Under the pieces are notes generated by a model. The model did not search any database and was not told where the DNA came from. It saw nothing but the letters and a program-made list of their open reading frames with translations. Shown piece by piece: positions 1 through 45,098 of a stretch of DNA of 45,098 bases. Origin of the DNA: an uncultured Planctomycetota bacterium (GTDB taxonomy: Bacteria; Planctomycetota; Brocadiia; CAIUPP01); contig CAIUPP010000055.1 of NCBI GenBank assembly GCA_903901045.1, positions 1 through 45,098 of the forward strand, in the 5' to 3' direction. Position numbers and translations under genes: made by a program. The first letter of the stretch is position 1, and the number at the start of each line of letters is the position of its first letter.

Positions 1-1
1 C

Positions 2-574
<573 letters not shown>

Positions 575-632
575 TGATTTTCGGACACGGTCGTTGACAA
601 TGCTTCAGAGGTTTCTTTTGGGAGGGACGCGA

Positions 633-1820
633 GTGAGATACGAACGTATGGCATGGCTGTCGGCGCTCATCGGCGTGGCGGTGGGCGTATCGCTGGCGCA
701 CGCGGATTGCTTCCCCAAGGCGCCCTCGGCGACGCTGCCGGGCGTGCCGCTTCCCCTGAGCCTCTCCGTCGGCGACGTGAACGGCGACGGCAAGCCCGAC
801 CTGATCGTTTCCTCCTGGGTCCGCGTGCCGGGACCGACGGAAAAGTACGACGATTCCAAGAGCCGGGTGCTTCTCTTCTACCAAAAGGATGGGGCGTACA
901 AGATGCCGGCCGACCGTGAACTCGCGGTCAAGAACCCCATGACCACGGCCGCCGGAGATTTCGACCGCGACGGCAAGCCGGACCTGGTCGTATCCCCCTA
1001 CGGGCCGGTCATGCTGTTCCTTGGCAAGGAGGATTTCAAGACGGGCCACGAATGTCCCGACATCAACGGCGGTGGCGGGCAAATGCTGGCGGCCAAGCTG
1101 GACAAGGAGGGAGTCTTCGACTTCCTCTCAGGCCCGGTCTGGCGCAAATGGCTTGGCGCCGATGACTGGCATCACGGGTACTTCTACGGTCCGACGGAGA
1201 ACGACAACCGCGCGCCCGTCGTGGCCGACCTGGACATGGACGGCCAGCCGGATCTTCTCTTTCAATCGAAAACTCCGACCGTGCGCCTCTATTACGGCCC
1301 GTTCCTGAACATGCTCGTGCACACGCAGGACCTGGGCAAGTTCGTCACGCTGAATGCGCCGGGGCCGGTCGGATGGCTGGCCGTGGGCGATTTGAACGGC
1401 GACGGACGCCCGGATGTGATCGCCTCCGCCTCGTGGGATACCGACGTGACCAAACGCAAGGTTTCCATCTGGCTCCAAGACTCTCCCGTCGGCTTCGCGG
1501 ACAAGGCCAAGCCCACCACCGGCATCGAGGGGCTCTGCGGCCAGATCGTAGTCGCCGACGTGAACAAGGACGGCTTGGACGACCTGATTGTGGCCGAGGC
1601 GGGCGACACGAAGGTGCATCTCTTCCTGCAGAAGAAGGACAAGCCCTTCGCCACAAGCATCAAGGAGGCCGATGAGACGCTGAGCATCGGCGCGAATCAT
1701 ATGTTCTGCCTGTCGGACCTCAACGGCGACGGCTACTTGGACCTGGTGCACAACGACGGCACGACGATCCGGATCTTCATGAACCAGGGAGCCGCGCCGA
1801 AGGAACAGAAGGCCAATTGA
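633..1820 (+). CDS. Secreted FG-GAP/VCBS-repeat beta-propeller protein
   Basis: A 395-residue exported protein. I chose the GTG at 633 because GGGAGG lies about 7 bases upstream, and the resulting N-terminus, MRYERMAWLSALIGVAVGVSLAHA, is a good signal peptide. An in-frame ATG at 594 has no ribosome site. Six acidic repeats are spread over the protein: GDVNGDGKPDLIV, GDFDRDGKPDLVV, ADLDMDGQPDLLF, GDLNGDGRPDVIA, ADVNKDGLDDLIV and SDLNGDGYLDLVH. Each has the DxDxDG calcium loop of FG-GAP/VCBS repeats, so the fold should be a calcium-stabilised propeller. Such proteins are usually extracellular binding or adhesion modules; no catalytic domain is visible. It follows a sugar ABC ATPase gene, and hairpins that could end transcription come after it. 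The fold is well supported; a carbohydrate-binding role is inference from context. Confidence 0.9.
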   Translation: MRYERMAWLSALIGVAVGVSLAHADCFPKAPSATLPGVPLPLSLSVGDVNGDGKPDLIVSSWVRVPGPTEKYDDSKSRVLLFYQKDGAYKMPADRELAVKNPMTTAAGDFDRDGKPDLVVSPYGPVMLFLGKEDFKTGHECPDINGGGGQMLAAKLDKEGVFDFLSGPVWRKWLGADDWHHGYFYGPTENDNRAPVVADLDMDGQPDLLFQSKTPTVRLYYGPFLNMLVHTQDLGKFVTLNAPGPVGWLAVGDLNGDGRPDVIASASWDTDVTKRKVSIWLQDSPVGFADKAKPTTGIEGLCGQIVVADVNKDGLDDLIVAEAGDTKVHLFLQKKDKPFATSIKEADETLSIGANHMFCLSDLNGDGYLDLVHNDGTTIRIFMNQGAAPKEQKAN

Positions 1821-1848
1821 TTACAACTGGTTTCATAACCCATTTGTG

Positions 1849-1900
1849 GGCGCGAACAACGTCGTTCGCGCCAATGATTTCGCGGGTTGGATAACCCGCG
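1849..1900. repeat. Two adjacent perfect inverted repeats (hairpins)
   Basis: GGCGCGAAC (1849-1857) pairs perfectly with GTTCGCGCC (1864-1872) around a 6-base loop. Eight bases further on, CGCGGGTT (1881-1888) pairs with AACCCGCG (1893-1900) around a 4-base loop. They lie between convergent genes and have no T-run. They may be REP-like intergenic elements or factor-independent terminator stems. Confidence 0.6.
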
Positions 1901-1922
1901 CCACAGTCCACCAGCTTCGAAA

Positions 1923-1957
1923 CGTCGGAACCTGCTGAAAGTCAGTGGGTTCCGACG
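1923..1957. terminator. Probable bidirectional terminator hairpin
   Basis: CGTCGGAACC (1923-1932) pairs perfectly with GGTTCCGACG (1948-1957). Inside, CTGA/TCAG pairs again around an AAG loop, with a symmetric TG/TG internal loop. It lies between the end of the plus-strand propeller gene (1820) and the end of the minus-strand operon (2046), where a terminator serving both directions is expected. Only a short T-rich stretch follows, so intrinsic termination is likely but not certain. Confidence 0.5.
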
Positions 1958-2045
1958 CTGCTTTAAGCGCTCACCGCGATGGTGGGGGGCGCCAGGGGGG
2001 CGGATTTCGCCAGCGGAGAAGCAGGTCTGAGCCTGCTGTCGGGGC

Positions 2046-4208
2046 TCATTCCTTCCGGTCGGTCAACGCCACTGCCTTGCGGTATTCCGGGATTTCGTAC
2101 TCCAGCACGGTTTTCACCTGGGCGATCTTCCAGCGCAGGTGTGCGGCGTCGGTCAGGTACTCCATGCTCGGCTCGAACCCCAGCCGCGAGTCGCGCTCGA
2201 CGAGCGGAATGGCCCTTTCCGCGTTGGCAATTTCCAGGAGGGCGATCTCCGCCATGGCGTCGAGGCAGCGGCTCTGCGCCGCCGGGGCCGGGTCGAGGAT
2301 CAGTTGCTGGTTCAGCTTCCACCACTGTTTGACATGGGTGGTGGTTTCGATGAAGCCCAGCATGAACCGGCCCAGGTTGAGCAGCCGCTCGCCTGTGGCG
2401 CGCTTGGATTCGGGAGTCACGGCGAGCGCCTGCTCCAGCGAGGCGATTCCCTGTCGCCACAGTTCCGCCATTCTCTGAAGAGTCCGCACCTCGACGTCCG
2501 AGCGGCTCGCGCCGGGCGACTGGGACGGGCTCTCGAAGGGACGATAGAGCGTCATGATGATCTGCGCGCCGAAATGCGCGTGCCAGGCCGAGGGCGGTTT
2601 GATCTCTTTGGCGCCGAAGGTGCGCGAAAGGTTCGGGTGGAAGATCAGCGGGTAAGAGGGGCCGATGCGGAACGGGCCGTATTGATCTTCGTTGGTGGGG
2701 ATATAGTGAGTCATCGCCTCGCTCCATCGCTCCCAGGCGGCGCGGACGAAGGGCAGCGCCGGCTCGCCGTAGTCGCGCCGGATGATCGCCTCGGCCACGT
2801 CGGCCGCTGGGGGGCTGGGAGTCCAGTACGCCCATTTCGCCAGCTCGGCGATGAACGACGGCCACCAGCCGTAATGGTGCGATTCCATCAGTCCGCAGAG
2901 TCCCCACTTCTCGCGGGCCTCTTTCAGGGCGGCATGACGCCGGGTCCACTGGAACGGCGCCGGCTCGTAGGGGGCCGTCCCGAAGTCCCAGGTCATGCCC
3001 GCGGTGTTGCTCATCGTGTAGAGCCGGATGCCGCGTTTGCGGGCGGCCTCGGCCTCGCTGCGGAAGTAAGCGCCCGGCCCGATGGAGGAGAGCGTGTAGT
3101 CCACGCAGACGTGCGTCACTCCCTCGCGCCGGGTCTGGTCGAACATTTCAAAGGTGACCAGGAGCGACACGTCGGCGGGGATGGAGTTGATCAGTCGCAG
3201 CCGTTCCGCCTCCGGCGCCCAGCCCCAATTATAGGTCCAGAGGACGATGTCCGCCTGCGGCGCATGCTTGCGCACGACTTTCTGGATCATGCGCAGCCAC
3301 TGCGGGTAATCCTCGCACGGCCACCAGCCCGGGCTCGGCTGGGTGGGGGGAAGTTCGTATGGCGCATTCCAGGGGCGTCCGGTGGTGCGGGGATCCCTGC
3401 TCGGGAACTCCACCGACTCCCCGACCATGACCACTCCCTTTGCGCGCGGGCACGCCTTGAAGAGCGCGCCGTAGGTGCTGTCGTAATACGCCTCGGCGTC
3501 CGCGTCGTCCGGGTGCTTGGCGCTCTTGAGGTAGCTGTAGAAGTAGACGTCGATGCCGTGCGCCTCGGCCCGGTCCACGAGGTCGTTGAAGTCGCAATAG
3601 CCCTGCGTGGTGCGGTCCACCCCTTTCGCAAACAGGAGGATCGCGTCCATGCCGGCGTGGGCGATGGCGTTGAGATGGCTGTCGGGGAACTGGTCCAGCC
3701 CCCAGCCGGAGTGGACCATCCGCGGGGAGAAGAGCGGCGCGCGGACAAGGTCCTGGCGGCTGAGGATCGGCGCCTCACGCAGGTTCATAATCTCTTCGAG
3801 GTAATGACTTCCCTGCCCCGCGCCGCGGTCATCGCACCCGCAGAGGAGGACGCCGCCCGCGCGGCAGACGAGCCGGTAGCTCTGCGGAACGGAGAGCCCC
3901 TTGCCGATCTCCGGCAGTTCACGCTTCGTGGCCAGAACGATGGCATGCGAATTCTCGCGAAGCGATGCGGCGAGGTCGGCCTGCGGAACCAGCGGCAGGG
4001 AGAGCTCCATGCTTTCGAGGAAGTAGTCCTGCAAGTCCTTCGCCACATTTCGCACGAGGAGCGCGGCGTCGCAGGGAATGACGATGCGCCAGGAGGAGTC
4101 GATGAGGATTTCGTTGTCCTGAGGGGACGCCGAGGCGTTGCGCCGATTGGGCGCGTGGACCTGGTCGATGCGTCGGCGGAAGGCGTAATTGGGTTCGGGT
4201 TTCAACAT
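2046..4208 (-). CDS. Glycoside-hydrolase-like protein with GH67/GH20-type N-terminal domain
   Basis: Last gene of the minus-strand operon, about 720 residues. I chose the ATG at 4208 (MLKPEPNYAF) because GAGAGG lies about 10 bases upstream. It overlaps the stop of the M20 gene by 7 bases, so the two are probably coupled; a longer in-frame extension would run far into that gene. There is no signal peptide, so it should be cytoplasmic. Residues about 30-150 (DAALLVRNVAKDLQDYF, HAIVLATKRELPEIGKG) resemble the non-catalytic domain that precedes the barrel in GH20 and GH67 enzymes. A barrel-like region follows, with SGWGLDQFPDSHLNAIAHAG, a DVYFYSYLK strand, a GESVEFPSRDPR segment whose acidic residues are plausible catalytic groups, and WTYNWGWAP. 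The C-terminal 150 residues look helical. A function in hydrolysing an oligosaccharide or uronide is likely from fold and neighbours, but I cannot assign a GH family or name the catalytic pair. Confidence 0.72.
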   Translation of the reverse strand: MLKPEPNYAFRRRIDQVHAPNRRNASASPQDNEILIDSSWRIVIPCDAALLVRNVAKDLQDYFLESMELSLPLVPQADLAASLRENSHAIVLATKRELPEIGKGLSVPQSYRLVCRAGGVLLCGCDDRGAGQGSHYLEEIMNLREAPILSRQDLVRAPLFSPRMVHSGWGLDQFPDSHLNAIAHAGMDAILLFAKGVDRTTQGYCDFNDLVDRAEAHGIDVYFYSYLKSAKHPDDADAEAYYDSTYGALFKACPRAKGVVMVGESVEFPSRDPRTTGRPWNAPYELPPTQPSPGWWPCEDYPQWLRMIQKVVRKHAPQADIVLWTYNWGWAPEAERLRLINSIPADVSLLVTFEMFDQTRREGVTHVCVDYTLSSIGPGAYFRSEAEAARKRGIRLYTMSNTAGMTWDFGTAPYEPAPFQWTRRHAALKEAREKWGLCGLMESHHYGWWPSFIAELAKWAYWTPSPPAADVAEAIIRRDYGEPALPFVRAAWERWSEAMTHYIPTNEDQYGPFRIGPSYPLIFHPNLSRTFGAKEIKPPSAWHAHFGAQIIMTLYRPFESPSQSPGASRSDVEVRTLQRMAELWRQGIASLEQALAVTPESKRATGERLLNLGRFMLGFIETTTHVKQWWKLNQQLILDPAPAAQSRCLDAMAEIALLEIANAERAIPLVERDSRLGFEPSMEYLTDAAHLRWKIAQVKTVLEYEIPEYRKAVALTDRKE

Positions 4209-5377
4209 GGCAGGCATCCTCTCAAATCGCTTGACATGACCGTCCGGTAGAATGCCACGGCCCGGTGAAGCTCCCGGACCTCGCAGAACTCCTCCGGGCC
4301 GTGCGCAACGCGAATGCTCCCCGGGCCCCACAGTGCCGTGGGAATTCCGGCGGCATTCATGCGGTACGCGTCGGAGCCGAAGGCGACCTGCCGGGGTTGC
4401 GTCTCTTCCCCCAGGGCGCGCGCGGCCTCCTGGAGGAGCCGCATGCCGGGGTGCTCCGCCGGGAGCAGCGCCGCTTCCTCAGCGTCCTTCAACGGGGAAC
4501 TCTCGAAGGGAAATTCGACCCCATGCCGCCGGAGATACGCCGCCAGGGCGTCGCGAATGCCCGCCGGAGTCGTGCCGCGCACAAGCCGGGCGTCGATCTC
4601 GATCTCGCAATGGTCTGGGACGATGTTGACTGCGGTTCCCCCGCGGATGGCCCCCACGGAGAGCGTGTCATGGCCGAAGAATTCATCCCGGCCGCGGCGC
4701 GCCAACTCCTCGTGAAACTGCCGGATCAGCAGGAGAATCTGCCCCATCTTGTAGATCGCGTTGTCGCCGCGCTCCGGCTCGGAACTGTGGCAGCGGACGC
4801 CGGAGGTGCGGATGTCCCACCGGGCAACGCCCTTGTATCCGTTGACCAAAGCGCAGGAGGTCGGCTCGCAGACCACGCCCAGGTCGGCGCTTCGAGAGGG
4901 CTCCTGGGAGACCAGCGCGGCCGCGCCCCGCCAACTGTATTCCTCGTCGGCCACTGCGAAGAGGAGAATATTGCCGGCGGCTTCCCGTGGGTTCTGCGAA
5001 ACGTGCGCCATGGCGCTCAGGAGCGCCGCGAGCGCGCCCTTGTCATCGCACGCCCCGCGCCCGTAGATCCGTCCGTCCCGCTCGGCGGGGCGCAGGAGAT
5101 TTGTGTCTTCGCCGACGTCCACGGTATCCGTATGGGCATGAAAGAGGATCGTCTTGTGAGAGGCGCTCTTGTGAAATAGGATGCCGACGTTCTCGCGCCC
5201 CTCCAAGCCTGTCTTCTGGATGACCGTGTCCAGCCGGTGCGCGCGCGCAAAGGAAAGGACATAGTCGTTCACGCGCCCTTCCCCGCAGAGTTCGGCGGGC
5301 GGCTGCCCGCGCCCCATGGGGTTGATGCTTGGAAGCGCGATCAGTTCCTTGCACAGGTCGACGACGTCATGGCTCAT
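4202..5377 (-). CDS. M20-family metallo-amidase/peptidase (ArgE/DapE type)
   Basis: A 391-residue two-zinc hydrolase. The start at 5377 (MSHDVVDLCKEL) forms an ATGA overlap with the stop of the cyclase gene; the longer in-frame extension lies inside that gene and was not used. The M20 set is complete: HAHTDTVD (metal-ligand H82, D84), GRGACDDKGA (bridging D111), ADEEYSW (general-base E145, ligand E146) and CEPTSC (E171). A lid/dimerisation region follows, then HGPEEF near the end supplies the last ligand. Family members cleave N-acyl amino acids, dipeptides or related amides in the cytoplasm. Next to a cyclase-family hydrolase, an amidohydrolase and two glycosidase-like genes, it probably removes an acyl or aminoacyl group from a glycan-derived amine. 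ArgE or DapE themselves are unlikely because no biosynthetic arginine or lysine genes are nearby. The family is certain; the substrate is unknown. Confidence 0.92.
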   Translation of the reverse strand: MSHDVVDLCKELIALPSINPMGRGQPPAELCGEGRVNDYVLSFARAHRLDTVIQKTGLEGRENVGILFHKSASHKTILFHAHTDTVDVGEDTNLLRPAERDGRIYGRGACDDKGALAALLSAMAHVSQNPREAAGNILLFAVADEEYSWRGAAALVSQEPSRSADLGVVCEPTSCALVNGYKGVARWDIRTSGVRCHSSEPERGDNAIYKMGQILLLIRQFHEELARRGRDEFFGHDTLSVGAIRGGTAVNIVPDHCEIEIDARLVRGTTPAGIRDALAAYLRRHGVEFPFESSPLKDAEEAALLPAEHPGMRLLQEAARALGEETQPRQVAFGSDAYRMNAAGIPTALWGPGSIRVAHGPEEFCEVRELHRAVAFYRTVMSSDLRGCLPC

Positions 5378-6045
5378 TCGGCTAGTCCCGGAATGCCCTC
5401 GATGGCGACGGCGCGCACGCAACAGGAGTCGAGCCCCTTGATCGGCATCGGCTGGTAGATGAGAAAGAAGACGCCGCTCTTCAATTGATCCAAGTTCTGC
5501 AAGACTTCCAGGAACATGATGTCCTTGGGCATCACGGCTTCATGCACGTCGCAGGCGTCCTTGACACTATGCTCGATGGCCACGCCATCCCCGAAGCCGA
5601 TGCATTTTACTCTTTTCTGCACGAACCATTCACCTGACTCCCGGCACAGATAGGGGCGGCGGTCGTCGGGACGGTTGCTGAACGGCTCGCAATGGTACGG
5701 GCTGGTCAGCAGCAGGATGTCCCCGGCTTTGACGCGGCCCTTGTCCGCCCGGTCGAGCATCGCCGCGGTGACGCGGGCCGTCGGCCCGCACTCCAGCTTC
5801 AGCAGGACCGCGCGCCCCATGAAGGCCGTCACCGGCAGGTCCACAATATCCTTCCAGCCGTCGGCGTAATGCAACGGCGTCTCCACGTGCGTGCCGAGAT
5901 GCGACTCCACCGTGGCCTCGGAATGGTAGTCCTTGGTGGACTCCTGATAGAAACGTTTGATGCGGCAGGTGCGGGTCGAGGTGGCCGGGTCCACCATCTT
6001 GCTGAGGTCCACAACGCGGTAGCCGCCAATTCGTTCAGCGCTCAT
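5374..6045 (-). CDS. Cyclase-family metal-dependent hydrolase (kynurenine-formamidase fold)
   Basis: A 223-residue protein of the Cyclase family (PF04199). The start at 6045 (MSAERIGGYRVVDLS) follows the amidohydrolase stop by one base, and AGGAAAGGA lies inside the end of that gene. The family metal signature is HLGTHVETPLHY at residues 49-60, close to the usual HxGTHxDxPxH but with Glu55 where Asp is typical. The C-terminal region (FGDGVAIEHSV, HEAVMPKDIMFLEVLQNLDQL, FLIYQPMPIKGLDSCCVRAVAI) matches the family pattern for the rest of the active site. Members hydrolyse formyl-kynurenine, isatin or other amides and lactams. No tryptophan-degradation genes surround it, so kynurenine formamidase is unlikely; an amide or lactone step in the operon's pathway is more probable. 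Its stop overlaps the next start (ATGA). Confidence 0.9.
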   Translation of the reverse strand: MSAERIGGYRVVDLSKMVDPATSTRTCRIKRFYQESTKDYHSEATVESHLGTHVETPLHYADGWKDIVDLPVTAFMGRAVLLKLECGPTARVTAAMLDRADKGRVKAGDILLLTSPYHCEPFSNRPDDRRPYLCRESGEWFVQKRVKCIGFGDGVAIEHSVKDACDVHEAVMPKDIMFLEVLQNLDQLKSGVFFLIYQPMPIKGLDSCCVRAVAIEGIPGLAE

Positions 6046-6046
6046 T

Positions 6047-6886
6047 TCACATCCTTTCCTTGATGATCTGTTCCGCATTCCGCCGGCAGACACGTTCCAA
6101 CTCAGCCGAAGTGAAACAGGAGAAGCCCTCTTCGATGAGGTGTAGGGCCTGGGCGAAGCTGTTGTGTTCGAGCACCGGCGGGAAATCGGACCCCCAGAGG
6201 AGCCGCCCCGCGCCGAAGCGCTCTTTCAAACCGCGCACGGCGCCGGCCAGGCCGGTCTGCGGGTAACGCCAGCCCTCCCGGACGAAGGCATAGAATCCTG
6301 AGAGCTTGACGTACACCTTCTCATGCCGGGCAAGCGTCTCCATGGCGCGGTTGTATGCGCGCAAGGAGCGGGGGGTGGTCACGGGCGGGCGGGCCATGTG
6401 GCTGAGCAGCACGATGCAGCGGGGGAAATCCGCCAGGACGTTGCTCAGCGTCCGGCAATGCCGCCAGCTTGCGTTCAGGTTCAGGGGGATGCGCCGCGAC
6501 TCGACCAACTCCCAGAACTTCCGCATCTCCGGAGAAGCCAGCCACGGCTCGGCGGACGCGCAATCCAGATAACAGCTCAAACCAAAGTGTCCGCGCTCCA
6601 GCAGAGCGCGGGCGCGCGCGGCGAAACCCTTCGGAGCCGGCGGAACATAGCCGAAGGAGTATATCCAGGGGCGCGATCCGCTGAGTTGCTCCACGAATCG
6701 GTTGTTCCGCGGGCAGTGCCCCCCTTCGTACCCAATGACGAAAGCGCCGGTGATGTGGAACGCCTTCCGGTACTCCTCGTACAGGTGCAATTCTCCCGGC
6801 GGCCCGCTCCGGATGTGCGAGTTCTGAAACAAGTCGCCGTAGGGACGCTCGAAGAGATGGATATGAGAGTCGAACACCGCTTTCAT
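6047..6886 (-). CDS. Amidohydrolase-2 family TIM-barrel metal-dependent hydrolase
   Basis: A 279-residue protein of the amidohydrolase_2 family (PF04909). The start at 6886 (MKAVFDSHIHLFE) overlaps the oxidoreductase stop by ATGA. Metal ligands visible are H8 and H10 (DSHIHLF), a mid-protein LLSHMARPP histidine, and the LLWGSDFPP aspartate near the C-terminus. KVYVKLSGFYAF is the conserved strand typical of this group. Known members hydrolyse lactones or amides or decarboxylate aromatic acids; uronate- and fucose-type lactonases are among them. There is no export signal, so it acts in the cytoplasm. In this operon a sugar-lactone or amide hydrolysis step following the neighbouring Gfo/Idh/MocA dehydrogenase is the most attractive guess, because dehydrogenation of a sugar at C1 yields a lactone. 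The family is well supported; the reaction is inferred. Confidence 0.88.
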   Translation of the reverse strand: MKAVFDSHIHLFERPYGDLFQNSHIRSGPPGELHLYEEYRKAFHITGAFVIGYEGGHCPRNNRFVEQLSGSRPWIYSFGYVPPAPKGFAARARALLERGHFGLSCYLDCASAEPWLASPEMRKFWELVESRRIPLNLNASWRHCRTLSNVLADFPRCIVLLSHMARPPVTTPRSLRAYNRAMETLARHEKVYVKLSGFYAFVREGWRYPQTGLAGAVRGLKERFGAGRLLWGSDFPPVLEHNSFAQALHLIEEGFSCFTSAELERVCRRNAEQIIKERM

Positions 6887-7869
6887 GGAACGGCCTCGCA
6901 ACTCTCATCCAGAAGAATCGCCGTCCTCAGCGCGGCGAGCGCCTCCTGCGCCGTGACGATGGGCGCTTCGCTATTCCCCATGACGCGCTGAAGGAAGCAC
7001 TCGATCTCGGCGCGCAGGGGGCTCTGAATGAGGAGCAGGGGGTCCGCGGCGCCGGCCAGTTCCGTGAACCGGTGAGTCGAATCGTCGATGGCCGTGTAAC
7101 TTCTCGATGGCAGCGCAATTTCAATCTCGCCGCGCGTTCCGATGATTTTCATCCGGGCGTCCAGACCGGCCGGGGCGGCGTCGCGGCCCAGCCAGGAGGA
7201 AGCGAACGAACAGATAGTTCCACACGCCAGCCGCGCGACGGCGAGGCAACTATCCGCTTCGGCCAGTTGCTGGGCGCGCCGTTTGTATCCATGCGCGGAA
7301 ACCACCGGACTGCCGGTGAACCAGAGCGCGAGGTCGATATCGTGGATCGCCGTCTCGCGCATCGGGTTGAGTTTGCGCCCCGGCGCGAGCGTGGAATGAT
7401 GGTTGTTGCGCCACGCCTGGATCATGGCGATGTCGCCCAGGCGGCCGGAGGCAATGGCCCGCCAGGCCTGGAAATACTCCGGCATGAAGCGGCAGATGTG
7501 GCCCACGGCCAGGATGCCTTTCGCTCCTGCAGCGGCCTCCGCCATGGCTTCAGCGTCCTCGGTCGTGTCGGCGATCGGTTTCTCGACAAGAACGTGCTTG
7601 CCGCGCTCCAGGGCGGGGACAACCACCTGCCTGTGATCTTTGCCGAGGGTGGTGACGCTGACGACGTCCACATCCTCCGCCGCCGCGAACTCCGCGTAGT
7701 CCGTGCTGATCCCGGGCACGCCGTACCTGGCGGCCAGCTCACGCGCGCGCGTTTCCGAGCGCGAGCAGATTCTCGTGACCTTCACGCTCGGAATCTGCGA
7801 GAAAACTCGGAGGTGAAGCTCGCCGAACTCTCCCAGGCCGGCTATGCCCACCCGAACCTCATTCCGCAC
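6883..7869 (-). CDS. Gfo/Idh/MocA-family NAD(P)-dependent oxidoreductase
   Basis: A 328-residue dehydrogenase that starts with GTG at 7869 (GAGGAGG six to eight bases upstream) and overlaps the aminotransferase stop by 11 bases. The N-terminal Rossmann fold has GIAGLGEFGELHLR (GxGxxG at residues 11-16). EKPIADT around residues 96-102 supplies the conserved Lys-Pro pair that contacts cofactor and substrate. AIHDIDLALWF in the middle carries the His/Asp pair of the second domain, where the family binds sugars or inositols. Members oxidise or reduce a hydroxyl or carbonyl of sugars, amino sugars or inositols. Linked to a class V aminotransferase and an amidohydrolase, it could form a keto-sugar for transamination, or a lactone for the amidohydrolase. 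The stop overlaps the next start by ATGA. The family is secure; the substrate is unknown. Confidence 0.94.
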   Translation of the reverse strand: MRNEVRVGIAGLGEFGELHLRVFSQIPSVKVTRICSRSETRARELAARYGVPGISTDYAEFAAAEDVDVVSVTTLGKDHRQVVVPALERGKHVLVEKPIADTTEDAEAMAEAAAGAKGILAVGHICRFMPEYFQAWRAIASGRLGDIAMIQAWRNNHHSTLAPGRKLNPMRETAIHDIDLALWFTGSPVVSAHGYKRRAQQLAEADSCLAVARLACGTICSFASSWLGRDAAPAGLDARMKIIGTRGEIEIALPSRSYTAIDDSTHRFTELAGAADPLLLIQSPLRAEIECFLQRVMGNSEAPIVTAQEALAALRTAILLDESCEAVP

Positions 7870-9025
7870 GGAACACCTCCTCGAACTTTCGCACTGCGCG
7901 GCCCGGGGCGACTTTCATGCCTTGCAGGGCGAGGCAGCGTTCCAGCGCGGCCATGGTCGGCGCCTGGAACTCCACCGACGCGGTCAGTCCCATGTGGCTG
8001 ATGCGCACAATGGATTCGTCCCCGCCGACGCCGCCCGCCAGGAGAATCTGATGATCGGCGGCCATGCGCTTGCGGAGTTCCATTCCGTCGACCCCTTTCG
8101 GCATCTTCAATGCCGTCAGCGTCCGAGAGGCGCATCCGTCCGGGACGAATGGTTTGATCCCGACCGCCCGCACGGCGCTGCGCACCGCCCGAGCCGCGCG
8201 CGCGTGACGCGCGAACCGCGCTTTCAGCCCCTCCGCCAGAATGCCGTCCAGCGCCGCATCCAGCGCCATGTACAGGCTCACCGGCGCCGTGTTCGGACCC
8301 TGCGGGTGCCACTTCGCCCACTCCTGGCGGTACCGGCGCAGCGTCAGGAGGTTGAGATACCAGCCGAAGATGGGCGTTTTCCGCGCCTGCATGAACCGCC
8401 ATGCCCGCTCGCTGACGCTGATGAAGCTCAGCCCCGCCGGCGACTCCAGGCACTTCTGGCTTCCGCTGACGCAAAAATCTATCCCCAGTTCATCCACCGG
8501 CAGGTCAACCCCGCCCAGGGCGCTGACGCTATCGACCAGCGTGAGGACTTTTCGCTTCTGAGCGACTTTCATGATGTCGCGAACCGGATTTTCCACCCCG
8601 GTTGACGTCTCGTTGTGCACCAGCGCCATGAAGCGGATTCCCGGATGCTTGCGAAGCGCGGCTTCGACGTCCGCGGGACGGATCGGCTTGCCCAGCTCCG
8701 CCCGCACCAGCACCGCGCGTCCGCCCGCGCCTGCGACCATCTCCGCGAACCGGTTCCCGAAGAATCCGTTGTGGCATACCAGCACTTCGTCTCCCGGCTC
8801 CGTCCCCGCATTGATGCCCGCCTCCATCGCCGCGCTCGACGTGGCCGCCAGCGTGTAGATGTCGTTTCGGGTCTGAAACACCTTCTGCAACTTCGACTCG
8901 ATGGAGAAATAGAGCCGAACGAACGCCTCGCCATAATGTGGCTCCACGGGCAGCGCCATTCGCTGCAGCACCGCATCCGCCACCTCCGTGGGACCTGGAA
9001 TCATCAGCGTCTTGTGCCTGTGCAT
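7859..9025 (-). CDS. Class V PLP aminotransferase (alanine-glyoxylate/serine-pyruvate type)
   Basis: A 388-residue PLP enzyme. The chosen start at 9025 (MHRHKTLMIPGPTEV) has GGGAGA upstream and matches the family N-terminus; the longer frame adds an Arg-rich tail that looks spurious. The family pattern is clear: PGPTEV at the start, the ATSSAAMEAG loop near the cofactor phosphate, HNETSTG, the cofactor-ring aspartate in TLVDSVSALGG (D165), and the Schiff-base lysine in SGSQKCLESPAGLS (K191). Relatives include alanine-glyoxylate aminotransferase, phosphonopyruvate aminotransferase and ureidoglycine-glyoxylate aminotransferase. Here it follows an MFS transporter gene by 59 bases and overlaps a Gfo/Idh/MocA gene, so it probably removes or adds an amino group on a small keto acid or sugar derivative produced by the pathway. 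The substrate cannot be told from sequence alone. Confidence 0.92.
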   Translation of the reverse strand: MHRHKTLMIPGPTEVADAVLQRMALPVEPHYGEAFVRLYFSIESKLQKVFQTRNDIYTLAATSSAAMEAGINAGTEPGDEVLVCHNGFFGNRFAEMVAGAGGRAVLVRAELGKPIRPADVEAALRKHPGIRFMALVHNETSTGVENPVRDIMKVAQKRKVLTLVDSVSALGGVDLPVDELGIDFCVSGSQKCLESPAGLSFISVSERAWRFMQARKTPIFGWYLNLLTLRRYRQEWAKWHPQGPNTAPVSLYMALDAALDGILAEGLKARFARHARAARAVRSAVRAVGIKPFVPDGCASRTLTALKMPKGVDGMELRKRMAADHQILLAGGVGGDESIVRISHMGLTASVEFQAPTMAALERCLALQGMKVAPGRAVRKFEEVFRAE

Positions 9026-9084
9026 GGGTTCTCCCTGAATTAAAGGTCGTGATGACAGACCGCCCGTGCGCCTTCGACTCGTCC

Positions 9085-11199
9085 TCATTCCGTCGCCGCC
9101 GCGCTCGCCTTTCTATGGAGGAGGGACTTGATGGCATCCATCATGCCCGCACTCGGCAGGGGAGCGACGGCCGTCGCGTCCTCCACGTAAAGCGTGGTGG
9201 ACCGCCCGCGCTCCATCCGCCAGATCGCCAGGACGGCGGCGGTCAGCATCAGATTGGTGATGACGTTGCCCACTCCGAAAACGATGCACTCCCATTCCAT
9301 GCCCAGCTTGACCGTCACGACGACCTGGAAGATCCAGACGCAGAGGGTCAGCAGGTATTGGACGGATACGACCATCAGCATCCCGTGGTGCGGTATCCCG
9401 TTATGGAGCGGCTCATTCCGGAGGCTGCGCGCCATGTCGCGACGGATTCCGCGTTCGAGGAGTTTCCATCCCACCCACACCGCCAGCGAATAGGGCAGCA
9501 CCAGCAGGGTGTACCACCGCGCCGCAATCAGCGCCCCGGACTGATGCATCCACCAGATCAGCACGGGCAGGCAGAGCACCGACGTCCACATGATGGCGTC
9601 GAAGAGCCGCAGCGACAGGCTCAACCAGCGGGACTGGGGGCCGACCGTGGGAACGATGTCCATGTCCTCGGTCTTCCTGGGACTCCAAGGCGCCGGAGGC
9701 TGATAGCCCTGGTCCGCGCCGAGCCGGTGCCAGTACACATAGGCCCAGATGCCGAACGCGGCGATGGCGACCGTGAATACGCCCGACCAGAGGAAGTTGA
9801 AGCGGTAAGCGAAATCGGACGTATGCCCGGAATGGCGGCACAACCAGGCGACGCCGTCGACAAACAGCCCCGCGGCGACACCGGCTACAAGCGATAAGAG
9901 GGAGCGAACCATCGCCTGGGCCGCGCAGAACTGGCCGAAGCGCGATTTCGGGAATGTCCTCATCAGAAGCGGGTACCCGCAGACGCCGGAAAACGCCGTG
10001 AAGAAGGCCCCGGTCAGCGCCGTGCCCAGAGACAGCCAGAAGTAGTACCTTCCCGGCAGGGTGACGAAGACCCATACCCAGCCTGAAAACGCCGCAAAGG
10101 CCACGAAGACCTGCGCGTAAACCATCACGCGCATGGGATGCCAGCGGTCAACGAATATGGAGGCCAGATAGGTCGCGGCCATGGCGGCAACCAGGCCGAC
10201 GGCGGCGAGCTTTCCGATGTCGTCCAGCGTCAGCCCCATCTCCATGCTGAAGAAGACGGCGAATATGCCGATGCCCGCCCCGAGCGCCCAGATCGAGTTC
10301 CATGCAAAGAAGATCCAGTACCACTTGTGGCAGAAGGATTCCTTGAGGAACGTCTTCACTCCGCGAAGTCCTCGCGCCGCCTTTTCATCCTCCCCCTCCA
10401 CGGGCGGGTACTTGCCTTCCTTGACCATCACGCACATGATCGCGAAGCCGACGAAATAGATCACGGCGCCGCCGACCAGTATCTCCCGCATGTGCGTTCC
10501 GGCGTACTGGAAGATGAAGTACTGGTACAGCGCGTAGGCCAGGTTGCCGACGGTCCGGAACGACCCGATGAACCGCGACAAGTGCTGCGTCGGCACCACG
10601 TCGTTGAGCAGGTAGTTGAAGACCGACCCGACGAACATATTGAAGAATTGGAACATCACCATGAAAATCCCGATGAGCGCAATCGTCACCGTGACCGGCG
10701 CGACATTCCGCAGGGAAGGCATGTGCGCCTGCAGCCAGACGCTGATTTGCTCGCTGCACCCGAGCAGGACGAGGCTCAGGCAAAGGAAGGGCAGCGTCCA
10801 GACGATGAAAGGAATCCGCCGGCCCCATCGCCCCCGGTACCGATCGCTTTTGAAACTGACGGCGGGGCAGATCGTCATATTCAGAATGTTCGGGACGGTG
10901 GTGATGATCAGGCCCGTCAGCCAGTTGGGAGAGGCCAGCGCCTTCAGCTTGAGGGGCAGCACCGTCGGCGCGACTACTTCCATGAGCGTGTAACAGAAGT
11001 CCCCCCACAGCAGCCATGCGAAGATTGCCAGGAGCCCGGCCTTCGTGTACGTGAGGGTGCCGCAGTGGTAAGTCTTGACCTCGGGCGCAAGCGGACCGTT
11101 GGAAAGCTCCGCGTCCGCGGAATGCCCCCGGAGAAGCCGCACCACCGGACCGATGACCGGCAGGCGGGACCACCTCGAGTTCGGCGCGGCCTCCTTCAT
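9085..11199 (-). CDS. MFS sugar transporter, GPH/SLC45-like, with extended C-terminus
   Basis: A 704-residue inner-membrane protein; its start (ATG 11199) overlaps the GH20 stop by ATGA. A soluble N-terminal segment of about 50 residues is followed by at least twelve hydrophobic spans. The loop after the second span, SFKSDRYRGRWGRRIPFIVW, is the hallmark of the glycoside-pentoside-hexuronide and SLC45 sucrose-type carriers (DRxRxxxGRRxPF). That supports proton- or sodium-coupled uptake of a glycoside. It is about 200 residues longer than ordinary MFS permeases: after a hydrophilic linker (QPPAPWSPRKTEDMDIVP) there are further hydrophobic segments (MWTSVLCLPVLIWWM, YTLLVLPYSLAVWVGW, LLTLCVWIFQVVVTV). 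Sitting directly between a cytoplasmic GH20-like enzyme and catabolic genes, it is the likely importer for the operon's oligosaccharide. Confidence 0.9.
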   Translation of the reverse strand: MKEAAPNSRWSRLPVIGPVVRLLRGHSADAELSNGPLAPEVKTYHCGTLTYTKAGLLAIFAWLLWGDFCYTLMEVVAPTVLPLKLKALASPNWLTGLIITTVPNILNMTICPAVSFKSDRYRGRWGRRIPFIVWTLPFLCLSLVLLGCSEQISVWLQAHMPSLRNVAPVTVTIALIGIFMVMFQFFNMFVGSVFNYLLNDVVPTQHLSRFIGSFRTVGNLAYALYQYFIFQYAGTHMREILVGGAVIYFVGFAIMCVMVKEGKYPPVEGEDEKAARGLRGVKTFLKESFCHKWYWIFFAWNSIWALGAGIGIFAVFFSMEMGLTLDDIGKLAAVGLVAAMAATYLASIFVDRWHPMRVMVYAQVFVAFAAFSGWVWVFVTLPGRYYFWLSLGTALTGAFFTAFSGVCGYPLLMRTFPKSRFGQFCAAQAMVRSLLSLVAGVAAGLFVDGVAWLCRHSGHTSDFAYRFNFLWSGVFTVAIAAFGIWAYVYWHRLGADQGYQPPAPWSPRKTEDMDIVPTVGPQSRWLSLSLRLFDAIMWTSVLCLPVLIWWMHQSGALIAARWYTLLVLPYSLAVWVGWKLLERGIRRDMARSLRNEPLHNGIPHHGMLMVVSVQYLLTLCVWIFQVVVTVKLGMEWECIVFGVGNVITNLMLTAAVLAIWRMERGRSTTLYVEDATAVAPLPSAGMMDAIKSLLHRKASAAATE

Positions 11200-13187
11200 G
11201 TCGGCCTCCGGCTATGTACGGGAGCGGCCCATTCCGCGCCGGGCCTTATGCCTTCTTCGCCCTGTTCCGGCTCGAACCACGCCTCATCGGGCACATCGCG
11301 CGTCAACGGCATCTGCGCGGTCGCCTTGCGCGGCCCGAGCCAGAGAGTGCTCTCTTCCGTCGTCACCCATTCGCCCGCCGTCCGAGCCAGATGATACGCG
11401 TACTCTCTTCCGCGCCAGCGAACGCTCACCTTTTCTATCCCAACCTGTCCGTAATGCCGAACGGCGCAGTGGATTGCGCAGGGAAGTTCGTTTCGGCCCA
11501 GCGGGTGGGCCGAAGACTGCTTGAATGCCCGCTCCGGCCGCGCGCAGTCCCCCTCGAAACGGATGAGAATGTCCGATACGATCTGTTGTTCCCCATCGGG
11601 CCAGAGGAGGGCGCTCTCCATCACGGGCAACGCCGGGTACCGGCACTTCAGCGCGTACTCCAGGCGCGGCGTGACGAAGAGCGGGTGCTTCGCCGCGCTT
11701 CCGGTCTCCGCGGCCTCCACCCACGCGCGCAGTGTTCGGCATGTTCTCTCCGCCCACGCGAGGATGGGGCTGGGGTCATCCTCGAAGCGTACGCTGCCCC
11801 AGTGCGCCCGGTATTCTTCCGCGAAGGCCGCGACCATCTGCGCCAGGGCGTCGAAGGTGTCGCGAACCTCCAGCCGGTGTTCATCCCCTTCGCACAACCG
11901 CCGGTAGCAGCCCGGCAGCATGGCGCCCAGCTTCCACGTCGCCAGGAGCATCTGGTGGGACAAGCCGATGGCCCGCAGGTCATTCCGCGCGTCGGTGTCG
12001 GCTTGCGCCATGAGGCCGGGCAGGTCGGCCAGCATTTCGGAAAGCAATTCGTACTTGCGCCGGCACTCCGCTTCGCGCGCATCGCTCGCCAGGGCCTCCA
12101 GCGGGCGTCCGTGGAGGGACCTGTTCCCATGCCCCGTGAGATGGAACAGCCCCAGGCCGAGAATATCCTCCACCAGCCGCTCCGGAATGGCCGCGCCGGC
12201 GCTCTTCTGAAGAACCGCCTGGAGGTCGATCTCTATGGCGGTTCCGTTGCGTCGTTTGAGGCCGCGGCCGAACGCGCGGAACAGCAGGTCGGCATTGCTG
12301 TAGAAGCCGAAGCTGTTCTCCCAGTCCGTGTTGAGAATTCCGCCGAACCCGACTTCGCACCCGTAACGAACCCAGTCCCGCAGATTGCGCCACCGCTCGC
12401 GGACATCCGGAAACGGGTAATTCGGCCAGACCGAAGGGACGCCCCATACCTCGAACCCCGCCTCTCTCAGCCGCCGGGAGGAATCCAATTCCTCGAAGTT
12501 GAACGTCTCGACGCGCGGCATTCGCGAGAAGGGGTAGTAGAACCAATCGGCGACGACGATGTCCTTGTCCACCAGTTCGATGGCGCGCGGCAGGTAGTAG
12601 AACATGTCGCCCCACATCACCATCCGCCGGCCAAGTCGTTGAACAATGTCATGCAGCCGGTTGCAGTGGTCGGCAAACATCCCGGCGAGGTCGACCTCTT
12701 CCGCTTCGTGCGTGCGCCGGTGATACCGGCCCATGTCCGGGGATTCATCCAATCCGACGTGCAGGTATTGCCCGGGAATATGTTCGCACCAGTCCTCGTA
12801 GAGTTCCCGCAGGAGTTCAGAGGTCTCGGGAAAGGAGGGGCTCAGGCAGCCGTGGAGCCGATCCGTGCCTCGCCCCTCGTCATACTTCCGGTAGCCGGGT
12901 TTCGAGGTGATCCAGTCCGCATGTCCCAGGGAGGGGATGACCGGCATCAACTCCATCTTCTGTCGCGCGCAGAGATCCTGAACCTCCGCCATGAAATCCG
13001 GCGAATAGGCATGTTTGCGCCCCAGCGCCGGGTGGCGTGGATAAGCGTAGGCGTCCTCAAGGTTCAACGCGAACAGGTTGTACCCGCAGTCGGCCATTCC
13101 GGCAACGGCGCGGCGCATCACTTCCGGCCGTTCCATCCGCCGGGCGACGTCCATCATATAACCCATAATGCGGAGCGGCTCTGCCAT
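11196..13187 (-). CDS. GH20-like (beta-N-acetylhexosaminidase family) glycosidase
   Basis: First gene of the minus-strand operon, 663 residues, with GGTGAGG just upstream of the ATG at 13187. The N-terminal two thirds form a GH20-type TIM barrel: YNLFALNLEDAYAYPRHPALG, MPVIPSLGHADWI, and QYLHVGLDESPDMG, in which D147-E148 match the GH20 Asp-Glu pair of substrate-assisted catalysis (H-x-G-x-D-E). MVMWGDMFYY and GFGGILNTDWEN are later barrel strands. The usual N-terminal GH20b domain is absent, since the barrel starts at about residue 5. A C-terminal region of about 300 residues is partly helical. There is no signal peptide, so it would act in the cytoplasm on oligosaccharides brought in by the adjacent MFS carrier. 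GH20 enzymes release GlcNAc or GalNAc, which fits the downstream M20 and other amide hydrolases, but a different beta-hexosaminide cannot be excluded. Confidence 0.85.
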   Translation of the reverse strand: MAEPLRIMGYMMDVARRMERPEVMRRAVAGMADCGYNLFALNLEDAYAYPRHPALGRKHAYSPDFMAEVQDLCARQKMELMPVIPSLGHADWITSKPGYRKYDEGRGTDRLHGCLSPSFPETSELLRELYEDWCEHIPGQYLHVGLDESPDMGRYHRRTHEAEEVDLAGMFADHCNRLHDIVQRLGRRMVMWGDMFYYLPRAIELVDKDIVVADWFYYPFSRMPRVETFNFEELDSSRRLREAGFEVWGVPSVWPNYPFPDVRERWRNLRDWVRYGCEVGFGGILNTDWENSFGFYSNADLLFRAFGRGLKRRNGTAIEIDLQAVLQKSAGAAIPERLVEDILGLGLFHLTGHGNRSLHGRPLEALASDAREAECRRKYELLSEMLADLPGLMAQADTDARNDLRAIGLSHQMLLATWKLGAMLPGCYRRLCEGDEHRLEVRDTFDALAQMVAAFAEEYRAHWGSVRFEDDPSPILAWAERTCRTLRAWVEAAETGSAAKHPLFVTPRLEYALKCRYPALPVMESALLWPDGEQQIVSDILIRFEGDCARPERAFKQSSAHPLGRNELPCAIHCAVRHYGQVGIEKVSVRWRGREYAYHLARTAGEWVTTEESTLWLGPRKATAQMPLTRDVPDEAWFEPEQGEEGIRPGAEWAAPVHSRRPT

Positions 13188-13363
13188 GCGGCCTCACCTT
13201 ATCATGAGTCCCTGCGCTTCCGAGTCAACGGTTACTTCGGGCCATACTGGCTTAGCAAGGCGCACAAACGTACCAGTGAAGCGCATCTATCCAATCGCCA
13301 GTTAGGCCAACCAAGCAAGTGCTGCTTTCGCAGAGTAATCGGCCTATTTGGCTCTATGGCGGC

Positions 13364-13369
13364 ATTATA
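13364..13369 (-). promoter_or_regulatory. Candidate -10 box for the GH20 operon
   Basis: The minus strand reads a perfect TATAAT here, about 175 bases upstream of the GH20 start. No good -35 box is found at the usual distance (only CTATCA-like sequence), so a promoter would need an activator or is chance. The remaining 13188-13360 stretch of the 306-bp divergent region shows no gene or repeat that I can recognise. Confidence 0.35.
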
Positions 13370-13421
13370 ACAAGTTTGCGACAGCCTGATAGATGCTTTT
13401 TTCTGAAATTCTAAAAAATCT

Positions 13422-13468
13422 CTTGACACGCTTACTGACACGAAGTATACTGTAAACGCGGCAGTAAG
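13422..13468. promoter_or_regulatory. Putative operator: repeated TACTG half-sites over the promoter
   Basis: CTTACTG (13431-13437) and its inverse CAGTAAG (13462-13468) flank the -10 region, and a third TACTG copy lies at 13448-13452, so the half-sites are spaced about 15 bases apart. The right arm continues as TCAAG, mirroring CTTGA just before the left arm with a 3-base offset. The placement over the promoter suggests autoregulation by the adjacent regulator. No binding evidence exists in the sequence itself. Confidence 0.55.
13423..13451 (+). promoter_or_regulatory. Near-consensus sigma-70 promoter of the GntR-LacI regulator gene
   Basis: TTGACA at 13423-13428 and TATACT at 13446-13451 are separated by exactly 17 bases. 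The predicted transcript starts near 13458, giving a leader of about 36 bases with GAGGAG (13482-13487) ahead of the ATG at 13494. Confidence 0.85.
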
Positions 13469-13493
13469 TCAAGTACGATTGTGAGGAGTTGAA

Positions 13494-14669
13494 ATGGACG
13501 TTATGCCGATGACCGGGCGACCTCGCGTGCGCCGGTCGAAGAACGATGCCTCGGTCGCATCGTTGATCGAAGAGTTGAAGCACGCGGTGGACGAGGGGAA
13601 GTATGCGGCCCATTCCCTGTTTCCTTCCGAACGCCAGTTGTGCGAGCAATACGGGGTGGTGCGCCGCGTGGCGCACCGAGCCATGGAGTGCCTCGAACAG
13701 GAAGGCATCGTCTATCGGCGCGCGCGGAGCGGCACGTTCGTGCGCGGGCCGGTCGGCGGGCCGGAACTTCAGAGTCGCTTGCGCACGGTGACGTTCGTTG
13801 AGGACCGTTGGCCGATGCCCGACAACCTTCGGTTCAACCTCAGAGAGTACCTGGCCGCCTATACCGCCACGTTCGACGGCACGGGCATCCAAATGCGCTT
13901 TGTGCCATCGCCGGGGGATGACCGGGGGTTCGAGCATTACTTCCTGGACACCGTCCCGCTCCAGGAGCAGGCGTGCATCCTTGTGAACGTGACCCCCTCC
14001 GCGTTCATGAAGTGGATGCAGGAGCACAGGGTCAGCTATGTCGTGCAGCATTACACCGAGTACCCGTGCGATGGTTTGCCCGAACATCACAGCGTCATTG
14101 TGAACAAGTTCCGGGGGGCCTTTGAAATGGTGCGCCACCTTCTGGACCTGGGCCATCGCCGCATCGGGTTCATGGGGCCGCTCGACTCGAATGACCTCAA
14201 CGGCGCCGTCTATCGCGGCTATTGCGCGGGCATGGAATGGGCGGGGCTGATGCCCGGGAGCGAAGACCTGGTGAACCTGGCCACGGACGATGTGGAAGCG
14301 ACCGTGGGACCGGCGATGAAGTTTCTGGATCGAAAGGACCGCCCGACGGCGCTCTTCCTTCAGACCGACGCCATGGCGCAGGGCGTCCTGACCGCGGCGC
14401 ACCGGCTTGGGATTCGCGTGCCCGAGGAGCTGAGCGTCGCCGGGTATGACGACTCGCCCGGCGCGGACGCCACGGATCCGCCGCTCACCACCGTCGCCTC
14501 ACCGCGGTATCGCCTCGCGCATACCGCAGCGGAAATGCTTCTGGCCATCGCCAAGGGTGGATTCCAGTCCTGGCAGCAGCGGGTTCTGGATTGCCGGCTA
14601 GTCGTGCGCAAGAGCACCGCCGCGCCCGGCGGTGCATCAACGGAACAGAGGCAGGGACCGCGCGCGTAG
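13494..14669 (+). CDS. GntR-HTH / LacI-type sugar-binding transcriptional regulator
   Basis: A 391-residue hybrid regulator of the AraR-like kind. Residues about 18-85 are a GntR winged helix (VASLIEELKHAVDEGKY, LFPSERQLCEQYGVVRR, RAMECLEQEGIVYRRARSGTFV). From about 100 to 370 the protein resembles the periplasmic-binding-protein-like sensor domain of LacI regulators (MVRHLLDLGHRRIGFMGP, TALFLQTDAMAQGVLTAAHRLG, VPEELSVAGYDDSPGA, PPLTTVASPRYRLAHTAAEML). Such proteins usually repress catabolic genes until a sugar binds. The start is fixed by GAGGAG and a consensus promoter. Its position, divergent from the GH20 operon and 34 bases ahead of a secreted glycosidase-like gene, suggests it controls both directions and itself. 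The ligand is unknown. Confidence 0.92.
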   Translation: MDVMPMTGRPRVRRSKNDASVASLIEELKHAVDEGKYAAHSLFPSERQLCEQYGVVRRVAHRAMECLEQEGIVYRRARSGTFVRGPVGGPELQSRLRTVTFVEDRWPMPDNLRFNLREYLAAYTATFDGTGIQMRFVPSPGDDRGFEHYFLDTVPLQEQACILVNVTPSAFMKWMQEHRVSYVVQHYTEYPCDGLPEHHSVIVNKFRGAFEMVRHLLDLGHRRIGFMGPLDSNDLNGAVYRGYCAGMEWAGLMPGSEDLVNLATDDVEATVGPAMKFLDRKDRPTALFLQTDAMAQGVLTAAHRLGIRVPEELSVAGYDDSPGADATDPPLTTVASPRYRLAHTAAEMLLAIAKGGFQSWQQRVLDCRLVVRKSTAAPGGASTEQRQGPRA

Positions 14670-14703
14670 GTCCCCGGAGCCCCGTGGAAAAAAGGGAGAA
14701 CCG

Positions 14704-17031
14704 TTGAAGTACTTCAGCAGCGCAGTTCTGATGGCCATGTGTCTGGCCGCCGCCGGGTGGGCCGCGGAGGTCAAGCCGGAGGACTCGGCGAAAGTCCAGC
14801 CCGGCGCCGAGTGGTTCGGATCGGAGATGCTGCGCGGCAGCTATCTGCCGATGCAGCCGGTGAACGAACTGGGCGGTCGCTTCTTCATTTCCTACGACGG
14901 CGATTACAGTTGGCGCGCGCGGTTCCACAAGGTGACCAACGAGAAGGAACTGGCGTTCTTCCGCAACCGAATCCTTGCCGACGTCAAGCAACTCAAATGG
15001 CTGGGCGTAACGGACATCATCTTCTGGAAGGATGTCGGCGGGGAGCGCGTCTGCCATGATAGCAGCGTCCCGGACGTGGAGCAGGTGTACAGCGGCGTGG
15101 ACCCCCTGGCCGAGTTGATCCGCGCGGCAACGCCGGAGGGACTGAACGTCTGGGCCGCGTGGCATTCCACCTTCCACGATCCGAAAATCGCCGACAAGTA
15201 CTGCGCCAAGGATGCCAAGGGGAATATCTACAAGTACGGGAAAGATAACTATATCGAGGACTTGCTGAGCCCGGCCTATCGCGAGCGCTGCCACCGGTTC
15301 CTCGACGAGTACGCGGAAAAGTACAAGCCGATGGGGAATTTCAAGGGGCTGTTGTTCTACGACGAGATCTGGTTCACCTACGGCGATTTCAACGGCGGCC
15401 ATCTGCCGGCCATCGAGAAGTACTGTCTCGATCAGTTCGGCGAAAAGCCCCCGGCCGATTTCAACGAGCGGCTCGCCAAGGGATACAATTACTCCGACAT
15501 GTCCGATGTGTGGCGCAAGCGCTACCTCCTCTTCAAGCAGCACGAGATCACCGATTTCTGGAGCGACCTCGTCCCGTACGCGCACGGCAAGGGTCTCCAG
15601 GTCGGCGTGGAAACCATCGAAACCGATTACGACCCCACCGGCTGGTGCTGGGGGATGGACTGCGTGGCGCTGGAGCGGCTCAACGCCGATTTCTACATCA
15701 CCGCGTCCGACAAGAACGCTTCGAACTCGACGGTGAACCCCAGAATGATGCGCATGGCGTACGTCGGCAAGTCCTGGGGGTACTTGAACACGTACAGTCT
15801 CGGCGGACCGGGCGGACTCTATGTCACCTTCAACCAGCTCTGGCGGTTGATCACCCTCGGCAACAACCCGGCGCTTCCGCGGGAACTCGCGCGGCACATT
15901 CACAATCAGCGCCAGTGGGCAAACTCCGAACCCCTCGCCGCCGTGGCGTTCCTGCACAACCAGAATACGCTTCAGATGCTCTTGGCCAACGCCTGGCCGC
16001 AGGTGGCCCGCACGAACCTGCTCTTCAACGCCCTCCAGAGAAGCCAGGACGCCGACGTCATTTTCACTCAAGCCTGCGAACGGTACGGGAAGTTCCGCGT
16101 GCTGGTCGCGCCACCCTATGCCGTTCGAGGGCTCTCGGAGGAGGTTTACGCGAAACTGCGTCAGTTCGTGGAGGAGGGGGGCACGATCCTATCCGTTGAC
16201 GCCGATTGGTCCGTCTCCCGCATCGACCTGACGCAGGAGCGCGACGTGACATCGGAAATGACCGGCGTCACCTATGGCGCCGCGATGCCGGCGAAGGCGG
16301 CCGAGTTCCGGATGGGCGAGCAGCAAATCGCTCTGGCCACCGGCACGCCCCGGCGCGAGGTCAAGACGCTTGATGGAACTACGACCCTGGCTGAATTCGC
16401 AGGCGGCGGCGCCGCCATCACGGAGAAGAAAATCGGCAAGGGAAGGGTCATCGCGCTGCATTTCAGCGCGGACGCCGAAATCGAGAAGAACGACAACGCG
16501 AACCTGATCGCCTGCTTCGCATCCCTCGTTCGCGATGCCAGCCATCCCGCCATCACGGCGGAAGGGAGCGGATTCCTCGTCACCACGACGCTGAAGAAGG
16601 GCAACTGGATCGCCGTGGCGCTTTACCCGACGCAGACCCCCAGTGTCGCCCATCTGTCCATTGACACCCGGGCGCTGGGGATCGCCAAGGACGGCTTCCG
16701 GTTGATGATGCTGGGCAAGGAAATGGAGATCAGCCGGCCCGGCGACCGCTGGGGCGATACGGGTTTCTGGACGGCGGAGGATTTGAAGAAGGGGTTCCCG
16801 GTCACGATCGGGCAGAGCGACGACTGCGCCCTGGCCCTTCCCAAGACGTTCGATTTATCCGACTTCACGGGCAAAGCGGGCCCGTCGGACGCGGCGGGCA
16901 TCGAGAGCCTGACGCGCCTGTTGTGGGAGCCGAACACGAGCGAGGGAGGAAAGCGCAAGCGCAACTACGCGCATGAGATCGTGGTCATCGCGCCGGGCGA
17001 CGAACCGGCAATGCCCGTGGGGGGACAATGA
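14704..17031 (+). CDS. Secreted GH42-like (beta-galactosidase-type) TIM-barrel protein
   Basis: About 775 residues. I set the start at TTG 14704: GGGAGA lies five bases upstream and the product opens with the signal peptide MKYFSSAVLMAMCLAAAGWAAE. The upstream in-frame extension overlaps the regulator gene and is Arg-rich. The barrel region runs from about residue 80 to 400 (GVTDIIFWKDVG, GLNVWAAWHSTFHD, GLLFYDEIWFTYGDF, GLQVGVETIETDYD). FYDEIW (D220-E221) sits where GH42/GHL6-type enzymes carry an acidic catalytic residue. From about 440, VLVAPPYAVRGLSEEVY and FVEEGGTILSVDADW resemble the GATase1-like (trimerisation) domain of GH42 enzymes. A beta-rich C-terminal domain ends the protein. It is probably an exported glycosidase, but the family assignment is by fold pattern only. 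A hairpin repeat follows 25 bases after the stop. Confidence 0.72.
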   Translation: MKYFSSAVLMAMCLAAAGWAAEVKPEDSAKVQPGAEWFGSEMLRGSYLPMQPVNELGGRFFISYDGDYSWRARFHKVTNEKELAFFRNRILADVKQLKWLGVTDIIFWKDVGGERVCHDSSVPDVEQVYSGVDPLAELIRAATPEGLNVWAAWHSTFHDPKIADKYCAKDAKGNIYKYGKDNYIEDLLSPAYRERCHRFLDEYAEKYKPMGNFKGLLFYDEIWFTYGDFNGGHLPAIEKYCLDQFGEKPPADFNERLAKGYNYSDMSDVWRKRYLLFKQHEITDFWSDLVPYAHGKGLQVGVETIETDYDPTGWCWGMDCVALERLNADFYITASDKNASNSTVNPRMMRMAYVGKSWGYLNTYSLGGPGGLYVTFNQLWRLITLGNNPALPRELARHIHNQRQWANSEPLAAVAFLHNQNTLQMLLANAWPQVARTNLLFNALQRSQDADVIFTQACERYGKFRVLVAPPYAVRGLSEEVYAKLRQFVEEGGTILSVDADWSVSRIDLTQERDVTSEMTGVTYGAAMPAKAAEFRMGEQQIALATGTPRREVKTLDGTTTLAEFAGGGAAITEKKIGKGRVIALHFSADAEIEKNDNANLIACFASLVRDASHPAITAEGSGFLVTTTLKKGNWIAVALYPTQTPSVAHLSIDTRALGIAKDGFRLMMLGKEMEISRPGDRWGDTGFWTAEDLKKGFPVTIGQSDDCALALPKTFDLSDFTGKAGPSDAAGIESLTRLLWEPNTSEGGKRKRNYAHEIVVIAPGDEPAMPVGGQ

Positions 17032-17056
17032 ACCATGTTCAGGAGTGACTTGGGGT

Positions 17057-17108
17057 CGGTGGGGACACAATACTTTCCAAAGGAAAGTTTTGTGTCCCCA
17101 CCTCGACC
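17057..17108. repeat. Long hairpin repeat, copy 1 (REP/MITE-like)
   Basis: Arms 17058-17078 and 17082-17102 pair at 20 of 21 positions (one T-T mismatch) around an AAA loop. The left arm opens GGTGGGGACACAA and the right arm closes TTGTGTCCCCACC. Bases 17057-17108 are identical over 52 bp to 20128-20179. This copy lies just after the end of a GH42-like gene and before a prepilin-like gene. No transposase gene is in the window. Confidence 0.9.
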
Positions 17109-17238
17109 AACCGAGCAGAGTGACTTCAGTTCTCGGACGTCGATCGGTCCAAAGTCGCGTTCACTGGGAACCGGCGACCGGTCGATGTTTTACGGCGGGA
17201 GACGCAGAGGGCGGACCTTGATGAGGGAGGGTTTGGTT

Positions 17239-18708
17239 ATGAGAATGACTCGGCGCTGGCTGTCGGCGTTCACGTTGATCGAGCTGCTTGTCGTCATCGC
17301 GATCATTGCGATTCTGGCCGGAATGTTGCTGCCGGCGCTGGCAGCGGCCCGCGAAAAGGCGCGCCGCACCGCTTGCCTGAGCAATTTGAACCAGTTCAGC
17401 AAGGCGTTGGCCTCTTACAACGGCGACTACAACGGGTACTTCCCCTCCTCGCCGGCGTGGGGGCCTGTCGCAGCGAAGGGCGCGCTCTCCGGCGGCAACA
17501 ACAAGTATCCCGGCATCCCCCAGTTCGGCGCCTGCACGAACCAGAGCGCAACGTGGGCGACCGCGTACAGCGTCTCGGTCTACGCCCCCTCCGGCAATGG
17601 AACGGCGGGCGCCACCACAGGCGTCAGCACCAACGCCTGGCTGGAGTATGGCATCTATAGCGAGCCGCGACTCAAAGGCACGACACTGCCGGACAGCACC
17701 ACCGCGACCGGCCAGGTCTTCTCGAACTACCCGGCGCAGTCCTTCGGCGACAACGGGAACATGATCAAGGACTACCGGGTGATCTTCCTCGGCTGCAAAG
17801 GCAGCAGCACCAGTTACTATGGCAACGCTGTCGTGCACCAAGGGGACATCAATCTTGCCCCGCTCGGGATCGGAACCCTCGGGTCGGCGGGATATCTTGC
17901 GGATTTGAGCATCTATTTCTGCCCCTCGGCGGGCAACATGCCTGACGACTTTGCCACGAACCCTCTGACGAGCCTCCATGCGGATTCGGGCAGCACTTCC
18001 TATAATGGCGGCATGACCACCTTGGGCGAGGTGCGCCAATGGACCAACGGCGCTACGGACATCTACTCGGTCATGCACGCGGGCTACGTCGGAAACCCCA
18101 CCCCGAACACCGTGGGAGATGGCATCTACAACGGGTCCTACTATGATATTATGTCTGCTTATAATTACCGGCTGGTGCCCGAGTCCGCGTGCGTGTACCA
18201 GAATGAGGACGGCTTCAACCCCATCTGGGCGCGATTGAAGGGCGTCACGCCAAGCCGGATCGTGTTCAGCGGAGAGCCGATGTTCAAGACGGACAAGCAA
18301 CTTGGAAATCGAGCGATTGTGTGCGATACGTTCAGCAAGCTGGCCGGCACGTTCAAAGATACGACGACCACCCCCCTTCAGCCCGGCATGGGCAACTGGG
18401 CGCATCGCGACGGCTATAATGTGCTCTATGGCGACAGCCATGCCGCGTGGTACGGCGACCCGCAGCAGAAGATCATGTGGTGGGCGAATACGATGGGCAC
18501 AGGCGCAGGGTCGCGCCTGGCCTACATGGGTCTGTGGTGCGCAACGATTACTGACTGGGCGCAGTCCGCCAACGATGTCCCCAGCCCCGTGACTTCCGGC
18601 AACGGAACCTACGCGCCCGCCGCCGGCTACAGCAACAAGGGTTCGACTCTCATCTGGCACACGCTGGATGCGGCATCGGGCGTGGACGTTGGAGTGGACG
18701 GCTACTGA
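17239..18708 (+). CDS. Prepilin-type (type II secretion/type IV pilin-like) large surface protein 1
   Basis: About 489 residues. The ATG at 17239 is chosen because GGGAGG lies eight bases upstream; in-frame ATGs at 17221 and 17245 fit less well. After [10 protein letters not shown] comes [18 protein letters not shown], the class III prepilin leader and hydrophobic stalk with the conserved Glu5. The residue before the cleavage point is Ala instead of the usual Gly. Next is [15 protein letters not shown], the family's helical extension. The large exported domain is rich in Gly, Ser, Thr and Tyr. Near the C-terminus, [19 protein letters not shown] matches the H-x9-DG element of the Lentisphaerae/Planctomycetes expansion of these proteins, here with Ser after the Asp, and the end reads [13 protein letters not shown]. 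Members are thought to be cleaved by PilD-like peptidase and assembled at the surface, but their function is not established. A partner at 28430 shares all these elements. Confidence 0.92.
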
Positions 18709-18802
18709 TTATCCATGGGCTCAACGGACTTGTGACGGCTGGCCGTCGCCTCGCGGGCAGGCATGCGGTCAGTTTGTGCCCTTGATCTGAATTGAGGAAG
18801 AG

Positions 18803-20077
18803 ATGGAAATAGGCTGGTCGCAACGGGACATCACGCCTCTTCCCGGAGAAGAGCTCGGTGGGTACGGTTACTACATGAACCGCCGCGCGGACCGCACGCT
18901 CGATCCGCTCTTCTGCCGTGTTTGCGCCTTCCGCGAGAATGGGCGCGTCGCCGTCCTGGTCCAATTCGACTTGATCGGGTTGCAGGCGGACCACGTGGAG
19001 GAACTGCGCGCGCGGCTGGGCCGTGCGCATGGCCTCCCGGCGGAAGCGATCTTCTTTCACTGCACCCACACGCACACGGGTCCTGCAAGTCTTCGGTGGT
19101 TTGGTCCCGGCGAACTCACTCAGACCTGGCGGCAGATCGTCACGAAGCATGTTATGGACACCGTTGCGGATGTGTTGAAACACTGGGAGCCGGTGCAGCG
19201 CGCCTGTTACATCGATCATGAATTCCCGGGCATTGCGCAGAATCGCGACGAGCCGGGCGGGCCGGTCGACAACCATGTGCGCGGACTGCTGCTGGAAATG
19301 GGCCAGGCCGCGCCGATCCTCCTGGTCAATTACGGCTGCCACGCCGTCGCCCTGGGCGTGTGGCGGGTCTATTCCGCCGACTACCCCGGCGCGGTCGTCC
19401 GCTATCTTAACGCCCTCGGCTACCGCGCTCTCTTTCTGAACGCTCCCTGCGGAGACCTCGATCCCTGCGTGACCAAGTCCGCGGCGTTTGGAAAAGGGGG
19501 GGAGGAGGTGCTCGATTTCTACGGCCGGCGGATTGTGGAGGCCGTGGAGCGAGCGCTGAAGTCCAAGGAAGCGGTCCCGGTCGGTTCGATGCAATTTGCG
19601 TCGAAGCTCATTGACCTTGCCGTGCAGCCCCCGGCCCGGTCTGAGTGCGAAAGAACCATTGCCGAGTCGACGGCCCTCCTGGAAAAGGATGCAACCGACG
19701 GGATGGCCCTGTCGACGCTCAACGGAACGAAGAACTGGATCCAGATGCTTGACAGCGGCCGATGTGTCGCCCGGCAACCGATAGAGGTTCAGGTGCTTCA
19801 CCTCGGAGGGGTGACGCTGGCGGGAATTGGGGCGGAATTCTATTCCGAGCTGAGCGCCCTCATGCGCGCGAAAGCGGGAATTCAGCGGCTGCTCGTGGCC
19901 GGCACCTGCAATGCCGTGACCTGCTACATCGCCACGCGGCGATCTGTGGAGAACAGCCGCTATCCCGTTCGGGCGGCGCGTTTCTACGGCGTCTTCCCGC
20001 ATACGGCGGGCGCCGGCGAGCGTTTCGCCGAAGAAGCGGGGGCGTTCCTGGCGGACACCGCGGCGCGCCCTGGTTAG
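18803..20077 (+). CDS. Neutral/alkaline ceramidase N-terminal-domain protein
   Basis: A 424-residue protein with GAGGAAGAG ahead of the ATG at 18803 and no signal peptide. It matches the N-terminal amidase domain of neutral/alkaline ceramidases (PF04734). It opens GWSQRDITPLPGEELGGYG, has the zinc-binding FFHCTHTHTGP at residues 84-94, and then NYGCHAVALG near 175 as the next His ligand region; APCGDLDPCV follows. Ceramidases are usually 650 or more residues, with an additional C-terminal immunoglobulin-like domain that is absent here. Stand-alone domains of this kind are frequent in PVC-type bacteria beside sugar genes, and a general amide-hydrolysing role is more likely than ceramide cleavage. 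The gene lies between prepilin-like and DegT genes, with a hairpin repeat directly after it. The domain is secure; the substrate is unknown. Confidence 0.85.
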   Translation: MEIGWSQRDITPLPGEELGGYGYYMNRRADRTLDPLFCRVCAFRENGRVAVLVQFDLIGLQADHVEELRARLGRAHGLPAEAIFFHCTHTHTGPASLRWFGPGELTQTWRQIVTKHVMDTVADVLKHWEPVQRACYIDHEFPGIAQNRDEPGGPVDNHVRGLLLEMGQAAPILLVNYGCHAVALGVWRVYSADYPGAVVRYLNALGYRALFLNAPCGDLDPCVTKSAAFGKGGEEVLDFYGRRIVEAVERALKSKEAVPVGSMQFASKLIDLAVQPPARSECERTIAESTALLEKDATDGMALSTLNGTKNWIQMLDSGRCVARQPIEVQVLHLGGVTLAGIGAEFYSELSALMRAKAGIQRLLVAGTCNAVTCYIATRRSVENSRYPVRAARFYGVFPHTAGAGERFAEEAGAFLADTAARPG

Positions 20078-20127
20078 ACTCGATGCCGTTTTGCTCTGTT
20101 GAAACCATCCCGGTTGGCAGGCCGGGC

Positions 20128-20179
20128 CGGTGGGGACACAATACTTTCCAAAGGAAAGTTTTGTGTCCCCACCTCGACC
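20128..20179. repeat. Long hairpin repeat, copy 2 (REP/MITE-like)
   Basis: Identical over 52 bp to 17057-17108. Arms 20129-20149 and 20153-20173 pair at 20 of 21 positions. This copy lies 50 bases after the ceramidase-like stop and 26 bases before the start of the DegT gene, so it would form a strong stem in the leader of that transcript or act as a terminator for the gene before it. Confidence 0.9.
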
Positions 20180-20205
20180 CAAATAAATCAGAGAGGAGCA
20201 TTCAC

Positions 20206-21516
20206 ATGGCAACTTCCGGCGTCACCACTGAAACAGGCAGAAAGCCGGCCACGCAGGAGAAGCTGGCGGTCTGCGGCGGTCCGCAAGCATGCAAGGTCAA
20301 ATTCCCGACGTGGCCGATCTACGGTCGGGAGGAAGAAGAGGCGCTGGCTCGGGTTGTGCGTAGCGGCACGTGGGGGCGGCTCAGCGGCAAGGAGGTCGAG
20401 CGCTTCGAGCAGCGCTTCGCCGAATACCAGGGGGCGAAGTACGGCATCGCCGTGGTCAACGGGTCGGTCTCCCTGCGCATCGCCCTGATGGGCATCGGCA
20501 TTGAAGCCGGCGATGAAGTGATTGTGCCGCCCTATACATTCCTGGCCACAGCCACGGCCGTCGTCGAGGCCAACGCGGTGCCGGTGTTCGCGGATATCGA
20601 CCCGGAGACGTTCAACCTGGACCCCGCCGCCGTGGAAGCGGCCATTACGCCGCGCACCAAGGCGATCATCCCCGTTCACGTGGGTGGGCTGGCCGCCGAC
20701 GTGGATGCGCTCATGGCCATCGCAAAGCGTCATAACCTCTTCGTGATCGAGGATGCCGCCCACGCTCACGGCGCGGAGTACAAAGGGCGTCGGGTTGGGG
20801 CCCTGGGCCACGCGGGCTCCTTCTCCTTCCAGGCGTCGAAGAACCTCACCAGCGGCGAGGGGGGCATCATCCTGACCAACGACGAGGAACTGGCCGAGCG
20901 CTGCCGCTCGATCCACAACTGCGGACGGCTGAAGGGGGGCGCGTGGTACGAACATGTCGTCATGGGCGGCAACTACCGCCTCAGCGAGTTCCAGGGCGCG
21001 GTTCTGAACTGTCAGTTCGACCGCCTGGACGCGCAGGCCACCGCGCGCGACCGCAACGGCGCGTACCTGGCCGCGCGCCTGGAAAAGATCCCGGGACTGC
21101 ACCCGCAGCCGCGGCGCTTCACGGGCACGCGCCATGCCTACCACCTCTTTGCCATGCGGTACGAAGCCGCCGCCTTTGGCGTGCCGCGACAGGCGTTCCT
21201 CAAGGCGCTGAATGCCGAAGGGGTGTTCGCCGTCGCGGGCTACATCGTTCCCCTGTACGCGCAACCCCTCTTCACACAGAAGAATTTCGGCCCTTACACC
21301 GGCTACCGCCTCTCTCGCCCGGACCTCGACTATGCGAAGATGATATGCCCGAACTGCGAGCGCATCTGCCGCGAGGAGGGCATCTGGCTGGTGCAGAACG
21401 AACTGCTCGGGACGCAACAGGAGATGGACCAGATTGCCGGCGCATTTTCAAAACTGTACGATAAGCGCGGCGACTTGCAGAAGTTCGCACGGCAGGAGCA
21501 GGGGAGCGGCGCATGA
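20206..21516 (+). CDS. DegT/DnrJ/EryC1/StrS-family PLP aminotransferase
   Basis: A 436-residue sugar-aminotransferase-type enzyme. The start at 20206 (MATSGVTTETG) has AGAGGAG seven bases upstream; the far longer frame runs back through the hairpin repeat and the previous gene and is not real. Features of the AHBA-synthase-like branch are KLAVCGGP near the start, PTWPIYGREEEEAL, the phosphate-binding NGSVSLRIAL, VIEDAAHAHGA with the cofactor-contacting D183, and SFSFQASKNLTSGEGG with the Schiff-base K212. Family members transfer an amino group to keto-sugars, or use PLP for related dehydration chemistry. Many catabolic clusters in PVC-type bacteria carry this branch together with a sugar isomerase, as here. 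Its stop overlaps the next start (ATGA), so the two enzymes are likely made in equal amounts. The reaction is not determined. Confidence 0.93.
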   Translation: MATSGVTTETGRKPATQEKLAVCGGPQACKVKFPTWPIYGREEEEALARVVRSGTWGRLSGKEVERFEQRFAEYQGAKYGIAVVNGSVSLRIALMGIGIEAGDEVIVPPYTFLATATAVVEANAVPVFADIDPETFNLDPAAVEAAITPRTKAIIPVHVGGLAADVDALMAIAKRHNLFVIEDAAHAHGAEYKGRRVGALGHAGSFSFQASKNLTSGEGGIILTNDEELAERCRSIHNCGRLKGGAWYEHVVMGGNYRLSEFQGAVLNCQFDRLDAQATARDRNGAYLAARLEKIPGLHPQPRRFTGTRHAYHLFAMRYEAAAFGVPRQAFLKALNAEGVFAVAGYIVPLYAQPLFTQKNFGPYTGYRLSRPDLDYAKMICPNCERICREEGIWLVQNELLGTQQEMDQIAGAFSKLYDKRGDLQKFARQEQGSGA

Positions 21517-22373
21517 GCTTTAAAATCGGCGTGATGATCGAGTCCTTCCGCCTGGGCGTCCCGGACGGCCTGGCGGCAGCAGCGCGGCTCGGCGTTCAGG
21601 GGGTTCAACTTCACGCCACGCGCGGCGAGACGCATTTCAGCAAGCTGCGAGGGGGCGCGCTGGCGGATTTTCGCCGCCAGGTGACCGGCCTGGGACTCGA
21701 AGTGGCCGCCGTCTGCGGCGACTTCGGAGGGCATGGTTTTCAGGTCGTGGAGGAAAACTCCCAGCGGATCGAGGACTCCAAGCGCGTCATGGACCTCGCA
21801 GGCGAACTGGACTGCTCCGTCGTCACGACGCACATCGGCATCGTCCCGCACGACGCGGGCCATCCGCGGTACGCCGTCCTGGCCCGCGCATGCGAAGAGC
21901 TCGGGCGCTACGCGGAGTCCGCCGGCGCGGCGTTCGCCATCGAAACGGGGCCGGAGCCCGCCGCGGTGTTGCGCCGCTTCCTGGATGATATCGGCCTGGC
22001 GGGGGGGCTGGCGGTGAACTTCGACCCCGCGAATCTCGTGATGGTCTGCCGCGAGAACATCCCCGAGGCGGTGCGACTCCTGGGCCCGTACATCCGCCAC
22101 ACCCACGCCAAAGACGGCCTCAACCTGAAGCCCGTGGACGCCGATCGGCTCTACGGGGCTTTCGAAGACAGCCATCTTGAAACGCTTCAATGGGCGGACT
22201 ACTTCCGCGAAGTCCCTCTTGGCAAGGGTGGCGTGAATTTCCCGGAGTACCTTGCCGCCTTGCGCGCGGCGGACTATTCCGGGTACTTGACGATTGAGCG
22301 CGAAGTCGGCAATGATCCATACCGCGATATCGCCCAGGCTGTCGAGTTCCTCAAGGCCCTCAACGCGCAATGA
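21513..22373 (+). CDS. Sugar phosphate isomerase/epimerase-family TIM-barrel protein
   Basis: A 286-residue protein of the xylose-isomerase-like/AP-endonuclease-2 superfamily (PF01261), translationally coupled to the DegT gene by an ATGA overlap. The barrel starts FKIGVMIESFRLG and GVQGVQLHATRGE. Likely metal ligands lie in AFAIETGPEP (Glu), AVNFDPANL (Asp), YIRHTHAKDG (His) and LTIEREVGNDP (Glu), which is the usual E-D-H-E arrangement. The family includes ketose epimerases, inosose isomerases and dehydratases, all acting on free or oxidised sugars in the cytoplasm. Together with the DegT enzyme it would isomerise or dehydrate a keto-sugar or cyclitol product. The family is secure; the specific substrate is open. 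Confidence 0.92.
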   Translation: MSFKIGVMIESFRLGVPDGLAAAARLGVQGVQLHATRGETHFSKLRGGALADFRRQVTGLGLEVAAVCGDFGGHGFQVVEENSQRIEDSKRVMDLAGELDCSVVTTHIGIVPHDAGHPRYAVLARACEELGRYAESAGAAFAIETGPEPAAVLRRFLDDIGLAGGLAVNFDPANLVMVCRENIPEAVRLLGPYIRHTHAKDGLNLKPVDADRLYGAFEDSHLETLQWADYFREVPLGKGGVNFPEYLAALRAADYSGYLTIEREVGNDPYRDIAQAVEFLKALNAQ

Positions 22374-22394
22374 CGAAAGAAGGAACGACCCCGG

Positions 22395-24374
22395 ATGGAA
22401 CGGCACGTCCCGGTGAAGGCGAAGTTCAGCGTTCGCGAAGCGGGCAATGACCTTCTCGTCGCCTGCCAGTTCTGGGAAGTCCGCCACAGTTCCGCGGATG
22501 GCGGCAACATATCGAGCGTGGTGTTTCCCCACGGCACAGGGAAGAACATCTTCGCCGCCCCCTGCCGCACGCAGATCAGCACGAGCGCGCGGGGGAGCAC
22601 CCAAACCCATACCGCTCGCGGCAACGACTCCGGCTCCTGCCTTTCGTACTATTCCGACGGCGAGGTCGTGGTGGTGGAAAGCGAAAGTCCCTTCCTTTCC
22701 GACGCGGGGGAGCGGCTCCCCGCCATCTACCGGCATCGTTTCGAGTATCACCCCTGGGGGTACATCCGCCAGCGGGTGACGATCGAATGCGCGAAGCCGA
22801 TCCCGAACGTCTATCAAGTGGCGATCGCGCGGCCTACGGTCGCTGCGCGCCTGAACGAATTCGCCTATCGCCCGGGGCCTGCCGATTCCGAGGACTGGCG
22901 TCTTTCCTGCTGCATCCAGCGCTGGTATAAGCTCAAGGCCGGCGCCAACGTCAACGACTTCAGGACGGTGCTGATCTCCCACATGCCGCTCTATTTCACC
23001 TTCGTCCAGCGCGGCGTGGAAGGATTCGACTGGTTCCTCGGCGAGAACCTCGATCAGTGGCACAGCCAGTTCACGAAAGCTCCGCACACCAACCTGTTCA
23101 TGGTGCAGTACGCCGCGGACGCGGACGGCTACGAGGTCCGGACCAACCCGCTCTGGCGTCATCCTCCCAGCCACACGCTGCGAGGTACGTACGCCTTCGA
23201 CTTCTTCATGGCGTTTCCTTTTGTGCAGGAGCGGGTCCGTCCGCTCCGGCGTTCCGTCGCCGGACTGCTGGAAGCGCGTCCCGACCGGCAGGGGAAGCGC
23301 TTCCCCTCGCCGGAGCGAATCCGCGAATTCGGGCGGAACGGCGTGGACCTGACGCGGCTCCACGACGACGGCCCCACCGCAGACGGCCTGTTCTGGCGCG
23401 ACGGGGCCTATCCGCCGTATCCCCCGAAGCGCATGAAGGAAATGGACCGCCGCATCGCCGACCTGCACCGGAATGGCGTGCGCGTGACGCCCTACTTCTC
23501 GCTCCATGAATGGCACCCGGACGTGCCGCCGTTCGCCGCGAAAGCCAGGGAGTGGCAGCGCCGGGTGGATGACGAAGGAACGATGATTCACAATGTCACC
23601 ACCACCGGCGAGTTCGGGGCGCAGATGTGCCTGGCTTCCGGGTGGCTTGAATTCCGAAAGCGCACGATCGACGCGCCCCTCTCCAGGCACGCGTTCGATG
23701 GGATCTACTACGATTGGTGCTTCCCCGAGCCCTGCCTGAACAAGGCGCACCGGCCCTATCGGCATTGGGATGTGGAGTCGTTCATCGACCTGCTGGAATG
23801 GACGCGCGAGCGCGTCGGCCCGAAGGGAGAAATGTACCTGCACATGTCCCAGGTGCCGTTCATCACCGCGGGGAACATGGCCACGTACATCCTCGACCTC
23901 GAAGAATACGCTCCCGCCAAAATAACCCCGGACATGTTCCCGCCTTACACCCACTTCACGAACGCCTGCCCGCACGGCGTCCTGATCCAGGAAGGGAAAG
24001 GGGACAAGAGCCCCATGCTCTTCGCGCTCTGCGCGCTTCTCAATCACGCCTCAGTGGACGACAGCCGCCCGGAAGCTCTGGCGACCTTCAAAGTCACGGC
24101 GCGGATAGACTTCACGCGGTACAAGAAGTTTGAGAACCACCGCACCATGGCGGTTCGCACTTCAAAGCGGGACGTCCGTTCCGCCATCTACTGGAACGAG
24201 CGGGAGGCGCTCGTTCTCCTCGCCAACCTTTCGGAAAAGGCGCAACCCTTCAACTGGCGGGTGGTTCCCGGACGTCTCGGATGGGGAAAGGATGCCTGCA
24301 AAGTCATAGGCGCCAGCCCTCGCGAACTCGCGCCGCTTTCATTCCGGTACGTCAGAGTGAAACGCGCGAGGTGA
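22395..24374 (+). CDS. Glycoside-hydrolase-like TIM-barrel protein (cytoplasmic)
   Basis: A 659-residue protein, 21 bases after the isomerase gene, with GAAGGA about ten bases before the ATG. There is no signal peptide. The first 270 residues are beta-rich (a possible sugar-binding sandwich: VSVREAG-like strands, HRFEYHPWGYIRQRVTI). The barrel follows: NGVDLTRLHDDGPT, NGVRVTPYFSLHEWHPDV, HAFDGIYYDWCFPEP near residue 435, GEMYLHMSQVPF, and a C-terminal beta domain (YWNEREALVLLANLSE) like that closing many alpha-glycosidases. The DG-hydrophobic-D element at 435 occupies the same place as the acidic strand end in the other glycosidase-like proteins of this window. The overall layout resembles the DUF6259/GH36-like group; I cannot assign a family with certainty. 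It probably cleaves a sugar linkage of an imported substrate. Confidence 0.6.
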   Translation: MERHVPVKAKFSVREAGNDLLVACQFWEVRHSSADGGNISSVVFPHGTGKNIFAAPCRTQISTSARGSTQTHTARGNDSGSCLSYYSDGEVVVVESESPFLSDAGERLPAIYRHRFEYHPWGYIRQRVTIECAKPIPNVYQVAIARPTVAARLNEFAYRPGPADSEDWRLSCCIQRWYKLKAGANVNDFRTVLISHMPLYFTFVQRGVEGFDWFLGENLDQWHSQFTKAPHTNLFMVQYAADADGYEVRTNPLWRHPPSHTLRGTYAFDFFMAFPFVQERVRPLRRSVAGLLEARPDRQGKRFPSPERIREFGRNGVDLTRLHDDGPTADGLFWRDGAYPPYPPKRMKEMDRRIADLHRNGVRVTPYFSLHEWHPDVPPFAAKAREWQRRVDDEGTMIHNVTTTGEFGAQMCLASGWLEFRKRTIDAPLSRHAFDGIYYDWCFPEPCLNKAHRPYRHWDVESFIDLLEWTRERVGPKGEMYLHMSQVPFITAGNMATYILDLEEYAPAKITPDMFPPYTHFTNACPHGVLIQEGKGDKSPMLFALCALLNHASVDDSRPEALATFKVTARIDFTRYKKFENHRTMAVRTSKRDVRSAIYWNEREALVLLANLSEKAQPFNWRVVPGRLGWGKDACKVIGASPRELAPLSFRYVRVKRAR

Positions 24375-24552
24375 AATGGGAGAGCGCGCCCCGCTTGTCA
24401 ACGGCCTCCGTGCTGTCCCCAAGGAGCCGGCAAGGTGACTGGTCCAGCGAAAGTAATCTGTATCATGATGGTGCCTGACGGCGGGTTGTTGCTCGGGCAA
24501 GGGTAACGAAGACCCGATCCTTATCGCGGAGTTCAATTTGGAGGCTGACGCC

Positions 24553-25422
24553 ATGACGAGCAGCAAGAAAGAGCATCTCTTGTTCGCATGCCTTCTGGGA
24601 TCAGCCCTGCTGCTGGCAACCACCGTGGCGCGCGCCGCGGACGCGCCCAACCTCCTGCGCAATGGCGACGCGGAACTGGGGAACGCGGACAACTGGGGCA
24701 AACTGTGGGAGGCCCGCGCGGAGGGCGCTCACGCCGGCAAGAGTTGCTTCATCAAGGCCGGTCCCGCTTTCGTCCTGTGCGACGACTTCATCGCCGTGGA
24801 CCCCGACAAGACCTACCTGCTCAGCGGGTGGTTCAAGTCGGCGACCGCTGAGCCCAGCCATCTCTATTTCGGTTATGCCCCCTATGACGCCGACAAGAAG
24901 CCGATTTTTTGTGAGAACGTCTCGGCCACGCCCGGGACGGAAACCACGCTGGCGGGGGCCTGCAAGAAGGAGGACGATATCCTCAAGATCGCGGATGGCT
25001 CCAAGTGGCGCGCTACGCCGTTTGCCGTAGTCGCCTTCAGCGTGGACAACTCCGGTCAGTACAAGGACCTCCCGAACCGGAATCTCAGCACGCGCGGGAT
25101 TCTCTCGGTCGATAAGAAGGGAGAGTTCTGGGAGATCAAGCTTGCGAAGCCCTGCGGCAAGGAATATCCCGCCGGCACGCTCATCCGCCAGCACGTGGCG
25201 GGCCCCGGTTACATCTACAACGCCGCCACCAACGCGGTCGTCCCGCAGGAGTGGAAGCAATACAGCGGCCGCATCAAGGGGATCGCTCTCTCCGGCGCGC
25301 CCACCGCTCAGTGGTGGCCCGGCGCCAAGTTCGCGCGCGTCATCGTCATGCCCAATTATGGGCAAGCCAAGGACGTTTCGCTCCTGGCCGATGATATCTC
25401 GATGACGACGGTGGAACCCTGA
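24553..25422 (+). CDS. Secreted carbohydrate-binding-like (CBM4/9-type sandwich) protein
   Basis: About 289 residues. The ATG at 24553 has GGAGG eight bases upstream; a TTG-initiated extension of five residues is not needed. MTSSKKEHLLFACLLGSALLLATTVARAADA is a signal peptide with an ARA-A cleavage site. The mature part begins NLLRNGDAELGNADNWGK, the common opening of CBM4/9-like beta-sandwich domains, followed by an aromatic strand set (YLLSGWFKSA, LYFGYAPYDA) and ending ADDISMTTVEP, again typical. Nothing catalytic is visible. It closes the first plus-strand module and is probably a surface or periplasmic sugar-binding protein. The 178 bases before it hold no convincing promoter; the 203 bases after it show no gene or strong hairpin before the convergent UroD-like gene. 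Confidence 0.75.
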   Translation: MTSSKKEHLLFACLLGSALLLATTVARAADAPNLLRNGDAELGNADNWGKLWEARAEGAHAGKSCFIKAGPAFVLCDDFIAVDPDKTYLLSGWFKSATAEPSHLYFGYAPYDADKKPIFCENVSATPGTETTLAGACKKEDDILKIADGSKWRATPFAVVAFSVDNSGQYKDLPNRNLSTRGILSVDKKGEFWEIKLAKPCGKEYPAGTLIRQHVAGPGYIYNAATNAVVPQEWKQYSGRIKGIALSGAPTAQWWPGAKFARVIVMPNYGQAKDVSLLADDISMTTVEP

Positions 25423-25625
25423 ACCGACGACTGAGTCCCCGGGCGCGGGAATAGCCAAGTGACCCCTTCCCAAGACAGCCCATTCAATGGCCGGCAGCCA
25501 TATCACAACCGATGGTCTTGCAGCAGGTTATCCACGGGCGGCCAGCACCGGACGCTGCCCGGACGCAACTCACTCGCTTAAGACCACCGAAGCAGGCAGT
25601 TGCCTCGGCACAGACCTGGTGGACG

Positions 25626-26879
25626 TCAACGCGCCGGCAGGTTGCGCACCAACCGGTGCGCCATTTGACACCAGTCGATCAACCGCCGGACGTCGCCGCG
25701 CACGGTGCTGATATCCTTCATGATGATCTCGCAAGGCATGTTCCCGGAGCGTTCGAGGCGTTGGCGCAATTCCTGCTCGGCGCGCGCGGCGTCGAACTGG
25801 TCCTCCGCAAAGCAGGCCGGGGTGGGTTTGTGGCTGAAGACGTAGCGGCGTTTGGCCCGGCTGGCGGCTTTCTCCACGTCGCACCATGCGCTGATCGATA
25901 TCTTGCGCAGCCGGGGCACGCTGTCCATGAGGTGCATTTTGTTGTGCAGCGGCTCGCAGCAGCCGTAGTAGTTCAACCCGCAACGGGCCATAACCTCCAT
26001 CTCATACTTCAGGGCGAACTCCGCGTGCATGGCCGGGGAGACCTCCCCGAAAATCTGCGCGGTGGCGCCGCCCCATTGGTCAATGGTGCGGAGGTGCGCG
26101 GGATCCGAGCCGGGCTGAGGCAGTTCGTCGGTGAAGCCGGCGGCCCCCGAGCCGACGCGATTGAGCGGATGTGGCTCACCGAGGAGATGGCGCTCCTCGA
26201 GCTGGGTCATCCTTTCCAGAAAGGAATCGGTCAGGCGTCGCATGAGCGCGTGGAGAAACTCGGGGCGCGCGAGCAGGTCAGTCAACGCCTCCGTCACGCC
26301 GGTCCAGCGGACCACATCGTCCCACGCGGGAAAGAAGTGCTGGCGCGGACCATGGAGGCGAACCGGGAGAATGCCGCCGAACAGCTCCTCCAGGAAGCTC
26401 TTGCGCGCGAGCGTGGCGGCCTCGTCATAGGAAACGTCCGGCATGCGGATTTTCGCGATGTCGTCGAAGTCCTTCATCACCGGCTCGTAGTGATGTGACT
26501 GAATGTAGGAATCGCCCTGAAGGATCTGCTGCTCGTGGATTTCAACGCCGAAGTTGGCGCCGTTGATCTGCAGCGGCAGCCACCAGATGCCATCCACCAC
26601 CTCGTCGCAGGTCAGGCTGCATGCGGTGAAGAGCCGATGCCGAAGCTCTCTTTCGATGCTTCGGCATGGTTCCGTTTCCGACTGGAGCCTGAGCGCCTCC
26701 ACCTGGTTCTCGAACTCGCCCCAGGGCACTTCGGTGATCCACAGCATGGGCCGTTGCGGCCGGAGAGCGTTGAGACTCTTCCACGCCTCCAGCTTCTCCC
26801 GCTGTTGAGGCTGCACTGCAAAGGCAGCCAAACGACTTGCCAAGCGGCGGACGATGTCACGATCTGCGGAAATGGACAC
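25626..26879 (-). CDS. UroD/MtaA-superfamily protein (uroporphyrinogen-decarboxylase-like)
   Basis: About 417 residues. I place the start at GTG 26879 (MSISADRDIVRRLASR), with GGGAGGA about ten bases upstream; a TTG at 26897 would lie on the ribosome site itself. The protein resembles the UroD-like group common in anaerobes and PVC bacteria: WITEVPWGEFE, ICPD-like lead strands (IRMPDVSYDEAA), a central barrel, and near residue 310 CGLNYYGCCEPLHNKM, the Cys-containing motif by which many of these proteins are recognised. True UroD residues for porphyrin are not evident. Relatives such as MtaA and MtbA move methyl groups to or from corrinoids using a zinc-bound cysteine. It stands alone, divergent from a LacI regulator, and an MttB-like gene occurs 12 kb downstream of that regulator. 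A methyl-transfer role is an inference. Confidence 0.75.
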   Translation of the reverse strand: MSISADRDIVRRLASRLAAFAVQPQQREKLEAWKSLNALRPQRPMLWITEVPWGEFENQVEALRLQSETEPCRSIERELRHRLFTACSLTCDEVVDGIWWLPLQINGANFGVEIHEQQILQGDSYIQSHHYEPVMKDFDDIAKIRMPDVSYDEAATLARKSFLEELFGGILPVRLHGPRQHFFPAWDDVVRWTGVTEALTDLLARPEFLHALMRRLTDSFLERMTQLEERHLLGEPHPLNRVGSGAAGFTDELPQPGSDPAHLRTIDQWGGATAQIFGEVSPAMHAEFALKYEMEVMARCGLNYYGCCEPLHNKMHLMDSVPRLRKISISAWCDVEKAASRAKRRYVFSHKPTPACFAEDQFDAARAEQELRQRLERSGNMPCEIIMKDISTVRGDVRRLIDWCQMAHRLVRNLPAR

Positions 26880-26990
26880 GTTCTCGGATCCTCCCAATGA
26901 TCATTTCAGGTATTTTGAGCCAACCAAGTGGTGTATCTGGATCGCGCTTTCTCAATGCCCATTAATTATATCGAATGCTCCGGCAAGTAG

Positions 26991-27004
26991 CGGTAACGTT
27001 ACCG
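26991..27004. promoter_or_regulatory. LacI-type operator 1 (perfect palindrome)
   Basis: CGGTAACGTTACCG is a perfect 14-bp palindrome with the central CG expected of LacI-family operators. It lies about 14 bases past the predicted start of the leftward transcript, where a bound repressor would block the UroD-like gene. The second site at 27219-27232 shares AACGTTACC. Confidence 0.8.
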
Positions 27005-27024
27005 GTATCGTTTGTAATGAACGG

Positions 27025-27054
27025 AGTCTAACCTTCTCAAAGGGGGCTTGTCAA
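27025..27054 (-). promoter_or_regulatory. Promoter of the UroD-like gene
   Basis: Reading leftward, TTGACA (27054-27049), an 18-base spacer, and TAGACT (27030-27025). The same boxes and flanks (CTTGACAA, TAGACTCCG) occur in the rightward promoter at 27182-27210. The leader to the GTG at 26879 would be about 140 bases and contains operator 1. A closer TATAAT at 26970-26965 has no -35 partner. Confidence 0.75.
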
Positions 27055-27095
27055 GATGCGTTAATGGGTGACTCAGCTTCCCTGTTTTCTATCAG

Positions 27096-27112
27096 CATAG
27101 CAATTGGCTATG
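27096..27112. promoter_or_regulatory. Palindrome between the divergent promoters
   Basis: CATAGC and GCTATG flank AATTG. The site sits between the two promoters in an AT-rich stretch (27060-27180) that contains no gene. It could be a binding site for a further regulator, but 6-bp arms can arise by chance. Confidence 0.35.
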
Positions 27113-27181
27113 TGCGTAAAGCGTTACTACTAAATATGATAAGTAGAAATGTGAGGAAGTATAGAAAAGTTGGGGGACCTC

Positions 27182-27210
27182 TTGACAATCCATTCGGCAA
27201 AGGGTAGACT
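27182..27210 (+). promoter_or_regulatory. Promoter of the LacI regulator gene
   Basis: TTGACA (27182-27187), a 17-base spacer and TAGACT (27205-27210). Transcription should start near 27217, placing operator 2 at the very start of the message. Confidence 0.78.
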
Positions 27211-27218
27211 CCGACTAT

Positions 27219-27232
27219 TGGAAACGTTACCA
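27219..27232. promoter_or_regulatory. LacI-type operator 2
   Basis: TGGAAACGTTACCA is a palindrome apart from one symmetric pair. It lies just after the predicted start of the rightward transcript and 16 bases before the regulator's first ATG, so autorepression is expected. Confidence 0.75.
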
Positions 27233-27248
27233 GTAACGATAGCGGCCG

Positions 27249-28292
27249 ATGATGAAAGCTGGATACATGCCTAACGCTGGCGCCACACTTAAACGCATTG
27301 CAAAGAAGTCCGGCCTGTCCTGTTCGACCGTTTCCCGCGCGCTGGCGAACCACCCTGACGTGAATACAAAGACACGGCAGATGGTGAAAGAGGTTGCCAA
27401 CTCGCTTGGGTATCGGCCGAACTGGGCCGCCAAGTCGCTCGTGAGGGGAAAATCAAACCTGGTGGCCTTTATCGTGCCTGGCTGGGACATGTGGTCCACG
27501 GCGATGTATGAAACAGCTCGTGAGACTCTGCACCAGGCCTCCTTCATGCCCGTGTTCTATCCCACGAATAGCCATACGGAGTGGGAAATTGAGCTCATCG
27601 ATTTCGTTTTGACGCAGAGACCGGGGGGGATCGTCTGGCTTCCTTCGGCGGAGTCGGATATTCCGAAGCTGGCCGAGGTGATTGGGGCAAGCAAGGTGCC
27701 GCTGATTGTGCTGGACCGGCTTGCCACCGGTTGCCCCGGAACGTTCGTTTGCACCGATGACCGGCGTGGCATTGCCACCGGCGTGGCGCATGTGGTGGCG
27801 GATGGGCGCAGACGCGTCGCCCTCATTGCGGGCAAGCATGAGCATCAGACGTTCCAGTGGCGCCAGGAGGGCTTTCGTCAGGCCGTTGCGGACGCGGGCA
27901 TACCGGAAGGGGACGCGACCATCGTCGAAATCGCCGGTTACCGGCTTGCGGAGTTCGAGCCGTATTTCAATGCCTACGAAGCCGGCAAGCGGCTGTTGTC
28001 GCAAAGCGCGAGGCCAACCGCGATTCTGGGCAGCACGGATGAGCACGCGTGGGGCGCGCTGGATGCGGCTCGGGACCTGGGTATTTCGGTCCCGCATGAT
28101 CTGCGGATTATCGGGTATGGAGATTACATTCCCAGGGCCATCACCCGGGTGTCCCTTTCGACCATCGTGCAGGACCGCAACGCGATAGTGCACCAGTCCA
28201 TCCACGAACTGCTTGACCAGATGAATGGCGAGTACAAGGCGGAAAATCGCATGATAGTGATCCCCACGCGGCTTGAAATTCGGGACACGTGA
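27249..28292 (+). CDS. LacI-family transcriptional regulator
   Basis: A 347-residue repressor. The helix-turn-helix is at residues 13-35 (TLKRIAKKSGLSCSTVSRAL) with the hinge DVNTKTRQMVKEVANSLGYRPN, then a LacI-type sugar-binding core (NLVAFIVPGWD, LIVLDRLATG, GVAHVVADGRRRVALIAGK, PTAILGSTDEHAWGALDAA, LRIIGYGDYIPRA, LSTIVQDR). The start is uncertain: ATGs at 27249, 27252 and 27267 are possible. None has a strong ribosome site; the last would give MPNAGATLKRIAKKSG, closest to the usual family beginning. Both operators in the upstream control region fit a repressor of this family, which would govern the UroD-like gene and its own plus-strand cluster. The inducer is unknown. Confidence 0.95.
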   Translation: MMKAGYMPNAGATLKRIAKKSGLSCSTVSRALANHPDVNTKTRQMVKEVANSLGYRPNWAAKSLVRGKSNLVAFIVPGWDMWSTAMYETARETLHQASFMPVFYPTNSHTEWEIELIDFVLTQRPGGIVWLPSAESDIPKLAEVIGASKVPLIVLDRLATGCPGTFVCTDDRRGIATGVAHVVADGRRRVALIAGKHEHQTFQWRQEGFRQAVADAGIPEGDATIVEIAGYRLAEFEPYFNAYEAGKRLLSQSARPTAILGSTDEHAWGALDAARDLGISVPHDLRIIGYGDYIPRAITRVSLSTIVQDRNAIVHQSIHELLDQMNGEYKAENRMIVIPTRLEIRDT

Positions 28293-28429
28293 GCCATGCC
28301 GGGTGAGTTCTGTGGAGGGCGCCGGAGTTTTGCGAACGACGAGGCTGTTGGACGGAGTGGCGGCATTTATCCATTGAGTTGAGTTTAGGCCGGACAACTG
28401 GAGCACGGTCTATTTGAGGAGGGTTGGCC

Positions 28430-29704
28430 ATGAGGACGCGCAGGTCTTGGATGTCGGCGTTCACGCTCATCGAGCTGCTTGTCGTCATAGCAATTATTGC
28501 CATTCTGGCTGGAATGCTTCTGCCGGCCCTGGCGGCGGCGAGGGAGAAGGCCAGGAGGACGAGTTGCCTGAATAACCTGAAGGAGATGGGTGTGGGGCTG
28601 GCCAGTTACACCAGCGACTATGCCGGCTATCTGCCCTTTAACGTCACGTGGACCCTGTCGGGCTGTTCCGATACCGCGAGCGTTGAAGAGAGCGCATGGA
28701 CGCGCGCGGGCCGTGGGATGGACGTGGGGATTTACCGAGACCCGACCGGGACGGCCCCCAATGACTACGTTGAGGCGTTTCCGGAGGTGGTCACCTACGG
28801 CACGTTGACAAAGGCAGGGGGGCAGAGAAGCCAGAGTGATTACGGGGCCGGGCGGTTCGTCCAGCGAGTGATTGCGCAGGGCGAACAGGATCCCGCGAAT
28901 GCGACGGCGGTCTATGGCAACGGGAAACTGGCCATGGCGCCTCAGGGGCTGGGGTTCCTGGCATCCTGCCGCTACATTGACAACCTGGCCATCTTCTTCT
29001 GCCCGAGCGCGTCGAACCTTCCGGACGAGAAGTGCGTCGGGCAGATTGCCACCCTGGGCGCTACATCGCTGGCCGACTTGAAGGCGGCGGGCGGCACAGA
29101 GGCCAGAATCCTGACTCATGGCAACTGGGCGAACGTGGGCAAGGTGGATGGCGGGAACAGCGGGGCCGGCGTGGCCCCGGTGACGCATACTCGGCGTCTT
29201 TACTCGACCTACGCCTATCGTTGCACAGGCGTCTGGGGTGTTCACTCCTACACGACCTATGCGGCTGCTCTGCACAATTGCATCGTCCCTTGGACGAACC
29301 CGCGCATTCGGTATGAGGACTACGGCACGTTCTTCAAGACCGAGAAACTCCTGGGCGGGCGCGCTGTGGCGGCGGATTCCTTCGACCGGCAGATTGGGCA
29401 GAGCTTGCTGCCGGGACTTGGGGAAATGGAGCACCGCGACGGCTACAACGTTCTCTACGGCAGCCTCGACGGCAAGTGGTATGGAGACGCGCAGAAGCGG
29501 ATCGCGTGGTGGAATTTCCAGGTCACGCACAACCCGGCGACCGGCATGGCGGGGCCGAGCATTATGTCGAACCTTCCCGAGGACGACGACCAGTGGCTGA
29601 GCGGCTGGCGTCAGTCGTACCATTCGACCGCGCCCGACATCTGGCATCAGTTCGATACGTCAGCCGGTGTTGACGTGGGGACTCAGTGGGGGCCTTTCAA
29701 CTAA
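28430..29704 (+). CDS. Prepilin-type large surface protein 2
   Basis: A 424-residue relative of the protein at 17239. GAGGAGGG lies six bases before the ATG at 28430. [10 protein letters not shown] is followed by [18 protein letters not shown] with the conserved Glu5 and Ala before the cleavage site, then the same [15 protein letters not shown] extension and CLNNLKEMG. Shared later elements are [37 protein letters not shown] and a C-terminal [13 protein letters not shown]. The H-x9-DG element is altered: Ser-Leu replaces the Asp, and DG comes two residues later (SLDGKWYGD). The gene follows the LacI gene by 137 bases and precedes a LamG-domain gene; a hairpin follows its stop. Presumably it is processed by a prepilin peptidase and displayed at the surface; the function is unestablished. 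Confidence 0.92.
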
Positions 29705-29714
29705 GTGCTTGATT

Positions 29715-29759
29715 CATGAGCCTGCGGCGGTTGCCGCGGGCGACGGCCGCAGGCTCGTG
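29715..29759 (+). terminator. Strong hairpin after prepilin-like gene 2
   Basis: GAGCCTGCGGC (29718-29728) pairs perfectly with GCCGCAGGCTC (29746-29756). Outward pairing (CAT with GTG) extends the stem to 14 pairs including one G-U, and the loop can fold further. There is no T-run, so it may attenuate transcription or protect the transcript end more than terminate. Confidence 0.5.
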
Positions 29760-29826
29760 TGATAACAGCGTTCGCGGTTTGCATTGAGACTTCGAAAGTT
29801 CATTTCATCGGAAAGGAAAGTTGTCC

Positions 29827-30537
29827 ATGAACCGGATATGGAGAACCTCGCTTCTGGCCATCTTTGCTCTGGCCGCCAGCGCTCTGGCGGACGACGTCAT
29901 CTTCTATGCGCCGTTCGACGGCAGCCCCGATGCCGCCACCGCCGCGGGTGATAAGCAGGCCGTCTACGCGAAAGCGCCCGCGTACTGCCAGGGGATCAAA
30001 GGCCAGGCGCTTGCCATGCAGTTCGAGAGCATTGCCTACGCGACGAAAGGCAACATCCTGGTCGACCAGGGAACCCTCACTTGCTGGCTCAAGCCGACCG
30101 CTTCCTGGCAGAAGAGCAAGGACTACAATTGGTTCTTCACGGCGGGTGAATGGAAGAAGAGCGGGCTGATTTACCTTTACTACTGCGGCGATCCGATCAA
30201 CGGTCCGCGGTTCATGCTGGGCAAGAGCTCCGAGGCGAACTGGGGCATCAATGCTCCCAAGATGGAGTGGACGGTCGATCAGTGGCACTTCTTCGCCTGC
30301 ACCTGGACGGCCGCCGGGTCCAGGATCGCGCTCTATGTCGATGGCAAGTTGAGCAGCGAGCTGGCCTTGGGGGGGGACAATTTCCCGAAAGATGTCGGCA
30401 ATGAAATACACCTTTCCTCGGCCGTGCCCACCGCCATGGACGAGTTGACCATCTACAACCGCGCGCTGACCGCCGAAGAGATCGGCAAGAAGTACGAGGA
30501 GCTCAAGCCCGCCGCAGAGGCGCCGAAAGCGAAATAG
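29827..30537 (+). CDS. Secreted LamG/concanavalin-A-like jellyroll protein
   Basis: About 236 residues; the ATG at 29827 has GGAAAGGA upstream. MNRIWRTSLLAIFALAASALA is a signal peptide. The mature protein is a single LamG-like domain (Laminin_G_3 type): DDVIFYAPFDGS at the start, GTLTCWLKP and WHFFACTWTAAGSRIALYVDGKL in the middle, and the diagnostic MDELTIYNRALTAEEIGKKYEEL at the end. A short Pro-Ala-Lys tail follows. Such domains bind glycans or proteins and have no catalytic residues of their own. It is placed between the prepilin-like gene and the large glycosidase-like cluster, in the same position that the carbohydrate-binding-like protein takes in module 1 relative to its glycosidase genes. 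A carbohydrate-binding role is probable. Confidence 0.88.
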   Translation: MNRIWRTSLLAIFALAASALADDVIFYAPFDGSPDAATAAGDKQAVYAKAPAYCQGIKGQALAMQFESIAYATKGNILVDQGTLTCWLKPTASWQKSKDYNWFFTAGEWKKSGLIYLYYCGDPINGPRFMLGKSSEANWGINAPKMEWTVDQWHFFACTWTAAGSRIALYVDGKLSSELALGGDNFPKDVGNEIHLSSAVPTAMDELTIYNRALTAEEIGKKYEELKPAAEAPKAK

Positions 30538-30579
30538 CCCCGGCAGGCGCGGAAAAGCGCGGCAGAATCTACCCAACTG

Positions 30580-30593
30580 GCCCCGTCAGGGGC
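30580..30593. terminator. Small GC hairpin after the LamG gene
   Basis: GCCCC (30580-30584) pairs with GGGGC (30589-30593) around GTCA, 42 bases after the LamG stop. The stem is short and lacks a T-run, so it may be only a weak terminator or a degenerate intergenic repeat. Confidence 0.25.
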
Positions 30594-30628
30594 GCGGCAC
30601 GCACATTCCCTGATTATGGATACCTACC

Positions 30629-32998
30629 ATGAACTGTCGTGAGAGCGCGGACTGTCGGATCGACAACGCCGCCATCCCCTGGCTGAAGGACTATAAAGTC
30701 GCCACGTGGTGGATGGGGGACAACACATTACTTGACTGGACCGAAGAGGACTTCGACCGGCAGGCCCGGCTCTTTAAGCAACAAGGGTTCACCGCCGTCG
30801 ATCCCTCCAATTTCCACTTCCGATGGAGCTGGATGGAAGGGGACAAAGAGAACCTGATGCGCCAGGCGCGGCGGACGGCGGAGGCGGCGCACCGCCATGG
30901 GCTCAAATACATTGAGCACCACAGCGCGGTAGTCATGCACCGGGCTTCGCTACGCCCCGCCACGGAAGCTGAACTCATGGAGCACTTGAACGCGGTCGGC
31001 AAAGACATGCGATTCGACATCAAAAGACATCCCGCCTTCGTCAAGGGCTTCCTCCATGGCGTCGTCTATCAGGGGCGGAACCTCGATGAGATGTCGCAAT
31101 TGGACCTCGGCACGGGACTGCGAGCCGGCACGTGGTACACCGGTGGCCACGCCATGGCCCTTTGTTCGAACAACCCTGATTTTCGCAAGATGTCTTTTGG
31201 ATACCTGGAGGAGTTGTATGAACTCGGCGTGGACGGAATCCTCCCGGATGACGTCATGTTCTACCCCAGGCTGAACTCCTGCGGGTGCCCACATTGTCGC
31301 GAGAAGTTCAAGCGTTTCAGCGGATACGACTTGCCGAACACGCCGGAAGATGTTGCGAAGTTCCTTCGCGATTATGAAGACCCGCGCATGAAGGCATGGA
31401 TACGATTCCGCAGGGATTCGGTGGCGGACTACCAGCGGGAAGTCACCCGGCAGATGCGCGCGAGCGGCAGGAACGTCATGCGGCCCTTCTATCACAGCAG
31501 CGCCACAACCACCGGAAACAACCTGACCGGGGGCAGCATCGATCAGGCAGCGCCTTATTGTTCGCTCCTGTTCACGGAAGTCATCTGGCCCACAATCCTG
31601 CCGTATTCGTGGGAGCGCGTGGGGTCGGAGTTGCTGCAGCGACTGGCGCTCGGGCGCCGTCACGACATGCCGGTTCAAGCTCAATTTTACCCGCTCGATG
31701 ACGACGCAGCCTCGTTCTGCATCGCCTTCGCTGCGCTCCTGGAACAGGGGTATCTTGGGACGACCTATCACGCGCAGTCCGGGCAGCCCCCGACCCAGTT
31801 CGAGCGCGTCTTCGACCTGATCAAGAGCCGCAGCGAGTTGTTCGCGGCCCCGCAGTCCATGTCCCGAGTGAAACTGCTGTTCTCGCACGTTACGCGGGAC
31901 AACTACGGGGGCATGGAAGACGCCTTCTACATCTGGGAGTGGGCCGGTTGGTGTGAGGCGATGCTGCGCGGCCGAATCCCCTTTGACGTGATCCTTCACG
32001 AAGATATCGAGGAGGACGCCTGGCTGGAGGAGACGGACCTCCTGATCCTTCCGAACATGGCTTGCATGAGCCCGCGGCAGGCGGAACAGATCAGGCGTTT
32101 CGTCGCCGCAGGGGGGAAATTAATCGCGACCCACGAGTCATCGCTGTATGACGCCCAGGGGAACGCGCTCCGCGACTTCCAGCTCGGAGACGTATTCGGC
32201 CTCCAGTACGTTCGCACCGAGGGACGCATTCATCCCGACTTCGTCGTCCGGTGCCCGGAATTCTTCGGCGGGACCGGCCTGGCGACGAAGTACTTGCAGA
32301 ATGTAGAGCCCGTGGTGATCGCCCGCGCGCTGCCGGGGACTGAACTGTTGGCAAAGGTCAGCTTCGACAACGCGGAAGAGGTGACTCCCGCCATCGTTCG
32401 CCGCCGATTTGGAGAGGGCGAAGTCATCGTCTTCATGGGAAAGCCGGGGTGCGAGAACTACGTCGAAGGCGCTTCAACAGACGCACACGGCTGGGAACTG
32501 GCATGGCTCTGTCGAGGTCGCAGGAACCCGGTGATGCGGAAGGCCATGATCGAGGCGATCACTTCCATGACCCGGGGCCGTGAAACGCTGACCGTCGAGG
32601 GCGCGCCGGACGGCCTTCTGGTCCGTGGACACCGGACGAATGACAGCACGGTGGTTCATGTGCTCAATGCGACCGGCATGCTGCTGGAGCCGGGGATGGA
32701 CTTCCGAAAGGAGCGCGTCGAGTCGGCGCCGACGCCGAATATTGCGCCGGCCAGCACCGACGCGCTGCGCGATTCGATATCGGGCGGCACGTACCCCAAG
32801 GCGAAATTTCCGCCGATCTCCGGAACAGTGACCATTGGCGTTCGCGCGCCCTCCTGCTCCAAGGCGGAGGCGCACATTCCCGGCGTGAAGAAGCCGCGTG
32901 CTTTGGCTGTCCGGCGCTCCGCCGGCATGACCTGCGTGGACGTCCCCGGCGAGTTGTGCGGCCGCTACGTCGTGATTGTGTTCCACAATGAAGCTTGA
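30629..32998 (+). CDS. GH42/GHL6-like TIM-barrel protein with CxCxxC zinc motif and GATase-like domain
   Basis: A 789-residue protein without a signal peptide; the ribosome site before ATG 30629 is weak. The barrel (residues about 20-400) has KVATWWMGDN, GFTAVDPSNFHFRWSW, HGLKYIEHHSAV, ELGVDGILPDDVMFYP (near 200) and, directly after, CGCPHCREKFKRFSGYDLP, which reproduces the C-x-C-x-x-C zinc site that follows the acid/base strand in GH42 beta-galactosidases. In GH42 the strand carries Glu; here the matching place shows Asp-Asp. From about 415, LLFSHVTRDNYGG, DLLILPNMACMSPRQAEQI and FVAAGGKLIATHESSLYD form a GATase1-like trimerisation domain. A short beta region ends the protein. It probably acts on an imported oligosaccharide. 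It starts an operon whose gaps are all under 35 bases. Confidence 0.75.
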   Translation: MNCRESADCRIDNAAIPWLKDYKVATWWMGDNTLLDWTEEDFDRQARLFKQQGFTAVDPSNFHFRWSWMEGDKENLMRQARRTAEAAHRHGLKYIEHHSAVVMHRASLRPATEAELMEHLNAVGKDMRFDIKRHPAFVKGFLHGVVYQGRNLDEMSQLDLGTGLRAGTWYTGGHAMALCSNNPDFRKMSFGYLEELYELGVDGILPDDVMFYPRLNSCGCPHCREKFKRFSGYDLPNTPEDVAKFLRDYEDPRMKAWIRFRRDSVADYQREVTRQMRASGRNVMRPFYHSSATTTGNNLTGGSIDQAAPYCSLLFTEVIWPTILPYSWERVGSELLQRLALGRRHDMPVQAQFYPLDDDAASFCIAFAALLEQGYLGTTYHAQSGQPPTQFERVFDLIKSRSELFAAPQSMSRVKLLFSHVTRDNYGGMEDAFYIWEWAGWCEAMLRGRIPFDVILHEDIEEDAWLEETDLLILPNMACMSPRQAEQIRRFVAAGGKLIATHESSLYDAQGNALRDFQLGDVFGLQYVRTEGRIHPDFVVRCPEFFGGTGLATKYLQNVEPVVIARALPGTELLAKVSFDNAEEVTPAIVRRRFGEGEVIVFMGKPGCENYVEGASTDAHGWELAWLCRGRRNPVMRKAMIEAITSMTRGRETLTVEGAPDGLLVRGHRTNDSTVVHVLNATGMLLEPGMDFRKERVESAPTPNIAPASTDALRDSISGGTYPKAKFPPISGTVTIGVRAPSCSKAEAHIPGVKKPRALAVRRSAGMTCVDVPGELCGRYVVIVFHNEA

Positions 32999-33020
32999 GA
33001 ACAGAGGAAGGATATTTGGA

Positions 33021-36000
33021 ATGAATTTCACGCGGAGTCTGCGGTCGTTGCGATTAAGGGGGACGCCGCTCATTTTCGCCGCGTTTGCCGCACTTGGCTC
33101 GACAACGATAGCGGCGCCGGCCATCGTGGAACCTGTGGAGGGACTCGAAGGCGTCTACGTAGCCCGCGACGACCAGGGGCAGTGGTCTCTTCCCGGTTGG
33201 ACCACCGGCCACGGCATTACGCACCAGTCAGGGTCTGAGTACCTGGCGAAGAAGACGCTCGACCTTTCGGCCGTTCCGCTGGAGGTGTGGGAGAAGACGA
33301 AGCAGATCGAGCTTTCAGCATTCCTTGTCGTGAAGGACTACTCGCAGGAGACAACCGGGAAGTACAACGGGCTGGATGAAGAGTTCCAGATCGTCGTCAA
33401 CGGCAAGGCCCATGTGTACCGCACGGACTGCGGCGTGCCCAAGATGACGAGCAGCAGGCCGGAATTCGCGTGGTATGACTTCACGCTTCCCAAGGAAGAG
33501 TTGGTCAGGGGACGGAACGAGATTGTGATCGGCAAGCTGCAAAGCCCCAAGAAAGAGAATGATGACTACCTCTATCTGGGAATTGACAATAGTGTCCGGC
33601 GCGGGAATAGCGCCGTCAGTTTCAACGGCGGGGCGACATGGGATCAGGACAAGCTCACGCAGCCGGGGGGCAACGGCGAGTACATGGTGCGGCTCTATCT
33701 GTACACGTCGACGCCTGTGATTCATGGCGCCTGGCATCCCGGGCAGACGCCCTCGCTGGATGACCCGGCGCATTTCGTCGGCTACGCGGGAGCGCGAACG
33801 GCGAGCGCGACGGCGGCCGGGCTGGCGTTGGCGGAGGGGCAGGCGGCGCGCATGGAATGGGACGCGGAGCGCATCAAGGAAGGGCAGCCCGTCAAGGTCG
33901 TCGCCGAATTCACGGGGGGAGAGGGGGCCATCCAGTGGGTCGAAGCCAACGTGCGCCGACGGAAGATCACCGGGCCTTCCCCGCTCACCGTTGTCCTGGA
34001 GGCCGCTCCGTCCCCCTACGGCGTGGAAATCACGCCGACCGGCGCCAATATTCTCCTGAAATCGGTGACGGTGGAGGCGGTTTCCGCGCACCAGCCGCGG
34101 TGGCCGAGGGTCGATATGGCGCCGAAGGTCGCCGCGCCGCGCGGTGCGGCGGTCCGGCGCGCGCCCTCGTCGCGAGTGGATGGCGAAGTGGTCCGCCTGG
34201 CCAATGCGGGGATGCACGTCGAGTTCCGGCGCGGCGAGCGCCTGGCGCTCTCATCGCTGTGGAATGAATTCGCGCAGAGCGAGATGCTTCGCGTGGCGGG
34301 AGCGGCGGACATTTTCCTGGTGGAGGCGGAGGGCAAGCGCTACTCCGGGAGCCGCGACTTCCGTTGTGTTTCACTCGAACCGTCCGCTACGGGATTCAAG
34401 GCCACCCTGCGGGCGGAGGGCGTTCCCTTGCAGGCCGAGCTGTCCGTCGCGGCCGAAGCGGAAGGGCTGCGGCTTGGACTCTCGGTCCGCAACGCGGGTG
34501 ACAAGCCGATGGACATCAAGGTCGCATTCCCGCATCTCTCCGGCCTGGCCGTCTCGGACCGCCCGGAAACCGACTACTATTTCTTCCCCTGGCATGGCGG
34601 AGTGATCGCCGACGCGCCGGCTCATATCCGGAAGGGGTATGGCGATTACCTGGCGCTCCACCAGATCGTGGACCTGTTCAGCCCCGACTGCGGGGCCGGT
34701 CTGTACGTGCGAGGCGACGACGCCGATGGGCGATACAAGGTGCTTGCGCTCAGGAAGGTCGTGCCGGGGAAGGCCGGGGCCGACGAGAGCGAGTACCTGA
34801 GCGGCGCCACTCCGGAATTCACCTGGGCGCAGTCGTCGCTCGACGAGGTGAACGGCACGGGGATTGCGTTCGAATACATGCGCCAGACGTGCGCGCCCGG
34901 GGCCTCCTTCGCGCCGGCGGACGCCCTTCTCTGCGCGCATCCCGGCGACTGGCATACCTCCATGAAGGCCTACGCGGACTGGGCGCACCGCATCTGGCAG
35001 TTCCGGCCCTATCCCTCCGCGCTTGAGAATGTTGTCAACCAATGGTGCACCGGGTACCGGGAAGGGGTGATGCTCTTCGACGGCACGAAGTACCGCACCG
35101 ACCGAGAAATCGTGCCTCCCTTGACCGACCTGCTGGAGCTGTGGTGCTGGTGGGAATGGAGCGACATGGCCCCCTGGCGCACCCCGATGGACAAGGCCGA
35201 GGAGAAATTCGGCAAGACCCCGTGGGCGGCGATGCGGGGAAGCTTCGCCATGGACCCGGTGGCCAAGAAGCTGATGTACATGATGGACCGCGGCGACTAT
35301 GACGGCTACAACGCCCGGTGGGGCGGTCTGCCGGCGTTCCAGAAGGCGATTCAGGCTTACAAGGATATGCGCCTGAAGGTGCTTCTGTACACGTCGCCGG
35401 AGATCGTGTGTGACAACACCAAGTTTGGCCAGGCCAGGGGCAAGGAGTACGGCCTGGTGGACGCGCAGGGAAAGAACGTCACCATGTACGACTGCTGGCG
35501 CATGTGCATGGACGTGCCGGAGTACCGGGAGTTTGTGGCGAATATGGCGCAGCGCGTGGTCCGCGAGACTCAGGCCGACGCCATTCGCTTCGACGAAACG
35601 GGCACGTACGGCTGGACGTGCTTCAGTCATGACCACCGGCACACCTTCGCGGCGCCGGGCTGCAATGAATGGGGGCGCAGTGAAGCGGAGTTGTGCAAGC
35701 TCACGCGCCGGAAGCTGGACGAGGTGAACCCGAAGTGCGTCCTGATGACGGAAAGCGCCGGCTATGACTTCATGATGCAGTTCCTGGACGGCGCCATCGG
35801 CTACGACATTGACCGGAACGTTTCCTCGAACCAGAACGCGCCGGTTCTTCGACCGGTCTCCTGCGTCACGCAACGATTCTACTTCCCGGAGTGCCGTCTG
35901 TATGAGAGCGTCATCAACCTCAAGACAGACCCGCAATTCAAGAAGCGGCTGTGGAATGCGGTCGGCACCTACGGGTGGGGCGCGCCGCCCGTTGATGTGT

Positions 36001-36563
36001 ACCCGAAGGGGATGTATGACATTCTGCACGAGAACAGCGACGCCTTCGGCAGCCGCAACTGCGAGCCGCTCATTCCCACGCTGGCGGCGCGCGTGTATGC
36101 CAACCGGTTCACCGAGGGGAGCAAGACCGTCTACACTCTGATCAACGCCAGCGGATACACCTTCGACGGCCCCATCTTGTCGCTCCCGATGGGGGGAGAT
36201 GAGCACCTGGTTGACCTGCTGAACTTATGCCCCTGCGACGTGCGAAAGAACGGGGCAGAGGCGCAGCTCTGCATCTATTTTCCGAACGACGACGTGGCTT
36301 GCATCGCGCGCCTGCCGCGCAGGATATCAGTCGAAGCCGCGCCGGACGGCCTCGTGGTCCACTTGAACGCGCCGGACCCGTCGGGGCGCGTCGTGGTTCT
36401 TGACGCGGCCGGAACGGAACTTCTTGCCGTCGCCGCCACCGGGGACAAAGTGGCCATCCGCAAGGCCGACCTTCCGGCAGGCGCGACGCCCGCAGTGGTG
36501 AAGTACCTTCGAGGCCGTCTCCTGGCGGACATGGATTTCGTGGCCGCCGCCAAACGGCCGTAA
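33021..36563 (+). CDS. Very large secreted glycosidase-like TIM-barrel protein (DUF6259-like)
   Basis: About 1180 residues. GAGGAAGGA lies eight bases before the ATG at 33021; an earlier in-frame ATG overlaps the previous gene. A basic N-terminus and LIFAAFAALGSTTIAAPA give a signal peptide. Residues about 30-240 are a beta-rich, probably carbohydrate-binding region (VYVARDDQGQWSLPGW, FTLPKEELVRGRNEIVIG). A second sandwich lies at 300-650 (MHVEFRRGERLALSSLWN, YYFFPWHGG). The barrel is at 650-1050: LLELWCWWEWSDMAPW, MRLKVLLYTSPEIVCDN, ADAIRFDETGTYGW near 855, and CVLMTESAGYDFMMQ. A beta-sandwich closes the protein. The FDET strand end is a plausible acidic catalytic site. The layout resembles the DUF6259 group found beside glycan genes; substrate and mechanism are unknown. 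Confidence 0.68.
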   Translation: MNFTRSLRSLRLRGTPLIFAAFAALGSTTIAAPAIVEPVEGLEGVYVARDDQGQWSLPGWTTGHGITHQSGSEYLAKKTLDLSAVPLEVWEKTKQIELSAFLVVKDYSQETTGKYNGLDEEFQIVVNGKAHVYRTDCGVPKMTSSRPEFAWYDFTLPKEELVRGRNEIVIGKLQSPKKENDDYLYLGIDNSVRRGNSAVSFNGGATWDQDKLTQPGGNGEYMVRLYLYTSTPVIHGAWHPGQTPSLDDPAHFVGYAGARTASATAAGLALAEGQAARMEWDAERIKEGQPVKVVAEFTGGEGAIQWVEANVRRRKITGPSPLTVVLEAAPSPYGVEITPTGANILLKSVTVEAVSAHQPRWPRVDMAPKVAAPRGAAVRRAPSSRVDGEVVRLANAGMHVEFRRGERLALSSLWNEFAQSEMLRVAGAADIFLVEAEGKRYSGSRDFRCVSLEPSATGFKATLRAEGVPLQAELSVAAEAEGLRLGLSVRNAGDKPMDIKVAFPHLSGLAVSDRPETDYYFFPWHGGVIADAPAHIRKGYGDYLALHQIVDLFSPDCGAGLYVRGDDADGRYKVLALRKVVPGKAGADESEYLSGATPEFTWAQSSLDEVNGTGIAFEYMRQTCAPGASFAPADALLCAHPGDWHTSMKAYADWAHRIWQFRPYPSALENVVNQWCTGYREGVMLFDGTKYRTDREIVPPLTDLLELWCWWEWSDMAPWRTPMDKAEEKFGKTPWAAMRGSFAMDPVAKKLMYMMDRGDYDGYNARWGGLPAFQKAIQAYKDMRLKVLLYTSPEIVCDNTKFGQARGKEYGLVDAQGKNVTMYDCWRMCMDVPEYREFVANMAQRVVRETQADAIRFDETGTYGWTCFSHDHRHTFAAPGCNEWGRSEAELCKLTRRKLDEVNPKCVLMTESAGYDFMMQFLDGAIGYDIDRNVSSNQNAPVLRPVSCVTQRFYFPECRLYESVINLKTDPQFKKRLWNAVGTYGWGAPPVDVYPKGMYDILHENSDAFGSRNCEPLIPTLAARVYANRFTEGSKTVYTLINASGYTFDGPILSLPMGGDEHLVDLLNLCPCDVRKNGAEAQLCIYFPNDDVACIARLPRRISVEAAPDGLVVHLNAPDPSGRVVVLDAAGTELLAVAATGDKVAIRKADLPAGATPAVVKYLRGRLLADMDFVAAAKRP

Positions 36564-36593
36564 CGTATCTTCTGGTAGAAGAGGTGTAGTGCT

Positions 36594-38819
36594 ATGCGAC
36601 GGCTTCCCAGCGAAGTGCATTTCTCCAACGACATCTTTGTGACGATCGCGGACTTCAGCAGCGCGGTGGAGCCGGGGTTCCTCGACCTTCTCCGCCGATA
36701 TCCCGTGGCGGACGGTGTTCGCGACATCTCGATTGCTGAAGCATTTTCACCCACCCGGGCTGAGGAGATGGTTGAAGCGCTGCGGCGGAAGGAGATTCCG
36801 TACGCGTGCATCGGCTGGCTCATGTTCACCCCGTACTTCGTTCTGGCCGCGGAAAAGAAAGGGCTGACCCCGCGCCAGTATGCCGACCAGCTTTACGACC
36901 TGGCGGAGGGGGTCAACGGGCAGATCGGATTTCGCGGCGCGTGGATCGAGGCGTACGGCGAGATCGGGAACAGCATGGTCTGGCCTGAAGGGACCGTTTT
37001 CACGAAGGCGCAGGCGCTGGAGTACTTCCGGAAGTGGTTCCCGAGCGGCAGCATAGCAAGCGAACACTGGGGCAATCGCCTCATCCCGCCGGAGACGCCG
37101 AGCTATTACACGCATGCGCGTTCACGCAACGCCGATCTTCGCACTCTCCCCATCTATTATTGCGATGGAACCCTCTTTGCCCTTCACGAGGGGTTCCGGC
37201 TCGGTTTCCCGCTGGTTGTCTACGAGGGGCAATGCGACACCACCAATCCCTCCCAGACTGGCATTGCCTTTGTGCGAGGGGGGGCGCGCATGCATGACGC
37301 CTGGTGGGGCGTCGACTTCTCCCCCTGGGCCGGCTGGCCCCTTGGAGACGGGCCGCGCGCCGGCGTGGCAGGCGGATGGGCGACGGGAATGTCCGCCGAC
37401 CACATGTTCCGCTCCTGGTTGACAGCGTACCTTTCCGGCTGCAACACGTTCCTGCACGAAGTTTCATTCCGCCTGTTCTACGTCGAAGGCGAGGCCGGGG
37501 AGAAGACCCTGTCGGATTTCGGCTATCAGGCCATGCGGTTCCAGACCGTTGTCCACGGAGTGCTTGGCGACCGGGGAGACCCGGTGAACCCGTTCGCGAT
37601 CCTGCTGGAGGAGGCGCACGGTTATCGCGGCGACCAGCGTCGCACGATGGACAAGGACGGGAAACTTCTGTCCGCAGGGGTGCCGATTATGGATTTCAAT
37701 ATCAAGGGAGGCACACCCGCGGAATGGCTCTTGATCTGGAACGGAAGCACGAAGGTGACGCGGGACGACTGGGGGGTGCACGAACTGATCAGGGCCATCT
37801 GGCCCGTCGCGCCGGGGCTGTGGCAGAAGACCGGCGCCGCGCGGCGGCCGGACCAGCGGCGGCGGTTGCCGGACCCGTCCGAGTTCGCCCATCTGCCGGA
37901 AGCTCTCGTTGCCGGCGACTGCGATCCGCGGGAATGCCACCGCTACCTTTCCGTCAACCGATGGAGCGACTGCTTCGACGTGGTGCAGGAGTCGTCCCCC
38001 GTCGAGCGTCTGCAGGAGCACTACAAGGTGCTCTTCCTTGCGGGAGGCATCCGGACCGACGCGCGCAATTGGGAGACGCTCACGCGGTTCATGGAAGGAG
38101 GCGGAGAGGTGGTGGCCGCAGCCGATCATCTCACGCCTGTCGTGGCGCAACAGTTGGGCCTTGCGTTGCTGGAGAAGCCGCAGATCCGTCAGGTCGCGCG
38201 GGCCCGCTTGGAAGGCAGAGAGATCGAAGTTGGAGAGGAACTGGCCCTCTGTGCGACGGTCGCCGGCGGCAGCCGCATCGTCGCCGAGGCGCGGAACGTT
38301 CCGTTGATCGTCCATCGCTCCTTCGGGAAAGGCGGCATTTGCGTGCTGCTGTTCTCGCACGGATTGACCGCCGACGGGACGGCGGTGAGCGGCCTCTACG
38401 CCGCTTTGATCGATTCGTTGCATGGGAAATACGTCGGCGTTCGGGTTCAGGGCGGACCGTGCCAGCTCCTCGTCAATCGACGGAGCAAAGATATCCTGGT
38501 CACCATCATGAATCCATCGTCCAGGGACTGGCAGGGAGAGATTGTAGTGCGCAAGGGGGCGCTTCCTTCGAACGCGCCGAAGGTGGGCGCGTATGACGTC
38601 ATCACCGGCGCGACTATCGGGTGCGTCGCCGGAAAGGCGGACGAGGAGACTCTTTGCGTGAAATGCCGCGTACCCGCCTGGGAGGCGCGGGTCGTTGCCG
38701 TTGGCGAGCCGGCGGATCCCGGGAAGTACGCCGCCAAGGCCCACTTCACTTCTGATCCCAGCCAGCAGCAGGCGCTTGAGCGGATTCGGCGCGATGGCCC
38801 GCTGGCGCGGCTTCGCTGA
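36594..38819 (+). CDS. Uncharacterised glycosidase-like protein with GATase-like domain
   Basis: A 741-residue protein with AGAGGTG nine bases before the ATG and no signal peptide. I do not recognise a named family. What can be seen is a barrel-like first half (DIFVTIADFSSAVEPGFLDLLRR, IPYACIGWLMFTPYFVLAA, FRGAWIEAYGEIGNSM near 125, GFRLGFPLVVYEGQ, MSADHMFRSWLTAYLSGCNTFLHEV). A GATase1-like segment follows from about 460 (YKVLFLAGGIRTDARNWETLTRFMEGGGEVVAAAD), comparable to the GH42-like proteins at 14704 and 30629. The beta-rich end carries SFGKGGICVLLFSHGL and ILVTIMNPSSRDW. EAYGE might hold acidic catalytic residues. It lies between the large secreted protein and a GNAT gene with gaps of 30 and 15 bases, so it belongs to the same operon. 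It is probably a carbohydrate-active enzyme or a non-catalytic relative. Confidence 0.6.
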   Translation: MRRLPSEVHFSNDIFVTIADFSSAVEPGFLDLLRRYPVADGVRDISIAEAFSPTRAEEMVEALRRKEIPYACIGWLMFTPYFVLAAEKKGLTPRQYADQLYDLAEGVNGQIGFRGAWIEAYGEIGNSMVWPEGTVFTKAQALEYFRKWFPSGSIASEHWGNRLIPPETPSYYTHARSRNADLRTLPIYYCDGTLFALHEGFRLGFPLVVYEGQCDTTNPSQTGIAFVRGGARMHDAWWGVDFSPWAGWPLGDGPRAGVAGGWATGMSADHMFRSWLTAYLSGCNTFLHEVSFRLFYVEGEAGEKTLSDFGYQAMRFQTVVHGVLGDRGDPVNPFAILLEEAHGYRGDQRRTMDKDGKLLSAGVPIMDFNIKGGTPAEWLLIWNGSTKVTRDDWGVHELIRAIWPVAPGLWQKTGAARRPDQRRRLPDPSEFAHLPEALVAGDCDPRECHRYLSVNRWSDCFDVVQESSPVERLQEHYKVLFLAGGIRTDARNWETLTRFMEGGGEVVAAADHLTPVVAQQLGLALLEKPQIRQVARARLEGREIEVGEELALCATVAGGSRIVAEARNVPLIVHRSFGKGGICVLLFSHGLTADGTAVSGLYAALIDSLHGKYVGVRVQGGPCQLLVNRRSKDILVTIMNPSSRDWQGEIVVRKGALPSNAPKVGAYDVITGATIGCVAGKADEETLCVKCRVPAWEARVVAVGEPADPGKYAAKAHFTSDPSQQQALERIRRDGPLARLR

Positions 38820-38834
38820 AGGGAGAGGCGCGCA

Positions 38835-39311
38835 ATGATTCGTGCGTACGAAGAAAAAGACCTGGACGCCGTGATCGCCATTGCGAACCGGGCTTGGGCG
38901 CCGATCAATGCCGCCTACCGCGCGCTCTATGGCGAAGAATTGTTCCAGAGGATTTTTCCGAATGCCGAGACGCGCGCCGGCGTCAATCTCCAGCGGGACA
39001 TGGAGGCCCATCCCGGACAGACCATCGTCTGCGCAAGCTCCGGCCGGGTCATCGCCTTCTGCAACTACTGGATGGAAGAGGACAAGAAGGTCGGGGTCGT
39101 CGGCTATAACGCGGTGGACCCCGAGTGCGGCCTGAAAGGGATCGGCCAGGAGATGTACGCCTGGGTCTTGAGTGAATTTCGCCGAAAAGGAATGCTTTAT
39201 GCCCGGGTGCTGACCGGGCTGGACGAGGGCCATGCCCGCGCGCGCCGCGCCTATGAGCGCGCCGGGTTCAATATCAGCCATGGCTCCGTGACGTATTACA
39301 AGAAACTATAG
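38835..39311 (+). CDS. GNAT-family N-acetyltransferase
   Basis: A 158-residue protein with GGGAGAGG before the ATG. It has the GNAT order: MIRAYEEKDLDAVIAIANRAW at the N-terminus, the strand TIVCASSGRVIAFCNYWM, then NAVDPECGLKGIGQEMYAWVL, whose GLKGIGQ is the acetyl-CoA pyrophosphate-binding loop (Q/RxxGxG/A type). ARRAYERAGFNISHGSVTYYKKL is the usual C-terminal end. It transfers an acetyl group from acetyl-CoA to an amine, possibly of a small metabolite. It is embedded between a glycosidase-like gene and an MttB-like gene with short gaps, so it may modify an amine released in this pathway, or detoxify it. The substrate is not readable from the sequence. Confidence 0.92.
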   Translation: MIRAYEEKDLDAVIAIANRAWAPINAAYRALYGEELFQRIFPNAETRAGVNLQRDMEAHPGQTIVCASSGRVIAFCNYWMEEDKKVGVVGYNAVDPECGLKGIGQEMYAWVLSEFRRKGMLYARVLTGLDEGHARARRAYERAGFNISHGSVTYYKKL

Positions 39312-39334
39312 GCAGAGAGAGGGAGATACTCGCG

Positions 39335-40723
39335 GTGTTCCACAAACTTCAGTTTCGCATGGACGGCGGTTTCACGGAGGCCGAACTTCAGGGGATCAAG
39401 GAGGACGCCCTCGGCCTGCTCTCCGATGTCGGCGTGCGGATCGACCACGAAGGCATCCTCAAGTTCCTCGAAGCGCAGCGGGGGCTGACGCGCTCGGGCA
39501 ACCGCATTCGTCTTTCGCGCGACCTGGTGGAGGAATGGCTTCCCGTTATTCGCCAGAAGAACTACGAATACTCCTACAACCGTTCCGATGACGCCTGGCG
39601 GTTGGTCACTCCGTACATGGCCGCGCAATTCCGCGACCCGGCCGGCGGCGCGGTGCGTCCGGCTACGACGGAGGACCAGAGGCTCTGCGTCAAGCTGGGC
39701 GAGGTGCTGGGCATGTACGGACCGGAGCCGCTCCATGTGCAGGAGGGCCCAGTCGAAATTCGGCAACTGCTCAGCTTCAAGATAGCGCTGGAACACTCCC
39801 GGGAAATCGGGGGCTGGGCGCCGGCCATGAACCCCGTCGAGACGCGATTCATGATCGAAATGGGCCAGGCCGCCGGTCGCAAGCCCCCCTACGGCTGTAT
39901 GGAGATTCCGATCAGCCCCCTTCGGCTTAACGCCGAGTTGCTGGCCATGCTGTTTGAACGCCGGGAACGGCAGGATCAACTGATCGGTATCGTTGTCGGA
40001 GGGGGCGCAGCTCCCATGCCCGGGGCAACGGCGCCGCTCTCCTTCCCGGCCTGCCTGTCGCAGGGACTCGCTGAGGCGCTTGCCGCCTATATCATACCGC
40101 AAGTCATTGACCGGCGGCTGCTGGGTTACTGCTCCTTTGGCGGGTTCCTCTTCAACCTGCGCACGATGGACACCTTCCATCCCTATTTTCCCGAATCGCT
40201 GATGTACGGCGCCATGCTCCGGCAGGTTCTGCAATACACCCTCGGGCGGAAGTTCGGGCACTGGTTCAAGCCGGATTTCTACGCCAACCCCGGGAAGCTC
40301 TATCAGGTGGGGTTCGCCGGCGCGACCGACGCCTTGCTCGGCGCGCGCAGCATCCATGTGGGGGCGGAAAAGGGCGATGTCCTTTCCCCCCTGAACATGG
40401 TCATCGCCGCGGACCTTCTGCGGCATATGCGGAAATATGTCGAAGGGCTTCCGCTGGTGCATTCGGCGACGCTGACGAGGGAACTCATTGAGCCGGGCCT
40501 GGAGTCGGGCATGTACACGGACCTGGAGTCCACGCTCAACTATCGCGAGCTCTACGTCAACCCGCGGCTGCTGTTCCAGCACGACAGCCACGAGGCGCTG
40601 ATGGCCGCCGCGCGCGAGGAGATGAACCGCCTCCTGGCGCTGCATGACTTTGCCCTGCCGCGGGAGGCCCAGGCGGAGATGGAGAAGGTATTCGCGAGCG
40701 CTCAAAAGGCGCTGGTCCGGTAG
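39335..40723 (+). CDS. MttB-family (trimethylamine methyltransferase superfamily) protein, non-pyrrolysine
   Basis: A 462-residue protein. The GTG at 39335 is preceded by GAGAGAGGGAG at suitable distance; an ATG at 39359 is the alternative. It belongs to the MttB superfamily: EDALGLLSDVGVRIDHEGIL at the N-terminus, GGWAPAMNPVETRFM, IPISPLRLNAELLAMLF, and GGGAAPMPGATAPLSFPACLSQGLAEALA, the characteristic central motif. QVGFAGATDALLGARSIHVG and LESTLNYRELYVNPRLL lie near the end. There is no in-frame amber codon, so it cannot carry pyrrolysine as TMA methyltransferase does. Known non-Pyl members demethylate glycine betaine, proline betaine or carnitine, passing the methyl group to a corrinoid protein. 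No MttC-type corrinoid protein is in the window, so the acceptor must be elsewhere or the role differs. The nitrilase-type gene and a symporter gene follow. Confidence 0.85.
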   Translation: MFHKLQFRMDGGFTEAELQGIKEDALGLLSDVGVRIDHEGILKFLEAQRGLTRSGNRIRLSRDLVEEWLPVIRQKNYEYSYNRSDDAWRLVTPYMAAQFRDPAGGAVRPATTEDQRLCVKLGEVLGMYGPEPLHVQEGPVEIRQLLSFKIALEHSREIGGWAPAMNPVETRFMIEMGQAAGRKPPYGCMEIPISPLRLNAELLAMLFERRERQDQLIGIVVGGGAAPMPGATAPLSFPACLSQGLAEALAAYIIPQVIDRRLLGYCSFGGFLFNLRTMDTFHPYFPESLMYGAMLRQVLQYTLGRKFGHWFKPDFYANPGKLYQVGFAGATDALLGARSIHVGAEKGDVLSPLNMVIAADLLRHMRKYVEGLPLVHSATLTRELIEPGLESGMYTDLESTLNYRELYVNPRLLFQHDSHEALMAAAREEMNRLLALHDFALPREAQAEMEKVFASAQKALVR

Positions 40724-40754
40724 ACGCACTCCGAAACGCATGGGAGACACAGGG

Positions 40755-41729
40755 ATGAACATCAAGCGCATTTCCACTATCGCTCTGTCCAACCGCGACT
40801 TCGCCGACTTCGATGAGAAGCTGGATGAGGCCTGCCGCTGGATTGCGCTGGCCGCCGGGATGGGCAGCGAACTGGCGGTGCTGCCGGAGGCGTTGAATCT
40901 CTACCGCGGCGACGGGCCGGGGAACCCGCTGGCGCTGTCCATATCCCAGGTGGCTCTGGAGGACTGGATGCAGGCATGCCGGAAATTGCTGGAGTGCGCG
41001 GCCAAACACCGCATCGCGGTCACGGCGCCTGTGTACGTCCGCGAAGGAAAGGGCATCCTGAATTGCTTCTATCTGATAGGCAAGTCCGGGGATGTCCTGG
41101 GGCGTTACGTGAAGACGTACCCTGCCAGGGGGGAACTGGATGAAGGGGTCCTCCCCGCGTCCCACAACGACCTGATCTCCTGGGAGGGGCTTCGGGTCGG
41201 CGGCGCCATCTGCTTCGACATGAACTTCCCGGAACTGTTCCAGAGCCAAAGGCAAGGCGGCGCGGAGCTGTTCCTCTGCCCGTCGCTCTTTCACGGAGGC
41301 AGCCAGGTCAACTACTTCGCTTCGTCGCTCCAACGTCCCGTGGTCGTGTCCTATCCGGCTTGGAGTCGAATCATCGACATCATGGGCCGCGAGGTAGCCG
41401 GCGGGGGATACCGCCATGAGACGCTGCGGTTCGGCTTCGGAGCGCCCGTGTATACGGCGGACGTCAATTTCGACAAGCAGCTCTTCCCGCTGGACTGCGG
41501 CAACGAAAGGAAGATGGTGGATATCCAGCGCCGGTACGGCGGTTCCGTCCGACTGGAGACGGACCAGGACGCCTGCACCTTCGCCCTTGAGTCCCTGTCC
41601 GCCGATCTGCCCGTCCGACGGATCATCGAAGAATTCGGATTGGTGACCATGGATGAGTACATGGCCCAGTACCGGCGCTTCATTCGGGAGCGCTTCCCCG
41701 CGTCGGGTTGCCAGGAGACTCCCCTGTGA
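40755..41729 (+). CDS. Carbon-nitrogen hydrolase (nitrilase superfamily) amidase
   Basis: A 324-residue cytoplasmic amidase-type enzyme; the start at 40755 (MNIKRISTIALSNRDF) has GGGAG and AGGG just upstream, and a longer frame would overlap the MttB gene. The catalytic triad is in order: Glu45 (AVLPEALNLY), Lys120 (GRYVKTYPARG) and nucleophile Cys153 (GGAICFDMNFPE). SLFHGGSQVNYFASSLQRPVVV follows as in the family. The C-terminal extension of about 60 residues (MVDIQRRYGGSVRLE, EFGLVTMDEYMAQY) recurs in this subgroup. Family members hydrolyse amides, ureides or nitriles to acid plus ammonia or amine. Beside an MttB-like gene and overlapping the symporter gene by a few bases, it may release an amine from an imported amide. 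The family is secure; the substrate is unknown. Confidence 0.93.
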   Translation: MNIKRISTIALSNRDFADFDEKLDEACRWIALAAGMGSELAVLPEALNLYRGDGPGNPLALSISQVALEDWMQACRKLLECAAKHRIAVTAPVYVREGKGILNCFYLIGKSGDVLGRYVKTYPARGELDEGVLPASHNDLISWEGLRVGGAICFDMNFPELFQSQRQGGAELFLCPSLFHGGSQVNYFASSLQRPVVVSYPAWSRIIDIMGREVAGGGYRHETLRFGFGAPVYTADVNFDKQLFPLDCGNERKMVDIQRRYGGSVRLETDQDACTFALESLSADLPVRRIIEEFGLVTMDEYMAQYRRFIRERFPASGCQETPL

Positions 41730-43768
41730 ACATGAGCTGGCTGGACTGGGGCATCATCGTGGTTGCCGTCGTCGCGCTCCGGTTCGTCAGTCAGCGCGCC
41801 AGTTCCCAGATGAAGGGGGTGGCCGACTTCCTGTCGGCGAACCGGCTGGCGGGGCGCTACCTGCTGACGATTGCGAGCGCCATGGGGAACACCGGCATTA
41901 TCTCGATCGTCGCAGTCTTCGAGATGGTGTCTGAAGCCGGGGTGGCCCCCTCGTGGTGGGGCTTCATGGGCATGCCGGTGAGCATTGTCATTCTGCTGAC
42001 CGGGTGGGTGTTCTGGCGGTTCCGGGAGACGCGGGCGCTCACCATGGCCCAGTTTTTTGAAATGCGCTACAGCCGGAACTTCCGCATCTTTGCCGGGGTC
42101 ATCTGCTGGGGGTGCGGCGTCCTGAACTTCGGAATCTTCCCTGCGGTGGCGGCCAGGTTCATCGTCTACTTCTGCGGCTTGCCTCCCCACTTCCAGCTTC
42201 CCGGCCTTCCGTGGGACATCTCCACTTTTGCCGTGGTCATGGCCCTGGACCTCGGCTTTGCGCTGATGTTTGTCAACATGGGGGGGCAGATCTCGGTGAT
42301 GGTGACGGAGTGCGTGCAGGGGATGTTCACCAGCATCGCCTTCGTTCTGATCATCATCTGCGTGATGGTCATCATGCCATGGTCCCACATTGCGACGGCG
42401 CTTCTCTCTGCCCCGCCGGAGGCCTCCATGGTGCATCCGTTCCACACCAGTCAGGTCAAGGACTTCAATATCTGGTTCTACCTGATCGGAATCTTCGGGA
42501 CGTTCTACGGGTACATGTCCTGGCAGGGCACTCAGGGGTTCTACAGTTCCGCTCGCAGTCCGCACGAACAGCAGATGGGAGGCATCATCAGCTTCCTGCG
42601 CGGCATGCCGGCGGGCGTTCTGTTCACGCTGCTCCCCCTGGCCGCGCTGGCCGTTCTCAAACTGCCGGAGTTCTCCGCCCAGGCCGCTGCGGTCCAGGAA
42701 ACGCTCAAAACCATTCCCGAAAGCGCCATCCGCAACCAGATGACCGTGCCGATTGTCCTGGCGCACCTGCTGCCGATCGGCATCAAGGGGCTCCTGGCGG
42801 TGACCATGCTCTTCTTCTCATTCACCTGCCATGACACGTATATGCATTCCTGGGGGAGCATCTTCGTTCAGGACGTGGTCATGCCGATTCGGCAGAAGAT
42901 GGGCCAGGGCCCCTTGTCGCCCGAGGCCCATATCCGCCGCTTACGGTGGTCCATCGCCGGGGTGGCGATCTTCAGCTTCCTGTTCAGCCTCCTCTATCCG
43001 CAAACGCAGAAGATATACATGTTCTTCGCAATCACCGGCACCATCTGGCTGGGCGGTTCGGGGGCGGTGGTCGTTGGCGGACTGTACTGGAAGCGCGGCA
43101 CGACCGCGGGAGCCTATGCCGCGGTCATCCTGGGAGCGGTCCTCGGCGTCAGCGGGCTTTTTGCCGATCAGATATGGCAGTTCTTTTGCGGCCAACCTTT
43201 CCCGATCAATGGACAGTGGCTCTCGCTCATCGGCATGGTCAGTTCATTGACCGTTTACATTCTTGTCTCTCTCGTCACCGGCTTCGGGCAGCGGCAGGCC
43301 AACCTGAAGAAGATCCTTCACCGCGACGAATATGCCGTGGGAGTTGAACCGCTGGAAGAGAAGGGGCCGCGGCGCAGCGTCTGGCTTCGAATTGTGGGCA
43401 TCACGGAGCACTTCAGTTTCACCGACAAGGTGCTGGCGTTCTCGCTGATCGGCTGGAACGTCCTGGGGTTCTCATTCTTCTGCATCGTCACGGTCATTCA
43501 TCTGACGATCGGAACGAGCACCGAATGGTGGCTCAAGTTCTGGCACTTCTACTTGATGCTTCTGCTGTGCATCGGCGCACCGGCGGTCGTGTGGTTCACG
43601 ATTGGGGGCATCGGCGATATTCGGGCGCTGTTTGCGGCGCTCAAGACGGCTCCCCGCGATCCAACGGATGACGGGCGGGTGGAACCCGAGGCCCCGGACG
43701 CATTCGAGAAGAAGCAGACGACGACCGTGCCGGACCCTGAGACCGGCGCGCCAGAGGCCGAAGTTTAG
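41726..43768 (+). CDS. Sodium/solute symporter (SSS family)
   Basis: About 680 residues. I prefer GTG 41726, which overlaps the amidase stop (GTGA) with AGGAG eight bases upstream; ATG 41732 is the alternative. The protein has around 13-14 hydrophobic spans. The SSS signature region is visible: NTGIISIVAVFEMV in an early span, GVLNFGIFPAVAARFIVYFCG, YGYMSWQGTQGFYSSARSPHEQQMGG, ITGTIWLGGSGAVVVGGLYWKRGTTAGAYAAV. A C-terminal hydrophilic tail (TAPRDPTDDGRVEPEA) has no known domain. SSS members import sugars, sialic acid, amino acids or betaines with Na+. Coupling to the amidase suggests co-made uptake and hydrolysis of one substrate; whether this is sugar- or amine-like is open. Confidence 0.92.
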   Translation: MNMSWLDWGIIVVAVVALRFVSQRASSQMKGVADFLSANRLAGRYLLTIASAMGNTGIISIVAVFEMVSEAGVAPSWWGFMGMPVSIVILLTGWVFWRFRETRALTMAQFFEMRYSRNFRIFAGVICWGCGVLNFGIFPAVAARFIVYFCGLPPHFQLPGLPWDISTFAVVMALDLGFALMFVNMGGQISVMVTECVQGMFTSIAFVLIIICVMVIMPWSHIATALLSAPPEASMVHPFHTSQVKDFNIWFYLIGIFGTFYGYMSWQGTQGFYSSARSPHEQQMGGIISFLRGMPAGVLFTLLPLAALAVLKLPEFSAQAAAVQETLKTIPESAIRNQMTVPIVLAHLLPIGIKGLLAVTMLFFSFTCHDTYMHSWGSIFVQDVVMPIRQKMGQGPLSPEAHIRRLRWSIAGVAIFSFLFSLLYPQTQKIYMFFAITGTIWLGGSGAVVVGGLYWKRGTTAGAYAAVILGAVLGVSGLFADQIWQFFCGQPFPINGQWLSLIGMVSSLTVYILVSLVTGFGQRQANLKKILHRDEYAVGVEPLEEKGPRRSVWLRIVGITEHFSFTDKVLAFSLIGWNVLGFSFFCIVTVIHLTIGTSTEWWLKFWHFYLMLLLCIGAPAVVWFTIGGIGDIRALFAALKTAPRDPTDDGRVEPEAPDAFEKKQTTTVPDPETGAPEAEV

Positions 43769-43793
43769 CGCATAGAGCAAGAGGAAACGCCCG

Positions 43794-45098
43794 GTGAAAC
43801 GCAAGCAGATTCGGAGCCTCGCCGCACCGAAACGGCGGGACTGGTTCGGCAACAGCCTGTTCAACCTGCTGGTGGACTACTACCCGGAGGTGTCGTTCCG
43901 TCCTTACGGGGCGGGGGCTGCGCCAGGGAATGTGCTGCCGGTCCTGGAGAAACTTCGTCCGGGTTGCCTGATCGTCTATGCCAAGGGGCACGGTGGCTAC
44001 ACCACGTTCCCCAGTTCGCTGCGCACGCAGCATCCCATGCTGGGCCGGGACATGCCCGAAGCATTCCGCGAGTACACCCGGAAGGCCGGCGTGAGGCTCT
44101 TCCTGTACTACAGCGGAATTCTGGACGGAATCGTCGGCCTGCGGCATCCGGATTGGCGCATGCTGGACGCGACGGGGAAGCCGCTGGAATACCCGAGGGG
44201 ACTGGGCGACGCGTTTTTCGCCCTGCCTATCTGTCCCTTGAGTCCGTATCTTGAGGAACATGTCGCGGTTCATCTGGAGGAACTCATCACCCGGTACGAC
44301 CCCGATGGCTTCTGGTTCGATGGCGACTGGATCGGTCCCTGCCACTGCCCCCGGTGTCAGGAACGATTTCGCAAGGAGACGGGCCTGAAGGGGGCGATGC
44401 CGGAATTCAACCTGGAGACGCCCGAAGGCGCGGCCTGGGTGCGATGCTGGGCGGGCATACTCCACCAGTGGCGGCAGCGCCTCGCGCGCAAGATCAAGAG
44501 CCTTAAACCCGGCTGCCTGTACAGCGCGGGCAACGTGACCTCCCGCAAGGAGTTTCTCGGAGTCTTCGACTGGCGTTCCGGCGACTGGTTCTCGCCGAGT
44601 TTCCACCGGTTGCACGTGAGTTGGTCCATGCGGCGTTATACAACCCTCGGCCTGCCGTACGATGCGTACACCTGCGATACGGCGTACGTCTTTGACCGCC
44701 CGGACATCCGCCCGCGCACAAAGAGCCTCCCGCGCATGCTTCAGGAGGGGGCGACGGTGCTGGCCAACGGCGGGCAGTGGGGGTACTGGACCTACCCGAT
44801 GCCCAACGGGGCGTTGATTCCCTCGAAGATGCGCCTGGCTGTTGCGGCGCGTCAGTTTGCCGAGGAACGCCGCTCTGTCTGCATCGGCACGCAGTCCTTG
44901 CGCTGGACCGCGATCCTGAACGCCGAGCCGGGCGCCTATGTGTCCGGCGAATGTGTTCCGAAGTTCCTGGGCGCGGTGAAGGCGCTGGTGGCGCTGCATC
45001 GTTCGCCGGTGGTGATCGACGAATCCCAACTGGACGACTACTCCCAGTGCGATCTCATGGTCGTTCCGGAGAACCTCATTCTTGAAGAACGCACGGTC
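43794..45098 (+). CDS. GHL6/GH42-like TIM-barrel protein (3' end outside the window)
   Basis: The reading frame from GTG 43794 (GAGGAAA six bases upstream, 25 bases after the symporter stop) stays open to the last base; 435 codons are visible. There is no signal peptide. The barrel shows FNLLVDYYPEVSF, PGCLIVYAKGHGGYTTFP, AGVRLFLYYSGILDGIV, and then DPDGFWFDGDWIGP near residue 173, directly followed by CHCPRCQERFRKETGL. The C-x-C-x-x-C pattern and its place match the protein at 30629 and the zinc site of GH42 enzymes. The acidic pair FDGD takes the catalytic-strand position. The later part (EGATVLANGGQWGYW, DLMVVPENLILEE) looks like the beginning of a GATase-like domain. It is probably another cytoplasmic glycosidase-like member of the operon. 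Confidence 0.75.
   Translation, partial: MKRKQIRSLAAPKRRDWFGNSLFNLLVDYYPEVSFRPYGAGAAPGNVLPVLEKLRPGCLIVYAKGHGGYTTFPSSLRTQHPMLGRDMPEAFREYTRKAGVRLFLYYSGILDGIVGLRHPDWRMLDATGKPLEYPRGLGDAFFALPICPLSPYLEEHVAVHLEELITRYDPDGFWFDGDWIGPCHCPRCQERFRKETGLKGAMPEFNLETPEGAAWVRCWAGILHQWRQRLARKIKSLKPGCLYSAGNVTSRKEFLGVFDWRSGDWFSPSFHRLHVSWSMRRYTTLGLPYDAYTCDTAYVFDRPDIRPRTKSLPRMLQEGATVLANGGQWGYWTYPMPNGALIPSKMRLAVAARQFAEERRSVCIGTQSLRWTAILNAEPGAYVSGECVPKFLGAVKALVALHRSPVVIDESQLDDYSQCDLMVVPENLILEERTV

Follow-up and report, generated by a model that had tools for sequence, protein, structure and literature searches.

An eight-gene planctomycete operon combining GH20-related proteins with three families of amide or lactone hydrolase, possibly for catabolism of an N-acylated amino-sugar glycoside

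Results

A Compact Operon Facing a Divergent Regulator Gene

The window, by which we mean the whole 45,098-nt stretch of DNA that was analyzed, is contig C55 of an uncultured Planctomycetota genome of 4.77 Mb in 154 contigs that is 94% complete. An earlier reading of the DNA letters (the first-pass annotation) had described eight genes in close succession, and all eight open reading frames, here A to H, are present on the minus strand between 13187 and 2046 (Table 1). With starts supported by ribosome-binding sites, six of the seven junctions overlap or lie 1 nt apart, much as had been described: the overlap is 4 nt at A/B, D/E, and F/G, 11 nt at C/D, and 4 to 16 nt at G/H, varying with the choice of start, and E/F is a 1-nt gap. 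The carrier/aminotransferase (B/C) junction is probably a 59-nt gap, judging from the ATG at 9025, which is preceded by a Shine-Dalgarno-like AGGGAG; the open reading frame of C reaches upstream to 9088, and only its first ATG at that position would give a 4-nt overlap. The operon ends at 2046, as the gene that follows it (594-1820) is encoded on the other strand. GC and GC3 (0.80-0.86) are even along the operon and similar to those of the flanking genes, and thus give no sign of a recent insertion. No Rfam match was found within the window. Eight same-strand genes with overlaps at nearly every junction bear out the single catabolic operon of the first-pass annotation.

The divergent gene upstream encodes a protein with a LacI-type sensor domain, which supports a sugar-type regulator. 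The promoter-like site facing the operon has a matching site toward the regulator gene (13423-13451), and such sites are no more numerous in this region than in shuffled sequence, making them weak evidence.

Table 1. Genes and promoter-like site of the operon region, in window coordinates
Feature	Position	Strand	Evidence
Divergent regulator: GntR DNA-binding domain and LacI-type sensor	13494..14669	+	GntR E 3e-13, Peripla_BP_3 E 6e-35
Promoter-like site TTGACT-17-TATACT facing operon	13444..13472	-	Weak; such sites no more numerous than in shuffled sequence
A: GH20-type glycosidase, 663 aa	11196..13187	-	Pfam Glyco_hydro_20 E 1.9e-10
B: MFS_2-type sugar carrier, 704 aa	9085..11199	-	Pfam MFS_2 above cutoff
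C: class V aminotransferase, AGT/PucG/PPAT group	7859..9025	-	Aminotran_5 E 1e-22
D: Gfo/Idh/MocA oxidoreductase	6883..7869	-	Pfam GFO_IDH_MocA
E: Amidohydro_2 protein	6047..6886	-	Amidohydro_2 E 3e-30; HIH, SHM, GSD motifs
F: cyclase/kynurenine-formamidase-fold metal hydrolase	5374..6045	-	Cyclase E 8e-18
G: M20 ArgE/DapE-type deacylase	4202..5377	-	Peptidase_M20 E 8.5e-31, M20_dimer
H: orphan GH20-like glycosidase-like protein, 720 aa	2046..4208	-	Family alignment, profile comparison

Other gene groups were seen along the window. At 39335-43768, an MttB-family methyltransferase gene overlaps that of a carbon-nitrogen hydrolase and is followed by a sodium-solute-symporter-like gene, a group for which quaternary amine or betaine use is possible. 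At 18803-22373, a DegT-family aminotransferase gene overlaps a sugar isomerase/epimerase-like gene and is adjoined by a ceramidase-like gene (by eye); a trio resembling it (L078:4332-8032) adjoins another carrier of the MFS family to which B belongs. Many prepilin-like proteins are encoded beside sugar-catabolic genes and GntR/LacI-type regulators, both in the window (17035-18708 and 28424-29704) and in stretches L068, L078, and L081.

Glycosidase-Type Proteins

Pfam backs seven of the eight family assignments of the first-pass annotation and gives no match for the eighth, H. No obvious signal peptide was seen when the N termini of the operon enzymes were judged by eye, from which we infer that they are cytoplasmic. 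Protein A passes the curated cutoff of the GH20 catalytic domain (41.1 bits versus 22.3, residues 9-215), and its D147-E148 pair, in HVGLDES, aligns with the DE of 2EPK, 9FYL, and other GH20 chains; with this catalytic pair kept, a hexosaminidase-type activity is plausible for A. The barrel region and the catalytic Asp-Glu are common to A and the GH20 exo-hexosaminidases (2EPK; Streptococcus pneumoniae GH20C, 5A69), but A aligns with them over its first ~220-300 residues only and its C-terminal half is unlike theirs. Matches to A in the plasmid collection extend over only ~300 residues; the two best of these relatives come from amino-sugar clusters that also contain nagA and murQ/anmK or nagB.

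Protein H had been labeled GH67/GH20-like. A distant relation to GH20 barrels holds: profile comparison of the H family with a GH20 set gave a probability of 82%, and one of 12 H-family members matches Glyco_hydro_20b (GH20 domain 2), not the catalytic model. The GH67 part of the label does not hold, as no such family appears among the Pfam or PDB matches of H, nor does ordinary hexosaminidase chemistry. E354 is invariant across the 12 aligned members. The strand equivalent to the one carrying the GH20 acid ends in Glu in 11 relatives of H and in Val in H itself, where one Glu lies two residues before that Val (E264, in VGES) and another lies one residue after it. In pairwise alignment, VGES pairs with VGER of a paralog on another contig (C63, below), and E264 is likely the counterpart of the family's other Glu. 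An Asp-Glu pair is absent from H in any register (the segment is VVMVGESVEF, against TASEN or TVGER in its relatives), and because this pair is missing, H appears unfit for GH20 substrate-assisted catalysis. A single-sequence structure prediction of H reached a pLDDT of 44, too poor for use.

Transaminating, Oxidizing, and Hydrolytic Enzymes

Catalytic motifs are recognizable in the six operon enzymes that can be aligned with known relatives; among them are the predicted active sites of the M20 deacylase, the cyclase-type hydrolase, and the aminotransferase. In C, the PLP Lys (SGSQKC) and an Arg (IVRISHMG) are both in their usual places, and the protein matches PDB 1VJO (E 7e-53); its best NCBIfam match, pyridoxamine-pyruvate transaminase, scored 229 bits, far below the 600-bit cutoff. 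The motifs of D are EKP and ETAIHDID, the counterpart of the latter in inositol dehydrogenase being DMSIHDID, so that Glu in D replaces its Asp. Weak similarity of E to L-fucono-1,5-lactonase and to 2-pyrone-4,6-dicarboxylate hydrolase (2FFI) was detected, and E is possibly a lactonase. F carries HLGTHVETPLHY (HxGTHxE) and, in alignment with 8HMO, 1R61, and 4CZ1, a later His and Glu that match those of metal-dependent relatives. All five M20 metal/catalytic motifs are present in G (alignment to 7RSF), which has the catalytic and dimerization domains and the metal ligands of ArgE/DapE-type M20 proteins; by model score it is ArgE-like, falling below the acetylornithine deacetylase equivalog TIGR01892 (AcOrn-deacetyl; 201 bits versus a cutoff of 298). 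None of the operon enzymes passed an NCBIfam equivalog cutoff.

A Paralogous Locus in the Same Genome

A paralogous locus lies on contig G000:C63 (L059:3118-16854 with L068:14592-15746), with a GntR-type regulator upstream. Its core consists of a GH20-like protein that keeps the H-x-G-x-D-E motif of A, an H paralog about 25-29% identical to H, and a carrier 70% identical to B, which has weaker paralogs on four other contigs. The helpers are two creatininase-family hydrolases, an octopine/nopaline-dehydrogenase-domain protein, a GH29 fucosidase, another Amidohydro_2 protein, and an acetyltransferase. Compared in gene content, the two loci suggest a modular system in which the glycosidases and carrier would form the core, and the amide hydrolases and amine/oxidation enzymes would be exchanged. 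The C63 locus supports a common theme, a glycoside bearing both amide and amine, and does not prove a single pathway.

Conservation of the Gene Set

The first-pass annotation had tied its proposal to conservation of the eight families as a unit, and in every collection searched, each a sample of public sequence and not exhaustive, this conservation fails: the whole set was not found in 391 other genomes of the phylum, in the 28 nearest relatives, on plasmids, or in a single patterned scan covering 84,980 species. Nothing was found in viral contigs. Searches of 392 phylum genomes for A (E<=1e-60) and H (E<=1e-30) detected each only in the window's own genome, both thresholds being strict and weaker relatives existing; relatives of H occur in 13 of the 392, the window's own counted (about 3%). 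Outside its own genome, relatives of H were never beside A, B, or C-G in the stretches fetched, and the plasmid collection held no match to H. The 28 nearest genomes yielded no relative of the B carrier at E<=1e-60. The scan of 84,980 species genomes for the aminotransferase returned a single 43% relative, located beside two-component genes and with no operon neighbors in common. None of the plasmid matches to the cyclase, Amidohydro_2, and M20 proteins reached 60% identity, and those rows that were compared by accession revealed no common cluster.

Phylum relatives of the aminotransferase and cyclase had no other operon partners nearby, save Gfo next to cyclase: elsewhere in the phylum, the Gfo and cyclase genes adjoin and are accompanied by a different carrier. 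A cluster that recurs there (L053:1517-7147 and L056:8732-14252) contains, by eye, genes for a LysR-like regulator, MFS, Gfo/Idh, a cyclase-family hydrolase, and an isopropylmalate/tartrate-dehydrogenase-like protein; L057 shares part of it, the Gfo-cyclase adjacency.

Described Clusters of Similar Logic

Taken literally, the statement of the first-pass annotation that no described pathway has this set is correct, but similar logic has already been described in the ong (PMC9537276) and alf-2 (PMC6960285) clusters, which the operon appears to resemble in combining a glycosidase, a carrier, an amide hydrolase, and a PLP enzyme. The ong cluster of Pseudoalteromonas prydzensis serves the use of oxidized chitin (GlcNAc1A) (PMC9537276, PMC12017989), and it has been proven experimentally that GlcNAc1A is deacetylated and deaminated ahead of phosphorylation (PMC9537276). 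Points of likeness are the eight genes and a dedicated regulator; the β-hexosaminidase of ong, its inner-membrane carrier, the amide hydrolase by which an amino-sugar acid is deacetylated, the PLP enzyme that removes the amine, and late phosphorylation may have counterparts in the operon. The ong cluster differs in that oligosaccharides are cut in the periplasm, in its deacetylase OngB, a D-aminoacylase-type barrel where G is M20, and in its PLP enzyme OngC, of fold type III where C is class V (Aminotran_5); it also has KdgK and RidA, its carriers are SSS and a TonB receptor, and no Gfo, cyclase, or Amidohydro_2 protein has been reported for it. The ong roles of hexosaminidase, amino-sugar-acid deacetylase, and deaminating PLP enzyme could here be filled by other families.

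The alf-2 cluster of Lactobacillus casei, for use of Fuc-alpha-1,6-GlcNAc-Asn (PMC6960285), has in common with the operon an MFS permease, a cytoplasmic glycosidase, a PLP enzyme, an M20 peptidase (PepV), an amide hydrolase, and a GntR regulator. It differs in having GH29 where the operon has GH20, an aspartate 4-decarboxylase as PLP enzyme, a glycosylasparaginase (AsnA2), and a ROK kinase, and in lacking Gfo, cyclase, and Amidohydro_2 proteins. No gene for an AsnA2-type glycosylasparaginase was found in the eight-gene operon.

Discussion

The best explanation of the locus, to which we give a probability of about 0.38, is a regulated cytosolic operon that breaks down a small glycoside containing an N-acylated amino sugar. 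Such a glycoside would be brought in by B and split inside the cell by A, possibly also by H. The freed N-acyl amino sugar would not be phosphorylated first and would be treated more as an amino acid than as a sugar, D oxidizing it to a lactone or keto form, E and/or F opening the product of D, G taking off the acyl group, and C removing the amine by transamination. Of the first-pass scheme, the catabolic operon and the role of A are retained here, along with M20, cyclase, and aminotransferase proteins that have recognizable active sites; conservation as a unit and H as a GH20 enzyme are not, and substrate and order of steps are conjecture.

Several observations count for this explanation: the overlaps at nearly every junction, as of one transcription unit; the Asp-Glu pair of A and the plasmid relatives of A in amino-sugar clusters; the M20, cyclase, and aminotransferase motifs and the LacI-type sensor; the C63 locus, which pairs the core with other amide hydrolases; and the ong precedent together with the Gfo/cyclase neighbors in other genomes of the phylum. 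Against it count the failure of every enzyme to pass an equivalog cutoff and a neighborhood that does not recur elsewhere. The operon also leaves the carbon end-product unaccounted for, as it encodes neither a kinase nor an aldolase or dehydratase. Sub-threshold NagA-like and NagB-like proteins are encoded in the genome, so an ordinary amino-sugar route may operate. 2-Amino-2-deoxy-D-gluconate has the D configuration at C2, whereas the AGT-group aminotransferases that have been characterized mostly show L specificity or use achiral amines. This C2 stereochemistry for an AGT-group aminotransferase and the missing downstream carbon enzymes are the strongest objections to the N-acyl amino-sugar reading.

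Its main rival, which we consider rather unlikely but which sequence alone cannot separate from it, is catabolism of glyco-amino acids or glycopeptide remnants, in which B would import a sugar attached to an amino acid or a short peptide, such as O-GlcNAc-Ser or an N-glycan stub, A and H would remove the sugar, the M20 protein would trim the peptide or acyl group, a serine/aspartate-type aminotransferase would use the amino acid, and D and E would oxidize and open the sugar. The logic of this kit matches that of L. casei alf-2 (PMC6960285), C is closest to alanine/serine/aspartate-glyoxylate-type enzymes, and a GH29 fucosidase is encoded in the C63 locus, but the operon is without the glycosylasparaginase, its M20 protein scores ArgE-like, and the cyclase-type hydrolase would have no obvious job.

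Less probable still is a mosaic: catabolic genes without relation to one another, collected behind one sugar-responsive promoter and forming no single linear pathway. Such an origin would suit an eight-gene set nowhere found as a unit in the collections searched and a C63 locus whose likeness to the operon is limited to glycosidases, carrier, and Amidohydro_2 family, but the overlaps at almost every boundary favor selection for joint expression, and what the two loci exchange are enzymes of similar chemistry, not random genes.

Improbable is a glycoside of a nitrogen-containing aglycone (a cyclic amide, lactam, or aromatic amide natural product), released by the glycosidases, opened and hydrolyzed by the cyclase, M20, and Amidohydro_2 proteins, and finished by Gfo and the aminotransferase: the three different amide/lactone hydrolase families of the operon, the cyclic-amide-type hydrolases of the C63 locus (the two creatininase-family proteins), and one closer cyclase relative (L052) whose surroundings include, by eye, a dihydropyrimidinase-like gene and a permease of nucleobase type would fit, but GH20 and the LacI-type sensor indicate a sugar, and oxygenases and ring-modifying enzymes are missing. 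Two further candidates were dropped: a purine/allantoin pathway (PucG-like aminotransferase and M20), as the M20 protein is ArgE-like and there is no allantoinase-type protein, and a tryptophan/kynurenine pathway, as C is no kynureninase and a dioxygenase is missing.

If the genes are a mosaic, this would be just another lineage-specific carbohydrate operon. It is conceivable, though doubtful, that three things hold together: an undescribed route for N-acylated amino-sugar conjugates, with transamination in place of NagB-type deamination; a new GH20-like family, represented by H, without the Asp-Glu pair; and a modular core with exchangeable amide-hydrolase modules. The operon would then join ong and alf-2 as a third non-phosphorylative means of using amino sugars or glyco-amino acids, the orphan GH20-like H family would have its first functional lead, and a carrier-plus-glycosidase core would be combinable with different amide hydrolases inside one genome.
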